Assembly (NCBI GenBank): GCA_025766275.1
Contig: JAFKAC010000076.1
Span: 62,001-126,000, forward strand
Source of the DNA: Lactarius indigo
Taxonomy: Eukaryota; Basidiomycota; Agaricomycetes; Russulales; Russulaceae
Length of the DNA: 64,000 nucleotides
Direction: 5' to 3'
Shown here: positions 1-64,000 of the stretch, in pieces
Layout of the letters: each line of letters begins with the position of its first letter
Position numbering within the stretch: the first letter of the stretch is position 1
Notes under the pieces: model-generated
Told to the model about the DNA's origin: nothing
The model's input: only the letters and a program-made list of their open reading frames with translations
Database searches by the model: none
Program-made: the position numbers and the translations under genes

Positions 1-1
1 G

Positions 2-617
2 TGTTGATAAGTGACCCTTGCGCACTTAGCGGCTCGTATGGACTGGACTTACAGATATGGACTGCTGTAGATTAATTAGGACCGCTTTAGATTAGATTTG
101 ATCTGTACAATCTCAGACTTCTTTATCTATGACATCATGTACAGTGACATCATATGGACATATCCAGACTGTTCATTATACTATGTGTTCTTGTATCTTT
201 CTTTGTTCTCTTTTTGTCCTATCCTTATTATGATGTCATTATGATATCACTTACTTCTAGACTCTCCTTGTTCTTTCTGCCCTTGTTCTCAGAATGTCCA
301 CTCCTTTGTCCATTTGTAGAACAATAACCACCTTGTAGTACATGACTTGTGTTACATCCCTTGTATAGTGTCACTCCCAGAAAGTGTATAAGTAGAGTAG
401 CATGTACGCTCCTGGTCCACATCAGTTCTCACTGTTTGTGTGCCAGGTAAGCTCCCTTCTCTCCAATGTATATTATCAGTTCTCACTGTTTGTGTGCCAG
501 ACAACTATCTTGCTTTACTTGCCTGACCCTCCTGTTGCTGCTTTTCAGCCACTCTTGATATCTCACCACAGTCTCCTTTGTCACTGTGAGTATCATCTTC
601 ATGTGTGCTGTTCATCA
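2..617 (+). mobile_element. Solo LTR A1 (family A, 616 bp)
   Basis: It begins TGTTGATAAG and ends TTCATCA, matching the TG...CA rule and the other family A copies in the window. It lies inside the left LTR of element B: the B sequence resumes with ACTAG at 618, and the single base before the LTR (G at 1) fits the last base of a 5-bp duplication ACTAG. It has a TATA-like box near 386-393, several TGACATCA-type motifs in its first half, and two identical 26-bp repeats near 421-510. There is no internal coding region, so it is a solo LTR. Confidence 0.9.
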
Positions 618-737
618 ACTAGCACCATAAGGCGTGCTTTGAACAATACTGAACTTCTGTAAAACTTTTGGGGTCAATATGTGAGCGTTGAATGCGCATT
701 GCGTGACGTGACATTACGATGTCACGTGACCGTGACA
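618..737 (-). repeat. Partial 3' LTR of element B
   Basis: These 120 bases match the end of the intact B LTR at 14060-14478 and finish with the same CGTGACA. The rest of this LTR lies left of the window, beyond solo LTR A1. On the minus strand it is preceded by a purine-rich stretch (738-753, reading GTAGAGGGGCTA next to TGTCACGG), which is the expected polypurine tract. This marks it as the 3' LTR of a minus-strand element. Confidence 0.85.
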
Positions 738-995
738 TAGCCCCTCTACTAGGTTGAGTTGTCTCAACTTGTATTGCTGGCGGCATGTGTGAAGTCGTAG
801 TCGTGCCTGAAGATGTAGTGAGCAGGTCACTGGTATGGGTTGCCTCGTTGTTGTGCACGGAGGCACGCGTTAGCCTGTGTGCTGCGTTCACGATCAATGG
901 CTCATCCTAACACTGTGAGCCATGTGCAGTAGGTTTTCATGTGCAACACGGTGGGCGACACGTGGCAGATGCGTCGCTGAAAACAGTTGGTGTGA
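738..995 (-). pseudogene. End of element B Pol extension
   Basis: With element C (996-7287) and one copy of its TGTGA duplication removed, the minus-strand frame from 7288 continues here. It gives a Cys/His-rich stretch that aligns with the last zinc-binding region of the element D extension ORF (spacing like C-x2-C ... H-x-C). In-frame stops follow, mostly TGA, and the frame fades before the polypurine tract. It is therefore the broken C-terminus of the B polyprotein plus a short 3' untranslated region. Confidence 0.6.
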
Positions 996-1413
996 TGTCA
1001 TGAACGCCCCATATTGAACGCCCCATATTTTTCCTCTCCTTCCCTTCTTTTCCATTCTTCCTTTACTTCTTTGCTTTGCTGGCACCTGCTTTGCTGGCAG
1101 TTATCTTGCTGGCAGTTGTCTTGCTGGCATTGTATTGCCTCGCTGGCACCCCTAGACATTAGCTATATAAACCCTGTAGCACACCCTGTATATCCTTAGC
1201 TTTGGCTTCGTCAATATACTGTCTAGTTCCCTCAGCACTTTCCTCTCTTCTCTACCACAGCCCTCTTCTCTGAAGCCTTGTTACCTTGAGCTATATCAAG
1301 GAACACTCATTGGACTTAGACGCCGTTCTGCTCAGCAGCGGGTCGACTCAGTATCCTTTGCCTAAGGCAGGACCTGTTACAGATCAGACGCACGCCCCGA
1401 CAGTGGCGTGACA
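996..1413 (+). repeat. 5' LTR of element C
   Basis: 418 bp, TGTCA...TGACA. U3 opens with a tandem 14-bp repeat (ACGCCCCATATTGA type). Near 1076-1150 it has about five copies of a GCTGGCA-centred repeat spaced roughly 15-20 bp apart, which could bind a regulator. A TATA box and self-primer region follow. Confidence 0.95.
1164..1208 (+). promoter_or_regulatory. Element C TATA box and self-primer
   Basis: TATATAA lies at 1164-1170. Thirty-three bases downstream, at 1197-1208, is TAGCTTTGGCTT, the exact reverse complement of the sequence just inside the LTR at 1415-1426. By analogy with Tf1, the RNA would start near 1197 and its first bases would fold onto the primer-binding site to prime minus-strand DNA. 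The start site itself is inferred. Confidence 0.7.
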
Positions 1414-1414
1414 T

Positions 1415-1426
1415 AAGCCAAAGCTA
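1415..1426 (+). other. Element C primer-binding site (self-priming type)
   Basis: AAGCCAAAGCTA begins two bases after the 5' LTR ends. It is perfectly complementary over 12 nt to LTR bases 1197-1208. A TGG-type tRNA match does not start at the LTR edge. Confidence 0.7.
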
Positions 1427-1447
1427 CCGACCTCAGAACTAGCCATC

Positions 1448-3157
1448 GTGGCTAGCATCGAACTCAACCTATTACCCGACGACCAGTGGACTGAAGTATT
1501 CCGCCGCTGGCAAGACGATCTACCGATACACGTACTTGGGTGTGCCTATTGGAACTCATCACACGTTGACAGACGCGGAGGCTATCGAGCCCTCCTTAAC
1601 GGACGAATCTATAACCTCGACTTCATAAACCATCGGTGGCACGTCCTCGAAAAACGCGGAACCGAGTTCTTCACTAAAACATCCCTCGCTATCCCTCGTA
1701 ACAACGACGTTGGCCTTGGCTGGTGGAACCCAGACGACGACGAGAACCCCGAACGGTATCACCTTGACCACCCCGAAACATTTCCCGAACCAACCGCACC
1801 AGTCCGCGTAGACTCCCCGATTGAGGAGGACCACCCTATCAACAACAACGACACACCTGCTGAAACATCAGCACCAATCGAAAACGAGCTTGCCGAAGCA
1901 CTAGAAAGCGTACCCATCGACGCCCCGGACTTTTGGCACCAGATTGCAGCTGCCTCAACACCCGTCTTGCCCGTATTCCCACCCCTTCTTACCGTCACCG
2001 CACCACCCGTTATCACTCCATCAGTACCCGCCATGTCCTCAGGGTCCGCAGCCAACGCCTCTTCGGGAGGGAAGCTCAGCGGCAACGCCCCAGCCATATT
2101 CGATGGCTCCCGCGATAAGTCGAAGAAGTTTCTACGGGAATTCGACCTGTATCGCGGCATGAACGAGGACTCATCAGTCATCCGATCACCCTACCAGCGC
2201 GTATTCCTCGCACTATCCTTCATCCGCGGACCAAACGTAGACGACTGGGTCGATACCCAACTGGAAGGACTACGCGCGAAAGTCAACGGCACCGCGACAG
2301 CAGCAGCCGTCCCGAAATCAGAGGAGTCGCTGTGGAACGACTTCGTCACCAGCTTCAAATCAGCATACACCAACGTCACAGAGAAGCAGGATGCTTACCA
2401 GCTCCTGAAGGCGCTCCAAATGAAGGGGGCTGACCTCGACACGTACACCGCCACCTTCCAGAACCTTGCTGTGAAGGCCGGGTACGCACTTGACGCCGCA
2501 GCCACAGTCGACCTCTATTCGGGAGGGTTGCCGCGTGGCCTTTTATCGGCCATCCTAAAACGCGATAACATGCCGGAAACATTCACGCAATGGGTCAAAT
2601 CGGCACAAAAGGAACAACGAAAATACACGATGCTTCGCACTCGTGTAGGCCTCAATGATGGAGGCAAAAAGATCGGTGGAAGGACTAAACAAGAGTGGTC
2701 TCAGCTGTTCAATTCAAACAGCAACCAAGGGGGAGGACGACGCACCAATAACCAGCCTAACCAACAGACCGCACCCCCGATCCGCGATCCCGATGCGATG
2801 GACGTTGATCGCGTTCGCATCGCGCTAACTGACGAAGAAATGCAACGTTGCCGCTCAGAAGGCCGTTGCTTCCGCTGCTTCGAAAAAGGGCACCTTTCAC
2901 GCGATTGCCCAAAACGATCAACGGGCCAGACTAGCGGTGGGACAACAACGATCCGCCAGAGCGACAACTGCCACGGAAACACGACTTCCGCACGTATCAC
3001 CGAGGTCGAACCAACACCAGTAGCACCTGCTCCTAGCACCACCGCGTCAACCCAGCCCAAGAAGAACGGCGACAGCTTCGTCGCTCAGGTCCGCGCCATG
3101 AAAAACGACGAGAAGGAGGCCATTCTTGACGCCCTCTTCACTGACGAGGATTTTTAG
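1448..3157 (+). CDS. Element C Gag
   Basis: Retrotransposon capsid/nucleocapsid protein, about 569 aa from the proposed GTG start at 1448. The frame is closed by a stop at 1409-1411, there is no ATG between the proposed RNA start (1197) and 1448, and GTG-GC occurs at the matching place in D, E and H. The order is a variable acidic N-terminus (res. 1-200), a helical capsid-like domain (about 215-400) resembling retrotrans_gag, then a CCHC zinc knuckle C-x2-C-x4-H-x4-C (CFRCFEKGHLSRDC, near res. 475). It packages element RNA into particles. It ends at TAG 3155-3157, with pol in the -1 frame. Confidence 0.85.
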   Translation: MASIELNLLPDDQWTEVFRRWQDDLPIHVLGCAYWNSSHVDRRGGYRALLNGRIYNLDFINHRWHVLEKRGTEFFTKTSLAIPRNNDVGLGWWNPDDDENPERYHLDHPETFPEPTAPVRVDSPIEEDHPINNNDTPAETSAPIENELAEALESVPIDAPDFWHQIAAASTPVLPVFPPLLTVTAPPVITPSVPAMSSGSAANASSGGKLSGNAPAIFDGSRDKSKKFLREFDLYRGMNEDSSVIRSPYQRVFLALSFIRGPNVDDWVDTQLEGLRAKVNGTATAAAVPKSEESLWNDFVTSFKSAYTNVTEKQDAYQLLKALQMKGADLDTYTATFQNLAVKAGYALDAAATVDLYSGGLPRGLLSAILKRDNMPETFTQWVKSAQKEQRKYTMLRTRVGLNDGGKKIGGRTKQEWSQLFNSNSNQGGGRRTNNQPNQQTAPPIRDPDAMDVDRVRIALTDEEMQRCRSEGRCFRCFEKGHLSRDCPKRSTGQTSGGTTTIRQSDNCHGNTTSARITEVEPTPVAPAPSTTASTQPKKNGDSFVAQVRAMKNDEKEAILDALFTDEDF

Positions 3158-6100
3158 CCAGCTCGGATCCCACGGCCTGGGTTCGAGCCTTCCAAGTAGA
3201 CAGCATGTATGTATGCCGACAGAACAGCCTGCAAATACCAGTTATCTTCCAATCTACTTGCGAAACGGCCGAAATCGCGCTTGTCGACAGCGGCGCAACC
3301 GAAAACTTTATTCACTCCAGAGTCGCCCAACGATTACGGCTCCCTACACGACAACTCACCATTGCTCGAACGATTCGAAACGTCGACGGCACCGAAAACC
3401 AAGCAGGACGAATTGACAAATACGTCGCATTAAAAGTACGACTCGGAAATCAACAGATAACCCAACGTTTCTACGTCACGGACCTAGGGAATGATGACAT
3501 CCTATTAGGATACCCTTGGCTTCAGCAATTCGAGCCAACAATCGATTGGAAACAAGGAATACTCACCCCAGGACCCCTCTACCTGTCCACCCTCCTCGTA
3601 CCCACGACGCGCCGGTCTACCACAATCCAAGACGAAGCCCCTAATAGGGGAGACACATTTGTGGTCCAGAACGACCCCTGTAGCTCGGAAACGAAGCCGA
3701 TCGACGATCAAACGCGAAAAACGAGCCCTATAACGAAAAAGGATCAACACCAGGCACTATCGCCTTACCTAGTCGTAAGGGCGGCCGCTTTTAACGAGTG
3801 GCGGTCGCTTGTAGACGCCATCGACCCCTGGGAGGCTGGAGACGAACTACATATCAGAATATCAGAAGAGGAGGCAATCCGAGGAACGAACATAGCCCAA
3901 CAGTGGGCCATAGAAGCGAATAAAGACAAGGCGAAGCTTACCGAGGATTCGATCCCCGCCGAATACCGACGCCACATGAAGGTGTTTTCCGAAGCGGAAT
4001 CTCAACGCTTCCCACCATCACATGACTGGGATCATGCAATCGAGCTCGCCCCGGACGCGCCTACCACCCTTGACTGTAAGGTGTATCCCCTAACTAAGGA
4101 TGAGCGTGGGGCACTGTGAAAATTCTTAGATGAACATCTGGCAAAGCAGTACATTCGCCCATCACACTCCCCCTATGCCAGCCCCTTTTTCTTTATTAAA
4201 AAAAAGGACGGAAAATTACGGCCAGTCCAAGACTATCGACGCCTAAACCAACACACCATTCGCAACACGTACCCTCTTCCCCTCATTAAAACCCTCACAG
4301 AGGGCCTCAGAGGCAGCCGCCTCTACACCAAATTCGACATCAGATGGGGGTATAATAACGTGCGAATTAAGGAAGGCGACGAATGGAAAGCAGCCTTCAA
4401 AACAGAGGAAGGACTGTTTGAACCGCGCGTTATGTTTTTTGGGCTAACTAACTTGCCCTCGACCTTCCAAGCCATGATGGACACCATCCTGCGTACCCAG
4501 CTAAAGGCAGAGAGCCGCCGCTATGTCTTCGACTATATGGACGACATTCTTATTGCCACCCCAGATGACCTCTCTCTCCACCGTGCCATTGTCCATGAAG
4601 TGCTTGACATCTTGGAACGCGAGAGTCTCTTCCTCAAACCAGAAAAGTGCACCTTTGAAGCACGACGAGTGGAGTATCTGGGGCTCATCCTTGAAGGCGA
4701 CAAAATCGAAGCCGACCCAACAAAACTTGCTGGACTCAGAGACTGGCCTCGCACCCTTAAAACGGTTAAACAAGTACGCAGTACCCTAGGCGTTTTTGGA
4801 TACCAGCGACCCTTCATTCCGGGCTTCGCCAATATTGCTCGCCCACTTACTAATCTCCTAAAAAAGGATTGCCCCTTTATCTGGACACCTGAATGCACAG
4901 CTGCCATTGATAAACTTGTTACCATCCTCACCAGCGCTCCAGTTCTCTGGCAACCTGACCTAAGCGCTCCCTTTGAGGTTGAAGTTGATGCTTCTGCCTT
5001 CGCCACAGGTGGCATCCTATATCAACGTGACGCCAACCACAAACTCCGCCCAGTCGCCTACCACTCCAAAACATTTAATGAGGCAGAGCGCAATTACGAT
5101 ATCCATGACCGTGAACTCCTTGCAGTTATTACTGCCCTTAAAGAGTGGCGACACTTCCTCCTTGGCTCCCCACACCCCGTCACTGTTTATACAGATCACG
5201 CGAACCTCCAGTACTATAAACAACCTCATAAAATCAACCGACGCGTCGCCAGATACATCCCCCTGCTTGGGGAATACAATCTCAAACTTGTCCACAAACC
5301 GGGCGCCACTAACCGTGCTGATGCTCTCTCTCGTCGGCCCGACCATGATGACGGTTCTACTGACAACTATGACATCACTGTCCTTCCCACGCACCTTTTC
5401 ACCCGTGCTGCCCAGCTTTCCTCTCTTGAGCAGGATGTTCACACCCTCCAACTGTCACATATCTCCACTCTTCTGTGCTGGAAAGACGCTTACGACCTCT
5501 CCTTTTCTGATGCCTCCTGGTGGCATGACGGCCGCCTCGTGGTCGTGGAAGACCCCGGTCTTCGGCGGGGGATAATTTCCCTTTATCACGACTCCCCTAG
5601 CGCCGGCCACCCAGGAATCGCTAACACACACGCCCTGGTTTCACGCGACTACTGGTGGCCAGGAATACGAAACACCATTATAGCCTACGTTAAAGGCTGC
5701 GCTGCTTGTCAGGCAAACAAAGCTATTTCCCATAGACCGCGACCCCCACCTTTTCCAATTACCACCAACCCCTCAGCACAACCATTTGAAACAGTGACTA
5801 TGGACTTTATCACCAAACTCCCCCTCTCTCATGGGTTTGACTCCATATTGACAATTACGGACCACAATTGCACCAAGGGGACACTGTTCATCCCTTGCAA
5901 AGAATCGATCGATGGCCCCGGAGTAGCAGCACTTTATCACCGACACGTCTACCCCCACTTTGGATTACCTACCCGCGTTATCACTGACCGGGACCCCCGC
6001 TTCGCCTCTGCCTTCTCTCGGCAACTGTGCAAATCCCTGGGAATCACACAGAACATTTCAACCGCTTATCACCCACAGACAGACGGACAATCGGAGCGAT

Positions 6101-6858
6101 CCAACCAGTGGTTGGAACAATACCTGCGCTTCTTCTGCAACGGACGACAGACAGACTGGGTAGACTGGCTCCCCTCTGCCCAGTTTGCGCACAACAGCTG
6201 GCCAAATGCCACCACGCACCGCACCCCATTCGAACTCCTCATGGGACACACCCCTCGCACCCCTGGCGCTCATCTAACCAACCAGGTTGCCCCGTCTGTA
6301 GACGAGCGGCTCACTGCAGTGTCAGACTTACGTGCGCTAGCACAACAGGGCATCAAGGCAGCTCAGGAGATAACTACCAAAATCCCTGCTTCCTTTGTTC
6401 CCTACAAAGAAGGCGACCTCGTTTGGCTGGAGGCAAAGAACCTTGCCACGTCACACCCCACCGCTAAACTGGCACCCAAACGCTATGGCCCATTTCCCAT
6501 TACTAAGGTCGTTTCCCACGTCGTTTATCAGCTGGCACTTCCATCAACATGGAAGATCCATAATGTCTTCCATGCATCCCTTCTACTCCCTTACCATGAA
6601 ACTACCGAGCACGGCCCGAACTTCTCGCGGCCAGCCCCTGACCTTATCGATGGGGAGGAAGAGTATGAGGTCGAAGAGATTCGCGATTCGCGAAGACGAC
6701 GCCGCCAACTCCAGTACCTCATTAAGTGGAAAGGATACCCTGACGCAGACAACACTTGGGAACCCCACAGCAATGTCCACGCCTCTGACCTTATCCAGGC
6801 GTTCCATGACATGCATCCAGATGCCATTCGCCTGGGTGACGTGGGAGTCACCTCTTAA
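3145..6858 (+). pseudogene. pol: Element C Pol with one in-frame stop
   Basis: One continuous frame of about 1237 codons broken only by TGA at 4117-4119, in the linker just before the reverse transcriptase core. The domains in order are aspartic protease (D-S-G at 3286-3294), reverse transcriptase (Y-M-D-D at 4534-4545), RNase H (E-V-D-A-S near 4980), integrase (HHCC zinc finger near 5590-5720; first catalytic Asp near 5802, then S/T-D-R-D and Q-S-E-R motifs) and a chromodomain (about 6661-6830). It would be made as a Gag-Pol fusion by -1 frameshifting. The TGA fits a CGA to TGA change. Unlike its relatives here, C has no post-chromodomain extension. One base change separates it from a full-length Pol. 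Confidence 0.88.
3148..3154 (+). promoter_or_regulatory. -1 frameshift heptamer GGATTTT (element C)
   Basis: In the gag frame the codons read GAG GAT TTT TAG. G-GAT-TTT fits the X-XXY-YYZ slippery pattern and lies directly before the gag stop. A -1 slip continues into the pol frame (TTA GCC AGC), which opens after a TGA at 3142-3144. The same type of heptamer is found at the gag/pol joint of D, E, F, H and I. Confidence 0.7.
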
Positions 6859-6869
6859 AACGGGGGTAA
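6857..6869 (+). other. Polypurine tract of element C
   Basis: AAAACGGGGGTAA lies directly against the 3' LTR (TGTCA at 6870). It is the expected primer for plus-strand DNA synthesis. Similar G-rich tracts ending in TAA, TGA or AAA precede the 3' LTRs of D, E, F, H and I. Confidence 0.8.
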
Positions 6870-7287
6870 TGTCATGAACGCCCCATATTGAACGCCCCAT
6901 ATTTTTCCTCTCCTTCCCTTCTTTTCCATTCTTCCTTTACTTCTTTGCTTTGCTGGCACCTGCTTTGCTGGCAGTTATCTTGCTGGCAGTTGTCTTGCTG
7001 GCATTGTATTGCCTCGCTGGCACCCCTAGACATTAGCTATATAAACCCTGTAGCACACCCTGTATATCCTTAGCTTTGGCTTCGTCAATATACTGTCTAG
7101 TTCCCTCAGCACTTTCCTCTCTTCTCTACCACAGCCCTCTTCTCTGAAGCCTTGTTACCTTGAGCTATATCAAGGAACACTCATTGGACTTAGACGCCGT
7201 TCTGCTCAGCAGCGGGTCGACTCAGTATCCTTTGCCTAAGGCAGGACCTGTTACAGATCAGACGCACGCCCCGACAGTGGCGTGACA
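6870..7287 (+). repeat. 3' LTR of element C
   Basis: 418 bp and, as read, identical to 996-1413. It is followed by the TGTGA duplication at 7288-7292. Confidence 0.95.
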
Positions 7288-8430
7288 TGTGAGGTGTGCG
7301 GCATTTGAATGTGAGATGGTCGACTGCATTACACCACGTGCATGCTGGCAAACCTTCTCGATTATGCACTGAAGCACATTGGTCCTCATGGTGGTCGGAC
7401 TTGACTGGTTGGTCGATGAGTGTCGGATTAGTAGATGTAGGTGAAGATGTTGAGATTTCGCCTGGTTCATGTGTCATGGGTGATACTAATCGTGGTGGCT
7501 CTTCATGCAACTGTGGGTATGTGAGGCGATGTGGGTTGGTGATGACAGCTTCCGCGAAGGTGCATGGTAGAGTGCAAGGTGGTATTGGGAGGACCTGTTT
7601 GGCCATGATAACAGCTTGGTGGTGCCGAAGTCGGGGGTCTGAGATACTGTTGTGAGTAAAGGTGTTGGCGAGTGCCACTGGCATTGGTTTCAGAAGGTAG
7701 GGAGTGAGGTGAGTGACAGCACATGCGTTGAGTAGGCATTTGTTGATTCTGGCGGCATTGTTGGCCCAGTCTGTGAGGTTATGTTCTGCCTCACGTAGTT
7801 TCTGCGTGAGTTGCTGCTGAAGTTTGACTGATTGCCGAAGATGATAGACATCAGCGCTCAAGCCAGGGTCGGCGAGTTGTGCCAACGCTTTGTCAATGTC
7901 GTTTTGCACAGGGTGGTCAGGTCAGAACATGTCGATGTATTCTTTTTCCAGAATATGGGGGTGCATGTCGGGGCGTGGGCGTGTGGTCAGTTCCTCATAG
8001 TAGTACGGTTTCCTGCGACCTTCGGTAGCGATGACAATCGGCTGATCACGCTGGTTGATGACAAACTGTAGGTATGCGGCATTTCTGCGCTGTCCATCCA
8101 AGTACAGTATTTCTACCTGGTAGGGATGTTCAGGCAGGGTATTCTGCCAGTCACCTGCAGGTGTTTCAACATCTGCAACGGGTCATGCTGGGAGAGGGTG
8201 AACCAGTCGACTAGACTCTGGTTTCTGCATGGTCCAGATGTTGCGGTCAAGTTGTCGTCTAGTTATGTCTTCTAGTGCCTCTCTCCTGAGGCATTGCTGA
8301 TGGCGCTGTTTTGCCTGTGAGTGACGGTAGTGGTTACCATCGTCCCTGATATGCGCGCTCAGTCCCCACATGTCGTTGCGCAAACGTGGTGAGTTCAGGA
8401 GGGCGTTATAAGATGGCCCCACCTTTGCCC
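7288..8430 (-). pseudogene. Element B Pol C-terminal extension (middle part)
   Basis: The minus-strand frame continues from B pol across solo LTR A2, because A2 plus its 5-bp duplication is 621 bp and keeps the frame. It encodes a region that aligns with the post-pol ORF of element D: a Y-x-V-E-I-L-Y-L-D-G block, a K-P-Y-Y-Y-E-E-L block, a helical coiled-coil stretch (about 7700-7905) and a W-C-x9-F-K-C zinc-like motif near 7300. In-frame TGA codons near 8180 and 7910 fit CGA to TGA decay. Element C interrupts it at 7287. The function is unknown. A nucleic-acid or chromatin role is a guess from the zinc motifs. Confidence 0.65.
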
Positions 8431-9046
8431 TGTTGATAAGTGACCCTTGCGCACTTAGCGGCTCGTACGGACCAGACTTGCAGTATGGACTGCTTTAGAT
8501 TAGATTAAATGGACATGTAGATTACTTACTTCTGATCTGTACAATCTAGCGCTTATCATTGCGTCATGTATGACATCACTGTACAATGACATCGTGTAGA
8601 CTACTCTGGACTCTTCATTGTACTCCGTCTCTTATTCTCCTTTTAGCACTATGTTTATTATGATGTCACTATGATATCATTTGGTCTGGACTTTCCTTGT
8701 TCTTGTACGCCTTGTTCCCTTTACACACACTCCTTTGTCCTGTTGTAGAACAATGCGTCCCTTGTATTCTGTGACACCCTGTTACTCACCTTGTAGTAGT
8801 GTCACCCTCCTGTATAGTATAAGTAGTAGGCTTGTACGCTCCTGGTCCACATCAGTTCCTCACTGTTGTGTGCCAGGTATGTCTCCTCCTCTCCAATGTA
8901 TTATCAGTTCCTCACTGTTGTGTGCCAGACAACCTCTGCTTCACTCTGCTTGACTTCATCTCTGTTGCTGCCTTTCAGCCACTCTTGATATCTCACCACA
9001 GTCCTCTTGTCACTGTGAGTATCATCTTCATGTGTGCTGTTCATCA
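8431..9046 (+). mobile_element. Solo LTR A2 (family A)
   Basis: 616 bp, TGTTGATAAG...TTCATCA, flanked by a perfect 5-bp duplication TGCCC (8426-8430 and 9047-9051). It is inserted inside the element B polyprotein. TATA-like TATAAGTAG lies near 8818-8826. Its two internal 26-bp repeats (about 8850-8930) are identical to each other but carry variants not seen in A1. Confidence 0.95.
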
Positions 9047-12000
9047 TGCCCACTTGTTGACCTCTCAGTCAATGCGTCGGTTGACTTCATCTGGGAGTTC
9101 GTGAGAAGAGATAACCAGGAACTGGGGAGGGTGTTGGTTCATGTTGGTACTGATGCTATTGATTGTGGTGTTCTGTCGCTCTTTATATTGTTTGATGAGC
9201 TCGGGGGCGTGTATGTTCGTGGTGGGTTCCCAGCTGTTGTGGGTTGCAGAAAAACCTTTCCATTGCACCAAATATTGTGGCGTCTTTCGTCTGCCCATCA
9301 CACGGTAGTCAAGGATGTCTTCTACTTCCCATTCCAATTCACCATCTACTAGTTCCAGGAGAGGGTGTTCATCTTTACTGCCATTGGTCGGGGTTTTGTG
9401 ATATGGAGTCAGAAGGGTTGTGTGGAATACATCGTGAATCTTCCACTTCTCTGGTAGCTGAAGACGATAAGCCGTTTCCAAGACTTTCTGTGTTACGATC
9501 AGTGGGCCATATCGTTTCGGTGCCAACTTCGTGGATGGGTGAGTGGTTCTCAGATTTGTGGCATCTAGCCACACCTTATTGCCCAATCGATATGAGTGGT
9601 GTCGTGGTGATTCAACGACCCACTTCATCTGGGCATTTTTCATTGCTGTTTGCGCATCCAATTGTGCCTTTGTCAGGGCTGTGAGACATTCGTCAGCCAT
9701 TGGGGAATTAGTGGACCCCTTTGGTTGATGAACGCCTGGGACAAAACCTAGGAGCAGTTCGAACGGGGATTTCTGCATGGTATCAGATGGCCATGTATTC
9801 AGCATGTACTGGGTGATGGGGAGCATAGGTGCCCAATTGTCCTGTTGGTAATTAGTGTACATTCTCAGATATTGTTCCAATTTCTGATTGGTCCTTTCGG
9901 ACTGTCCGTCAGTACGTGGGTGATATGCCAAGCTAATGTTTTGTTGAACGTTCAGAGCTGAGCAGAGAGCTTTCGTAAGCGTGGCTGTGAATCAGGGATC
10001 GCAATCCGAAATGACTTTATTTGGCAGGCCATAATGTGGTAGTACGTGTCAGATGTACAATTGTGCAACTTCTTTGGCACCATGTCGTTCTTTCCAAGGT
10101 ATGAAGATATTGGCTTTTGAGCATCCTTGATTGGTGATCGTCAGGATCGAATCAAACCCTCGTGATTTTGGGAGTTTAATAATAAAATCAAGGGCGATTG
10201 TCTGGAATGGGAGTGAGTTGTTGGGGAAAATCGGGTTTATTGGGATGTGTGGCTGAGTTGTGAGATTTTTATTGGCCTGACAGACAATGCATCCCTGTAC
10301 GTAGTCTGTGATGTGATCTGTCATGTTAGGCCACCAGTAGTGTTTGCGAATTGCTGCCAGTGTATTGGATTGTCCCAGGTGGCCTGCGGAAGTGAGGTCG
10401 TGGAATGACCGAATTACTCCCCTCCTCAGAGAGGGATTGTCCACGATCACTAGTCGGTTGTGATGGAACCAAAATCCGGAGGAGTTGCGTTGAAGGGGAA
10501 GACAAACGCGGGAAAAGAAGGTAGGGTGAGCAAGTTGCGTGACACAACATTGGTCATCCAGAGTGGTTGTATGGGTGAAGTTGATAAAAAAGGAAGAGGG
10601 GAGAACAGTAACCATGTTGTTGTCAGTGCCAGAGGGAACGAGTGCAGGGTGTCTGGAGAGGGCATCAGCATGTAGAGCGGGTCCTGGTACGTGTTTGAGC
10701 ACAAGATGATAATCGGCAAGGGTATTGACCAATCATGCGACGTGTCAATTGATGTGCTGGGGAGAATGGTAGTGGAGAAGATTTTGGTGATCTACAAGAA
10801 TGGTAATTGGGTGAGAAGCGGTGACAAGTAAATGACGCCAGTGTTCAAGACCCTGTACAAGTGCAAGAAGTTCGCGATCATACACATCGTAATTCTGTTC
10901 GGCAGGTGAGAGGGATTGCAAGAAGTAGCCGATGGCCTGGTGTTTTTGATGGGCATCAGGTTGGGTGAGGATGGCACCAATGGCATATAGAGAGGCATCC
11001 GTTTGTAACTGATATGGCTTAGTGGGATCCAGCTGTCGCAGGGTGGGATGCGAGCAAGCAATGGTCAGTAAGGTGTCGAGTGCGTTTGTGCATTCAGTAG
11101 TCCAGTGAAATGGGGTGTCCTTTTTGAGCAGATTTGTTAAGGGATGCGCAATGTCAGTGTAGTGGGGTATAAATGGCCATTGGTATCCGAGGACACCAAG
11201 TGTACTACGTACTTGTTTGACGGATGTTAGCGTTTGCGGCCAATTGCATAAGCCAGATACTTTATCGTCTCCCATCTGTATAGTTCTGTTAGTGATTGTC
11301 ATGCCTAGGTAGTCGATCTCGATGTACTCGAAGGCGCATTTTGACAACTTCAGGAAATAACTTTCATCCAGTAATATCTGAAGGACCTGGCCGACGATTA
11401 GTCGATGGCAATGGTAATCAGTGGTAGTGGCGATCAGAATGTTGTCCATATAGATGAACAATTCTGTAGGGTATTTCAGGAGCATTGAGTGAAAGATGCA
11501 ATTCATGGCTTGTACAAATGTGGCTGGCGAATTAGTCAGGCCAAAATACATAACCATGGGTTTGAATAATCCTTGAGGCATTTTGAAAGCAGCTTTCCAT
11601 TGATCCCCGTCTTTGATGCGGATATTATTATATCCCCACCGTATGTCAAACTTGGTAAACAATGTTTTGTCAGCAAGTTGATCTAAGAGATTAGAGATCA
11701 ATGGAATTGGGTAGGTGTCTTTTAACGTGATCTGGTTGAGCGGTTTGTAGTCCTGAACCAGTCATAACTTGCCGTCTTTCTTCTTTAAAAAGAAAAACAA
11801 CGATGCATATGGTGATTTTGATTCGCGAATGTAACCTTTCGTCAGATGTTTGTTCAGGAACTTGTCGAGATGTTTTAATTTGTTTACGTTCAGGGGATAG
11901 ATTTTACACTTTAGAGTTGGCGGTGCATTGGGCAAAAGCATGATTACATGATCGTCTTCTCTTTCAGGAGGGAAGCGCATTGCAGCTTCTTCCGAAAATA

Positions 12001-12676
12001 CTGTTGCCCATTGTTGGTATTGTGCAGGAAGTTCATTGTTTTCCTTCGTTAGTCGTTCTGCCATTTGTTGGGCTATTGTATTGATCGTCATTACTCGCTT
12101 GATTTTTATGCACCGTTCTGTCCCTTCAAGACGGTTGTTGGTCCAATCGATTTCAGGGCCTGTTTCCTTGAACCAAGGGTGTCCAAATATGATACGGGGT
12201 CAACCCAGGTGTGTGACGTATAGCAACATGTGGTATTGTCTCTTGTCCCAGCCGATCGTTGCTGGACATGCCTTTTTAATACTTCCCTGTTCATTAAGCG
12301 TACCATCGACGTTGTAGACAAGTCTGTGTTTGATGTCTACTGTTTGAAGGGCGAACATTTGGATGCATTTGTCGTCAATGAAATTGTCGGATGCGCTGGA
12401 ATTGAGTAGTACTGGAATTGTATGCGAGGTACCTTCCAATGGGAGATTGAGGGTAAGTGTGTTGCTGGAGGTACTGTGAATTGCGTTAATGGTTGATTCC
12501 TCGACTTCCTCGACTTTGTCTAGACTAGCTTCCATGAGTATCTGAGAGATCATCTCTTTTCATTGATTAGCCGATAATCCCAATATTCCCATCATCAGTC
12601 GGTCAGTGGTAAGTTCTTCTTGTACTGCGACCGGAGGTGGCATGATCGTTGTCACTTCATTAACACGAGCAGGTGG
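9047..12676 (-). pseudogene. pol: Element B Pol (protease to chromodomain), decayed
   Basis: A single minus-strand frame continuous with B gag, running from 12676 leftward. The protease active site has become N-S-S-A-S (about 12400, normally D-S-G-A). Reverse transcriptase has Y-M-D-N at about 11445 where Y-M-D-D is expected. RNase H (about 11010-10750), integrase HHCC (about 10420-10270), integrase catalytic core (about 10200-9890) and chromodomain (about 9330-9180) follow. The stops near 12582, 12197, 11760, 10743, 10728, 10047, 9997 and 9067 are TGA. Most of them correspond to Arg in relatives, as expected from CGA to TGA. I see no frameshift. Its closest relative in the window is element C. 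Confidence 0.85.
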
Positions 12677-13957
12677 TCATTTGTTTGGACAGTTGTGAGA
12701 TAGATGGCCCGTTTTCTTACATCTGAAACAAAGTCCCTCTTTACAGCAACAGTCCATTTCTGCCAGTTCCTGGGGCATACAAGTTTGTGTGGTATATGTT
12801 TGGACAGCATCTACTTCCATGGGTACCACTTGGTCGTTTTTACTGACTGGTTTAGTTCTGGTTTGTTGTATTGGAACAGGGGCTGTTTTTCCAATGGATG
12901 CAATGCAATTGGTGATTGTGCAATATTGCTGAACCTCCTCATGAGTAGCTTCCTTCCAATCGTCCATTGTTACAGGCATCTTATTCCGTTTGAAGCAAGA
13001 CACCAGAAGTCCTTTTCTGAGTCTGTGGCAGAATAAATTGACCATTCCTTTTGCCGTTAAGTCCCAATCCGCGGCCTTGGCAACCTGTTCGAAAGTTGCA
13101 ATATAGTCATCGATGTCGTCCCCTTTCATGGTGAGGGCAGTTAACTTTGCGTATGCATTCTGTTGACTAAGCGTATCCATCCATGCTTGCCAAAAGTCGG
13201 TCACAAAGTCATTCCATAGTGACTCATTCATTTCAGCTACCGGATGAGATGGATCATTGAATTTTGCTTCCAACTTCTTATCTTGGCTCTGGTTCCACTT
13301 TTCAACCATCGGTACTCGTATTAAGGTGAGTGCCAAGGCTATGCATTGGTATGGGCTAACCATCTGTTTGTTAGTTTGGTTTACTCATTGGAACTGGTTA
13401 AACTCATGTGAGAATTGTTGACTGCGTGCCCTATTTCCATCAAAGAATGCCAGTGCGGCTCCCTGTAGTGGGCCTGTTGTCGGGGTGCTTCCCGAGGTTC
13501 CTGGTCCACTACTGCTTCCACTTCCGCTGGCCATTGAGGGTGTTGGATGGGATGTGATTGGGACAGGAGCGGGTTGCGGTGAGCTTCGTTTCCCTTTTCG
13601 TTTGGTGATGAGACGTTTATGTTCTGTCCAATTATATGCAGGTGTTGGTTGTGCTTGTGCTCGTAGTTTTAATCCCCACAGATGTGGTCCATCAACTCAG
13701 GCATTTGTATACATGTACCACCTGGTTGTTTTGTAGAAAACTTCGTACCACGAATTTTCTTCTTCGCAGTATTCAACGTCGAGCGTGGGGCTAGGGTCTT
13801 GTCGTACAATGTAGCTGCGTCCTGATATCCAGTTAATTCCTCCTGTTACAATGTCCTGTAGGTTATCAACAGTCCGTCAAATAACAAGTTGTTTTACTGT
13901 TGGATCTTTCTCTGCCGGTTCTGGTTCAACACAACCGTAATTTTGTTCGTGCACCAT
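12677..13957 (-). pseudogene. Element B Gag, decayed
   Basis: Starts at a real ATG (13957, context CACCATGG), unlike C, D, E and H. The N-terminal aromatic-rich region is followed by a Ser/Pro/Gly linker and a capsid-like domain (about 13360-12960). A CCHC knuckle (CFRCKKTGHLSHNC) lies at about 12735-12690. In-frame TGA codons occur near 13878, 13698 and 13386, and at the gag end (12674). Gag and pol are in the same frame, so B looks like a single-ORF Gag-Pol element in the manner of Tf1. Confidence 0.8.
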
Positions 13958-14048
13958 GGTGACTCCACGTCCCTCTTAGGGACTGCCTGTGTCAACTGAT
14001 GCAGACTGGGAACGCGTTATCGCCTTGTTCTGCGGCAGAGTAGGAATG

Positions 14049-14059
14049 GTCTACTCTTA
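14049..14059 (-). other. Element B primer-binding site (self-priming type)
   Basis: On the minus strand TAAGAGTAGAC directly follows the LTR end at 14060. It is exactly complementary over 11 nt to LTR bases 14233-14243. The same bases form one arm of a small inverted repeat (AGAGTAG / CTACTCT). Confidence 0.65.
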
Positions 14060-14478
14060 TGTTACAGTTCTGAGGGACCGTACACACTCAAGTCGGGAAT
14101 GGAGCTGAGCTCAACATTAGGTAGAGTCAAGACTTGTGTTCTTAAACACAAGTTGAGTTTCGGGGATTCCTTGGCTCACTCTAAGAGATCGCAAGGGAGA
14201 GGGGAAGTAACAAGTGCTCGGTATTCAAGAACTAAGAGTAGACAAGGAATCTGTGCTACTTGATGTACTACATCTTATACTCGTACAGACTGGGGTTTTC
14301 GGGGGCTGTTTTCTACAAGCCACATCACTTATCTACTACTACGTGGCCAATTCATGATACTAGCACCATAAGGCGTGCTTTGAATGATACTGAACTTCTG
14401 TAAAACTTTTGGGGTCAATATGTGAGCATTGAATGCACGTTGCGTGATGTGACATTACGATGTCACATGACCGTGACA
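14060..14478 (-). repeat. 5' LTR of element B
   Basis: 419 bp. On the minus strand it starts TGTCACGG and ends CTGTAACA. TATAAG on the minus strand (14279-14274) lies 36 nt upstream of the self-primer GTCTACTCTTA (14243-14233). The LTR is followed by GATCT of the host relic D0. The matching duplication on the left is outside the window. Confidence 0.85.
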
Positions 14479-14844
14479 GATCTGGTCCCAAATGCCCCCG
14501 AGACCATGGATTGTAAAGTGTACCCACTTACAGTCCCCGAGACTGAGAAATTATCAGAATTTGTGACCAAACACCTGGACAAAAAATATATCCAACCAGC
14601 AAAGTCCCCTTATGCATCCCCCTTCTTCTTCATCAAAAAAAAGGACGGGAAGTTACACCCGGTACAAGATTACTGCCACCTCAATGAACTCACCATAAAG
14701 AACCACTACCCACTCCCCTTAATCCCCGAACTCATTGATAGGATTTGAGGAGCGTGGCTCTATTCCAAACTCGATATCTGGTGGGGGTACAATAACATCT
14801 GAATCAAACCAGGGGATGAATGGAAAGCGGTGTTCAAAACTAAC
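14479..14844 (+). pseudogene. D0: reverse transcriptase relic of a D-like element
   Basis: About 122 codons matching the start of the element D reverse transcriptase (E-T-M-D-C-K-V-Y-P-L block, [14 protein letters not shown]), with stops TGA near 14746 and TGA near 14800. It is cut on the left by B and on the right by LTR A' at 14845. Arg to Trp or His and Arg to stop changes show CpG decay. The upstream part must lie left of the window. I could not find the downstream part. Confidence 0.8.
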
Positions 14845-14942
14845 TGATGAACAGCACACATAGATAGCATACTCACAGAGGGACAAAGTGTTCTGTGGTG
14901 AGATAGGCTGGGTGGCTGGAAAGCAGCAACAGGAGATCTAGC
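14845..14942 (-). mobile_element. LTR A' (diverged family A), left piece
   Basis: Begins TGATGAACAG, the reverse complement of the family A 3' end. It is interrupted at CTAGC by LTR A3b and resumes at 41243 with CTAGC. Its left flank CTAAC has no matching duplication at the presumed right end. Confidence 0.7.
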
Positions 14943-15112
14943 TGATGAACAGCACACATGAAGATGATACTCACAGTGACAAAGTAGACTGTGGTGAGAT
15001 ATCAAGAGTGGCTGGAAAGCAGCAACAGGGGGTCAGGTAAGTGAAGCAAGAGAGTTGTCTGGCACACAAGCAGTGAGAACTGATGTGGACCAGGAGCGTA
15101 CATGGTACACTA
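14943..15112 (-). mobile_element. LTR A3b (family A), left piece
   Basis: A minus-orientation family A LTR whose outer duplication is CTAGC (14938-14942 and 41243-41247). It is split by A3c (duplication CACTA) and by element H (duplication TCTAA). The other pieces are 15728-15908 and 41035-41242. It has only one copy of the internal 26-bp repeat; every other family A copy has two. Confidence 0.85.
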
Positions 15113-15722
15113 TGTTGATAAGTGACCCTTGCGCACTTAGCGGCTCACACGGACCAGACTTACAGATACAGACTGCTGTAGATTAATTAGGACCGCTTTA
15201 GATTAGATTTGATCTGTACAATCTAGGACTTCTATGACATCACTGTACAATGACATCATATGGACTACTTCCAGACTTTTCATTGTACTACACGTTCTTG
15301 TATCTTCCTTTGTTCTCCTTTAGGTCTATCCTTATTATGATGTCACTATGATATCATTTGCTTCTGGACTCCCCTTGCTCTTTCTGTCCTTGTTCTCAGA
15401 ACATCCACTCTTTTGTCCGTTTGTAGAACAATAACCACCTTGTAGTACATGACTTGTGTTACATCCCTTGTATAGTGTCACTCCCAGAAAGTGTATAAGT
15501 AGAGTAGCATGTATGCTCCTGGTCCACATCAGTTCTCACTGCTTGTGTGCCAGGTAAGCTCCCTCTCCTGCAATGTATAACATCAGTTCTCACTGCTTGT
15601 GTGCCAGACACCCTCTGCTTCACTGCTTGACATTCCCCTCTGCTGCTAACCAGCTTGCCACTAGTATCTCACCACAGACTCTTTGCCTCTGTGAGTACTG
15701 GTTATGTCTATGCTGTTCATCA
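15113..15722 (+). mobile_element. Solo LTR A3c (family A)
   Basis: 610 bp, TGTTGATAAG...TTCATCA, with duplication CACTA at 15108-15112 and 15723-15727. It is inserted head-on into another family A LTR, so together they form a large inverted repeat. Confidence 0.92.
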
Positions 15723-15727
15723 CACTA

Positions 15728-15908
15728 CTTATACTGTTTACAGGAGTGACACTACTACAAGGGATGTAACATAGGGTCACATAGTACAAGAGATGTTGTT
15801 CTACATGTGGACAAAAGGGATGTACAAATAGAGAACAAGGAGCGTAAGAACAAAGAAAGTCCAGACTAAGATGATATCACACTGACATCACAATAAGGAT
15901 ATATCTAA
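15728..15908 (-). mobile_element. LTR A3b, middle piece
   Basis: Continues A3b after A3c. It matches the middle of the minus-strand copy A6 (57130-57310). It ends in TCTAA, where element H is inserted. Confidence 0.85.
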
Positions 15909-16360
15909 TGTAACACCGTCACGACGTTAGCTCGACTTGAGCTTCGATAAGGCAACTGGATAACTCAGCTGATCACGCGCTGCGGCGTATGGCACGAAGG
16001 TGACTTCTAGATGTTCAAAGACACTAGTGTAACTGCGGTGGCACTCTAATAGAGGCGAGACTTCTGAATACGCGAGAAGAGAAGTGACGATTGAAGAAGA
16101 CCAAGATGGCGTATCTTGGTCTTCCGCAGCTATCTTAAATACAAGAAGAGCAGGCTTTCAAGCGCTGCTATGAGTCACCGTAGTGTAGCGTCCAACGTAT
16201 CGCGTAAGTAACTCAATCCTAATACTACTACTACCTGTACTAGGATCGAGTCATTCCTCAATGCCTACCTCCTATCGTAAACTCCGAGTCCGTGACTAAT
16301 CTACCTTACAGCCGTAGCCACAACTGGTACAGTAAGGGTCCAACACACGCAATCGTAACA
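15909..16360 (-). repeat. Element H left LTR
   Basis: 452 bp, starting TGTAACACCGTC on the plus strand and ending AATCGTAACA. It is followed directly by TGAAC and the start of pol on the plus strand. This is half of the recombination junction described for H. Confidence 0.9.
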
Positions 16361-16499
16361 TGAACCCATCGGCCTGGGTGAGGGCTTTAAATTGTAATTC
16401 TGTAATCATGACGCGCTTTCGTTCTCTTCGAATTCCAGTCTCGATATGCACAATTACCGAATGGCCGACATAAGAGCACTGGTGGACTCAGGGGCCACC
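16361..16499 (+). pseudogene. Element H Pol, start of protease
   Basis: Encodes the conserved N-P-S-A-W-V-R-A-L pol start and runs to L-V-D-S-G-A-T. One base appears to be lost near 16452 (ACAATTAC where relatives need ACAAATTAC). It is interrupted by LTR A4 and resumes at 17111 with D-N-F-I-H-P. Confidence 0.75.
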
Positions 16500-17110
16500 T
16501 GTTGATAAGTGACCCGTGTGCACTTAGTGGCTCTAAAAGGACTTGCAGATATGGACTGCTTTAGATAAGATATATTGGACCTGTAGATTAGATTATATGA
16601 TCTGTACAATCTCGGACTTCTTAGCTTATCTATGACATCATGTACAATGACATCATGTAGAACACTCTGGACATTTCATTGTACTCCTTCCTTTGTTCCC
16701 TTTACAGCGTTATCTTTATTGTGATGTCACTATGATATCATACTTGTCTAGACTCTCTTTTGTTCTGGTCGCCTTGTTCTCCTTTAGTACATTCCTTTTG
16801 TCCTGTATGAAGAACAACGCTCCTTGTATTCCGTGACTCTATGTTACTGTCCTTGTACTAGTGTCACACCTCTGTATAGTATAAGTAGAGTACTCTGTAC
16901 GCTCCTGGTCCACATCAGTTCTCTCACTGCTGTGTGCCAGGTATGTTCTCTCCACTGTAATACTATCATCAGTTCTCTCACTGCTGTGTGCCAGACTCCC
17001 TGCTTTACTTGCAAGATCCCCTGTTACACCTCTGCTTCCAGCTACCTTCCATATCTCACCACAGTCCTCTTGTCCACTGTGAGTATGGTCTTCATGTATG
17101 CTGTTCATCA
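16500..17110 (+). mobile_element. Solo LTR A4 (family A)
   Basis: 611 bp, TGTTGATAAG...TTCATCA, with duplication CCACC at 16495-16499 and 17111-17115. It is inserted in the H protease. Its two internal repeats share a private variant (TCTCTCACTGCTGTG). Confidence 0.95.
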
Positions 17111-19417
17111 CCACCGACAATTTCATACACCCGAATTTCGTAAAGAAAATGGGCATCGGCACGCAGCCGCTGGCCCAGCCAAGAAAGATCTGGAATATTG
17201 ACCAGACCGAGAATAAAGCTGGGTCCATCACTCACTTCACTGATCTCAACGTATACGCCAAAGGACATCACAGGACAATGCGATTCCTCATAACGAATCT
17301 CAGGGATGAAGAAATTGTGTTGGGATATCCATGGTTGGCAACCTACGAACCAACCATCAACTGGCGTGACGCCATGGTGCATGAAGAAATCATGCCGGTG
17401 GTAATCAGCACGCAGGACAGTTTTCACCAACGCACCGTCATCGCCGCTGCCCTTACCAGTAACCAAAAGGAAGAAATAGCTGCGGAGTTGGATGAGGAAA
17501 ACGCGTACCTACGCTCTACCACATCCACCGAATTAGCAATTCAAGCAAAAAGAGAAGAACCACCCATGGTACTCCCGGCAGTTTACCAAGCGTTTCAGAA
17601 GCTCTTTAGCGAAGAAGCATCCCAACGCTTTCCTCCCGCCAGACCATGGGATCATGCCATCGACTTTAAACCAAATACCCCGTCGGCACTAGACTGCAAA
17701 ATATACCCGCTGATGCAAGAAGAAGAGGGCAAGCTTAAGGAGTTTCTAGACGAAAAACTCAAGCAGGGATATTTACGCCCTTCTATCTCTCTGTACGCAT
17801 CATCATTCTTCTTCATTAAAAAGAAGGATGGAAAACTACGCCTGGTACAGGACTACCGGGTGATCAATTCCCATACCATATGCAACCAATACCCTCTCCC
17901 CCTTATCCAAGACCTCATTTACGATCTTAGTAATGCACACATCTATACCAAGCTAGACATCCGTTGGGGGTACAACAACATTCGCATTCGAGACGGAGAT
18001 CAGGAGAAGGCGGCCTTCAAAACCAAATTTGGCCTCTTTGAACCAACGGTTATGTTCTTCGGCCTTACAAACTCACCCGTGACCTTTCAGACGATGATGA
18101 ACCACATCTATTGGGACACAATCACCAAACACGAACTTCGCGGTACTGTCATTCGTGTATATATGGACGATATCGGGATTGCGACACGCGAGGGCCACAA
18201 TTCCGCAGACCACATCACAGCGGTCACGGACGTCCTTCGCGTTGCCCAAGAACATGACCTGTACTTCAAACTCGAGAAATGTCTTTTCCACCAACCTCGG
18301 ATGGATTACCTGGGGGTAATCCTTGAAAAGGGGGTAACTCGCATGGATCCAGTAAAAGTTCGGGGCATTAGGGATTGGCCAATGCCAACAAAAGTCAGGG
18401 ACGTACGCTCCTTTCTAGGCTTCTGCAACTTTTACCACTTATTTATCCGAGGTTTTGCAACACACGCGCGGCCGTTAAACCGGCTCACAAGAAAGGACAC
18501 TGAATGGCAATGGACGGAAGAAGAATATCGCGCATTCAGAACACTCAAATGCCTCGTTACCGAAGAACCAGTGCTGGCACATCCCAACTTACAAGAGCAG
18601 TTCGAGCTAGAGGTTGACACCTCCAGGTTCGCGGTGGGTGCAGTTCTTCTGCAAAAGAAACATGATGGGCGCAAGCACCCAATAGGATACTACTCGGCGA
18701 TGCTAAGCGAAGCAGAACGCAACTACGACATCTACGACCTAGAACTTCTTGCTATCGTAAAAGCTCTCCGGCACTGGTGCCCTCTGCTTGCGGGATCCCC
18801 ACATAAGATCAAAATATTCTCGGACCACCTGAACCTGCAATACTGGAAGACACCGCAGAAGATTAGTCGAAGAGTCACCCGGGAAGTGCTAGAACTGATG
18901 GAATATGACTTCGAAATCCATCATATTAAGGGGAAGAACAACGGCAGAGCAGACGCACTATCAAGACGACCGGACTATAACCAGGGAGAAGAAGATAACC
19001 AAGGTGTGGTTGTCTTACCTCTGGAGGTATTCATATGAGCCACTAATGTCGCGCGCACACTGGAAATACACCCCATGATGCAACAACCGAGGCGACGACA
19101 AGACCCCGCCATAATCAAGACTTGGGTCGATGCCCATCGCCTCAAGAAGATAGATGGAGAATGGTACAAGGATGGACGGCTAGTGATCACGGGGCCTATG
19201 ACGACGTACCGAGCTATTATACAAGACCACCACGACCCGCCGATACATGGACACCCCGGAATAAGTAGGACACAACGAATCGTAGAACGGCATCACTGGT
19301 GGCCGAGCATCCACCAAGATGTGTATGAGTATGTTACGGGATGCGCTGACTGTCAGCGAAACAAGGTTAACACCAGGCCAACTCGCGCCCCGCTACACCC
19401 AATTACTGCCGCCACAG
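17111..19417 (+). pseudogene. pol: Element H Pol: protease to integrase zinc finger
   Basis: A long plus-strand frame with end of protease, reverse transcriptase (F-F-F-I-K-K-K-D-G near 17810, Y-M-D-D at about 18160), RNase H (E-V-D-T-S near 18610, D-H-L-N near 18820) and integrase HHCC (G-H-P-G-I ... C-A-D-C-Q, about 19250-19360). The only stop is TGA at 19036-19038, where element E has Arg, so it is a CGA to TGA change. After removal of A5 and D, the frame continues at 35801 into D-A-P-P-F-H-T-I-A-L-D-F with no loss. Confidence 0.88.
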
Positions 19418-20031
19418 TGATGAACAGACACATAGGAACTATACTCACAGTGGAACAAAGTACTCTGGTGAGATATAGAGGGTGACTGAGAAGCAGCACA
19501 GGAGGTGTCAAGCAAGTGAAGCAAGATGATAATCTGGCACACAAACAGTGAGAACTGATGTTATACATTGGAGGAAGGGAGCTTACCTGGCACACAAACA
19601 GTGAGAACTGATGTGGACCAGGAGTGTACATGCTACTCTACTTATACACTTTCTGGGAGTGACACTATACAAGGGATGTAACACAAGTCACGTACTACAA
19701 GACAGTTATTGTTCTACAAACGGACAAAGGAGTGGACGTTCTGAGAACAAGGACAGAAAGAACAAGGAGAGTCTAGAAGTAAGTGATATCATAATGACAT
19801 CATAATAAGGATAGAACAAAAAGGGAACAAAGAAAGATACAAGAACGCATAGTACAATGAAAGGTGTGGATATGTCCATATGATGTCACTGTACATGATG
19901 TCATAGATAAAGAAGTCCGAGATTGTACAGATCAAATCTAATCTAAAGCGGTCCTAATTAATCTACAGCAGTCCGTATCTGTAAGTCCGGTCCGTAAGAG
20001 CTGCTAAGTGCGCAAGGGTCACTTATCAACA
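19418..20031 (-). mobile_element. Solo LTR A5 (family A)
   Basis: 614 bp, minus orientation, TGATGAAC...ATCAACA on the plus strand. The flanks are CACAG (19413-19417) and CACGG (20032-20036), a duplication with one G/A difference at a CpG. It is inserted in the H integrase, eight bases from where D later inserted. Confidence 0.88.
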
Positions 20032-20044
20032 CACGGATGCTCCT

Positions 20045-20625
20045 TGTAACACCACTACAGGGGCGTTGGGTACAACCTGTACCAAGTCAGTCAAGTAAAC
20101 GGTAGTCCGAGCTCAGAGGCTCGACTTCAGAGGTAATGATGCACAAGAGCCACAAGGGTGTATACCACTTGGACTATAGAGGATGGCTAAGATGCGAAGG
20201 CCTAGCAAAGGTCGAGGATCGAGAGACTCTGTGTCGAGTGTAGTTATTACACAAGAAGTCTAGTCTACCGTACAAGCTAGGTAGTGCTAGGCTTAAATAC
20301 CCGTTGTATTGTACTGGACAAAAAGGGGAATAACGCCGTTCCCTATTGGAGAACAAAGGTAAGTCATACTGGGAACAAAAGGATGTCTAGATCAAGGACA
20401 AAGGAAAATCACGCGGGCTCGCGCGTGGTCAGGAAGTGAACGGAAATTAGCACATGTCGAGCTTTATCGAAAGATAATGACGATAAGCAAAGTGCGTGAT
20501 AGGAACCGGGTAAACGTATCGTCCACGTAGTCATACAGGGCTCGTAACATGGGGAAGGGATGGAATGGGAAAAAGGAAAGAGCGAGTCCGAAGAATGGGA
20601 CAAGGTAGAAGTAGACATCGTAACA
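20045..20625 (-). repeat. 3' LTR of element D
   Basis: 581 bp. On the minus strand it is preceded by the polypurine tract GAATGGGGGGTAA (20626-20638 region). It contains a GC-rich hairpin (CACGCG...CGCGTG near 20412). Confidence 0.93.
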
Positions 20626-20659
20626 TTACCCCCCATTCAGGCTTGAAGACGCCTCGACT

Positions 20660-22105
20660 TCAACACTCCGGGTCGACAAGGTTGTAGATGTCGGCGTCCA
20701 AGTCGTTCTCTGGCCAGGGAGAGACGTCGAGCCGACAGTAGTGTGTTTTGAGAAAGAGGAAAGGCCCACGCTTGCCACATTTGCGGCACATCTCGTACTG
20801 CGGGCATCGGATCTCGTCATGGTTGGCGTCAGTACGAAAACAGCGCCCACACCACCTTCCTTGGGTCTGGGCCGTGATTGTCGGTGGTTCAGGGACCGTA
20901 AAGGAAGTGGTGGCTTCCGTAGCCACAGCCTGTCGTATACGTTCATCGGCCTGGTGGGTCGTGATCACTTCCTCGACCATACCCGCTTGTCGAAAGATGC
21001 ATCGGTAAGATTGATGTTCTTGACTCTGGCAGTGATGGCAGGCTGGTCGTGGCCGAGTGGGGCAGTTGCGTACGAGATGGTGGGAGCTGTTGCAATGATA
21101 GCAACATCGCCGATGAGGTTTGTCGGCGAGGCGGGGGAATTCCAGTGGTCCTCCGCATCGTGGGGAGAATGGGATGGCGTAACAAGAGTGACAGAGGGGT
21201 GCGGGTAGGGCCGTCATGCGTGCGTATTCATTACCAATGGTAGCCAATGCTCCTGCATATTGGAGCCGCCTTTTAGTGCTGGCTAGCATTAGGTCCACCG
21301 TAAGTCGCTCCGACTGTAACTTGCACGCGTCTTCCTCTAGCTTCTCGCACTTCTCGTCGATTTCTTTGAGTGCTAAGAGTCCCGTCCGCAGCCTAGTGAT
21401 CTCGGCAGTGAGTCGCGGTGAGTTCAGCTCGATGAGAGTTTCGTCTAAAGCACAAGCGCGGATATCGTGGGGGTCGAAGAACTGCAGTTGTTCTGCCGTG
21501 AAGGGGGGTGCCGAGACATTCGGCCTGAGTGACGAGAGGTAGACTTCCTCTCCATAGTGGGGTTGCCCGATGCCCATTGTCCCCACTACCTCGGTGAACC
21601 CCTTACGATAGTAAATATACTTCGCAGGGTTGGATCCACCGTCTGGTAGTGGGATCTGTAATGGGTAGTACTTGGGGGTCCCTGGGGTGTTTGGGAAGAA
21701 TGGGGCGCCAGGGTCGTCTGTGTCGTTGGGGGGGGAGTCAGGTCGGTCATAGTCAATGGGGGTGTGGATGCGGACTGGGGTGAACGGTTCTAATGGTGGG
21801 GGTGGTGTGGATGACGGGGAGGATGGTGGCGATTGAGGTTGTGGTTCGGGTGAAGGGATCGATTGTTGTTGAGGAGGGGGCGTTGGAGAGTATTGCCCTT
21901 CCTCAGGTGTCGACGGGGTGAGCTCCCCAGGCTCTTGTTCGATGGGAATAGGGTTGGTGATGGTGACGTGTTGGGGCGGCGGAGGTGATAGCCGAGGGAT
22001 ATCGGAGAGGTCGATGGTGACAATCCCTCGTTCGAGGGCGGCTTCGAGTTGGGGGTTGCTGAGGACGTGGACGAGGGTGGTGTCGGATACTGGGGTGTCG
22101 GTCAT
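20660..22105 (-). CDS. Element D extra ORF: coiled-coil, multi-zinc-knuckle protein
   Basis: 481 aa, intact, starting ATG at 22105, 41 nt after the pol stop and in a different frame. Residues 1-115 are Ser/Pro-rich. Residues 140-215 form a block shared with the Pol extensions of B, E, F, H and J. A predicted coiled coil covers about 225-290. C305-C317 is a Cys cluster. Two perfect CCHC knuckles follow (C335-C338-H343-C348 and C356-C359-H364-C369), then two zinc-like Cys/His clusters (about 418-457). The motifs suggest a nucleic-acid-binding accessory protein; the true role is unknown. Translation would need reinitiation, a separate RNA or splicing. I do not recognise a named family. Confidence 0.8.
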   Translation of the reverse strand: MTDTPVSDTTLVHVLSNPQLEAALERGIVTIDLSDIPRLSPPPPQHVTITNPIPIEQEPGELTPSTPEEGQYSPTPPPQQQSIPSPEPQPQSPPSSPSSTPPPPLEPFTPVRIHTPIDYDRPDSPPNDTDDPGAPFFPNTPGTPKYYPLQIPLPDGGSNPAKYIYYRKGFTEVVGTMGIGQPHYGEEVYLSSLRPNVSAPPFTAEQLQFFDPHDIRACALDETLIELNSPRLTAEITRLRTGLLALKEIDEKCEKLEEDACKLQSERLTVDLMLASTKRRLQYAGALATIGNEYARMTALPAPLCHSCYAIPFSPRCGGPLEFPRLADKPHRRCCYHCNSSHHLVRNCPTRPRPACHHCQSQEHQSYRCIFRQAGMVEEVITTHQADERIRQAVATEATTSFTVPEPPTITAQTQGRWCGRCFRTDANHDEIRCPQYEMCRKCGKRGPFLFLKTHYCRLDVSPWPENDLDADIYNLVDPEC

Positions 22106-22146
22106 TGTTGGGCTGAGGGAGTATGGGGATGTGACTGAGGGTGTTC

Positions 22147-25100
22147 TTATATCGTTCGTCCAGCCCCTTTGGCGGTTGGGTATCGTTGGTAGAAGTCTTT
22201 GATGACGTCTGTGGCATGGGTCATGTTTGTTGCGGGTTCCCAGGTGTTATCGCTTGGTGGGAATCCCTTCCACTTTACTAGGTAGTGGAGTTTACGCCCT
22301 CTTCCTCGTTCCTGGGCGTCTTCGATTTGCTCCACTTCGTACTCCTCTTCTCCTTCGATAAGGTCTGGTGGAGGTCGGGTATAGTTTGCGCCATGTATCT
22401 CCGTTTCCTTATATGGCGTTAGAAGGTTCGCATGGAATACTGGATGTATCTTCCATGATGCCGGAAGTTCTAACTCGTATGAGACGTCTGATAAGACCTT
22501 GGAAATTTTGAAGGGTCCGTATCGTTTCGGAGCTAGTTTGTTCGTGGGGTAGAAGGTACGGAGATTGGTTCCTTCTAACCATACTTGGTCTCCTTGTTGA
22601 TAAGGTGTGAATCCTGTCTTCCCTCGTTGGGCCATAAGGAGTTGCGCATGTTTGATACTGTCCTGCGCATGTTGTCGGAGTATCAGTAACTCCTCTAATC
22701 TCTGATCCACCACAGGGTTGTTTGACGGTTTGGGTGTCCATGTGGTTCGCGGTTCCCATCCCATGATGAGTGAAAACGGGGAATGTTTGGTGGTGGCGTT
22801 CTTCCAGGAATTGTGAGCGAATTGTGCCATAGGTAGTAGTTCTGCCCAATTATCCTGTTGTACGTTACACCAGTGTCGTAGGTATTGTTCTAGCCATTGG
22901 TTAGTGCGTTCCGATTGTCCGTCTGTTTGGGGATGATACGCCGATGACACATTTTGTTGTATTCCCAACGTTTTGCATAGTTGTCTCATGAATGTAGACG
23001 CGAATCTTGGGTCCCGATCCGATATGACCCTTCGGGGTAAGCCATAATGGGGGTAGACATGTCGGAGATAGAGTTTTGCCACTCCTTCTGACGTTATAGT
23101 TTCGTTGCACGGTATGAATATTGCCGCTTTTGAGCAATCGTGATCCGTGACGGTGAGAATCGAGTCGAACCCCTTTGATTCCGGGAGTTTGACTATGAAG
23201 TCCATGGCTACCACCTCAAATGGTTCAGCTGATGGTTCAGTGGTGATGGGAAATAAATGGGGTTTCTGTCGGTGGTGATTGATTTTGTTGCTTTGGCACG
23301 TTGCGCATCCCTTGACGTAGGCTTCCACGTCTTTGCGCATGTTGGGCCACCAGAAGTCGTGTCGTAATAAGTCAAGGGTGTTTGCAATTCCCGGGTGTCC
23401 TGCGCTTGGGGTGTCGTGGAAAAAGGTAATCACCCCCCACTTAAGTTCGTTGTTTCCCACAACAACGAGGGCGTCGCCTTTCCACCACAACCCATCGTGT
23501 TTCTTGAGGTTGTGTGGTTCTATCCATGGGAGGAGCGTTGTTTCATCCATGTTTTGCGTGATTTGAGTCCATATGTCCATGTCATGCATGGACATTTGGG
23601 TTACTTTGAGGAATACTTCATCTGGAAGTACTGTAACGTGATCGTTGTCGCCGGTGCCGTCGTCGTAGTCGGGTCTTCGTGATAAAGAATCTGCTTGTGT
23701 GTTTTTCGTACCGGGGATGTGCTTGAGTATGAAGTTGTATTCTGACAGTTCTTGGAATTCCCATGCTACCTGTCGATTGAGTTTTCTGGGTTCCTTCCAA
23801 TACTGCAGGTTGGCGTGGTCTGTATGGATTGTTATCAAATGGGGGGATCCCACAAGGTATGTATGCCAAGTGCGTAGCGCTTTGACAATCACTAGCAGTT
23901 CCCTATCATAGATGTCGTAATTGCGTTCTGCCTCTGATAGTGATTCGGAGTAGAACGCAACCGGGTGTGTCTTGTTGTCCTCTCCCTTCTGGTTTAGGAC
24001 CGCTCCTAGGGCATAACTTGAGGCATCGACTTCGATTTCGAAGGGTTGATCCAATTTTGGAAACAGAAGTACAGGTTCGGCGCTAATCTGTTCCTTGATA
24101 GTGTCAAATGCCTTTTGCCTGGCTTCTGTCCATTCCCATGGGGTGTCCTTTTTTGTGAGATCGTGGAGCGGTCTTGCCATGGTTGAAAATCCCCTTATGA
24201 ATCGTCGGTAGAAATTGCAGAATCCCAGGAAGGCCCGTACTTCTTTTAGTGATTTCGGCGCCTTCCAATCACGTACTCCTTGAACCTTGACTGGGTCCAT
24301 TTGGAGTCGTCCATGTCCAATGATGAGTCCCAAGTATTCTACCTCGTAAACTTCAAACACACATTTTTCAGGCTTAATGTACAAGTCGTGTTCGTTACAG
24401 AGGTCGAGGACTTGATGCAGTACTTGTCTGTGGTGGGCGAGATCGTCCGCAGTTGCAATCAGGATGTCATCCATGTAAACAATGACTTCTCCCGTTAATA
24501 CTAACTCCCGGAAAATGGTGTCCATCATGGTTTGGAAGGTACTGGGGGAATTGGTAAGACCAAAGAACATGACTCGTGGTTCGAATAATCCCTGATTTGT
24601 TTTGAACGCCGCCTTCCATTCATCCCCTTGTTTGATTCGGACGTTATTGTATCCCCAACGGATATCGAGTTTCGAGTAGAGTCGCGCTTCTCGAATCTTA
24701 TCGATTAATTCGGGGATTAAGGGGAGTGGGTAATGATTTTTTATAGTGAGCTCGTTGAGGCGGTGATAGTCCTGTACAGGGCGCAGTTTCCCGTCCTTCT
24801 TCTTGATAAAGAAGAAGGGGGAGGCGTAAGGGGATTTCAATGGTTGGATGTATTTTTTATCCAAATGTTCGGTTATGAACTCTGTTAGCTTCTCCGTTTC
24901 CGGGATTGTAAGTGGGTACACTTTACAATCCATCGTTTCTGGAGCGCTCGGGACTAAATCGATGGCATGGTCCCATGGTCGTGATGGGGGAAAACGTTGG
25001 GACGCTTCTTCGCTGAAGACCTTCTGATGTCTGCGGTACTCCTCCGGGACCATTTCTTCGAAGGTCTTCTGAGGTTTTTTGGCTGCTTCTTGTTGCGCCA

Positions 25101-25680
25101 GTTCGGACGCTGTGGTCGTTTTCCGCAGTTTGATATGAGGTTTTGCTTCGCTTTCCAGTTGTTCCCAGGCTAACTCATCCAGTTGATACGTCTCCAATGC
25201 CTTAATAGTTGCTTCTATAGGCATGGCTTCGTCGGATAGATTTAGGCTGGTGATAACTACTGGTTGGAATTCTTCGTCAAGTGTGGCATCCCGCCAATGG
25301 AATTTGGGTTCAAAGGCCGTAAACCAGGGGTATCCCAGTATAACTTCATCGTTCCCTAAGTTGGTGATGAGGAATCGGAGATTTTGAGTTTTCCCCCCTG
25401 TTTTGACGGTAAGATCGGTGAAGGATGTAATTTCCCCTCCTTGGTTGTGGGTTCCGTCTACGTTCCATATTTTGATGGGGCGTTCGGTGGCTAACCAGGC
25501 GATTTTAAGTCGTTTCAGGAGGTTTGCGCTTATGAAGTTGTCGGTTGCTCCTGAGTCTATGAGGACATTTCGTTCGGCCGTCGCGTGAGCAGATTTGAAA
25601 AGTACTGGAATTCGCATAGATCGGAATCTGCTATTGTACACGCTAAGTTTTAATGCTCTAGCCCAGGCCGCTGGGTTCAA
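22147..25680 (-). CDS. pol: Element D Pol, intact
   Basis: 1177 codons without a stop, read as a -1 fusion from gag. The left boundary given is the first near-cognate codon, not a true start. The protease D-S-G is at res. 42-44, reverse transcriptase Y-M-D-D about 402-405, and RNase H from about 545. The integrase HHCC finger is about 762-790, with catalytic Asp near 825 and 885 and Glu near 922 (Q-S-E-R-T-N). The chromodomain is about 1110-1160. All catalytic signatures are present. Its gag is interrupted by E, so D cannot make its own particles now, though Pol might still be made if transcribed. Confidence 0.92.
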   Translation of the reverse strand: MNPAAWARALKLSVYNSRFRSMRIPVLFKSAHATAERNVLIDSGATDNFISANLLKRLKIAWLATERPIKIWNVDGTHNQGGEITSFTDLTVKTGGKTQNLRFLITNLGNDEVILGYPWFTAFEPKFHWRDATLDEEFQPVVITSLNLSDEAMPIEATIKALETYQLDELAWEQLESEAKPHIKLRKTTTASELAQQEAAKKPQKTFEEMVPEEYRRHQKVFSEEASQRFPPSRPWDHAIDLVPSAPETMDCKVYPLTIPETEKLTEFITEHLDKKYIQPLKSPYASPFFFIKKKDGKLRPVQDYHRLNELTIKNHYPLPLIPELIDKIREARLYSKLDIRWGYNNVRIKQGDEWKAAFKTNQGLFEPRVMFFGLTNSPSTFQTMMDTIFRELVLTGEVIVYMDDILIATADDLAHHRQVLHQVLDLCNEHDLYIKPEKCVFEVYEVEYLGLIIGHGRLQMDPVKVQGVRDWKAPKSLKEVRAFLGFCNFYRRFIRGFSTMARPLHDLTKKDTPWEWTEARQKAFDTIKEQISAEPVLLFPKLDQPFEIEVDASSYALGAVLNQKGEDNKTHPVAFYSESLSEAERNYDIYDRELLVIVKALRTWHTYLVGSPHLITIHTDHANLQYWKEPRKLNRQVAWEFQELSEYNFILKHIPGTKNTQADSLSRRPDYDDGTGDNDHVTVLPDEVFLKVTQMSMHDMDIWTQITQNMDETTLLPWIEPHNLKKHDGLWWKGDALVVVGNNELKWGVITFFHDTPSAGHPGIANTLDLLRHDFWWPNMRKDVEAYVKGCATCQSNKINHHRQKPHLFPITTEPSAEPFEVVAMDFIVKLPESKGFDSILTVTDHDCSKAAIFIPCNETITSEGVAKLYLRHVYPHYGLPRRVISDRDPRFASTFMRQLCKTLGIQQNVSSAYHPQTDGQSERTNQWLEQYLRHWCNVQQDNWAELLPMAQFAHNSWKNATTKHSPFSLIMGWEPRTTWTPKPSNNPVVDQRLEELLILRQHAQDSIKHAQLLMAQRGKTGFTPYQQGDQVWLEGTNLRTFYPTNKLAPKRYGPFKISKVLSDVSYELELPASWKIHPVFHANLLTPYKETEIHGANYTRPPPDLIEGEEEYEVEQIEDAQERGRGRKLHYLVKWKGFPPSDNTWEPATNMTHATDVIKDFYQRYPTAKGAGRTI

Positions 25681-25926
25681 GCGTTCAGAAAATCCTTCTT
25701 TTGTCCGAAGAGTTTGTCCACCATCAGTTCTCGTACTTTGGGGGTTTGGGCAAATAGGGCCGCTACTTGGGCATCAGCTTGTTCCTCATTTGAGAGGGGG
25801 CGTGACGCGGTCATAGAGATGGTGGTGGTAGTTGGGGTGGGGTCGTTGGTGCTCGCAGCTTTGGCTGTGACCACCGGTTTCTGAGGGCAGAATCTAGAGA
25901 TATGCCCTTGTCCGCGGCATCGGAAG
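25677..25926 (-). pseudogene. Element D Gag, C-terminal part
   Basis: Begins inside the CCHC knuckle (C-F-R-C-R-G-Q-G-H-I-S-R-F-C) and runs to the gag stop in K-K-D-F-L-N-A. E cuts it off from the rest of gag (33813 onward). Collapsing the CATCT duplication restores one frame. Confidence 0.85.
25689..25695 (-). promoter_or_regulatory. -1 frameshift heptamer GGATTTT (element D)
   Basis: Minus-strand gag codons read AAG GAT TTT CTG. The -1 frame continues as G-F-S-E-R-L-N-P-A-A-W, the conserved start of pol. It lies 12 bases before the gag stop. Confidence 0.7.
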
Positions 25927-25931
25927 CATCT

Positions 25932-26449
25932 TGTTACGTTTTGACTCGTACCCTTACTGTACCGGTTGCAACTACGGCGGTAAGGTATATTAGTTGCGGA
26001 CTTACTTACGATAGTGCGGTGATACGGTAACGCGATAGGAGATACGGTACTGATAGCTGACTGAGGATGGACGCCACCGATACTAGTACTAGTAGTACTA
26101 GGGTTTGAGATACTTACGCGATACGTTGGACGCTACCTACTGTGACTCATAGCAGCGCTTCTAAGCCTGCTCGTTTGTGTATTTAAACTGTCTTGTGAAG
26201 ACCAAGATACGCCATCTTGGTCTTCTTGAATCGTCACTTGTTTCTCTCTCTCTCTCTCTCTCCTGCTCTTTCAAAGACTAGAAGACAGAAGCCTGCCTTC
26301 GTTCGAGACGCAAGACAGCAACTCCGTTAAGGTGCACCTTTGAGTGTTCACTATTGTCTACGCTTGGACCTTCGTGTCTTCAAGGCATCCGCTAAGTTGT
26401 TACCACCTCCATCGAGCTCAAGTCGAGCTAACGTCGTGACGACGTTACA
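25932..26449 (+). repeat. 5' LTR of element E
   Basis: 518 bp, TGTTACG...CGTTACA. It holds a (TC)n tract at about 26231-26262 in the transcribed leader and the TATA/hairpin region described separately. It shares stretches with the LTRs of F and H. Confidence 0.95.
26180..26224 (+). promoter_or_regulatory. Element E TATA box, hairpin and self-primer
   Basis: TATTTAAA at 26180-26187. Thirty-four bases downstream, ATCTTGGTCTT (26214-26224) is exactly complementary to the site at 26452-26462. It also pairs with an upstream arm AAGACCAAGAT (about 26198-26208), giving an 11-bp hairpin with a 5-nt loop across the presumed transcription start. The F and H LTRs keep the same hairpin. Confidence 0.7.
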
Positions 26450-26451
26450 TT

Positions 26452-26462
26452 AAGACCAAGAT
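26452..26462 (+). other. Element E primer-binding site (self-priming type)
   Basis: AAGACCAAGAT starts three bases after the LTR. It is an 11-nt perfect complement of LTR bases 26214-26224. Confidence 0.7.
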
Positions 26463-26468
26463 ATCATT

Positions 26469-28530
26469 GTGGCCGTAACAACAAGAGATCAGTGGACGAG
26501 TTTCCACCCCTACTCGCTCCCAAGAAGAGGAGAACGTAACGTCCCTACGTGCTTTCTACAAGCCGCCAGTTGGAGGGAAAGACAAGAAGAAACCGGATAT
26601 TTTGTGGAATTCAATGGACCTAGTAGGTTCCGACCAGTTGAGTTCAACTTCGACCACTTGTGTTGGACGGAGGTTACGTGGAATCCTATAGAATCCCAGT
26701 GGGACGTCGTACGACCAGCAGGACCTAGATATCAGTGCGATATCGACGCCCGAGAACTCAACAGCCGAGCGGATTGGGGCCCCATCGACGGACAAGTACG
26801 AGAACACTCTACCGGAGAAGTGTTATCAGAAGAAGAAGAACAAAGTCAAGACGAGAGTGAAGGACGAGAGCCAAATCAAACAGAAACTAGCGGAGGAGCA
26901 ATACAAGATCTCCTCATTGAACGAGCTGAGTCCGCGCACATTACAGAACCAGAGCCAATTCATATCCGATCACCAGCCATTATGGCAACAATAACGCAAG
27001 CAATGGAAGAGGTCGCGATTGAAGAAGCGCGCGCAATACGAGAAGAAGCACGAGAAATCCTCATGCCCATTAACCCCGAAACCGGCGTCCGAATGACCGC
27101 CGACGACGCAGCCATTTTCCGCGCAATAGGGTCAGATCGAGGAGACCCCCCATCCGGACGACGACCTGCACTAGACCTCCCACCAGGGGTAGGAGGGCCG
27201 GGCGGAGACCCGTCACCACCACCCGGGGGAGGAATCCCGTTTGATCTACGAAGAACCGAACCACCAAGAATACCACCCGCGGGACCACCAGGAGGTGGAG
27301 GAGGCGGTGGTGGAGGAGGAGGAGGTGGAGATGCCGGAGGAGGAGGACACCATAACGAAAAATTAACCGGCGAGCCACCTTCCATCTTTGACGGAGACAG
27401 ACTCAAAGTAGACCAATTCTTAACGCAGTGGCATGTCTACTGGGGCATGAATTTAGATGCCCCTATCATGCGCAACGACTACAGAAGATGCCTTCTGTTT
27501 CTTTCCTATATCAAAGGCGGAGCAGTCAGCGAATGGGTCCTATCCTTCCTGAACTGGCTCAACAGGCAAATACAACGAGGAATCAGCCCCTATACTCGCG
27601 AACTATGGAACGCCGTAGCCGATGGATTCAGCCAGAGGTTCGAGAACACGCTAGAAAGAGAACAAGCCCAAGCTATACTACGAAAGGGCTTCAAAATGGC
27701 CGGAGAAGACATTGACAAGTACGTCAATGATTTCGAACAGCTTGCACGGAAGGCTCACTATTGCCTCAACGAACCCCAAACCATCGACCTCTTCACGTCG
27801 GGTCTACCCAAGGAACTGTTCAAGAACGCGTTCCAGTTCGACGACCCCGTCACGTTCGACGACTGGAAAAGGGCCGTCCTCAAGCGGCAGAAGAATTACA
27901 TACACCTCAAAGCGCGACTCAATGAATATAAAAATACGACAACGCCGCCAAAGAAGCAGGGTGGCAATGCGGGATGGACGCTCCCGCAGAACCTGCCGCA
28001 AACTAACCCATGGGCGATGGACACCTCGGCAGACCGTGCCAAGGTAAGACTCGCAGGGTCCGAAGACATTGACTTCAACAAACTGCCACACCGCGACTGG
28101 CCTACGCCACCATTCCCACCAAGAGGGAGGACCGGGAACTCGAGGACGAGGAAGAGGAGGATCTCGAAGGGACTTAAGGAACGTCCTTTGCTATAACTGC
28201 CATGCTCCCGGCCATCTCTCACGAAACTGTCCATATCCGCACACGCAGCAACAATGGCAGGCTGCCCCATCTAGCAGTCGCATGATCGAAACGACGGGAT
28301 ATCCTCAGGGACCCGTCTCACAGTACGCTCCATCACAGTACGCGCCGTCGCTGCCCGGGTATATGTCGCCGGCGCCAAGTGTGACGCCTGCACCCCAAAT
28401 CAATGCGGCAAGCACGAAAACAGCAGGAGAACAGGCTAAAGAGTGGCTCGTGCAAGTGGCCAACAGTACGGATGAAGTAAAAGATCTTATACTTCAAGAT
28501 CTATGGGGAAAAGAGGGTTTTCGGGACGCC
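26469..28530 (+). pseudogene. Element E Gag with one frameshift
   Basis: Proposed start GTG at 26469, seven bases past the primer site. No ATG occurs between the presumed RNA start and this codon. The first in-frame ATG (26981) would discard about 170 conserved residues also present in H. The order is an N-terminal domain, a Glu-rich linker, M-P-I-N-P-E-T-G, a Pro/Gly-rich tract (27200-27350), a capsid-like domain (about 27370-27900) and a CCHC knuckle (C-Y-N-C-H-A-P-G-H-L-S-R-N-C, near 28190-28230). One extra G near 28127 breaks the frame. It ends TGA 28528-28530. Confidence 0.82.
28515..28521 (+). promoter_or_regulatory. -1 frameshift heptamer GGGTTTT (element E)
   Basis: Gag codons GAG GGT TTT CGG give G-GGT-TTT, a classic X-XXY-YYZ site. 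The -1 frame continues into the pol start G-R-L-N-P-S-V-W-V-R-A-L. Confidence 0.75.
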
Positions 28531-31500
28531 TGAACCCGTCAGTCTGGGTGAGGGCTCTTCAATGTAATTCTGTAATTGTGACAACGCGCTATCGATCTAT
28601 GCGAATTCCAGTAACTGTCCACACGAATTACCAAACGACTGAAACGAATGTGCTGGTTGACTCTGGCGCAACCGACAACTTCATCCGACCAAGCCTGGCA
28701 AAATGGGCTGGTATCCAAACACAACCACTAAACACGCCTCGCAAGATATGGAACATAGACAACACGGAAAACAAAGCTGGGTTAATCACTCATTATGTTA
28801 ACCTAGAGGTGAAAACACGAGGACAGATAAAGCAAATGACCTTCCTGGTCACCGACCTTGGAAGCTGAAGACATGGTGCTGGGCTATCCATGGCTAAGCG
28901 CATTCGAACCAACGATCAGCTGGGCCACTGCCACCATACACCCCGACATGCAGCCGGTAATATTAGCAACTACCGAAGCGTTGCTACCAACAACGACCAT
29001 TCGAGCCCTCATTGTGGCCGAAAAGGAAGATATCGTGCGGAGAACTGGAAGAAGAGACGTTCGTTAAAGCCACCACCTCGACGGAGTTGGCCATACAAGC
29101 GAAACAACAACAAACGGCAGCAGTGCTCCCTCAAGAATACACAATGTTTACCAAACTTTTCAACGAGCAAGCCTCGCACCGCTTCCCCCCGGCAAGGCCG
29201 TGGGATCATGCAATAGACTTCAAACCATCCGCGCCGGCCGCCATCGACTGCAAGATCTATCCTATGACCCAAAAAGAAGAGGGCGAACTCAAAGAGTTTC
29301 TAGAGGAAAAGCTGAAGCAAGGGGTATTTGCGCCCTTCTATCTCCCCGTACGCATCCTCCTTCTTCTTCATTAAAAAGAAGGACGGAAAACTACGACCGG
29401 TACAGGACTACCGGGTCATCAATTCCCACACCATTCGAAATCAGTACCCGCTACCAGCTAATACAAGACCTCATCCTTGACCTCAGCAACGCCCACATCT
29501 ATACGAAACTCGACATCCGATGGGGCTACAATAACATACGTATTCGCGACGGCGACCAGGAAAAGGCAGGCGTTCAAAACTAAATTCGGCCTCTTCGAAC
29601 CCACGGTCATGTTCTTCGGACTCACTAACTCCCCCGCCACCTTCCAGGCCATGATGAACCACATCTATCGCGACACGATAGCAAAGCACGAACGACTGGG
29701 CACTACCATACGCGTCTACATGGACGATATTGGTATCGCTACTCACTTTGATCACGATCTAGCGGCCCATGTAGACGCCGTCCGCGATGTCCTTGCGCGT
29801 TGCGGAGGAACACGACCTCTACTTCAAACTCGAGAAGTGCCTGTTCCATCAACCGCGGATGGATTACCTGGGGGTAATCCTTGAAAGGGGGGTGACCCGA
29901 ATGGACCCTGTAAAAGTTCAAGGTAATCAAGGACTGGCCAACACCAACAAAAGTCAAAGACGTCCGTTCTTTCCTCGGCTTCTGTAACTTTTACAGACTC
30001 TTTATCCGCGGTTTCGCAACTCACGCCAAGCCACTCACTAAACTAACACGAAAGGACGAAGAATGGCGATGGACTGAAGAAGAAGAAAGGGCGTTCAACA
30101 CCCTAAAACGTCTCGTAACGGAAGAACCGGTGCTAGCACACCCCATCCTTCAAGATCCATTCGAGTTGGAAGTAGACGCTTCGGGCTACGCGGTGGGAGC
30201 CGTATTACTGCAAAAGAAATCTGACGGCAAGCGACATCCCATAGGTTACTACTCGGCGACGCTTTCCGAAGCCGAAAGAAACTACGACATCTACGACCTA
30301 GAGCTGCTCGCGATAGTTAAGGCCCTACGAAACTGGCGACCACTTCTCGCAGGGGCCCCCCACAAGATTAAAATCTATTCGGACCATCTAAACCTACAAT
30401 ACTGGAAGTCACCGCAGAAGATCAGCAGACGAGTCGCCAGGGAAGTACTCGAACTTTCTGAATACGACTTCGAAATTCATCACATTAAGGGAAAGAACAA
30501 CGGACGGGCAGATGCACTGTCTAGACGACCGGATTACGACCAAGGAGTCGAGGACAACAGCGAAGTAGTGGTCCTACCCCCCGAAGTCTTTGTACGAACC
30601 CTTAACACCGCGCGCACCTTCATCGCAAACCCGAAACCTACTACAACCACGCCACCAGCAAGACGAAGGAGGTGATCAAGATATGGGTCGACCCTTATCA
30701 CCTCAAGAAAATACAAGGAGAATGGTACAAGGACTGGCAGGTTCGTAATCACAGGGCCAGCATCGACTCAACGTGTACTAATACACGACCATCACGACTT
30801 GCCAATACATGGCCATCCGGGAATTGCGAAAACTCAACGCATCCTGGAGAGACACTACTGGTGGCCGCGACTCCGGAAGAGACGTATATGAATACGTGCA
30901 AGGCTGCGCAGAATGTCAAAGGAATAAAGTCAACACGAGGCCCATACGAGCCGCGCTGCATCCCATCACGCCAATACTGGAAGCCTATGCCGTTCCACAC
31001 GGTGGCGGTAGACTTCATCACCAAACTCCCCGTTTCCAAGGGGTACGACAGTATACTAACTGTCACGGACCACGACTGCAGCAAGGCCTCCATCTTCATC
31101 CCATGTCGAGAAGAAATCACCGCAGAAGAAACGGCGACTCTGTACGTCACCCAGGTGTTCAAACGCTTCGGGTTGCCGCGCAAGATAATAAGCGACCGCG
31201 ACCCCCGCTTTACGTCCAAGTTTACCAGAGAAGTGTGCCGCATTCTGGGGATTCAACAGAACATATCAACCGCATATCATCCGCGTACTGATGGGCAGTC
31301 CGAACGAACTAACCAGTGGCTGGAACAGTACCTACGCTTTTGGGTAAATGAGCGGCAAGACAACTGGGAAGCTTATCTACCAATCGCCGAATTCGCGCAC
31401 AACAACTGGCCACATGAACACACCAAAGAGTCGCCGTTCCAACTTCTGATGGGGTATAACCCACAAGCGGACTGGACGGATAAGCCATCTCCCATTCCCC

Positions 31501-33256
31501 TCGCGAACCGCGCGACTGACACAGCTGAAAGAAGCTAGAGACAACGCCCAACGCCTTATAAAGAAGGCGCAAGAGTCATGGGTGCGCAACAAAGATACGC
31601 CCAAGTTCAGCATCAACGACCTCGTATGGCTCGAGGGCAAACATCTTCGAACCAATCAGCCTACAGCGAAATTAGCGGCGCGACGCCACGGACCCTTTCG
31701 GGTGGTACAGGTGATGTCCCCTTACAACTATCGATTGGAACTTCCCACGCAGTGGAGCATCCACCCAGTGTTTCATATCGATCTTCTCACACTGTACAAG
31801 CAAACTTCCTTACACGGAGAGAACTTCACACGACCACCGCCCGAACTGATAGATGGAGAAGAGGAATACGAAGGTCGAGGCCATTCTAGACACTCGGCAT
31901 TTCGGCAGAGGAAGACGCCTCCAATATCTGATCAAATGGAAGGGGTACCCAGACTCGGAGAACCAGTGGGTTAACAAAGACGACGTCTTTGCGCCGGAAG
32001 CGCTCCGCCTGTATCAGGAAGCGCAAACCCACGGTAGAAGAGATAAAGTGGGAGTCGCCCGGACAGAGGACAGTCATCCCCTCTTCCTTCGTTCAGCCAT
32101 TACTCTCATGCCCACTTCCCCACTACGACATGTCACACAGGCGCAACTCCTCGACTCCCTCGCAGAAGACGCCCGTGCCCTCTTGGCAGAGGACGACGAC
32201 ACCGAAGTTCCCAACACTCAGCTCACGCCATGGACACCTCTTGCACCAGCAGAGGGGCCCATCACCGCACAAGAATGGATCAACAGTCGTCACCAGATTC
32301 CCAGATCCGACAACCACCCCCGACGACGACCGAGCTGTCGTCCACGTCTTCCGAACGATCGCGGTGAGCGCGAACCCATCGCCGCTATCCCCCCAAGCGA
32401 CGACCTCATCGGCGTTCGCGGAGTTTTCCCGAGCAACGACCAGCGTTCAAGCGCTGATGGAGTACGAGTTGGAGGGCTGGAAGAGGGTAGCGGCAGCGTG
32501 GCAGAAGGAGCAGCTGGACTCAGCAGCGGCCCGACTGAGGGAGATGCGCGAGCGACGGCAGCGATGGCGGCAGCTGAGGCTGGCCATGACGACGAAGATT
32601 ATTACCCGGCGAGACACACCTTCCTTCGAACGAAACGCGACCCTGATAATCCCCTCGTCACGCCCTGGCTCGTCTACTCCGACGGGTCCCCCATGTATCG
32701 AGGACGTGTGCGCGTGCCTGGTGCCGCCGATCACCGTCCGTTCACCGCCGCCGAGGACCCCGCGCATGTCATTGCGCCTGAAGGGTTCCGGGCGAACCGA
32801 CGACCCCATCACATTCGATACCCCATCACCGGGCCAGACGGAGTAGAGAGGGACGCATCGCATGTCCAAATTATCGGAGGGGCAGACCCCCTCATACTAG
32901 GAGTTATACCGGGCTCGCCGCACGTCTATGGTAAGCCCCTTTACGCCGAGCCTCACGTGTCCGCGGCGCTCCGTCCCACGTATCCGCACGAAGACCTCGT
33001 GGTCTTCGAGGCGGACAAGATCACCAACCGCGCGCTCAATCGTATCAACGATGAGTCGCTCACTGCGGAGGTTACGCGCTTCCGCGCGGCCAGCTACGAG
33101 CTGGATCGACTTCGGGCGAGGGTGAGCCAACTCCGCGCCATGATCGAATGCGCACAAGACGACCGACGCGACACTATCTACCGCTTGGAGCGCGCTACCG
33201 CGTTAGAGCATATTGCCGATGAACAGCGCGATTGGCCGGCTCGCGACTTTCGGTGA
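28522..33256 (+). pseudogene. pol: Element E Pol with C-terminal extension, many +1 indels
   Basis: Protease (V-D-S-G-A-T near 28660), reverse transcriptase (F-F-F-I-K-K near 29370; Y-M-D-D near 29718), RNase H (30130-30450), integrase HHCC (30780-30920) and core (31000-31330), chromodomain (31875-32030). The same frame then runs about 400 codons to 33256 as a C-terminal extension with G-P-D-G-V, a Y-G-K-P-L-Y-A block and a coiled coil (about 33030-33240). The frame is broken by roughly twelve single-base insertions (near 28866, 29041, 29322, 29456, 29566, 29795, 29923, 30735, 30876, 30985, 31505, 31870). I saw no in-frame point stop, which is odd for natural decay. Confidence 0.82.
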
Positions 33257-33272
33257 GCCTGGGGTCTCACGC

Positions 33273-33287
33273 TAGAAAAGGAGGTGA
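33273..33287 (+). other. Polypurine tract of element E
   Basis: TAGAAAAGGAGGTGA lies directly before the 3' LTR (TGTTACG at 33288). Confidence 0.75.
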
Positions 33288-33807
33288 TGTTACGTTTTGA
33301 CTCGTACCCTTACTGTACCGGTTGCAACTACGGCGGTAAGGTATATTAGTTGCGGACTTACTTACGATAGTGCGGTGATACGGTAACGCGATAGGAGATA
33401 CGGTACTGATAGCTGACTGAGGATGGACGCCACCGATACTAGTACTAGTAGTACTAGGGTTTGAGATACTTACGCGATACGTTGGACGCTACCTACTGTG
33501 ACTCATAGCAGCGCTTCTAAGCCTGCTCGTTTGTGTATTTAAACTGTCTTGTGAAGACCAAGATACGCCATCTTGGTCTTCTTGAATCGTCACTTGTTTC
33601 TCTCTCTCTCTCTCTCTCTCCTGCTCTTTCAAAGACTAGAAGACAGAAGCCTGCCTTCGTTCGAGACGCAAGACAGCAACTCCGTTAAGGTGCACCTTTG
33701 AGTGTTCACTATTGTCTACGCTTGGACCTTCGTGTCTTCAAGGCATCCGCTAAGTTGTTACCGCCTCCATCGAGCTCAAGTCGAGCTAACGTCGTGACGA
33801 CGTTACA
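33288..33807 (+). repeat. 3' LTR of element E
   Basis: 520 bp, nearly identical to 25932-26449, followed by CATCT and D gag sequence. Confidence 0.95.
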
Positions 33808-33812
33808 CATCT

Positions 33813-35201
33813 TCCTTCTTTCTGGAGTTGCTTCTTTTCGTCGTCTGTCATTGCTGCCCTGGCATGAGTGCGGCTGACGTCCATTGCGTTCGGGTCTCTG
33901 GTTTTGTTAAGGGCGGTTAACCATTGGTCACGAGAGGCCCCTCCCTTTTTGTCTGTTCTTCCTTTGGTGAGTCTGTCTTTAAGCAGAAGATATTCCACTT
34001 GTTGGAGTGTGACTGCTGTTTTCCAATCGTCCCAATCTACGGGATGATGGAACTTGATTGCGTTTATGACCAACGCATTTGGAAGTCCTTTCTGGAAGAT
34101 TTCCAAGGTTGTTGCTTCGTCCTTATTGTAACCTGCCTTGTTTGCCAAGTTGGAGAATTTGGCTATGTATGTGTCAATGTCTTCCTTGTCCATTCGTAAA
34201 TTTTGAATGGCGTGGCGAGCCTTCTGCTGTTGTGTGGTGTCTGTATAGGCTTGGATGAACCTTGTTTCGATGGTGTTCCACAGATTTTCGGCGTTCATGG
34301 CCACTCCTCCCGCTAGTTGGTCGGCTAACCACTGTATTTGTTCTTCGACCCAGTCGTCTACCAACGGCCCTCGGATATACGAGAGAAGAGTCATGGCGCG
34401 AGAGTAGGGGAGGGTCAATTGTTGGACGTTTGGGTTCATTCCGCGGTAGAGTGCGAACGCGTTGAGGAAAGCCCTGCTGGCTTCCCGGTCCCCAGTGAAT
34501 TCTGGCGGGGGGTTTCCCCCGAGTCGTCCGTTTGGTGGGGGAGGTCCTCCGGCAGCGGGGCCTGCTGCTGCTCTGCCGCCTCCACCTCCAGGTGCACCGC
34601 CTCCGCCTCCAGGCGCACCGCCTCCACCTCCAGGCGCACCGCCTCCATGATGGCTTCCTGCGCCTCCCGCAGTGCCTCCTCCGCTTGTCGGCATACTTCC
34701 TCCCAAAGGATGTCCTCCACCACCTGTAGGATTCACTGTCGAGGAACCTGCGGCTGGTTGCGAGGTGGTGAGGGTGGTGGAGAGTTGGGTGGCGGACATG
34801 TTGGCATACGATGCAAAATCTACTGGTCTTTGGATGGTGGGCGTAAGTGTTGGGTTGTCTAAGTCGGGTTCAGAAGATGGTTCTTCGATATCGGAATCAG
34901 CCTCAATAGCGCTGATTTGTCCTTTTCCTGGTCCTAGGCCTAGGTGTGCAGGGACAGGTTTGTAGGAATACCAGGAGTGTTTTGAGTCAGAGTAGGCAAC
35001 GTAGGCCCAAATGTGTTGATCTTCGATGTATTCGATTGGTTTGTATGTGAGCTTATCGGGGTCGTAGACGTAGTACCCTTCGTCGTGTGGAGTATTCCTC
35101 CAAAGAGCGGTGCCTTTAATAGAAGGTCTTAGGTCGTCGTAAGGATGCTGCTCCAGGTACTCTTTGATGAACTGTGTTCGGCTTCAGCTGGTGAGAGCCA
35201 C
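33813..35201 (-). pseudogene. Element D Gag, N-terminal and capsid part
   Basis: Proposed start GTG at 35201-35199 in the context CACAGTGGCTC. There is no ATG between the presumed RNA start (35441) and this codon. The sixth codon is TGA, probably TGG in the active ancestor because relatives have Trp near this point. An aromatic N-terminal domain is followed by a Gly-rich linker (34646-34500), then a capsid-like domain (about 34480-34000) ending at K-E-G-R-C of the zinc knuckle, where E is inserted. An internal ATG at 34799 starts a 327-codon open stretch. Confidence 0.8.
34576..34646 (-). repeat. 21-bp minisatellite in D gag
   Basis: Three and a third units of a 21-bp repeat encode G-G-A-P-G-G-G in the Gag linker. 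Units differ by one or two transitions. E and F gag have similar but unordered Pro/Gly-rich tracts. Confidence 0.8.
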
Positions 35202-35206
35202 TGTGG

Positions 35207-35217
35207 AGACTAGACTT
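35207..35217 (-). other. Element D primer-binding site (self-priming type)
   Basis: Minus-strand AAGTCTAGTCT begins three bases inside the 5' LTR. It is exactly complementary to LTR bases 35431-35441, which lie 33 nt downstream of a minus-strand TATTTAAG (35474-35467). Confidence 0.7.
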
Positions 35218-35219
35218 AA

Positions 35220-35800
35220 TGTAACGCCACTACAGGGGCGTTGGGTACGACCTGTACCAAGTCAGTCAAGTAAACGGTAGTCCGAGCTCAGAGGCTCAAC
35301 TTCAGAGGTAATGATGCACAAGAGCCACAAGGGTGTATACCACTTGGACTATAGAGGATGGCTAAGACACGAAGGCCTAGCAAAGGTCGAGGATCGAGAG
35401 ACTCCGTGTCGAGTGTAGTTATTACACAAGAAGTCTAGTCTACCGTACAAGCTAGGTAGTGCTAGGCTTAAATACCCGTTGTATTGTACTGGACAAAAAG
35501 GGGAATAACGCCGTTCCCTATTGGAGAACAAAGGTAAGTCATACTGGGAACAAAAGGATGTCTAGATCAAGGACAAAGGAAAATCACGCGGGCTCGCGCG
35601 TGGTCAGGAAGTGAACGGAAATTAGCACATATCGAGCTTTATCGAAAGATAATGACGATAAGCAAAGTGCGTGATAGGAACCGGGTAAACGTATCGTCCA
35701 CGTAGTCATACAGGGCTCGTAACATGGGGAAGGGATGGAATGGGAAAAAGGAAAGAGCGAGTCCGAAGAATGGGACAAGGTAGGAGTAGACATCGTAACA
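35220..35800 (-). repeat. 5' LTR of element D
   Basis: 581 bp, about 98.6% identical to 20045-20625 by eye. It contains the TATA box and self-primer. Confidence 0.93.
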
Positions 35801-38079
35801 CTCCTCCCTTCCACACCATCGCCCTTGACTTCATTACCAAACTACCGATCTCGCGGTCGTATGACAGTATTCTAACCATCACTGACCATGACTGTAGCAA
35901 GGCATCCATATTTATCCCATGCAATGAGGAGATCACAGCGGAGGGTACCGCAGTCTTGTACGTCAATCACGTGTTCAGACGATTCGGGTTACCGCGTAAA
36001 ATCATCAGTGACCGCAACCCCCGATTTACCTCCAAGTTCACCAGAGAAGTATGCCGTATATTGGGCATCCAACAGAACATTTCCACAGCTTATCACCCAC
36101 ACACGGATGGGCAATCAGAGTGAACCAATCAGTGGCTCGAACAATACCTGCAATTCTGGGCCAACAAACGCCAAGACAACTGGGCGGAATACCTCCCCAT
36201 AGCAGAATTCGCTCACAACAACTGGCCCCACGAACATACAAAACAATCACCATTTATGCTCCTGATGGGATACAATCCGACGGCCGATTGGACAGATAAG
36301 CCATCCCCAATTCCAAACGTGATCACCAGACTGACACAGCTGAAAGAAGCGCACCAACTTGCCCAGGATCTTATCAAAAAGGCACAAGATAGCTGGGTTC
36401 GGCACAAAGATACCCCACACTATCAAATTGGCGACCAAGTGTGGCTAGAAGGACAACATCTACGGACCAATCAGCCCACGGCAAAATTAGCGGCGCAACG
36501 CCATGGACTGTTTAAGGTGGTACAGGTGATGTCCCCTTACAATTACCGCCTCGAACTTCCCACGCAGTGGAGCATCCATCCAGTGTTCCACATCGATCTT
36601 CTCACGCCGTACAAGAATACAACCTTCCACGGCGAGAACTTCCCACGTCCGCTGCCGGATCTTGTGGAAGGCGAGGAGGAGTATGAGGTCGAGGCTATTA
36701 TCGACTCCTGGCATTTCAGCAGAAGGAAGAAATTGCAATATCTCGTCAAATGGAAGGGTTACCCAGACTCGGAGAACCAGTGGGTCGATAAGGATGACGT
36801 CTTCGCCCCAGAAGCGATAAGGGAGTATCAGGCGGGCCGAACGACCTTACGATGTCTTAAAAGCCAGCCTGAAGACAACCAGGGAGAGTATCACTCCCAC
36901 ATCCGATCCTCTTGTATTTCTATGCCCACTTCTCCTCTCAGACATGTCACCACAGCGATCCTCCTTGACCAAGTTGCACAAGACGCCGCCAGCCTCATCA
37001 AAGACGACGAAGAAACCGTGGTTCAACAGGTCCAGCTCACTCCGTACATACCTACAAACATGCGAACGGGGCATATCACCACTCAAGAGTGGGCTAATGT
37101 CCTACAGAGGTTCCCCGACCCGACTCACCAGCCCGACGATGAGCAGCAGCATGCTGTCCCTCACATCTTCCGAGACGACAACGGCAATCAAGAACCCATC
37201 GCCGTCATCCCCCCAGGTGACGATCTCATCGGCATGCGGGGAATTCTCCCTGCTGACCGTCCCCTCGAAGACCCAACCGGAGTTAGAAGCAGCGGAGGAT
37301 TGGCAGAGAGTGGCGAAGGAGTGGGCCGATGAACAACTGCGCTTAGCGCAGAGGAGGTTGAGCGAGTTGCGGCAGCGCAGGCAGCGCTCCCTAACGACGA
37401 GGCTCACGCTGACGACGAGGATTACTACCCGGTCAGACACCCCCTCCTTCGAATGCACAGCCACCCTACTAATCCCCGAATCACCCCATGGCTTGTTCAC
37501 ACCGACGGAACCGCCATGTCTCGAGGACATGTGCGACTGCCCGGCATCGCACTTCATACCCCCATCACACACGATGACAACCCCACGCAGGTCCTTGCAC
37601 CTGAAGGGTTCAGGGCAAATCAACAGCCCCATTACATTCATTTCCCCATCACCGGACCCGATGGCATAGAGAGGAACGCCAGTCACATTCAGATTGTTGG
37701 AGGTGCGAATCCCTTTGTGCTGGGGCTCATTCCCGGCTCTCCCCATCTCTACGGCAAACCCCTCTACGCCTTCCTGATGCTATCGGCTGCGGGACGCGCC
37801 TTCATCGCCCACGAGGATTTGGTCATCCTCGCCGCCGACAAGATTACGGACCATGCGCTGCACCGCATTGGAGACAAGTCTCTGACTGTGGAGGTCACGC
37901 GTTACCGAGTGGCTGTGTATGAAGAAGAAAGGTTAGCTGCCCGCATCCGCCAACTCCAGGCCATGCGGCTGTCAGCTAGGGAGGACAAGAGGGACTGCAT
38001 CTACCAATTAGAGAGGGCTAACATGTTCGAGAGGCTTAGCGATGAGCAGTCCACTTGGGCAGCTCGAGACTTTCGGTGA
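35801..38079 (+). pseudogene. pol: Element H Pol: integrase core, chromodomain and extension
   Basis: Resumes H pol at D-A-P-P-F-H-T-I-A-L-D-F (first catalytic Asp). The S-D-R motif is near 36007. TGA at 36121-36123 replaces the Arg of Q-S-E-R. The chromodomain is about 36680-36830. The same frame then gives the extension: M-P-T-S-P-L-R-H-V-T, a TGA at 37330-37332, Y-G-K-P-L-Y-A and a coiled coil, ending with R-D-F-R at 38079. Its length and blocks match E and F. Two stops are the only visible damage in 2.3 kb. Confidence 0.87.
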
Positions 38080-38092
38080 GTCTGGGGTCTCA

Positions 38093-38109
38093 CACTGAAA
38101 AGGGGGTGA
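38093..38109 (+). other. Polypurine tract of element H
   Basis: CTGAAAAGGGGGTGA-type tract directly before the plus-orientation LTR at 38110. It marks this LTR edge as the original 3' LTR boundary of H, now flipped. Confidence 0.7.
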
Positions 38110-38562
38110 TGTTACGATTGCGCGTGTTGGACCCTTACTGTACTGGTTGTGGCTACAGCTGTAAGGTAGATTAGTCACGGACTCGGAGTTTACGATAGGA
38201 GGTAGGCGTTGAGGAATGACTTGATCCTAGTACAGGTAGTAGTAGTATTAGGATTGAGTTACTTATGTGATATGTTGGACGCTACACTACGATGACTCAT
38301 AGCAGCGCTTGAAAGCCTGCTCTTCTTGTATTTAAGATAGCTGCGGAAGACCAAGATACGCCATCTTGGTCTTCTTCAATCGTCACTTCTCTTCTCGCGT
38401 ATTCAGAAGTCTTGCCTCTATTAGAGTGCCGCCGCAGTTACACTAGTGTCTTCGAACATCTAGAAGTCGCCTTCGTGCCATATGCCGCAGCACGTGATCA
38501 GCTGAGTTATCCAGTCGCCTTAATCGAAGCTCAAGTCGAGCTAACGTCGTGACGGCGTTACA
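38110..38562 (+). repeat. Element H third LTR (plus orientation, recombinant)
   Basis: 453 bp, TGTTACG...CGTTACA, the reverse complement of the two outer H LTRs. The left edge is the pol-side polypurine tract. The right edge is followed by GTTCA and the reversed end of gag. GTTCA is the reverse complement of the TGAAC that follows the left LTR, as expected for a former 5-bp duplication split by inversion. Confidence 0.88.
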
Positions 38563-40556
38563 GTTCAGGCGCTCCGAAAACCCTCTTTTCCCCATAAATC
38601 CTGCAGTATCAGGTCTTTTACTTCATCGGGCGCATTTGTGACCCCAGTGAGCCATTCTTTGGCCCATTCTTTGGCGGTTTTGCTTGTTGAAGCGGCCTGT
38701 ATTTGAGCTGGCGGTATTTCCTGTGTGTAGTAGTCGGTCTCCGCTGCTCAGACAGTGGAAGGTCCAGCATTCTGCGGTTGCCATTGCCGTGGTTGTCTAG
38801 GATGGGGGCAGTTTCGTGAGAGATGACCTGGGGCATTGCAGTTATAACACAACACCGTCCTTAGGTCTCATTGCGACCCCCCTCTTCCTCGCCCCCTCGT
38901 CCCTGGGCCTCCTCTCGGTGGGAAGGGGGGTAAACCTGTATAAGGCGGTTTTCCGTAGTCGATTTCTTCTGATCCTGCTAACCTTGCCTTTGTTCAATCT
39001 GCCAAGGTGTCCATTGCCCAAGGGTTTGCAAGGTTTTGGGGGACGGACCATCCTGCATTGCCCGCCTTTTTTGGTTTGTTGTCCTTGTATTCATCCACCC
39101 GGGCTCGGATGTGGATGTAGTTGCGTTGTCGATGAAGTGTCGCTCGCTTCCATTCGTCGAATGTTTCTGGCTCATCCAGATCGTACGTCTTCTCGTATAA
39201 CTTCTTTGGTAACCCCTTGGTGAATAAGTCGATGGTCTGGGGGTCGTTGAGGCGATATCCTGCTTTTCTCGCGGCTTCTTCAAACTCGTTGACATATTTA
39301 TCGATATCTCCGTCGGCCATTTTGAGTCCCTTTCTCAGAAGCGCTTGAGCTTGTTCTCGTTCAAGGGTGTTAACGAACCTTTGGTTAAAACCCTCCGCTA
39401 CTGCATTCCATAGATCTCTTGTGTGTTGGTCTATCCCTCGTTGTATTTGTCGGTTGAGCCATTTGAGGTATGAGAGTACCCATTCGCTAACGGATACTCC
39501 TTTAATGTAGGATAAAAACAGGAGACTTCGTCGGTAGTCGTTGCGCATGATGGAGGTGTCGAGGTTCATTCCCCAGTACACATGCCATTGTGTGAGGAAT
39601 GAATCCACCTTAGTGCGGTCTCCGTTGAAAATAGTGGGGGGTTCACCTGTTAGCTTCTCATGTCCGTGCCCCCCTCCTCCACCTCCTGGTGGGCCTCCAC
39701 CGCCGCCGCCGCCTGGGGGTCCTCCTTCTGGCGGGTTATTTGGAAGGTCAGGTGGGTTCCCCCCTCCACCTGGTCGTCGAGGGAAATCCCCTCCTGGTGG
39801 CCCTCCCCATCCCGGTGGGGGGTCAAGCGCCAGTCCTTGTCTTCATCCGCCCCCTGATGGGGGATCTCCTTGATCGGGTCCGATGGCCCGAAAGATTGCT
39901 GCATCGTCCACAGTCATACGATGTCCTGTTTCGGGATTAATGGGCATAAGGTTTTGCTGTGATTCGTGTCTGATTGCTTCGGCCGCTTCCCGCGCCGCTT
40001 CCTCCCTAATACTCATGATTTCTTCCATCGTCATGGTGGTTGTTGCCATTTCTGCTGCCGGTGATCGTACGTGAATGGCTTCCGGCTGTTCTGAGATATG
40101 TAATGACTCAGCTCATTGGATGGTGTATTGTTCGATTGGTCCGACACTTGCGGGTTGAATTTCTTCGCTTTGGTCGTCTTCTTCAATTTCTTCACTGACT
40201 GCCTCTCCGGTGGAATGTTCTCGTAACTGGCCGTCAATGGGCCCCCAGTTGGCCCACGAATTGAGCTCGCGTGCGTCAATGTCACACTGGTATTGTCTTC
40301 CTGCTGGTCTAACGACGTCCCAGCGGTGATCTATGGGGTTCCACGTAATTTCTACCCAGCACAGGTGGTCGAAATTGAACTCAACAGGTCTGAACCTTGT
40401 AGGTCCGTTGAACTCTACAAAGTATCTGGTTTCGTCTCCTCGGTCTCTCCACCTGGCTGCTCCTAGGAATCAGGTTGGTACGTTGCGATCTCCTCTTCGT
40501 TCTAGATAATAGGGGCGAAAGCTCATCCACTGGTCTCTGGTATTGACAGTCGCCAC
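38563..40556 (-). pseudogene. Element H Gag, decayed
   Basis: Minus strand, proposed start GTG at 40556-40554. The domain order is the same as in E: N-terminal domain (D-Q-W-x-S-F), acidic linker, M-P-I-N-P-E-T-G, Pro/Gly-rich tract (39870-39660), capsid-like domain (39608-39020) and CCHC knuckle (C-Y-N-C-N-A-P-G-H-L-S-R-N-C, about 38850-38800). Several in-frame TGA codons replace Arg found in E. It ends in G-K-E-G-F-R-S-A with the stop next to the TGAAC junction. Pol of the same element is on the other strand. Confidence 0.82.
38577..38583 (-). promoter_or_regulatory. -1 frameshift heptamer GGGTTTT (element H)
   Basis: Minus-strand codons GAG GGT TTT CGG. It now sits by the inversion breakpoint, so slipping would no longer lead into pol. 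Confidence 0.65.
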
Positions 40557-40564
40557 GATGATGG

Positions 40565-40575
40565 ATCTTGGTCTT
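40565..40575 (-). other. Element H primer-binding site (self-priming type)
   Basis: Minus-strand AAGACCAAGAT, three bases inside the 5' LTR. It is exactly complementary to LTR bases 40766-40776, which are 34 nt downstream of a minus-strand TATTTAAG (40810-40803). Confidence 0.7.
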
Positions 40576-40577
40576 AA

Positions 40578-41029
40578 TGTAACGCCGTCACGACATTAGC
40601 TCGACTTGAGCTTCGATAAGGCGACTGGATAACTCAGCTGATCACGCGCTGCGGCATATGGCACGAAGGCGACTTCTAGATGTTCAAAGACACTAGTGTA
40701 ACTGCAGCGGCACTCTAATAGAGGCGAGACTTCTGAATACACGAGAAGAGAAGTGACGATTGAAGAAGACCAAGATGGCGTATCTTGGTCTTCCACAGCT
40801 ATCTTAAATACAAGAAGAGCAGGCTTTCAAGCGCTGCTATGAGTCACCGTAGTGTAGCGTCCAACGTATCACGTAAGTAACTCAATCCTAATACTACTAC
40901 TACCTGTACTAGGATCGAGTCATTCCTCAACGCCTACCTCCTATCGTAAACTCCGAGTCCGTGACTAATCTACCTTACAGCTGTAGCCACAACTGGTACA
41001 GTAAGGGTCCAACACGCGCAATCATAACA
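40578..41029 (-). repeat. 5' LTR of element H
   Basis: 452 bp, minus orientation, followed by TCTAA and the remainder of LTR A3b. Confidence 0.9.
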
Positions 41030-41034
41030 TCTAA

Positions 41035-41242
41035 AGAGAGAACAAAGGCATAGTACAATGACAGTTCTAGAGGAGTCCATATGATGTCATGGTACAGTGA
41101 TGTCATAGATAAGAAAATACAAGGTGTCCAAGATTGTACAGATCAAATCTAATCTAAAGTGGTCCTAATTAATCTACAGCAGTCCATATCTGTAAGTCCA
41201 GTCCGTTAGAGCCACTAAGTGCGCAAGGGTCACTTATCAACA
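41035..41242 (-). mobile_element. LTR A3b, right piece
   Basis: Continues A3b after H and ends in the family A terminus (ATCAACA on the plus strand), followed by CTAGC. Confidence 0.85.
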
Positions 41243-41247
41243 CTAGC

Positions 41248-41919
41248 AAGGTAAAGCAGAAGTGTCTGGCACACAACAGTGAGGAACTGATAATACATTG
41301 GAGAGGAGGAGACATACCTGGCACACAACAGTGAGGAACTGATGTGGACCAGGAAGTGGGGCACTTGAAGGAACTAAGAGGCAAGAGGGAAGATGTCACA
41401 AGTGGACAGTCTGAGGGACTGTCTGATAGATTGAGCTAGCTTATATACTACAGGGGGTGGTCTGTGCGTAGGTTTAGGGCAGGCTTAGGGCCTGTCCACA
41501 AGTGCTGCACAATGCTGCAGATTGGAACATTCCAGAGACAAGTTATTAATACTGTCCAATCAGAATAAAGGATAAGCATGGTACGACTGTGCTGCAGTCA
41601 ATGATGCCATATTGCACCATAGTGATGTGATTCCACAGCAGCTGCGGAACCCATGATTAGAACACGTGTTCCTTTTGTGACTTGGTTGATTATCTTTGTT
41701 GATCAATAAATGATCAACTGTTGATTGATCCACGTGCTTGTGCACATGTGACTTGGAAAGATTGAGTAATCACGTGATACATCACATGACTGTCGGAGAG
41801 CGAAATTCAAACTCCGATTTCGGATTTCCCCTTTAGGGAGCTGATGACATAAGCCCGGCCTGGATCGGGCTGGTCCTTAAGCGCCTTGAGTCACAACCAG
41901 GTTTATAGGTTCATGACAT
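41248..41919 (-). mobile_element. LTR A' right piece and probable U3
   Basis: Bases 41248-41352 match the family A repeat region, with two copies of the 26-bp repeat identical to each other. From about 41353 the sequence no longer resembles family A. A minus-strand TATATAAG (about 41445-41438) suggests this is the U3 of a related LTR. A likely LTR start on the minus strand is TGTCATGAACC, placing the edge near 41919. The right flank TGTGC does not match the left flank CTAAC. No coding potential seen; the boundary is uncertain. Confidence 0.5.
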
Positions 41920-41936
41920 GTGCTTGCCAGCACTAA

Positions 41937-43468
41937 TGGCAACAATCACACAAGCAATGGAAGAAGTTGTGCTAGAAGAATCACGTGCAATACATCAAGA
42001 AGCAAGAGAAATCCTCATGCCAATCAACCCTGAAACAGGCATCCAGATGACCACTGATGACGCTGCAATATTCAGAGCCATAGGATCCGACTGGGGAGAT
42101 CCCTCATCAGGAAGACGACCCGTGCTAGAACTACCACCTGAAGTAGGAGGACCAGGAGGAGGACCACCACCACCGCCAGGGGGTGGAGTCCCATTCAACA
42201 TACAACGAGGTGGACCTCCCCATCCAGGACCACCAGGGGGAGGACCACCTGCTGGACTGCCCAGAGGTGGCAGAGGTGGAGGTGGCAACGGTGGTGGAGG
42301 AGGAGGCCATCATGAGAAATTAACCAGCAAGCCCCCTTCCATTTTTGATGGGGACAGACTCAAAGTAGACCAATTCCTAACACAGTGGCACGTCTATTGG
42401 GGAATGAATTTGGACGCCCCTATCATGCGCAACAACTACAGAAGAAGCCTACTGTTCCTATCCTACATCAAAGGAGGAGCAGTCAGCAAATGGGTTCTGT
42501 CATTCCTCAACTGGCTCAACAGACAAATACAGTGGGGAATAAGCCCCTATATAAGAGAACTGTGGGAAGCTGTAGCTGATGGGTTCAGTCAACGGTTCAA
42601 AAACACGCTGGAACGAGAACAAGCACAAGCCATACTCCGAAAGGGGTTTAAAATGGCAGGAGAAGACATTGACAAGTACGTAAACGACTTTGAGCAGCTT
42701 GCAAGGAAGGCTCACTACCGCCTTAACAAACCACAAACAATCGACCTTTTCACGTCGGGACTGCCCAAGGAGTTGTTCAAAAATGTGTTCCAATTTGACA
42801 AACCAGTCACATTTGATGACTAGAAGCGAGCTGTCCTCAAGAGACAGAAGAACTACATTCACCTCAAGGCAAGGCTTAACGAATACAAGAATATGCCAAT
42901 GCAGCTGAAGAAGCAGAGTGGAAACACTGGGTGGACCCTCCCACAGAACCTGCCACAAACAAACCCGTGGGCAATGGACATGTCCACCAACCGCGCACAA
43001 GTAAGACTCGCGGGATCTGAGGAGATTGATTATGGAAAACCGCCTTACACATGGCAACAGCCACCATTCCCGCCTAGAGGAGGGCCCAGGGCTTGAGGAA
43101 GAGGGCAAGGAGGATCTAGAAGGGACCTAAGGAACATCCTCTGCTATAATTGTTACGCTCTGGGTCACCTCTCACGAAACTGTCCACACCCATGAACACA
43201 GGGAATGTGGCAACCCAATGCTCCGTCAAGCAGTCGAATGACCGAAACTATGGGGTACATGCAGGGACCTCCAACAACATACAAGCTGCTGGGGTATATG
43301 TCGCTGGCACCCAGTGCGATGCCCATGCCACAGATAAACGCAGCCACCATGAAAACGGCAGGGGAACAAGCAAAAGAGTGGCTCACGCAAGTAGCCAATA
43401 GTACGGATGAGGTGAAAGACCTCATTCTTCAAGACTTGTGGGGAAAAGAGGGTTTTTGGGACGCCTGA
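41937..43468 (+). pseudogene. Element F Gag, 5'-truncated and decayed
   Basis: Homology to E gag starts at M-A-T-I-T-Q-A-M. The N-terminal domain, leader and 5' LTR are missing, cut at about 41925 by A'. It keeps the Pro/Gly-rich tract (42140-42310), capsid-like domain (42340-42860) and a worn zinc knuckle (C-Y-N-C-Y-A-L-G-H-L-S-R-N-C, about 43143-43184). TAG at 42821 replaces a Trp codon. Other stops are TGA near 43094 and 43194. Arg to Trp and Glu to Lys changes against E show C to T and G to A decay. It ends W-D-A-stop at 43468. Confidence 0.82.
43450..43456 (+). promoter_or_regulatory. -1 frameshift heptamer GGGTTTT (element F)
   Basis: Gag codons GAG GGT TTT TGG. The -1 frame continues as the pol start R-L-N-P-S-V-W-V-R-A-L. 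Confidence 0.65.
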
Positions 43469-44537
43469 ACCCGTCAGTCTGGGTGAGGGCTTTAAAATGT
43501 AATTCTGTAATTGTGACAACACACCATTGATCTCTGCAAATTCCAGTAATGATTCACACGAATTGCAAAACGACTGAAACAAACGCCCTGATTGATTCGG
43601 GGGCAACCAACAATTTTATACAACCAAGTATGGCGATACGGGCAGGAATCCCAACTCAGGTACTCGAAGTACCACACAAGATCTGGAACATCGACAACAC
43701 GGAAAATAAAGCTGGGTTAATCACTCATTATGTTAACCTAGAAGTGAAAATGTGTCAGCAGGTAAAGCAAATGACCTTTTTGGTCATGGACCTCGGAAGC
43801 GAAGACATGGTACTAGGCTACCCATGGCTTGGTGCGTTTGAACCAACAATCAACTGGGCACAAGCAACAATGCATCCAGACATGCATCTGATAATCATCG
43901 CCACCAACGAAGCACTACTGAACCGTACCACAGCAAGGGTGTTAGTCACAACAGAAAAGGAAGAAATCTTCCAGGAGCTGGAGGAAGAAACCTTCGCCCA
44001 CGCTACTACTTCCATGGAGCTGGCCATACTGGCACAGCAGCAGCAACATGCGGCAACTCTTCCACAAGAGTACGAGCCATTCCGCAAACTCTTTGACGAG
44101 CAGGCCTTGCACCGCTTTCCCCCGGCTAGGCTGTGGGACCATGCAATAGACTTCAAGCCATCAGCGCCGGCCGCCATAGACTGCAAAATATATCCCATGA
44201 CACAAAAGGAAGAGGGGGAACTGAAAGAGTTCCTAGAAGAAAAGTTAAAGCAAGGGTATCTACGCCTGTCTATTTCCCCATACACATCCTCCTTCTTCTT
44301 CATTAAAAAGAAGGACGGAAAACTACGCCCGGTGCAGGATTATCGGGTCATTAACTCACACACGATCTGCAACCAGTATCCACTCCCGCTAATTCAGGAT
44401 CTCATCCTTGACCTCAGCAATGTCCATATTTATACTAAACTAGACATCCGGTGGGGCTATAACAACATACACATTTGCAATGGCGACCAGGAAAAAGCGG
44501 CCTTCAAAACCAAATTCGGACTTTTTGAACCAACCGT
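43457..44537 (+). pseudogene. Element F Pol: protease and first half of reverse transcriptase
   Basis: Protease I-D-S-G-A-T at about 43592, then the linker and reverse transcriptase start (F-F-F-I-K-K-K-D-G at about 44300, W-G-Y-N-N at about 44450). The frame is open from 43549 to the insertion point of element I at 44537 (F-E-P-T-V). It resumes at 56608 with M-F-F-G-L-T-N. Confidence 0.85.
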
Positions 44538-45389
44538 TGATACCCTAAACCGTCGCTTAAACGCAAGAACGACCAGTAAAGGAGTAATATTGGGTTTGAG
44601 AAGTCGAGGAATATAGGACCAATAATCCGGCCGATGGCAACTTTAACTGAGGGCGCACCGACGCGGGACCGAGTGAGCCGAAGCCAACCAAGGTGAGAGT
44701 GATGTAGTCTTAACGCGACGCGGGGCTGCGAATAGCCGAGGTATAGCCGAATACACTCACACGGGTGCTTCGCGAAATCAAATAGAATAGATGTCGTAGA
44801 TAATCGAATAGTAGAATATGAGCGTATGAATGGAATGAAGTCGCTATGGGCTCCCCGAAGGTTGCTGCTGTAGTACCTGTGGTATAGAGCTATTTATGTG
44901 CTGCCGCTCGCCAACCGAATCCACACCTTGCCGCTTTTCCCTTGCTGACCATCCATCTTACTCTCCTGCCTTAAACCCACACTGGTCTGATCCGCTCTTC
45001 TCTGGGGTGTCGCCTTACCAACCCTAGGTGCTGCTTTGCCTATTTGCGCCATGGCCATGCCTGTGATTCTGCTCGGCCGCTCCGGTATGTTGCTATTTGC
45101 CATGTTGGCCCTGATTGGTTTCTGGGGCTTTCATGTGTACCGCGCTAATATAGGCACCGTCCCATACCCCGCGCTGGGGCCACACCCGTGATTGCAGCAG
45201 TAGGCTACCGTTCGCATATGCGGCTAGAATCTTTGGGCGTCTCGGCCCATCACCACGGGCTGCTCTTCCCACCGCCAAGAGTGACCGATCACAATACTCT
45301 AGACGGGCCAGTGGGGCCGGTCTGCTGCATATTGTCGTATTAGCTTAGATCTGTGAAAATTAACGCTTAGCGGTGCACTGGGTGTATCA
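44538..45389 (-). repeat. 3' LTR of element I
   Basis: 852 bp. On the minus strand it is preceded by the polypurine tract AAGAGGGGAAA (about 45390-45400). It is the LTR next to the start of the antisense gene cluster, so its sequence could supply that promoter. Confidence 0.92.
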
Positions 45390-45570
45390 TTTCCCCTCTT
45401 GGCTGAGCTTCTGACTGTCCTCAGTCAGTCGGCACAATAGCATCGTGTGGTAGAAGTCTACGGGCGGTGCCGGTGGCGTGAGAACGGTCTGCGAGTCTGC
45501 CATACATTGTCGCTGATATTGTTATCATCGGCCTTTTGCCGTTTTTCTTCCTTGAGTCGATTCTTCCAGC

Positions 45571-46928
45571 ATGTTGCAAAAATCCCGTGTGTTTTCGTTC
45601 GCTAAGTTGTTGCTCTTGCATCTTCGCCCCGAGTTTGAGAGGACCGATCTGGATGCCACGTTGGCCGATGAGCTAGCGCAGACCTTTTTGTCGGCTCTGG
45701 TGAGTACTTGTCAGCTTCGATCTGTGCTGATAGTGTTTGATCGGGTTGACAGGAACTTGTTGTTTTGTCGGCGATTGAGGCCGGCATAGATGTTGGCGCC
45801 GATCAGGAGGTGGACGCTCTTGTTGGTGCTGCATGCAGCTGCCTGCTTCCATTCACTTCAGCAGCTTGGCTTGAACATTCGCCTCATCTTGTTGCTGGGA
45901 GCGAGGAGCAGCTGGGCTCCTTGTCGGCGCCGTTGGTTCCGCCTGGGTCAGCCGATATACCCGGTGACTACGTGTGGCTCGCTGAGTACCGCCAACAGGT
46001 GGAGGCTGGTACTTTGTCTCGCGCTGAGTTCGAGGCCCACCATGCGGCCATTCTCGCGGCCGACACCAGGCCCGACATGCCACTGTCGCTGCTGGTTCCA
46101 TCGCCGCTCTTGCGGTCGTCCGCGCGCCCACTCGGCCCTTCACCCGTCGGCGGTTCTCCCACCTTCGGTTTATCAGAACTCTTTTCGCAGAGTTCCATCC
46201 AATCTCCCGCCCTTCGTGCGGCTGGGGCGGCACCTTCCCCGTCTGGTGCCGCCGCCGCGCTTTCTGAGGAGCCCGCGGTCACTTCCGGGTCGGGGACCGG
46301 TTGTGGCATTAAGCGCGGTTGTATGCCCGAGTTGATGGATGTTACGTTGATCGCTGGGTGGCGGCGGGTGCGTCTCGGTTGGCTTCTCTTGAGTGTTGGC
46401 TAACCTGTCTTCTAGTGCGTGACTTGCATCAAGAGCAAGGTGAAATGCGCGCCTGTTGTCGGTAGTTTGCTGCCGTATCCGTGCTGGTGGTGCGTTCACG
46501 GGGAATGCGCGTGTGTTCGGGCGCCGCTTCTGCACCATTGCCGCTGTTGGGCAGGCGCTGCCGCGCCTCCCCGTGTTCCCTCTCCCAGTGTTGCTTCGCC
46601 CAGTGTTGCTTCGCCCAGTGCTGCTTTGCCCGGTGCCACTCCGTCTGGCAGTGCTCACGCCGGCTCGTTCTCTGGTAACGCTCGTGCCGGTGCCTTTTTC
46701 GGTCCCCCAGAGGACTGTTTGGGCACTGAGCTTGCCGCTACCATCATCTTCTATCGCGCTGAGCTTGCTCGCGCGATGGCTTCTCGTACTCTTATCGACG
46801 AGAACATCATCTTCTTGCGTTTCCAGCTGGCCAGTTATCTCGGCATGATGGTTGAGCCTGGCACTTCTCTCGGGCAGCCACCGCCGAAGCAGCTGCAAAT
46901 GCACGCTTCGTTGAAGGGTAAGGAGTGA
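45571..46928 (+). CDS. Antisense gene 1 of element I: spliced Zn2Cys6-like protein
   Basis: Exons proposed at 45571-45699, 45753-46367 and 46416-46928. Introns are 53 bp (GTGAGT...ACAG, CTGAT branch) and 48 bp (GTGCGT...CTAG, CTAAC branch), both phase 0. The product is about 418 aa. The N-terminal 150 residues align loosely with genes 2 and 3, with the first intron at the matching place. A Ser/Pro/Ala-rich stretch follows. Residues 249-281 then read C-x2-C-x6-C-x11-C-x2-C-x6-C with basic residues between Cys 2 and 3, the fungal Zn2Cys6 spacing. TGA at 46926 is followed by an open acidic tail to 47072, so it may be a CGA to TGA stop. A DNA-binding role is inferred. Confidence 0.65.
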
Positions 46929-47310
46929 GCGATCAATGTTGACGCGCTCTCGGATGACGATGCCGAAGCGGCTGATGAGGATGAAATTGAAGACGGGACC
47001 AAATATGAGTATGAGGAGGAAGATGCCGAAATGGACTGGGCGGGCATTTCCAGGGATCTCGGTGCCGAGTAAGCCGCGGTCGCCCGATGTACCTTTGTAG
47101 AACACTTGTAAATAGACCTTCCGTGTTGCCCTGTGCCTGGGTATGTATTAATCTTGCCACGTTTTGTTGAAATGAGTTAGTGCCGATTGCCTTGCACTTT
47201 TTCTTGCGCTTTCCCCCCTGAAAAAATTAATTTGGCTGTCCTCAGCCGCCGCATCAGGCCGGCTTGTCGGGGCCGGCGATACTTTTGTCGCACTTGCAGT
47301 GTGAGTAGGG

Positions 47311-47971
47311 ATGGAACTTTTTCTCCCTTTGCACTCAATGCCCATTCCTTCAAATAACTCTAGCCTGGTGGACTCGAGCGATGGCGAAAACCGTCGCACG
47401 TATGTGCATGCGATTGCGCAGCTGGCCGTGCTTTCCGAGCGGTGGTTCGGTCTTCAGTGCCACCCTGCAGATGTTGCTGACTTCCTTCGAGATTTCTATC
47501 GTGCTTGGGTACGACACTTCTTTTTGCTTGTCTTCACTAGATGCCTAACTTCTCCAGGAATATGCTGAGCGCATGGCCGCCCGTGCTGGTGTTCATAGCC
47601 TCGCCGAGTCTGCTCAGGAGCTTCAGACAATCATCGAGGAAGCTGCTGTGCCTCATGCCAAGCTGGAATGGCTTTTATTATTTCCTGGCGTTTTCGAGGA
47701 GCACCAGTCGCGGCTCATTTGGTATGTCGTCGTATTCAGCTGTGCTCAGTCCGCTGTTATCGTGAACGTTATCCATGGACCGGGGGTATCTGCGCTTTGG
47801 GACCCATATGTCTTAGCCGTTGCCGAGTTTCAGGACCTTCTTGCTGTGGGCGTTATCAGTTTTGACGAGTATCAGTGGCAGGAGGAGCAGCTCGGTTGGG
47901 CTAGTTTACTGGCTGAGACTGCGTGGCGAAGCTCTTCGGCGACCGAGGGGGTATCGCATGATGCAGAGTAG
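47311..47971 (+). CDS. Antisense gene 2 of element I: spliced paralogue
   Basis: Exons 47311-47508 and 47558-47971, with a 49-bp intron GTACGA...CCAG and CTAAC branch. Splicing joins D-F-Y-R-A-W to E-Y-A-E-R-M-A, giving 203 aa. Shared blocks with gene 3 are a Trp right before the intron, an acidic-Tyr start of exon 2, W-L-L-x-F-P-x-V, S-R-x-x-x-Y, C-x-Q-S-A and a final E-F-x-x-L-x-A-x-G-x-I-S-x-x-E/D-Y-x-W. No membrane span or known catalytic motif is visible and I do not recognise the family. It is complete as read. ATG 47338 is an alternative start. Confidence 0.65.
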
Positions 47972-48137
47972 CATTCCTTGTACCTGCCCGGCCTTTGTAA
48001 TTGGCGTACTACAACCTGTTATTAAATGGTGTCTCTTGTGTCGATCTTCGTCCATTGACATGTGAAAAGAGTCCGTAGCGAGTTGTCTCGCATTAAAGCG
48101 GCTTGTTCGCCATGAGCCGGTCCCAACGTTCCCTGCC

Positions 48138-48702
48138 ATGGCTGATACTGGTCGTGACTCTGATGCCTACTTGCCCAAGGGTTTGCTCAAGGCTGCCTTC
48201 GATTCCGCTTTGACTAGTTTCTTTGTGTTTGGCGAAACTTGGTCGCAGTGTCCTCGCCAGGCGCCACAGATCACGTCGTGGCTACGCTTGTTCCAGGGGT
48301 CGTGGGTACGTTGGTAGATCTATGTGTTTTGTTCATTCCATGGTGATTGTGCACTTCTAGGATTATCTTTGGCTGATGGCGGATGCTGCTAACGATGGCA
48401 AGATGGGGGCTGACGCATATGCCCTGTGTTTGCTTGTTCGGACCGAGGCCGCACCGTTTGCGGATGTTAATTGGCTGCTCGAGTTCCCCATGGTTACTGA
48501 GCACATTCGAAGCCGCGTGTTGCTGTATACAGGGGTCTTATGTTGCACGCAGAGCGCTGCTCTTGAGGAGTGTTTCGCCAGAACACTGGTTAGTGAGCAG
48601 GTCCCGGATGTTTATGATCATGCTGCTATCGAGTTTGAGTTGCTTCAGGCTGCCGGGGACATTTCATGCGAGGACTATTATTGGTACCTCTTGAAGTTGT
48701 GA
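48138..48702 (+). CDS. Antisense gene 3 of element I: spliced paralogue
   Basis: Exons 48138-48305 and 48361-48702, with a 55-bp intron GTACGT...CTAG. Splicing joins L-F-Q-G-S-W to D-Y-L-W-L-M-A, with the intron in exactly the same place and phase as gene 2. The product is 169 aa. It is clearly related to gene 2 (W-L-L-E-F-P-M-V, S-R-V-L-L-Y, C-T-Q-S-A, E-F-E-L-L-Q-A-A-G-D-I-S). After the TGA at 48700 the same frame stays open to 48924 and ends in an acidic tail like that of gene 1, so the TGA may be a decayed CGA. Confidence 0.65.
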
Positions 48703-49218
48703 TCTGACCGGCTGACGGTGATTTGCAAGCGAGGGTCGCTCCTGAAGATCATGCATCTGGGCCGCTCGCCTCGCGGTATGCTTTGCCTATTTCTTTTTCG
48801 CCGCTTTATGCCTAATCGCTTCGCTGTAGAGTTGCATGTTGGTACTGGTGCCGAAGGTTATTTTGTTGCTGGCGCGGAAGACGGTGCAGAGGACGATGGT
48901 GGTGAGACTGGGGTAGGTGCCTAAGGACTGTTGCATTGGATCGTGAAGGAGCAGTGGCGCTGGTATACCTGGAATCTTGGTAGTGAGCTTGTAGCGGCCT
49001 CCTGCTGTACTGGAGAAGTTATTTATCTTGATGTGCGAGAGTCTCCATGGGCGTTGGCTATTGCGGAAGTTCAGTGTTTTAGTTGGCCCAGTACCGTGGA
49101 AACAGGCTTGTTAGGCTGGCATGTGTGTGCTCGGTGTGCTTGGGGTTCGGCCTCAGGTAGAGGTTATATCGCATGTTATTTCACTGTGCTCATAGGATTA
49201 AAAGCGGTAATAAAGTAA
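48703..49218 (+). pseudogene. Degenerate fourth module of the antisense cluster
   Basis: Bases 48703-48924 continue gene 3's frame to an acidic end. From 48931 the same frame encodes W-A-L-A-I-A-E-V-Q followed by G-L-L-G-W-H, resembling the E-F-x-x-L ... Y-x-W block of genes 2 and 3. No clear start or intron is visible. It reads as a worn extra copy, and the match is weak. It ends next to the end of pol, which runs the other way. Confidence 0.4.
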
Positions 49219-49284
49219 GACTATAGAAGATTAAATTCCAGAATTGGCACTTTCGCAGCCCATGTTTTTGCGCTTATGGAACGT

Positions 49285-52200
49285 TCACATGTCGAGGTCT
49301 TCTGCTGCCTCGGGTATATCTTCATCGTCTTCGCTCTCTTGAGCTCCTTGTCGTGGGTCCATGTCTGGTTCGCCACTGGCTTCCAATTCGCGCAACCGAG
49401 CGACCGAGACGTCCAAATGTTGTTCTAGATTGGGTATGTCCATATATTCGCGGGCGAAATACAGCACCACTCTGAAGGCTGCTATGGTGTTGTGTAGTAG
49501 TGTGCTGTTGAGCTCGCATACTATGTAGGCCCCTCCTTTGTTTCACGAGACCACTACTAGTGGCCCGAAGTAGTGCGGCCACATTTTGCGATTCAGTGCT
49601 TTTTCTATCGCGGTGTTGCGGATTAGGACTAGAGCGCCTCTTCTGAAATCGTAGTCGTGAATTGTTGCCGAGTGTGCCTTCTCGAACTGAAGGGCCACGC
49701 AATTGCGGTGTTTGTGTACTCTCACCTTGAGCTGGTCTAGGTCTTCTGGTCGCTTTTGCAGAGCTACCGCCCGCCGGGCGATGAGGTTGGTTGTCGCTAG
49801 TATTGAATTGGGTGGGGGCGATAGATAGTTTGCTTCTACGATGTCGAAGGGTAGCAGTGGGTGAACACCGGTCGCTGTGAAGAATGGCGAGCAGCCAAGA
49901 CGCTTCCGCAGCGTAATGTGCTCCGACCAGAATACGGAATATGTTGCCTGTGGCCAGCGGTTTTGCTCACCGTCGACCGCTTTAAACAGTGCTTGCTGCA
50001 CGTCGAAGTGTGCGTGCTCCACTATGCCATTCGCGCAAGAGTTATATCTGCTTATCCTAATATGCATCACGTGGTACTTGTGCTCCAAGTGGCCGAGCGC
50101 TGCGATGAAGGGCTTGCCATTGTCTGAGACTATTTCTGTCAGCGTTCCCCATCAGCATAGTACATCTTGGAATATCCAGTCACCAAGTGCCTGAGCCGTT
50201 TCTTTCCGGAGCATTCTAAATTCTGGGTATCCAGTTAGAGAGCAGCGGCCTTGTACAATGTAGGAGTAGCCGGCGGCACGCAGGAGGTGCATTGTGTCCA
50301 TATACATTTTTGCAAATAAGGGCGCGGGGGTGGCGACCACCGGCGGTATTGAGATTTGCTGGGTCTGCCGGGTTTGGCAGACATGGCAGGTGCGCATGTA
50401 CCAAGTGATGTCATCACCCATGAATGGCCACCAGTACCGTTCTATTAGTAGAGCCTGGGTCGCGTAGAAGCCGCGGTGCCCGGTATTGTTGTGGGCCGCG
50501 TGTATCGCTTCGATGCGTTGGTGCCGATATAGGACTCTCTGGTGGGCCCCCTGCGGGTTTCGCTTCCAGAGTAGCCCGTTGTCTACAAAGAATCTTGCTG
50601 CGAAGCGCACTAGAGCGGTATAATCTTGTTCTGTCATGCCTTCCGGCCGCTCCAGGAAGGTCAGCCAGTCGTGCGCTGCCACTAGTTTTTTGTCGGCTCG
50701 CGCAGCTGCTTCCATTCGCGGGATTAGATCGTAGTTCGGCTCATATGGAAATGCGTCGGCCATCTCATATGGTCGCTTTTCTGGTATGTTCGTGCTTGCG
50801 ATGGTGTATAGAAGTTGGTTCGTGCGAGGCACCGCGACTGGGTGGTTAACCATATGCATGAAGCCATATAGGTTATCAATCCAATCTTCAAATTCTTCTT
50901 CGCTGCTTTCTTCCTCCTCTTCTTGTTTGTCATCCGGCTGTACTGGCCGCCGAGAGAGTCCATCCAGTCCGTGCTGCTTTCCAGGGACGTGGCGCAGCTC
51001 AAAATGAAAGGTTAGAATTGATACTATCCAGTGGTTGACGCTGGCCGACGGTGCGATGTCTGGATTATTGAGCATGCCTTTGATATACCTGGCATCTACT
51101 TCCACTATTAGGTTGCACACGCCGACGATGAATATTTTGTAAGCACACAGTGCCCTATAGAGGCCATATAGTTCTAGCTTTGGTTGTGAAAAGCGGCGCT
51201 CTCGGTCGTTTAGCGGCAATGAGCCAAAGCATGCATAGTACCGCTTTTTCAGCATTGCTGGGTCGGCCTGGCAGAGGTAAAACCCTACAGCTATCGGTGA
51301 GGTGTCCACGGCCAGTATTACCGGTGAGTCGGATTGGTAGTCAATCGGCTGAAGCGCTGGTGAACTCAAGAGGGCCCGCTTTAAGTCTTCTTGGGCCGCA
51401 ACTTGCGCCGGTCCAAATTTGAATGGAACACTTTTGCGAGTGAGATTGATGAGCGAGTTGGCTCGTTTTGCGAAGTTTTGTATGAATATCCTGCACACTC
51501 CTACGGTGCCGAGGAACGCGCAAACTTCGGATAGGTCTTTGCATGGTCCCCAGTTAACGATCTTGTTCATGCGGGCCACCTCTGGTAGCCTTCCGCGTGG
51601 TGTGCACCGGTGTCCAACTGCAGTTATTTCCTCTGCGCAAAGTATTGATTTTAGGCCACTAAATGTGCTGCTGCAGTACTTGATTCGCTGGACTACTCAA
51701 TTGAGTCCTTGGAAGTGCTCCCAGATAAATCGGCAGATGCTGGTATTTTCTAATATTCGTTCTTCTGTTCCGTCAGCTAGTTCATACCGACCTGCTGGTC
51801 CGCGAATCAGCACATCATCAATGTAAGGAACTGTGACGTCTGGGATCTCTGGCTGCAATATGTATGTGACGTCATCGTGAAATATCGGGACCAAGTTCGT
51901 CCATCCCATGGGTAAAGTGACCAGTCGCAAGGCGCCGAATGGTGATTGGAAGGTTGTTAAATCTCATGATTCTGGTGACAAGCCTCGTTCATCATAGCCG
52001 ACATATAGGTCTAGCATGCCGCCGCACACTCGGCTGGCGAAATGCTCGCCTATCTGATCAGTGAATGGGGTGACACCAGTGTGCTTGATTGTAACTTTGT
52101 TAAGCGGCTCCAGACTGTGGACTATGCGCAGTGATTTTCCATCTTTCTTTATGACGCAGAACCACCGAGATCGGTATGAAGAATTTGATGGTTTGTATAC

Positions 52201-52904
52201 ACTGGCATCGATCTTGCATTTTATTAACCGGCAGACTTCGTTGTAGATTCCGGGTGGTATTGGTATGTTTCGCTGAGCCCAAGGCTTGTGCAGGATCGTA
52301 GGGATTTCGATCGGCGGAAAGAAGTCTTCGCGGAAGTGTCCACGCTCAGCATCTTCCCAGGCAAATGCTTTATTCTGGATGCACATGAATTCGTGCATCA
52401 GCTTGTGTTCTTCTGGTAATAAGAAGTCACCGGCGTGCGCAAGGTCGAATTGCGTTTTGCGTTCGCTAGTATATTGGCTGGTTGGTCGGAACTTGCTTGG
52501 TTTAGTGGGTAGTGCCGGTAGGTCTTGTAGTGGGTCGCCAGTTATTTCGCGGACTATTCTGAACCAGCTTGGGAGTTTGGTTTCTATCGGTCTGATTTTG
52601 AGTGCTACGGGTTTGTATTTCTTGCCAAGGTATATTGCGGCCGGTGCTTTCACGTCGGTGAAGGTGATGCTTTTGCCTTCCTGCTGGGCCGGCTGATTGC
52701 TGCTGTTAGATTCCAAGGTATTAAGATAGGTGCTTAGGTTGGGGTTTTCTGAATCACATAGAGAAATGTACGCTGCTGCAATGTCTTGTTGCGTGGTATC
52801 TGCCGGTAGCAGCGCACAAGCTTTGATTGTTGCTTTCTGACTTGATTGGTTGAAATTTAATATTATTGCGAGCTCTCCTTGGTTTGTTACCAAATCATCG
52901 ATGC
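49285..52904 (-). pseudogene. pol: Element I Pol (RT, RNase H, integrase), decayed
   Basis: One minus-strand frame of about 1206 codons entered by -1 slip from gag. A long linker precedes reverse transcriptase (Y-I-D-D at about 51830), RNase H (about 51320-50960) and integrase. The integrase has HHCC (H-N-N-T-G-H-R-G ... C-H-V-C-Q, 50500-50360), a core that includes the stop near 50149, and C-terminal sequence to 49285. The stops are TGA near 51964, 51696, 50149 and 49540, each where the family normally has Arg. No frameshift is seen and no chromodomain is evident. It belongs to the basidiomycete gypsy type with Y-I-D-D and a D-P-G protease. Confidence 0.82.
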
Positions 52905-55475
52905 TTAAAAATCCGAGTCTTGCGATTGTTCGCTTGTCTGCTTCTTTCTTTGCTCAGCAAATCGGTTGCTGCCACGCGGTACCATCGGCACCGTTGCCAT
53001 TTTCCCGGTGTTTGGGTCGAGGATTGTTATTGTCTGGTCTTCGTTCCGGTAGTTGCGCACCACGGATTGGGTCAGTATGTCGAATGGCCGCCCGAGTAGT
53101 ATATCATAGGCTGGTGAGCACAGTATGTGAACTTGTAGATAGAGGGTTATTTTGCCAACGTGGAATGGTACGTTGCGCACCAGTCCTAGCAATTGATCTA
53201 CACCGCCATTCGCCGAGATCATGTTGAGCCGTATGCTCGGGTCATAAGGGATCGCCAGTGCGTTGCACACTTCTTCTGACATTGCGACTATTTGGCAGCC
53301 GGGATCTAAGATGGCTTCTATCTTTTCTGATCTGTCGACTACTGGTAAGATCGCGCGTAGGGCATTTGATTTGGTTGCGACTTTGATCATATTTTGCAAT
53401 CCATCTTCATCAGCTGGTCGCGCCTTTAGTAATGCCTCATACGGGTCGGCTATTATTGTTGCGTCGGCTGGTGGAGTGCGCTTGGCGATCGAGAATGCCG
53501 CCGGCATACGCGATTCTGTCGATCGCTTCAGCTCCTCCTCAGTACTGTCTTCTACGCTTTCTTGGGCGTTAATGTGAGCAACGCAGCGCTTTGTCGTTAC
53601 TTCATTGACTTGGGCCCGCAGTTCTGGTGCTAACGAGAGTAGTTCTCTTTGCATCACTGTTACTTCAGCTTCCATCATCCTTTCGTAGACTTTTCCTGCT
53701 GCCTTTTCATCATATATGGCCGTATTTGATGTATAAGCGCGCTCGCTTTTGTGGTCGTTCGCCGTATTTGTTGCCGGAGTCGGTCCTAGAGTAATCGGTT
53801 CTGCTTCTTGCGTTCTGGCGAATGGATGTTCCTTTATGGTCGCCGCAACCTTGGTTGTTGCTTCTATTGTCTTTTCTAGGTGTGGCAGTTGTTCCTTGCG
53901 ATGCGACTGGCTTTCTTGCTCTTCTTCTGAGTCTTCTTGCTGGATGCAGGCAGTCGGCATATGTTCGAACCTTGTCCTGGTCCTTCCACCCATCCTTGGT
54001 ACAAAGCCTCTTCGGAATGCATATACGCCTGCTTGTCCTGGTTCTGGGCATTCTTCTGCAAAGTGGACTGTTTTCACCGTTTGCGCTTCTGCGGATGCTG
54101 TCAGCCTTGACATTTCAAGTAACATTTGTGCCGCCGCTATTTGTCCTGGATTTTGCCTGTGGTATTCGTCTATGCGGTCGTGCAGCCATGCTCCAGTGAT
54201 ATGCCGAGGGACCACGGCGCCTGATGGTAGCACGATTTTCCCTTCTGCGCTACGCTTGCACTTGCCGAGTCGCATATATTTGGCCGCTACTTCGCACTCT
54301 CGCATGAAGTGTCCTGGCATTCCACAGAAGTTGCACTTGGTGGTCAGTTCCCCTATCGGCCAAGGATTTCCAGTGTTTCGGGCCTTCTCGCTTGAGTTTT
54401 GGATTTCTAGCGCGTTTTTAAACATTTCGCCTAGTGTCACGACCACGGTTGCTAGCATGGTTTGGATCTCTGTCTTTATCTCTGTTGCCGGTGGGAGTGT
54501 CGCACTTGCCGAAGTTGTGCTAGAGATTGCGACCGGTGCTCGGCCCTGGAGTGCGTAGCTTGCAGCATCATACAAGTCTTCTAATCTGTAGGGGTCTTGC
54601 TGGTTGTGGTCTGGCATCTTTAGCTGTAGCCTTTGCTTGACTTGTTGTTCCATATCCGGCTGTAATCCTTGCATGAACGCTCTGGTCTGCTCAGCCTGCG
54701 ACATTCTGTTTTTGCTGATCAAGTATTTGGAGATTACTTTGAATTGTCGGTAGTATTCGCCGAGTTCCAGTTCTGAGACTATGCCAATGCGGGCACGCTG
54801 TCCTATGAGCGTATCCAGGTGTAGGATTGTATGAATGTCTTCCGAGGATCCGGGGTATAGCTTGTAGATCTCGGCTTTGTATTCTTCGTATGTTTTTGTT
54901 ACATCCGTTAACGCGTTGCTTGTCTTCCATACTCTTTTGGTCGTGGCTGTCATAAGGTATTTGAGTGTGCCGCTTTTCTTATCTGCATTGGTCGTTACTG
55001 TGTGCCTATCGTATAGGGCCTCCACTTTGGCAAAATATCGGCCGAGCTCTTCTGGGTGCTTGCCATCAAAACTAGGTGCTGACCGCTCGCCTCTTCTGGG
55101 TAAATCTGCAAGGGGCATTCTTCTGACGTTGACCGCTGCTGCGGGGACGGGCTGGTTTATTCTCGCTGGTGGTAGTCTTGGGGCCAGTTGCAGTATGGCC
55201 TGTGTTTGAGTTGGGTTCTGGTTTATCAGGGGTACTGCGGGGTTTATCGCTGTGTTGCTTTGCTGAGGCGGCGCTGATTGCACTCGTTGGTTACTACTGC
55301 TGGGCTGCCAGTTATTATCTTCTGTCGCAGATGCTGTGGTGTTCGCTGGTTGGTTAACACTTTGATCGGCTGCTTCCTGTTCTTCGGCCGATAATGCTTC
55401 TGCCTGCTGTTGTTGTGCTAGGATTTTCGCTCTTGATCTTGTTGTTGCGCCGTGGCGTGCAGTTAACGGAGCCAA
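52905..55475 (-). CDS. Element I Gag-protease
   Basis: 856 open codons from the first near-cognate codon. The frame is open further upstream to about 55690, again without an in-frame ATG, so the true start is unclear. A Gln/Asn-rich N-terminus is followed by a capsid-like region (about res. 150-300) and a CCHC knuckle (C-N-F-C-G-M-P-G-H-F-M-R-E-C, about 54335-54295). A long charged linker leads to a retropepsin-like domain with L-D-P-G-C (about 53310) and Y-D-I-L-L-G-R-P (about 53090). The protease uses D-P-G where most retroelements have D-S/T-G. It ends in D-S-D-F at the slippery site. Confidence 0.8.
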   Translation of the reverse strand: MAPLTARHGATTRSRAKILAQQQQAEALSAEEQEAADQSVNQPANTTASATEDNNWQPSSSNQRVQSAPPQQSNTAINPAVPLINQNPTQTQAILQLAPRLPPARINQPVPAAAVNVRRMPLADLPRRGERSAPSFDGKHPEELGRYFAKVEALYDRHTVTTNADKKSGTLKYLMTATTKRVWKTSNALTDVTKTYEEYKAEIYKLYPGSSEDIHTILHLDTLIGQRARIGIVSELELGEYYRQFKVISKYLISKNRMSQAEQTRAFMQGLQPDMEQQVKQRLQLKMPDHNQQDPYRLEDLYDAASYALQGRAPVAISSTTSASATLPPATEIKTEIQTMLATVVVTLGEMFKNALEIQNSSEKARNTGNPWPIGELTTKCNFCGMPGHFMRECEVAAKYMRLGKCKRSAEGKIVLPSGAVVPRHITGAWLHDRIDEYHRQNPGQIAAAQMLLEMSRLTASAEAQTVKTVHFAEECPEPGQAGVYAFRRGFVPRMGGRTRTRFEHMPTACIQQEDSEEEQESQSHRKEQLPHLEKTIEATTKVAATIKEHPFARTQEAEPITLGPTPATNTANDHKSERAYTSNTAIYDEKAAGKVYERMMEAEVTVMQRELLSLAPELRAQVNEVTTKRCVAHINAQESVEDSTEEELKRSTESRMPAAFSIAKRTPPADATIIADPYEALLKARPADEDGLQNMIKVATKSNALRAILPVVDRSEKIEAILDPGCQIVAMSEEVCNALAIPYDPSIRLNMISANGGVDQLLGLVRNVPFHVGKITLYLQVHILCSPAYDILLGRPFDILTQSVVRNYRNEDQTITILDPNTGKMATVPMVPRGSNRFAEQRKKQTSEQSQDSDF
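52908..52914 (-). promoter_or_regulatory. -1 frameshift heptamer GGATTTT (element I)
   Basis: Minus-strand codons TCG GAT TTT TAA, so the heptamer directly precedes the gag stop as in element C. The -1 frame continues L-S-I-D-D-L-V-T-N-Q into pol. Confidence 0.7.
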
Positions 55476-55755
55476 GTGACTTGACAGGATGAGGTCGACT
55501 TCCTTTTCGCTATTAGTTTCTTCTTGTCCCGAGTGACTAGGTGAGGGGTCGCTTTGTTCGCTACTAAGGCTGCTAAGGGGTGTTAGGTCTTCGGGGCTAG
55601 GATAGCTTCCTGGAATTGATTGAGTCGGGTCATATCCGGCTGTGATTAATTCTTCTAGTAGGCTTCGCTGTTCTCGCCTTCTTGGCAGTATGTTAGTTAT
55701 TTAATGCGCATGCAAACCTTCTATATTCCAACTTCCCCACGTTGGCCACCAGAAA

Positions 55756-56607
55756 TGATACCCTAAACTGTTGCTTAAACACAAGAACGACTGGTAAAGG
55801 AGTAATATTGGGTTCGAGAAGTCGAGGAATATAGGACCAATAATCCGGCTGATGGCAACTTTAACTGAGGGCGCACCGATGTGGGACCGAGTGAGCCGAA
55901 GCCAACCAAGGTGAGAGCGATGTAGTCTTAACGCGACGCGGGGCTGCGAATAGCCGAGGTATAGCCGAATACGCTCACACGGGTGCTTCGCGAAATCAAA
56001 TAGAATAGATGTTGTAGATAATCGAATAGTAGAATATGAGCGTATGAATGGAATGAAGTCGCTATGGGCTCCCCGAAGGTTGCTGCTGTAGTACCTGTGG
56101 TATAGAGCTATTTATGTGCTGCCGCTCACCAACCGAATCCGCACCTTGCCACTTTTCCCTTGCTGACCATCCATCTTACTCTCCTGCCTTAAACCCACAC
56201 CGGTCTGATCCGCTCTTCTCTGGGGTGTCACCTTACCAACCCTAGGTGCTGCTTTGCCTATTTGCGCCATGGCCGTGCCTGTGATTCTGCTTGGCCGCTC
56301 CGGTATGTCGCTATTCACCATGTTGGCCCTGATCGGTTTCTGGGGCTTTCATGTGTACCGCGCTAATATAGGCACCATCCCATACCCCGCGCTGGGGCCG
56401 CACCCGTGATTGCAGCAGTAGGCTACCGTTCGCATATGCGGCTAGAATCTTCGGGTGTCTTGGCCCATCACCACGGGCTGCTCTTCCCACCACCGAGAGT
56501 GACCGATCGCAATACTCTAGATGGGCCAGTCGGGCCGGTCTGCTGCATATTGTCGTATTAGCTTAGATCTGTGAAAATTAACGCTTAGCAGCACGCCAGG
56601 TGTATCA
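55756..56607 (-). repeat. 5' LTR of element I
   Basis: 852 bp. Just inside it on the minus strand is TTTCTGGTGGCCAACG, which contains a TGG and may be a tRNA-type primer site. I found no self-complementary partner in this LTR. Confidence 0.9.
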
Positions 56608-56913
56608 CTGTCATGTTCTTTGGACTTACCAACTCTCCTGCCATGTTCCAAGCAATGATGAACCATATCTATCGCAACACCATCACAAAACACAAACGGT
56701 TGGGAACTACGATACATGTTTACATGGACGATATAGGCATTGCCACTCACTTCAACCATGATTTAGCTGCCCATGTCACCGCTGTCCGGGATGTTTTGCA
56801 GGTAGCGGTGGAGCACGATCTCTACTTCAAACTCGAAAAATGCCTGTTTCACCAACCGTGAATGGATTACCTGGGGGTAATCCTTGAAAGGGGGGTAACA
56901 CACATGGACCCCA
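56608..56913 (+). pseudogene. Element F Pol: second half of reverse transcriptase
   Basis: Resumes after I with M-F-F-G-L-T-N-S-P-A and includes Y-M-D-D at about 56722. TGA at 56860 replaces an Arg codon (H-Q-P-stop-M-D-Y-L). It is interrupted at CCCCA by LTR A6. Confidence 0.85.
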
Positions 56914-57530
56914 TGATGAACAGCACACATAGAGATCTTACTCACAGAGACAAAGTTGACTGTGGTGAGATAAGAAGGGTGGCTGGAAGGCAGCAACAGG
57001 GGTGAAGTCAAGCAGAGTGAAGCAGAGGTTGTCTGGCACACAAACAGTGAGAACTGATGTTAATACATTGGAGAATGGAAGACATACCTGGCACACAAAC
57101 AGTGAGAACTGATGTGGACCAGGAGCGTACATGGTACACTACTTATACTGTTTACAGGAGTGACACTACTACAAGGGATGTAACATAGAGTCACGCAGTA
57201 CAAGAGACGTTGTTCTACATGTGGACAAAAGGGATGTACAAATGGAGAACAAGGAGTGTAAGAACAAAGAAAGTCCAGACTAAGATGATATCATAATGAC
57301 ACCACAATAAGGATATATCTAAAGAGAGAACAAAGGCATAGTACAATGACAGTTCTAGAGGAGTCCGCATGATGTCATGGTACAGTGATGTCATAGATAA
57401 GAAAATACAAGGTGTCCAAGATTGTACAGATCAAATCTAATCTAAAGCGGTCCTAATTAATCTACAGCAGTCCATATCTGTAAGTCCGGTCCGTTAGAGC
57501 CGCTAAGTGCACAAGGGTCACTTATCAACA
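56914..57530 (-). mobile_element. Solo LTR A6 (family A)
   Basis: 617 bp, minus orientation, with a perfect duplication CCCCA (56909-56913 and 57531-57535). It is inserted in the F reverse transcriptase. Confidence 0.95.
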
Positions 57531-60500
57531 CCCCATAAAAGTTCAAGGCATTAAAGACTGGCCGACACTGGCGAAAGTCAGGGACGTACAGTCATTCCTG
57601 GGTTTTTGCAACTTTTACCGGCTTTTCATTCGTGGTTTTGCCATGCACACCAAACCTCTCAACAAATTAACAAGAAAGGACACGGAATGGAGATGGATGG
57701 AAGAAGAAGACAAGGCCTTCAAAACATTAAAGTGCCTGGTAACAGAAGAGCCGGTACTAGCCCATCCAGTGCTTCGAGACCCATTCAAACTGGAAGTCGA
57801 CACCTTGGGATACACGGTGGGAGCCGTACTACTAAAACGGAAAGCTGACAGAAAGAAGCATCCGATAGGCTACTATTCCGCAACACTTTCTGAAGCGGAA
57901 AGGAACTACAACATCTACGACTTAGAATTGCTCACAATAGTCAAAGCCCTGCGCAATTGGAGACCACTGCTGGCAGGAGCCCCCCACAAAATCAAAATCT
58001 TTTCTGATCACCTCAACCTACAGTACTGGAAGACACCGCAGAAGATTAGCAGGCATGTGGCAAGGGAAGTACTGGAGCTATCAGAATACAATTTTGAGAT
58101 TCACCACATCAAGGGAAAGAGCAACAGTTGCACCGATGCCTTGTCAAGATGGCCTGACTATGACCAAGGAACCGTGGACAACGAACAAGTGGTTCTGCTA
58201 CCGCCAGAAGTCTTCCTAAAAGTGACCAACATAGCTAGGACCCTCACCATCAACCCGAACCTCCAGCAACCTTGACACCAGCAGGACGAAAAGATCATCA
58301 GGCAGTGGGTAGACCCCTACAAACTAAAGAAGATTGACAGAGAGTGGTACAAGGATGGCAGGTTCATAATCACAGGACCCACCTCTACACAACGGGTGCT
58401 AATACACGATCATCATGACCTGCCCATTCACGGACATCTGGGAATCGTGAGGACGCAACAAATCATAGAGCGACATTACTGGTGGCCATGCCTACGAAAA
58501 GATGTGTATGAATACATACAAGGATGCGCCGAATGTCAGCGAAACAAAGTCAATACACGCCCCATTCAAGCGGCGCTACATCCCATCACGCCTGTCCTGG
58601 AAGCAACCCTGTTCCAAATGGTGGCAGTGGACTTCATCACCAAGCTACCAGTGTTGGGACAATACAATAGCATCCTCACGATCACTGACCATGACTGCAG
58701 TAAGGCCTCCATCTTTGTGCCATGCAAGGAGGAAATCATGGCTGAGGAAACGGCAACCCTGTATGTGAACCATGTCTTCAAATGCTTTGGATTACCACGT
58801 AAAATTATCAGTGACCGAGACCTGCGGTTCACATCAAAGTTCATGAGGGAAGTGTGTTGGATTTTGGGTGTCCAACAGAACGTGTCAACAGCCTACCACC
58901 CGTGTACCGATGGACAATTGGAAAGGACCAATCAATGGCTGGAACAATACCTGCACTTCTGGGTAAATGAGCGGCAGGATAACTGGACCTCTTATCTACC
59001 TGTAGCAGAATTCGCACACAACAATTGGCCCCACGAACACACCAAGCAGTCCCCCTTTCAACTTCTGATGGGGTATAACCCATACGCTGATTGGACCGAT
59101 AAGCTGTCCCCGATACCACAGGTGACCATGAGGCTGATGCAGCTCAAGGAAGCCAGGGAAGAAGCACAGCGCCTCATGAAAAAGGTGCAGGAAGCATGGG
59201 TGCGCAATAAAGATATGCCCAAGTTCAAAACCGGCAACCTCGTATGGCTAGAAGGAAGACACCTTCGGACCAATCAACCTACAGCGAAATTAGCGGCGTG
59301 ACGCCACGGACCCTTTCGGGTGACACAGGTGATGTCCCCCTATAATTATCAATTGGAACTTCCCACGCAGTGGAGCATCCACCCAGTGTTCCACATTGAT
59401 CTTCTCACACCATACAAGCAAACCCCCCTTCATGGGGAGAACTTCACACGACCGCCACCCAAACTGATTGATGGAGAAGAAGAATACAAAGTCAAGGTGA
59501 TTCTAGACACACAGCATTTTGGCCGAGGAAGACGGCTACAGTACCTCGTCAAGTGGAAAGGATATCCAGACTCGGAGAATCAGTGGGTCAACAAGGATGA
59601 CGTATTCGCGCCAGAAGCACTCCGACTATATCAGGAATCCCAAATGCAGCAGATGGAGGATAAAAGGAGGGGCAAAATGACAGAAGAAAGTCATCCCCTC
59701 TTCCTTCGATCTACACGTACTCACATGCCCACTTCTCCTCTGCGACATGTCACACAAGCGGCACTCCTCGACTCCCTTGCACAGGACACCCATGCCCTAC
59801 TGGAAGAAGACGACGCTACTGAAGTTCCCAACACCCAACTCACACCCTACACACCTACCGGACAGTCAGAGGGCCCTATCACCATGCAAGAATGGGTGCA
59901 CATCATCACCCAATTCCCAGATCCTACTCAGCACCCCGATGATGAGCAAGCCATCGTCCACGTCTTCTGAAATGATGCTGGTGAGCGTGAACCCATTGCC
60001 GCCATCCCCCCAAGTGACGACCTCATCGGCATTCGCAGAGTTTTCCCACGCAACGACAAGTGTTCGAGCTCTGATGGAGTACAAGTTGGAGGGCTGGAGG
60101 AAGGTAGCGGCAGCATGGCAGAAGGAACAACTTGACTCAGCAGCGGCCTGACTGAGGGAGATGCGAGAGCAACAGGAGTGATGGCAGCTGCTGAGGCTGG
60201 CCATGGTGACGACAATTACTACCCAGTGAGACATACCTTCATTTGAACGAAGCACAACCCTACTGATCCCCTCGTCACGCCCTGGCTCGTCTACACCGAC
60301 GGGTCCCCCATGTATCGAGGATGTGTGTGCGTACCTGGTGCAGCCAACCACCGTCCGTTCACTGCCGCCAACGACCCAGCACATGTCATTGCACCTGAAG
60401 GGTTCAGGGCAAATCGACGACCCCATTATATTGCATACCCCATCACCAGCCCCAACGGCGTCGAAAGAGACGCCTCACATGTTCAAATAATCAGAGGGGC

Positions 60501-60873
60501 AGACCCATTGATTTAGGGAGTCATACCAGGTTTGCCACACGTTTATGGCAAACCTCTCTATGCCGCGCCACATGTATTGGCTGCCCTCCGTCCCACCTAC
60601 CCGCATGAGGACCTTGTGATCTTTGCTGCTGACAAAATCACCGACCGTGCCCTCAACCGCATCAACGATGAAACCCTCACGGCGGAGGTGACACGCTATC
60701 ATGTGGCAAGCTATGAGCTCGACCGACTCCACACTCGGGTGAGTCAGCTGAGAGCCATGATCCTGTGCATGCAAGATGACAAGCGCAACTGCATCTATCG
60801 GCTGGAGCGCGCCACTGCATTGGAGTGCATTGCTGATGAGCAGAGGGACTGGCCCGCTCGTGACTTTCAGTGA
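57531..60873 (+). pseudogene. pol: Element F Pol: RT end to C-terminal extension, decayed
   Basis: One plus-strand frame with reverse transcriptase thumb, RNase H (57780-58080), integrase HHCC (58430-58550) and core (58625-58990), chromodomain (about 59490-59640) and the shared extension to R-D-F-Q-stop at 60873. Stops at 58273 (TGA), 59299 (TGA), 59968 (TGA), 60148 (TGA) and 60243 (TGA) mostly sit where E has Arg. The S-D-R-D-P-R motif reads S-D-R-D-L-R and Q-S-E-R reads Q-L-E-R. No frameshift is seen, only transitions, in contrast to E. Confidence 0.87.
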
Positions 60874-60890
60874 GTCGGGGTCTCACGCTG

Positions 60891-60902
60891 AAAAGGGGGT
60901 GA
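60891..60902 (+). other. Polypurine tract of element F
   Basis: AAAAGGGGGTGA directly before the 3' LTR (TGTCATG at 60903). Confidence 0.75.
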
Positions 60903-61251
60903 TGTCATGATTTGACTTGTAACAGTACGACTCGACTCATGGACCCTTACTGTACCAGTGGTGACTACGGCAGTAAGGTAGATTAGTCACAGACTTTTGG
61001 CTTTAGGCCTCTACAGTGGTGATACAGTAGTGCGATAGGAGATTGTGTACAATAGCTGACTGATGACATGACTCAATACTAGTACAGGTACTAGTAGTAT
61101 TAGGGTTTGCAATGTTTCTGCAATATGTTGGATGCTACTATACTGTGACTCATAGCAGCGCTTGTAAGCCTGCTTGACTTGTATTTAAGATAGTTTGTGA
61201 AGACCAAGATATGCCATCTTGGTCTTCTTGAATCGTCACTTCTTGCCTCAT

Positions 61252-61282
<31 letters not shown>

Positions 61283-61457
61283 GTCACTATCATCTTCAAA
61301 GAAAGCCTTTTGATTCATCGTCAATGTACGACTTGCTGGTGTGCCTTCGCACATTCACTAGGGCAAGAACACGGACCTCCAAGTCGTCGTGCCAGTTTGC
61401 TAAGTCTGTTACCGCCTCTGCAAGCTCAAGTCGAGCTAACATCGTGACAACATTACA
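60903..61457 (+). repeat. 3' LTR of element F
   Basis: 555 bp, TGTCATGATT...CATTACA. It is related to E and H LTRs, with the AAGACCAAGAT hairpin (about 61200-61227) and a (TC)n tract near 61256-61281. It is followed by ACCAG of element J. The 5' LTR is missing. Confidence 0.88.
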
Positions 61458-63790
61458 ACCAGGGTGAAAATGACAATGAAGGAGTGATAGTGCTACCAGA
61501 GAGCATCTTTGTATGCACAATCACTCTGGACAAGCCACAGCAACCACACTGGAGACCAGAGATTCTACTGACAGAAATGACTCCAGATCATCCCATTTAC
61601 AAGCAGGACTAAGCTAAGTTGAAGCCTTGGGTTGACACTCATAGACTAAAAGGCATCGAAGGGATGTGGTACAAAGACAGATGCCAAGTGGTTACAGGCG
61701 GTGTTCACGACAAATGGACCATCATTGCTGCTCACCACGACTCCCCTGTTTACAGCCATCTGGGTATCAAACATACCCTTCAACTCACAGAACGGCATTA
61801 TTGGTGGCCACAAATGAAAAATGATGTCACAGATTATGTGAAAGGATGCACAGAGTGTCAATGACACAAAACCAATCTCCGCCCCATTTGAGCACCTTTA
61901 CAACCCATCTATCCCAAACTGGAAGCCCTACCATTTGAGACCATTTCAGTGGACTTCATCACCAAACTCCCTGTTTCCCACAGCTATGATTCTATCCTGG
62001 CAGTAACAGATCATGATTGTACCAAAGCTGCCATTTTTATCCCTTGCAACGAAGAAATAACCACCGAAGGGATGGCCGCCCTGTATGTCTCTCATGTCTT
62101 CCCTCAATTCAGACTCCCCTCACACGTTATCAGTGATCGAGACCCTTGTTTTGCATCCAAGTTTATGCAAGAGATATGCAAAATCCTTGGCATCAGCCAA
62201 AATATCTCAACCACTTACCACCCCAGAACTGATGGCCAATCAGAATGAACAAATCAATGGCTGGAACAGTATCTCCGCTTCTGGGTAAATGAACGACAGG
62301 ACGACTGGGTCCGTTATCTGCCTATGGTGGAATTCATGCATAACAATTGGCCTAATGAAACCATGCAGGAATCCCCCTTTTTCCTCTTATCAGGGTTCAA
62401 CCCTCATGCTGATTGGATCAATAGGCCTTCCCCTATTCCACAAGTATTGTTAAGGTTAGACCAATTCAAACAGGCATGACAGCACGCCTTCTCCTGTATG
62501 TTCCAGGTGCAGAAATCATGGGTTAAACACAAAGATACGCCCAAGTTCAAACAAGGCAACCTCATGTGGCTTAAAGGACGCCACCTACACACACACCAGC
62601 CAACTGCAAAATTAGCCACAAAACGACATGGACTGTTTAAGGTTATCCAGGTGATGTCCCCTGTCAACTATCGCCTCGAACTTCCCACGCAGTGGAGCAT
62701 CCATGATGTCTTCCACATAGATCTTCTCACACCTTATTGCAAAACACCCACACACAGACCAAACTATCAGCGCCCACCACCTGATTTGGTCAATAACGAA
62801 GAAGAATATGAAGTCAAGAAGATTCCAGACTCTCAGCAATTCAGCAGAAGACGTCGACTCCAATACCTTGTGAAATGGAAGGGCTACCCTGACTCCGACA
62901 ACCAATGGATAGATAAGGATGACATATTTGCCAATGAAGCCGTTCGGGAGTTCAAATGTTCCAACCCTGACAGAGAAACGCATATAAGGATGACCTCTCA
63001 CCACGATGAGTCCCCATCATCTCTTCACCCCATGTCCTCTACTCGACGCAATGACCAGCTCGCACTCCTCTCCACTCTTGTCAACAACTCTTCTACCACC
63101 CTCGTTAACCCTGACTCCACCAACGACACCACAACCACTGGAGCTGCGACCATCAACCATGTCACCATGCAGCATGAGGACGACAGGCCTATTACTGCTG
63201 AAGAACTGCACCAGACACTGCAATGATTCCCTATGCCCCTACAGGGAACTCTCAGTGACGATACAGCAGCAACTCAACCAACACCTCCGCCAATGTACAC
63301 CCTTACCAACCCCAACACCAGTGAGCCTGAAACCTTCATCACAGAAGACAAGCTCTTTCAGCTTCAAGTAGCTGTCTTGCGCAGTGAAACTGCCGAATGC
63401 CATGCAGAAATACAAACAAGAATGGAAGGAGATGGTGGCACAGTGGCAGCGGGAGCAACTGCATATCGCCGCCTACCATTGCAAGATGAGGCAGGAGAGG
63501 AAGGAATACTGGACGAAGTTGAGGATGAAGATGAGCTTAGTGCCATTACCCCATCAGGCATGCATTCCTTGAACATGAATTCTATGCTGAAGATCCAACA
63601 GCCACTCCCTTCCTCATCAATGCATCGGGAAACCCCCTGCACTGAGGAAGAGTCGCTGTGGCACAAGCGGCTTGTTATACACCAATGGGTGAGCAAGACC
63701 CAGCAACCTGAGTCGTCATCCCTGAAGGGTTCAGGATCAATTGAGGACCCAATTACATTCCATTCCCAATCAAGCTCCCCAACAGACTGA
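61458..63790 (+). pseudogene. pol: Element J Pol: integrase, chromodomain and extension, decayed
   Basis: Starts in the RNase H-integrase linker (E-G-V-I-V-L-P-E-S). HHCC is near 61740-61860 and the integrase core near 61950-62290 (V-D-F-I-T-K-L-P; S-D-R-D-P). The chromodomain is about 62800-62950. The extension is partly frameshifted, with an acidic linker and the K-G-S-G-S-I-E-D-P-I-T-F-H block, to 63790. Stops near 61612, 61862, 61889, 62246 and 62477 are mostly TGA at Arg positions. Its closest relatives here are H and E. The protease, RT and gag are not found in the window. Confidence 0.8.
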
Positions 63791-64000
63791 TGATACAAGC
63801 ATCCCATGTACAGGTTATCTGAGGAGGAGACCCCTTCATACTCGGACTAGTTCCAGGGTCGGGTTTCCTCTATGGAAAACCCCTCTACGCCACACCACAC
63901 CTCCCGAAGAATAATTGGGCCTTTATCCCCCACAAAGAGTATTTCATGCTTCGTGATCGTCACCCCACTGACCTATTACTGATGCACCTTGGGGATGTTA
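63791..64000 (+). pseudogene. Element J extension continuing past the right edge
   Basis: Another frame gives A-S-H-V-Q-V-I, then P-F-I-L-G-L-V-P-G-S and Y-G-K-P-L-Y-A, the same order as in E, F and H. A TGA lies near 63820. The 3' LTR of J should lie roughly 0.5 kb beyond the window. Confidence 0.7.

Follow-up and report, generated by a model that had tools for sequence, protein, structure and literature searches.

Replication through RNA should strip an element of its introns, a loss that genes on the opposite strand escape. In the window (the whole 64,000-nucleotide stretch of Lactarius indigo DNA analysed here), three intron-containing genes occupy positions 45571-48924 of the plus strand, between the minus-strand pol and the 3' LTR of a retroelement. 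This raises the questions of whether these genes reside in the element as one of its own parts, and of what they would do for it.

The carrier is organised as follows:

44538..45389, minus strand: 3' LTR, reading TGATACC...GTATCA on the plus strand
45390..45570, plus strand: leader from the 3' LTR to gene 1, near-identical in six other copies
49285..52893, minus strand: pol, broken into several ORFs in this copy, with RNase H and an integrase zinc-binding domain; stop at 49285
52905..55475, minus strand: gag with aspartic protease (dN/dS 0.24)
55756..56607, minus strand: 5' LTR

The LTR pair, target duplication, gag-protease, RNase H and integrase zinc-binding domain identify a Ty3/gypsy LTR retrotransposon, RNase H ahead of integrase being the gypsy-type order; a reverse transcriptase profile gave no match on the broken pol pieces of the window. 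The two 852-bp LTRs of this copy differ at 39 positions (95-96% identity) and are bordered by a 4-bp duplication (CCGT/CTGT). The copy is decayed, with premature stops in genes 1 and 3. At the start of the leader lies the complement of a purine tract, which is likely the polypurine tract, and the leader is a candidate site for an antisense promoter.

Across the genome, the antisense block was recovered at 21 loci with constant gene order, and pol ran opposite to it in every one. LTRs flanked the block on both sides at 15 of these loci, with perfect 4-bp target duplications in 12 of the 15, and in six other copies the LTR pairs differed at only 1-14 of 852 positions. Among the 23 copies with pol identity of at least 84%, 21 carried the block, so that a coding region antisense between pol and the 3' LTR characterises most of the family; the two others (C35 and C151) bear pol without it. 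The block, its gene order and the six-cysteine spacing were all kept in a diverged subfamily whose pol is 66% identical, and proteins from several Lactarius species retained the gene order and the spacing, five fused Lactarius models showing gene 1 followed by gene 2. A sister element of the same genome (pol 44% identical) has no block, its pol stop lying 140 bp from the LTR. The opposite orientation to pol at all loci, the paired LTRs, the target duplications and the recurrence in the subfamily and in Lactarius support the view that the genes belong to the element as a resident component. The number of loci rules out a one-off insertion, and genes confined to sites outside retroelements were looked for and not found, which agrees with the placement proposed in an earlier note made from the letters of the window; a pair of gene-1-like loci, 95% identical, does exist at two places (C1:1148735 and C241:314536).

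The block itself comprises the following exons and introns:

45571..45699, plus strand: gene 1 exon 1
45700..45752, plus strand: gene 1 intron 1 (53 nt)
45753..46367, plus strand: gene 1 exon 2, with the helical domain end, a putative SHOCT-like hairpin and a proline/serine-rich stretch (dN/dS 0.34 in the part tested)
46368..46415, plus strand: gene 1 intron 2 (48 nt)
46416..47072, plus strand: gene 1 exon 3, encoding the zinc cluster, a helix and an acidic tail (dN/dS 0.32)
47311..47508, plus strand: gene 2 exon 1 (dN/dS 0.40)
47509..47557, plus strand: gene 2 intron (49 nt)
47558..47971, plus strand: gene 2 exon 2 (dN/dS 0.45)
48138..48305, plus strand: gene 3 exon 1 (dN/dS 0.34)
48306..48360, plus strand: gene 3 intron (55 nt)
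48361..48924, plus strand: gene 3 exon 2 (dN/dS 0.29 up to 48702, 1.00 beyond)

All four predicted introns are GT-AG and in phase 0, and their splicing connects open frames; the lengths of three are not divisible by 3, and the 48-nt intron contains in-frame stops. Their splice sites were kept in nearly all copies: GT..AG was found at 10/10 loci read for the first intron of gene 1, at 20/20 for its second, at 20/20 for the gene 2 intron and at 19/20 for that of gene 3, the single miss being a site cut by a nested insertion. The exon ends joined by Lactarius gene models are the same, and the first junctions of the three genes fall in the same columns of an alignment made without intron information, as expected from the matching place and phase reported by the earlier note. 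Among the six copies with near-identical LTRs, five contain all four introns and the sixth the three that were read in it. Since splice signals are present on the antisense strand alone, the genomic RNA would carry the introns unspliced, and spliced genes would be possible in such an element only because they are oriented away from that RNA. The intact introns of these young copies fit the earlier proposal that antisense introns survive retrotransposition.

Coding constraint follows the predicted frames, with dN/dS of 0.29-0.45 against 0.59-1.55 in the other plus-strand frames, gag (0.24) serving as yardstick; against this, the spacer between genes 2 and 3, intended as a control, gave 0.51. 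In gene 3, the stop at 48700-48702 of the window copy is a product of decay, exon 2 being open for 187 codons, to 48921, in 13 of 17 loci examined. The segment 48706-48921 is open in most copies and unconstrained (dN/dS 1.00), and is followed by a spacer of ~360 bp up to the pol stop. The worn fourth gene copy previously suspected here was thus rejected, the region consisting of this extension and the spacer. The paralogy of genes 2 and 3 is clear, since a search with either one retrieves loci of the other at E about 1e-9. The similarity of gene 1 to them held in its same-column first junction, and sequence kinship was weaker than had been claimed: of six N-termini of gene 1, three scored better than every one of 300 shuffles, that of the window did not, and hhalign gave E 0.26.

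Gene 1 is interrupted in the window by a premature TGA (46926-46928), where 19 of the 20 other loci have CGA; the gene therefore normally extends to 47069 and includes the acidic tail. Zn2Cys6 domains (PF00172) have the spacing C-x2-C-x6-C-x(5-12)-C-x2-C-x(6-8)-C. The cysteines of gene 1, already singled out by the earlier note, are arranged as C-x2-C-x6-C-x11-C-x2-C-x6-C and conform to this pattern at 17 of 21 loci scanned, the misses being three broken frames and one locus not covering the motif; of 11 gene 1 proteins scanned from Lactarius, 7 share it. The PF00172 profile matched all five Lactarius gene 1 proteins scanned with it (E 0.0065-0.39; 11.3-17.0 bits), never exceeding the curated cut-off of 21, and with E values up to 1 admitted it gave no match to gene 1 of the window. 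In a PDB sequence search, LEU3 was the sole match (E 0.26), and a search with the alignment of genes 1-3 gave a best E of only 0.10. SHOCT-like profiles also remained below their cut-offs (PF08044, E 0.18, for gene 1; PF09851, E 0.35, for the gene 2 part of P0010). Structure models were poor (mean pLDDT 56.8, for gene 2, and 51.5): when the gene 1 model was used to search for similar folds, no match at E <=0.001 was returned, and the LEU3 DNA-binding domain, at rank 11 of 30, had the highest probability (0.25), from a model too poor to rely on. Viral contigs compared with the gene 1 alignment yielded 58 pattern matches, none of them confirmed. The zinc-cluster motif of gene 1 likely binds DNA.

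Several other explanations of the block were weighed. If the frames had arisen by chance or been misread, the real gene would be an env-like ORF of the sense strand and the introns artefacts. A 310-aa minus-strand ORF (46173-47105) indeed overlaps gene 1 in the window, and dN/dS in the -2 frame (0.23-0.46 in the six exons) is no higher than in the predicted one. However, in its codon positions the -2 frame is a mirror of the plus frame, and it is stopped in all copies in 6 of 7 stretches, on which grounds the env-like ORF was rejected; the persistence of splice sites and the exon ends used by Lactarius models also leave this explanation scarcely credible. An active antisense RNA, controlling copy number via double-stranded RNA with incidental reading frames, would have precedent, retroelement antisense transcripts being capable of such control according to the accessible text of PMC7264820. 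It nevertheless appears very unlikely here, as constraint tracks the reading frame and leaves out the gene 3 extension, and both splice sites and cysteines are conserved.

The genes might also be passengers, a host cluster once captured on the antisense strand and carried since without use, for which the gene-1-like locus pair could be the host source and to which the two copies without the block would lend themselves. We hold this to be improbable in view of a frame-specific constraint close to that of gag, and of the retention of the block in at least 21 copies, in the diverged subfamily and in several Lactarius species. Slightly less improbable, yet still unlikely, is that the proteins target the host, for example by countering silencing of the element or by acting on host genes to its benefit. 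C-to-T/G-to-A substitutions account for 167 of the 242 changes between the window and C1 copies (148 at CpG), and the host therefore likely silences or mutates such copies; in addition, a zinc-cluster protein can bind anywhere. Against this stand the known parallels, HBZ/APH, which act on the LTR in the available description (PMC10186651).

The explanation to which we give somewhat better than even chances is that a recently mobile element of the Ty3/gypsy type carries the block as a resident antisense module that codes for proteins, with three genes and conserved predicted introns, in which gene 1 would be a Zn2Cys6-like protein, likely nuclear and likely binding the LTR or leader of the element itself, and genes 2 and 3 its likely partners or modulators. 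Its foundation is established at sequence level, namely the antisense position between pol and the 3' LTR at 21 loci, the mobility with the element, the frame-specific constraint, the splice sites and the cysteine spacing. Antisense transcription would start from the leader or the adjoining U3 part of the 3' LTR, reading into the element, and the transcript would be spliced by the host. Gene 1 could then act in the nucleus through its zinc cluster and acidic tail, and pair with genes 2 and 3 via the common helical domain, with activation or restraint of LTR transcription as the net effect. A slight excess of CGG/CCG triplets in the LTR plus leader (67 against a mean of 57.1) was set aside as weak support, 9 of 300 shuffles reaching the same count. 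Tentatively, and with less confidence, we propose a "complex" fungal LTR retrotransposon in which a spliced antisense three-gene circuit, made of a zinc-cluster factor and two smaller relatives, may set the activity of its own LTR. Wherever the element inserts, spliced regulators of its own would come with it, and the sister family without the block provides a natural control in the same genome. The block-bearing family illustrates the intron-escape principle through many recent insertions in which selection maintains three genes and four predicted introns.

With fungal Zn2Cys6 regulators of the LEU3/GAL4 type (PF00172), gene 1 shares the six-cysteine spacing, the basic K-x-K-C and the helix and acidic tail downstream; it differs by a cluster placed mid-protein behind a helical domain, a long middle loop (x11), a score below the family cut-off and the lack of a recognised regulatory domain. 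Among mobile elements, the accessible parts of PMC7264820 and PMC11963269 describe antisense accessory ORFs in the plant Ty3/gypsy elements Grande (gene23, nuclear and with its own promoter), RIRE2 and Retand (TRP28, with predicted DNA binding). These are likewise coding, antisense to gag-pol, located between pol and the 3' LTR and retained across copies and species, whereas their proteins are different ones, and the module described here has three genes with four conserved introns and belongs to a fungus; the term "intron" does not occur in the accessible text of either paper. Boty-like elements of Botrytis (Zhao 2011, as cited in PMC8365987 and PMC7264820), compared by description only, are fungal gypsy elements that also carry an extra antisense gene, brtn, but a single one and in an ascomycete. 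HBZ/APH of deltaretroviruses, as far as PMC10186651 was accessible, are antisense, expressed from the 3' LTR, nuclear, with spliced forms and acting on the 5' LTR; the parallel is limited to antisense position and splicing, the latter predicted here from sequence, as these are bZIP or other unrelated proteins of retroviruses and ours are three genes known by prediction. A literature search covering mostly titles and abstract starts, with subscription papers largely outside it, returned no report in which we recognised this element, or spliced genes on the antisense strand of any LTR retrotransposon. Antisense accessory ORFs are already known (Grande, Retand, Boty) and the spliced three-gene form looks like a new variant of them; within the literature searched, no antisense module of several intron-bearing genes would precede it in an LTR retrotransposon. 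Antisense accessory genes, described in plants and one ascomycete element, are thereby extended to a basidiomycete, where they take a spliced form with several genes. Whether transcription regulators of their own are encoded by LTR retrotransposons, as they are by deltaretroviruses, becomes testable with this family.

In the window copy of the gypsy-type element, pol stops 3.9 kb short of the 3' LTR, and this interval held three plus-strand genes, arranged with the carrier as follows.

Features of the minus-strand retroelement carrying the block, in window coordinates
45571-45699, 45753-46367, 46416-47072, plus strand: gene 1, exons
47311-47508, 47558-47971, plus strand: gene 2, exons
48138-48305, 48361-48924, plus strand: gene 3, exons
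55756-56607, minus strand: 5' LTR
55475-52905, minus strand: gag-protease
ending at stop 49285, minus strand: pol
45389-44538, minus strand: 3' LTR

All four introns were in phase 0 and their GT..AG borders were kept almost universally across loci (gene 1, 10/10 for intron 1 and 20/20 for intron 2; gene 2, 20/20; gene 3, 19/20), bearing out the three intron-bearing genes that the earlier note had placed here. The worn fourth gene copy it had also described proved to be an open but unconstrained extension of gene 3 (dN/dS 1.00) and a spacer of ~360 bp. In the window copy, gene 1 was cut short by a stop at 46926 and gene 3 by one at 48700; the former site read CGA in 19 of the 20 other loci covering it, and the gene 3 frame was open as far as 48921 in 13 of 17 loci examined. 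Over window positions 46080-49300, 167 of 242 differences from the copy on contig C1 were C>T or G>A and 148 fell at CpG of the C1 copy, a decay that looks methylation-linked or RIP-like.

Searching the genome (90.3 Mb, 291 contigs) recovered gene 2 at 21 loci, all of which also contained genes 1 and 3, and comparison of the gene 2 and pol searches placed pol on the opposite strand at every one. LTR matches flanked the block on both sides in at least 15 loci, a lower bound given that 40 of 53 LTR candidates were scored. Outer LTR ends, read in 15 copies including the window copy, were bordered by perfect 4-bp duplications in 12 and by one-mismatch duplications in three (window, C79, C271), and the flanking sequences differed among copies, indicating independent insertions. 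In six copies the two LTRs differed from each other at only 1, 3, 3, 3, 6 and 14 of 852 positions, all by transitions; five of these copies had all four introns read and present, and the sixth (C101) had all three that were covered. The window pair differed at 39 of 852 positions (38 transitions). A one-off insertion, which the earlier note had set against its reading, is thus contradicted by the 21 loci. Two pol-bearing copies gave no match to genes 1, 2 or 3 in the genome searches (C35:180801-204213 and C151:7483-20925; pol 86-92% identical, LTRs present, block absent) and are perhaps deletion derivatives.

The window copy sits in the pol of a second gypsy element, bordered by CCGT/CTGT. NCGN-type duplications were seen at 44534-44537 / 56608-56611 and beside the LTRs of the 14 other copies read (L053-L062, L081-L088 and partners); in 15/15, one or both sides carried CG as second and third bases (CCGT, CCGC, CCGA, GCGC, CCGG, GCGG, ACGT, ACGC, GCGA and others). 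The integrase appears to favour such sites, and the three mismatched duplications could reflect later changes at CpG. The host element (41927-44538 and 56606-61276) was ~77.6% identical to one at 26973-33627, and nested gypsy DNA and LTR pieces make up much of the window.

Selection on the predicted frames was apparent over six exon stretches, where dN/dS was 0.29-0.45 in 17-18 copies (decayed L001, L018 and L021 left out) and 0.24-0.46 with all copies. Other plus frames gave 0.59-1.55 and were stopped in every copy in 11 of 12 cases; the -2 frame, whose codon positions mirror those of the plus frame, was for that reason as low as the predicted one (0.23-0.46), and was stopped in every copy in 6 of 7 stretches. 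With all copies, the spacer between genes 1 and 2 gave 0.94, and that between genes 2 and 3 gave 0.51, a short stretch below the level due of a control. As positive control, gag from 15 loci and the window (20 loci fetched, 17 of them entered) gave 0.24 versus 0.76 and 1.00 in shifted frames. Full-length frames persisted for gene 1 from 46080 onward in 15/20 loci, for gene 2 in 16 of the 19 loci holding both exons, and for gene 3 up to 48705 in 13/20. The block is almost certainly a resident, selected protein-coding module.

Gene 1 comprised a helical N-terminal domain, a putative SHOCT-like hairpin and a proline/serine-rich stretch, followed by C-x2-C-x6-C-x11-C-x2-C-x6-C; past the cysteines came a long helix, then a basic region, then an acidic tail (structure model made from Lactarius protein P0003, mean pLDDT 51.5). 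The six-cysteine motif occurred in 17 of 21 loci, the misses being three broken frames and one locus not covering it, and in 7 of 11 Lactarius gene 1 proteins. Zn_clus matched all five Lactarius gene 1 proteins scanned, each below cut-off, and the profile scan gave no match in gene 1 of the window copy; the fungal regulator LEU3 was the sole PDB sequence match (E 0.26). Genes 2 and 3 were paralogues holding the helical part and hairpin, nothing more; that gene 1 is their kin is faintly suggested by the intron position it shares with them and by a weakly scoring profile comparison.

Protein searches matched exclusively Lactarius for gene 1 (11/11, best 7998 candidates by shared words scored) and gene 2 (2/2), and the closest gag match was from Lactarius hengduanensis (71%); the genome searched here is thus probably that of a Lactarius or a close relative. 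In L. hengduanensis, P0013 (a gene 1 protein) and P0015 (a gag of the lineage) both come from a contig 131,529 long and so likely share it. Five Lactarius gene models (P0004, P0005, P0010, P0011, P0012) fuse genes 1 and 2, showing that these adjoin there. On C270 (pol 66% identical), the genes lay opposite pol in unchanged order, with frame breaks at matching places (by eye, splice sites unscored) and a zinc motif, starting CDFCTCNKVKC, whose spacing was identical; on C277 and C79:503-506k the genes were present and the pol expected opposite was not seen alongside. Judging from these sequences, the block is old in this lineage. The genome also contains a sister element (C46; pol 44% identical, LTRs 99.7% alike and 8.2 kb apart), whose pol stop lay 140 bp from the LTR, leaving no space for the block; from this one sister copy, the block was either gained in this lineage or lost in the sister. 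Other gag relatives (P0017, P0020, P0027, P0028 and others) lie on metagenome contigs of ~10-15 kb, sufficient to reveal presence or absence of the block. A gene-1-like zinc-cluster gene was also seen at C1:1148735-1149283 (L051 1700-2280) and C241:314536-314988, 95% identical and perhaps allelic. As in gene 1, an intron probably lies immediately 5' of its first cysteine; a host source or a domesticated copy is possible.

Antisense RNA may be driven from the leader (45390-45570, plus strand) or U3 and spliced by the host; the gene 1 protein would then enter the nucleus and bind the LTR or leader, with genes 2 and 3, which lack the zinc cluster and would share a pairing domain, modulating it. 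CGG/CCG triplets in LTR and leader lend weak support to such binding, and we give this LTR-regulator mechanism an even chance. Our literature search turned up no LTR retrotransposon described as carrying several intron-bearing genes in an antisense module; antisense accessory ORFs at this position are already known from plants and from Boty of Botrytis, so that novelty would lie in the multi-gene, intron-bearing form. Parallels to the proposed mechanism come from HBZ/APH of HTLV, reported to include spliced antisense products that restrain LTR activity (PMC10186651), and from Grande gene23, reported to have a promoter of its own and to encode a protein located in the nucleus (PMC7264820).
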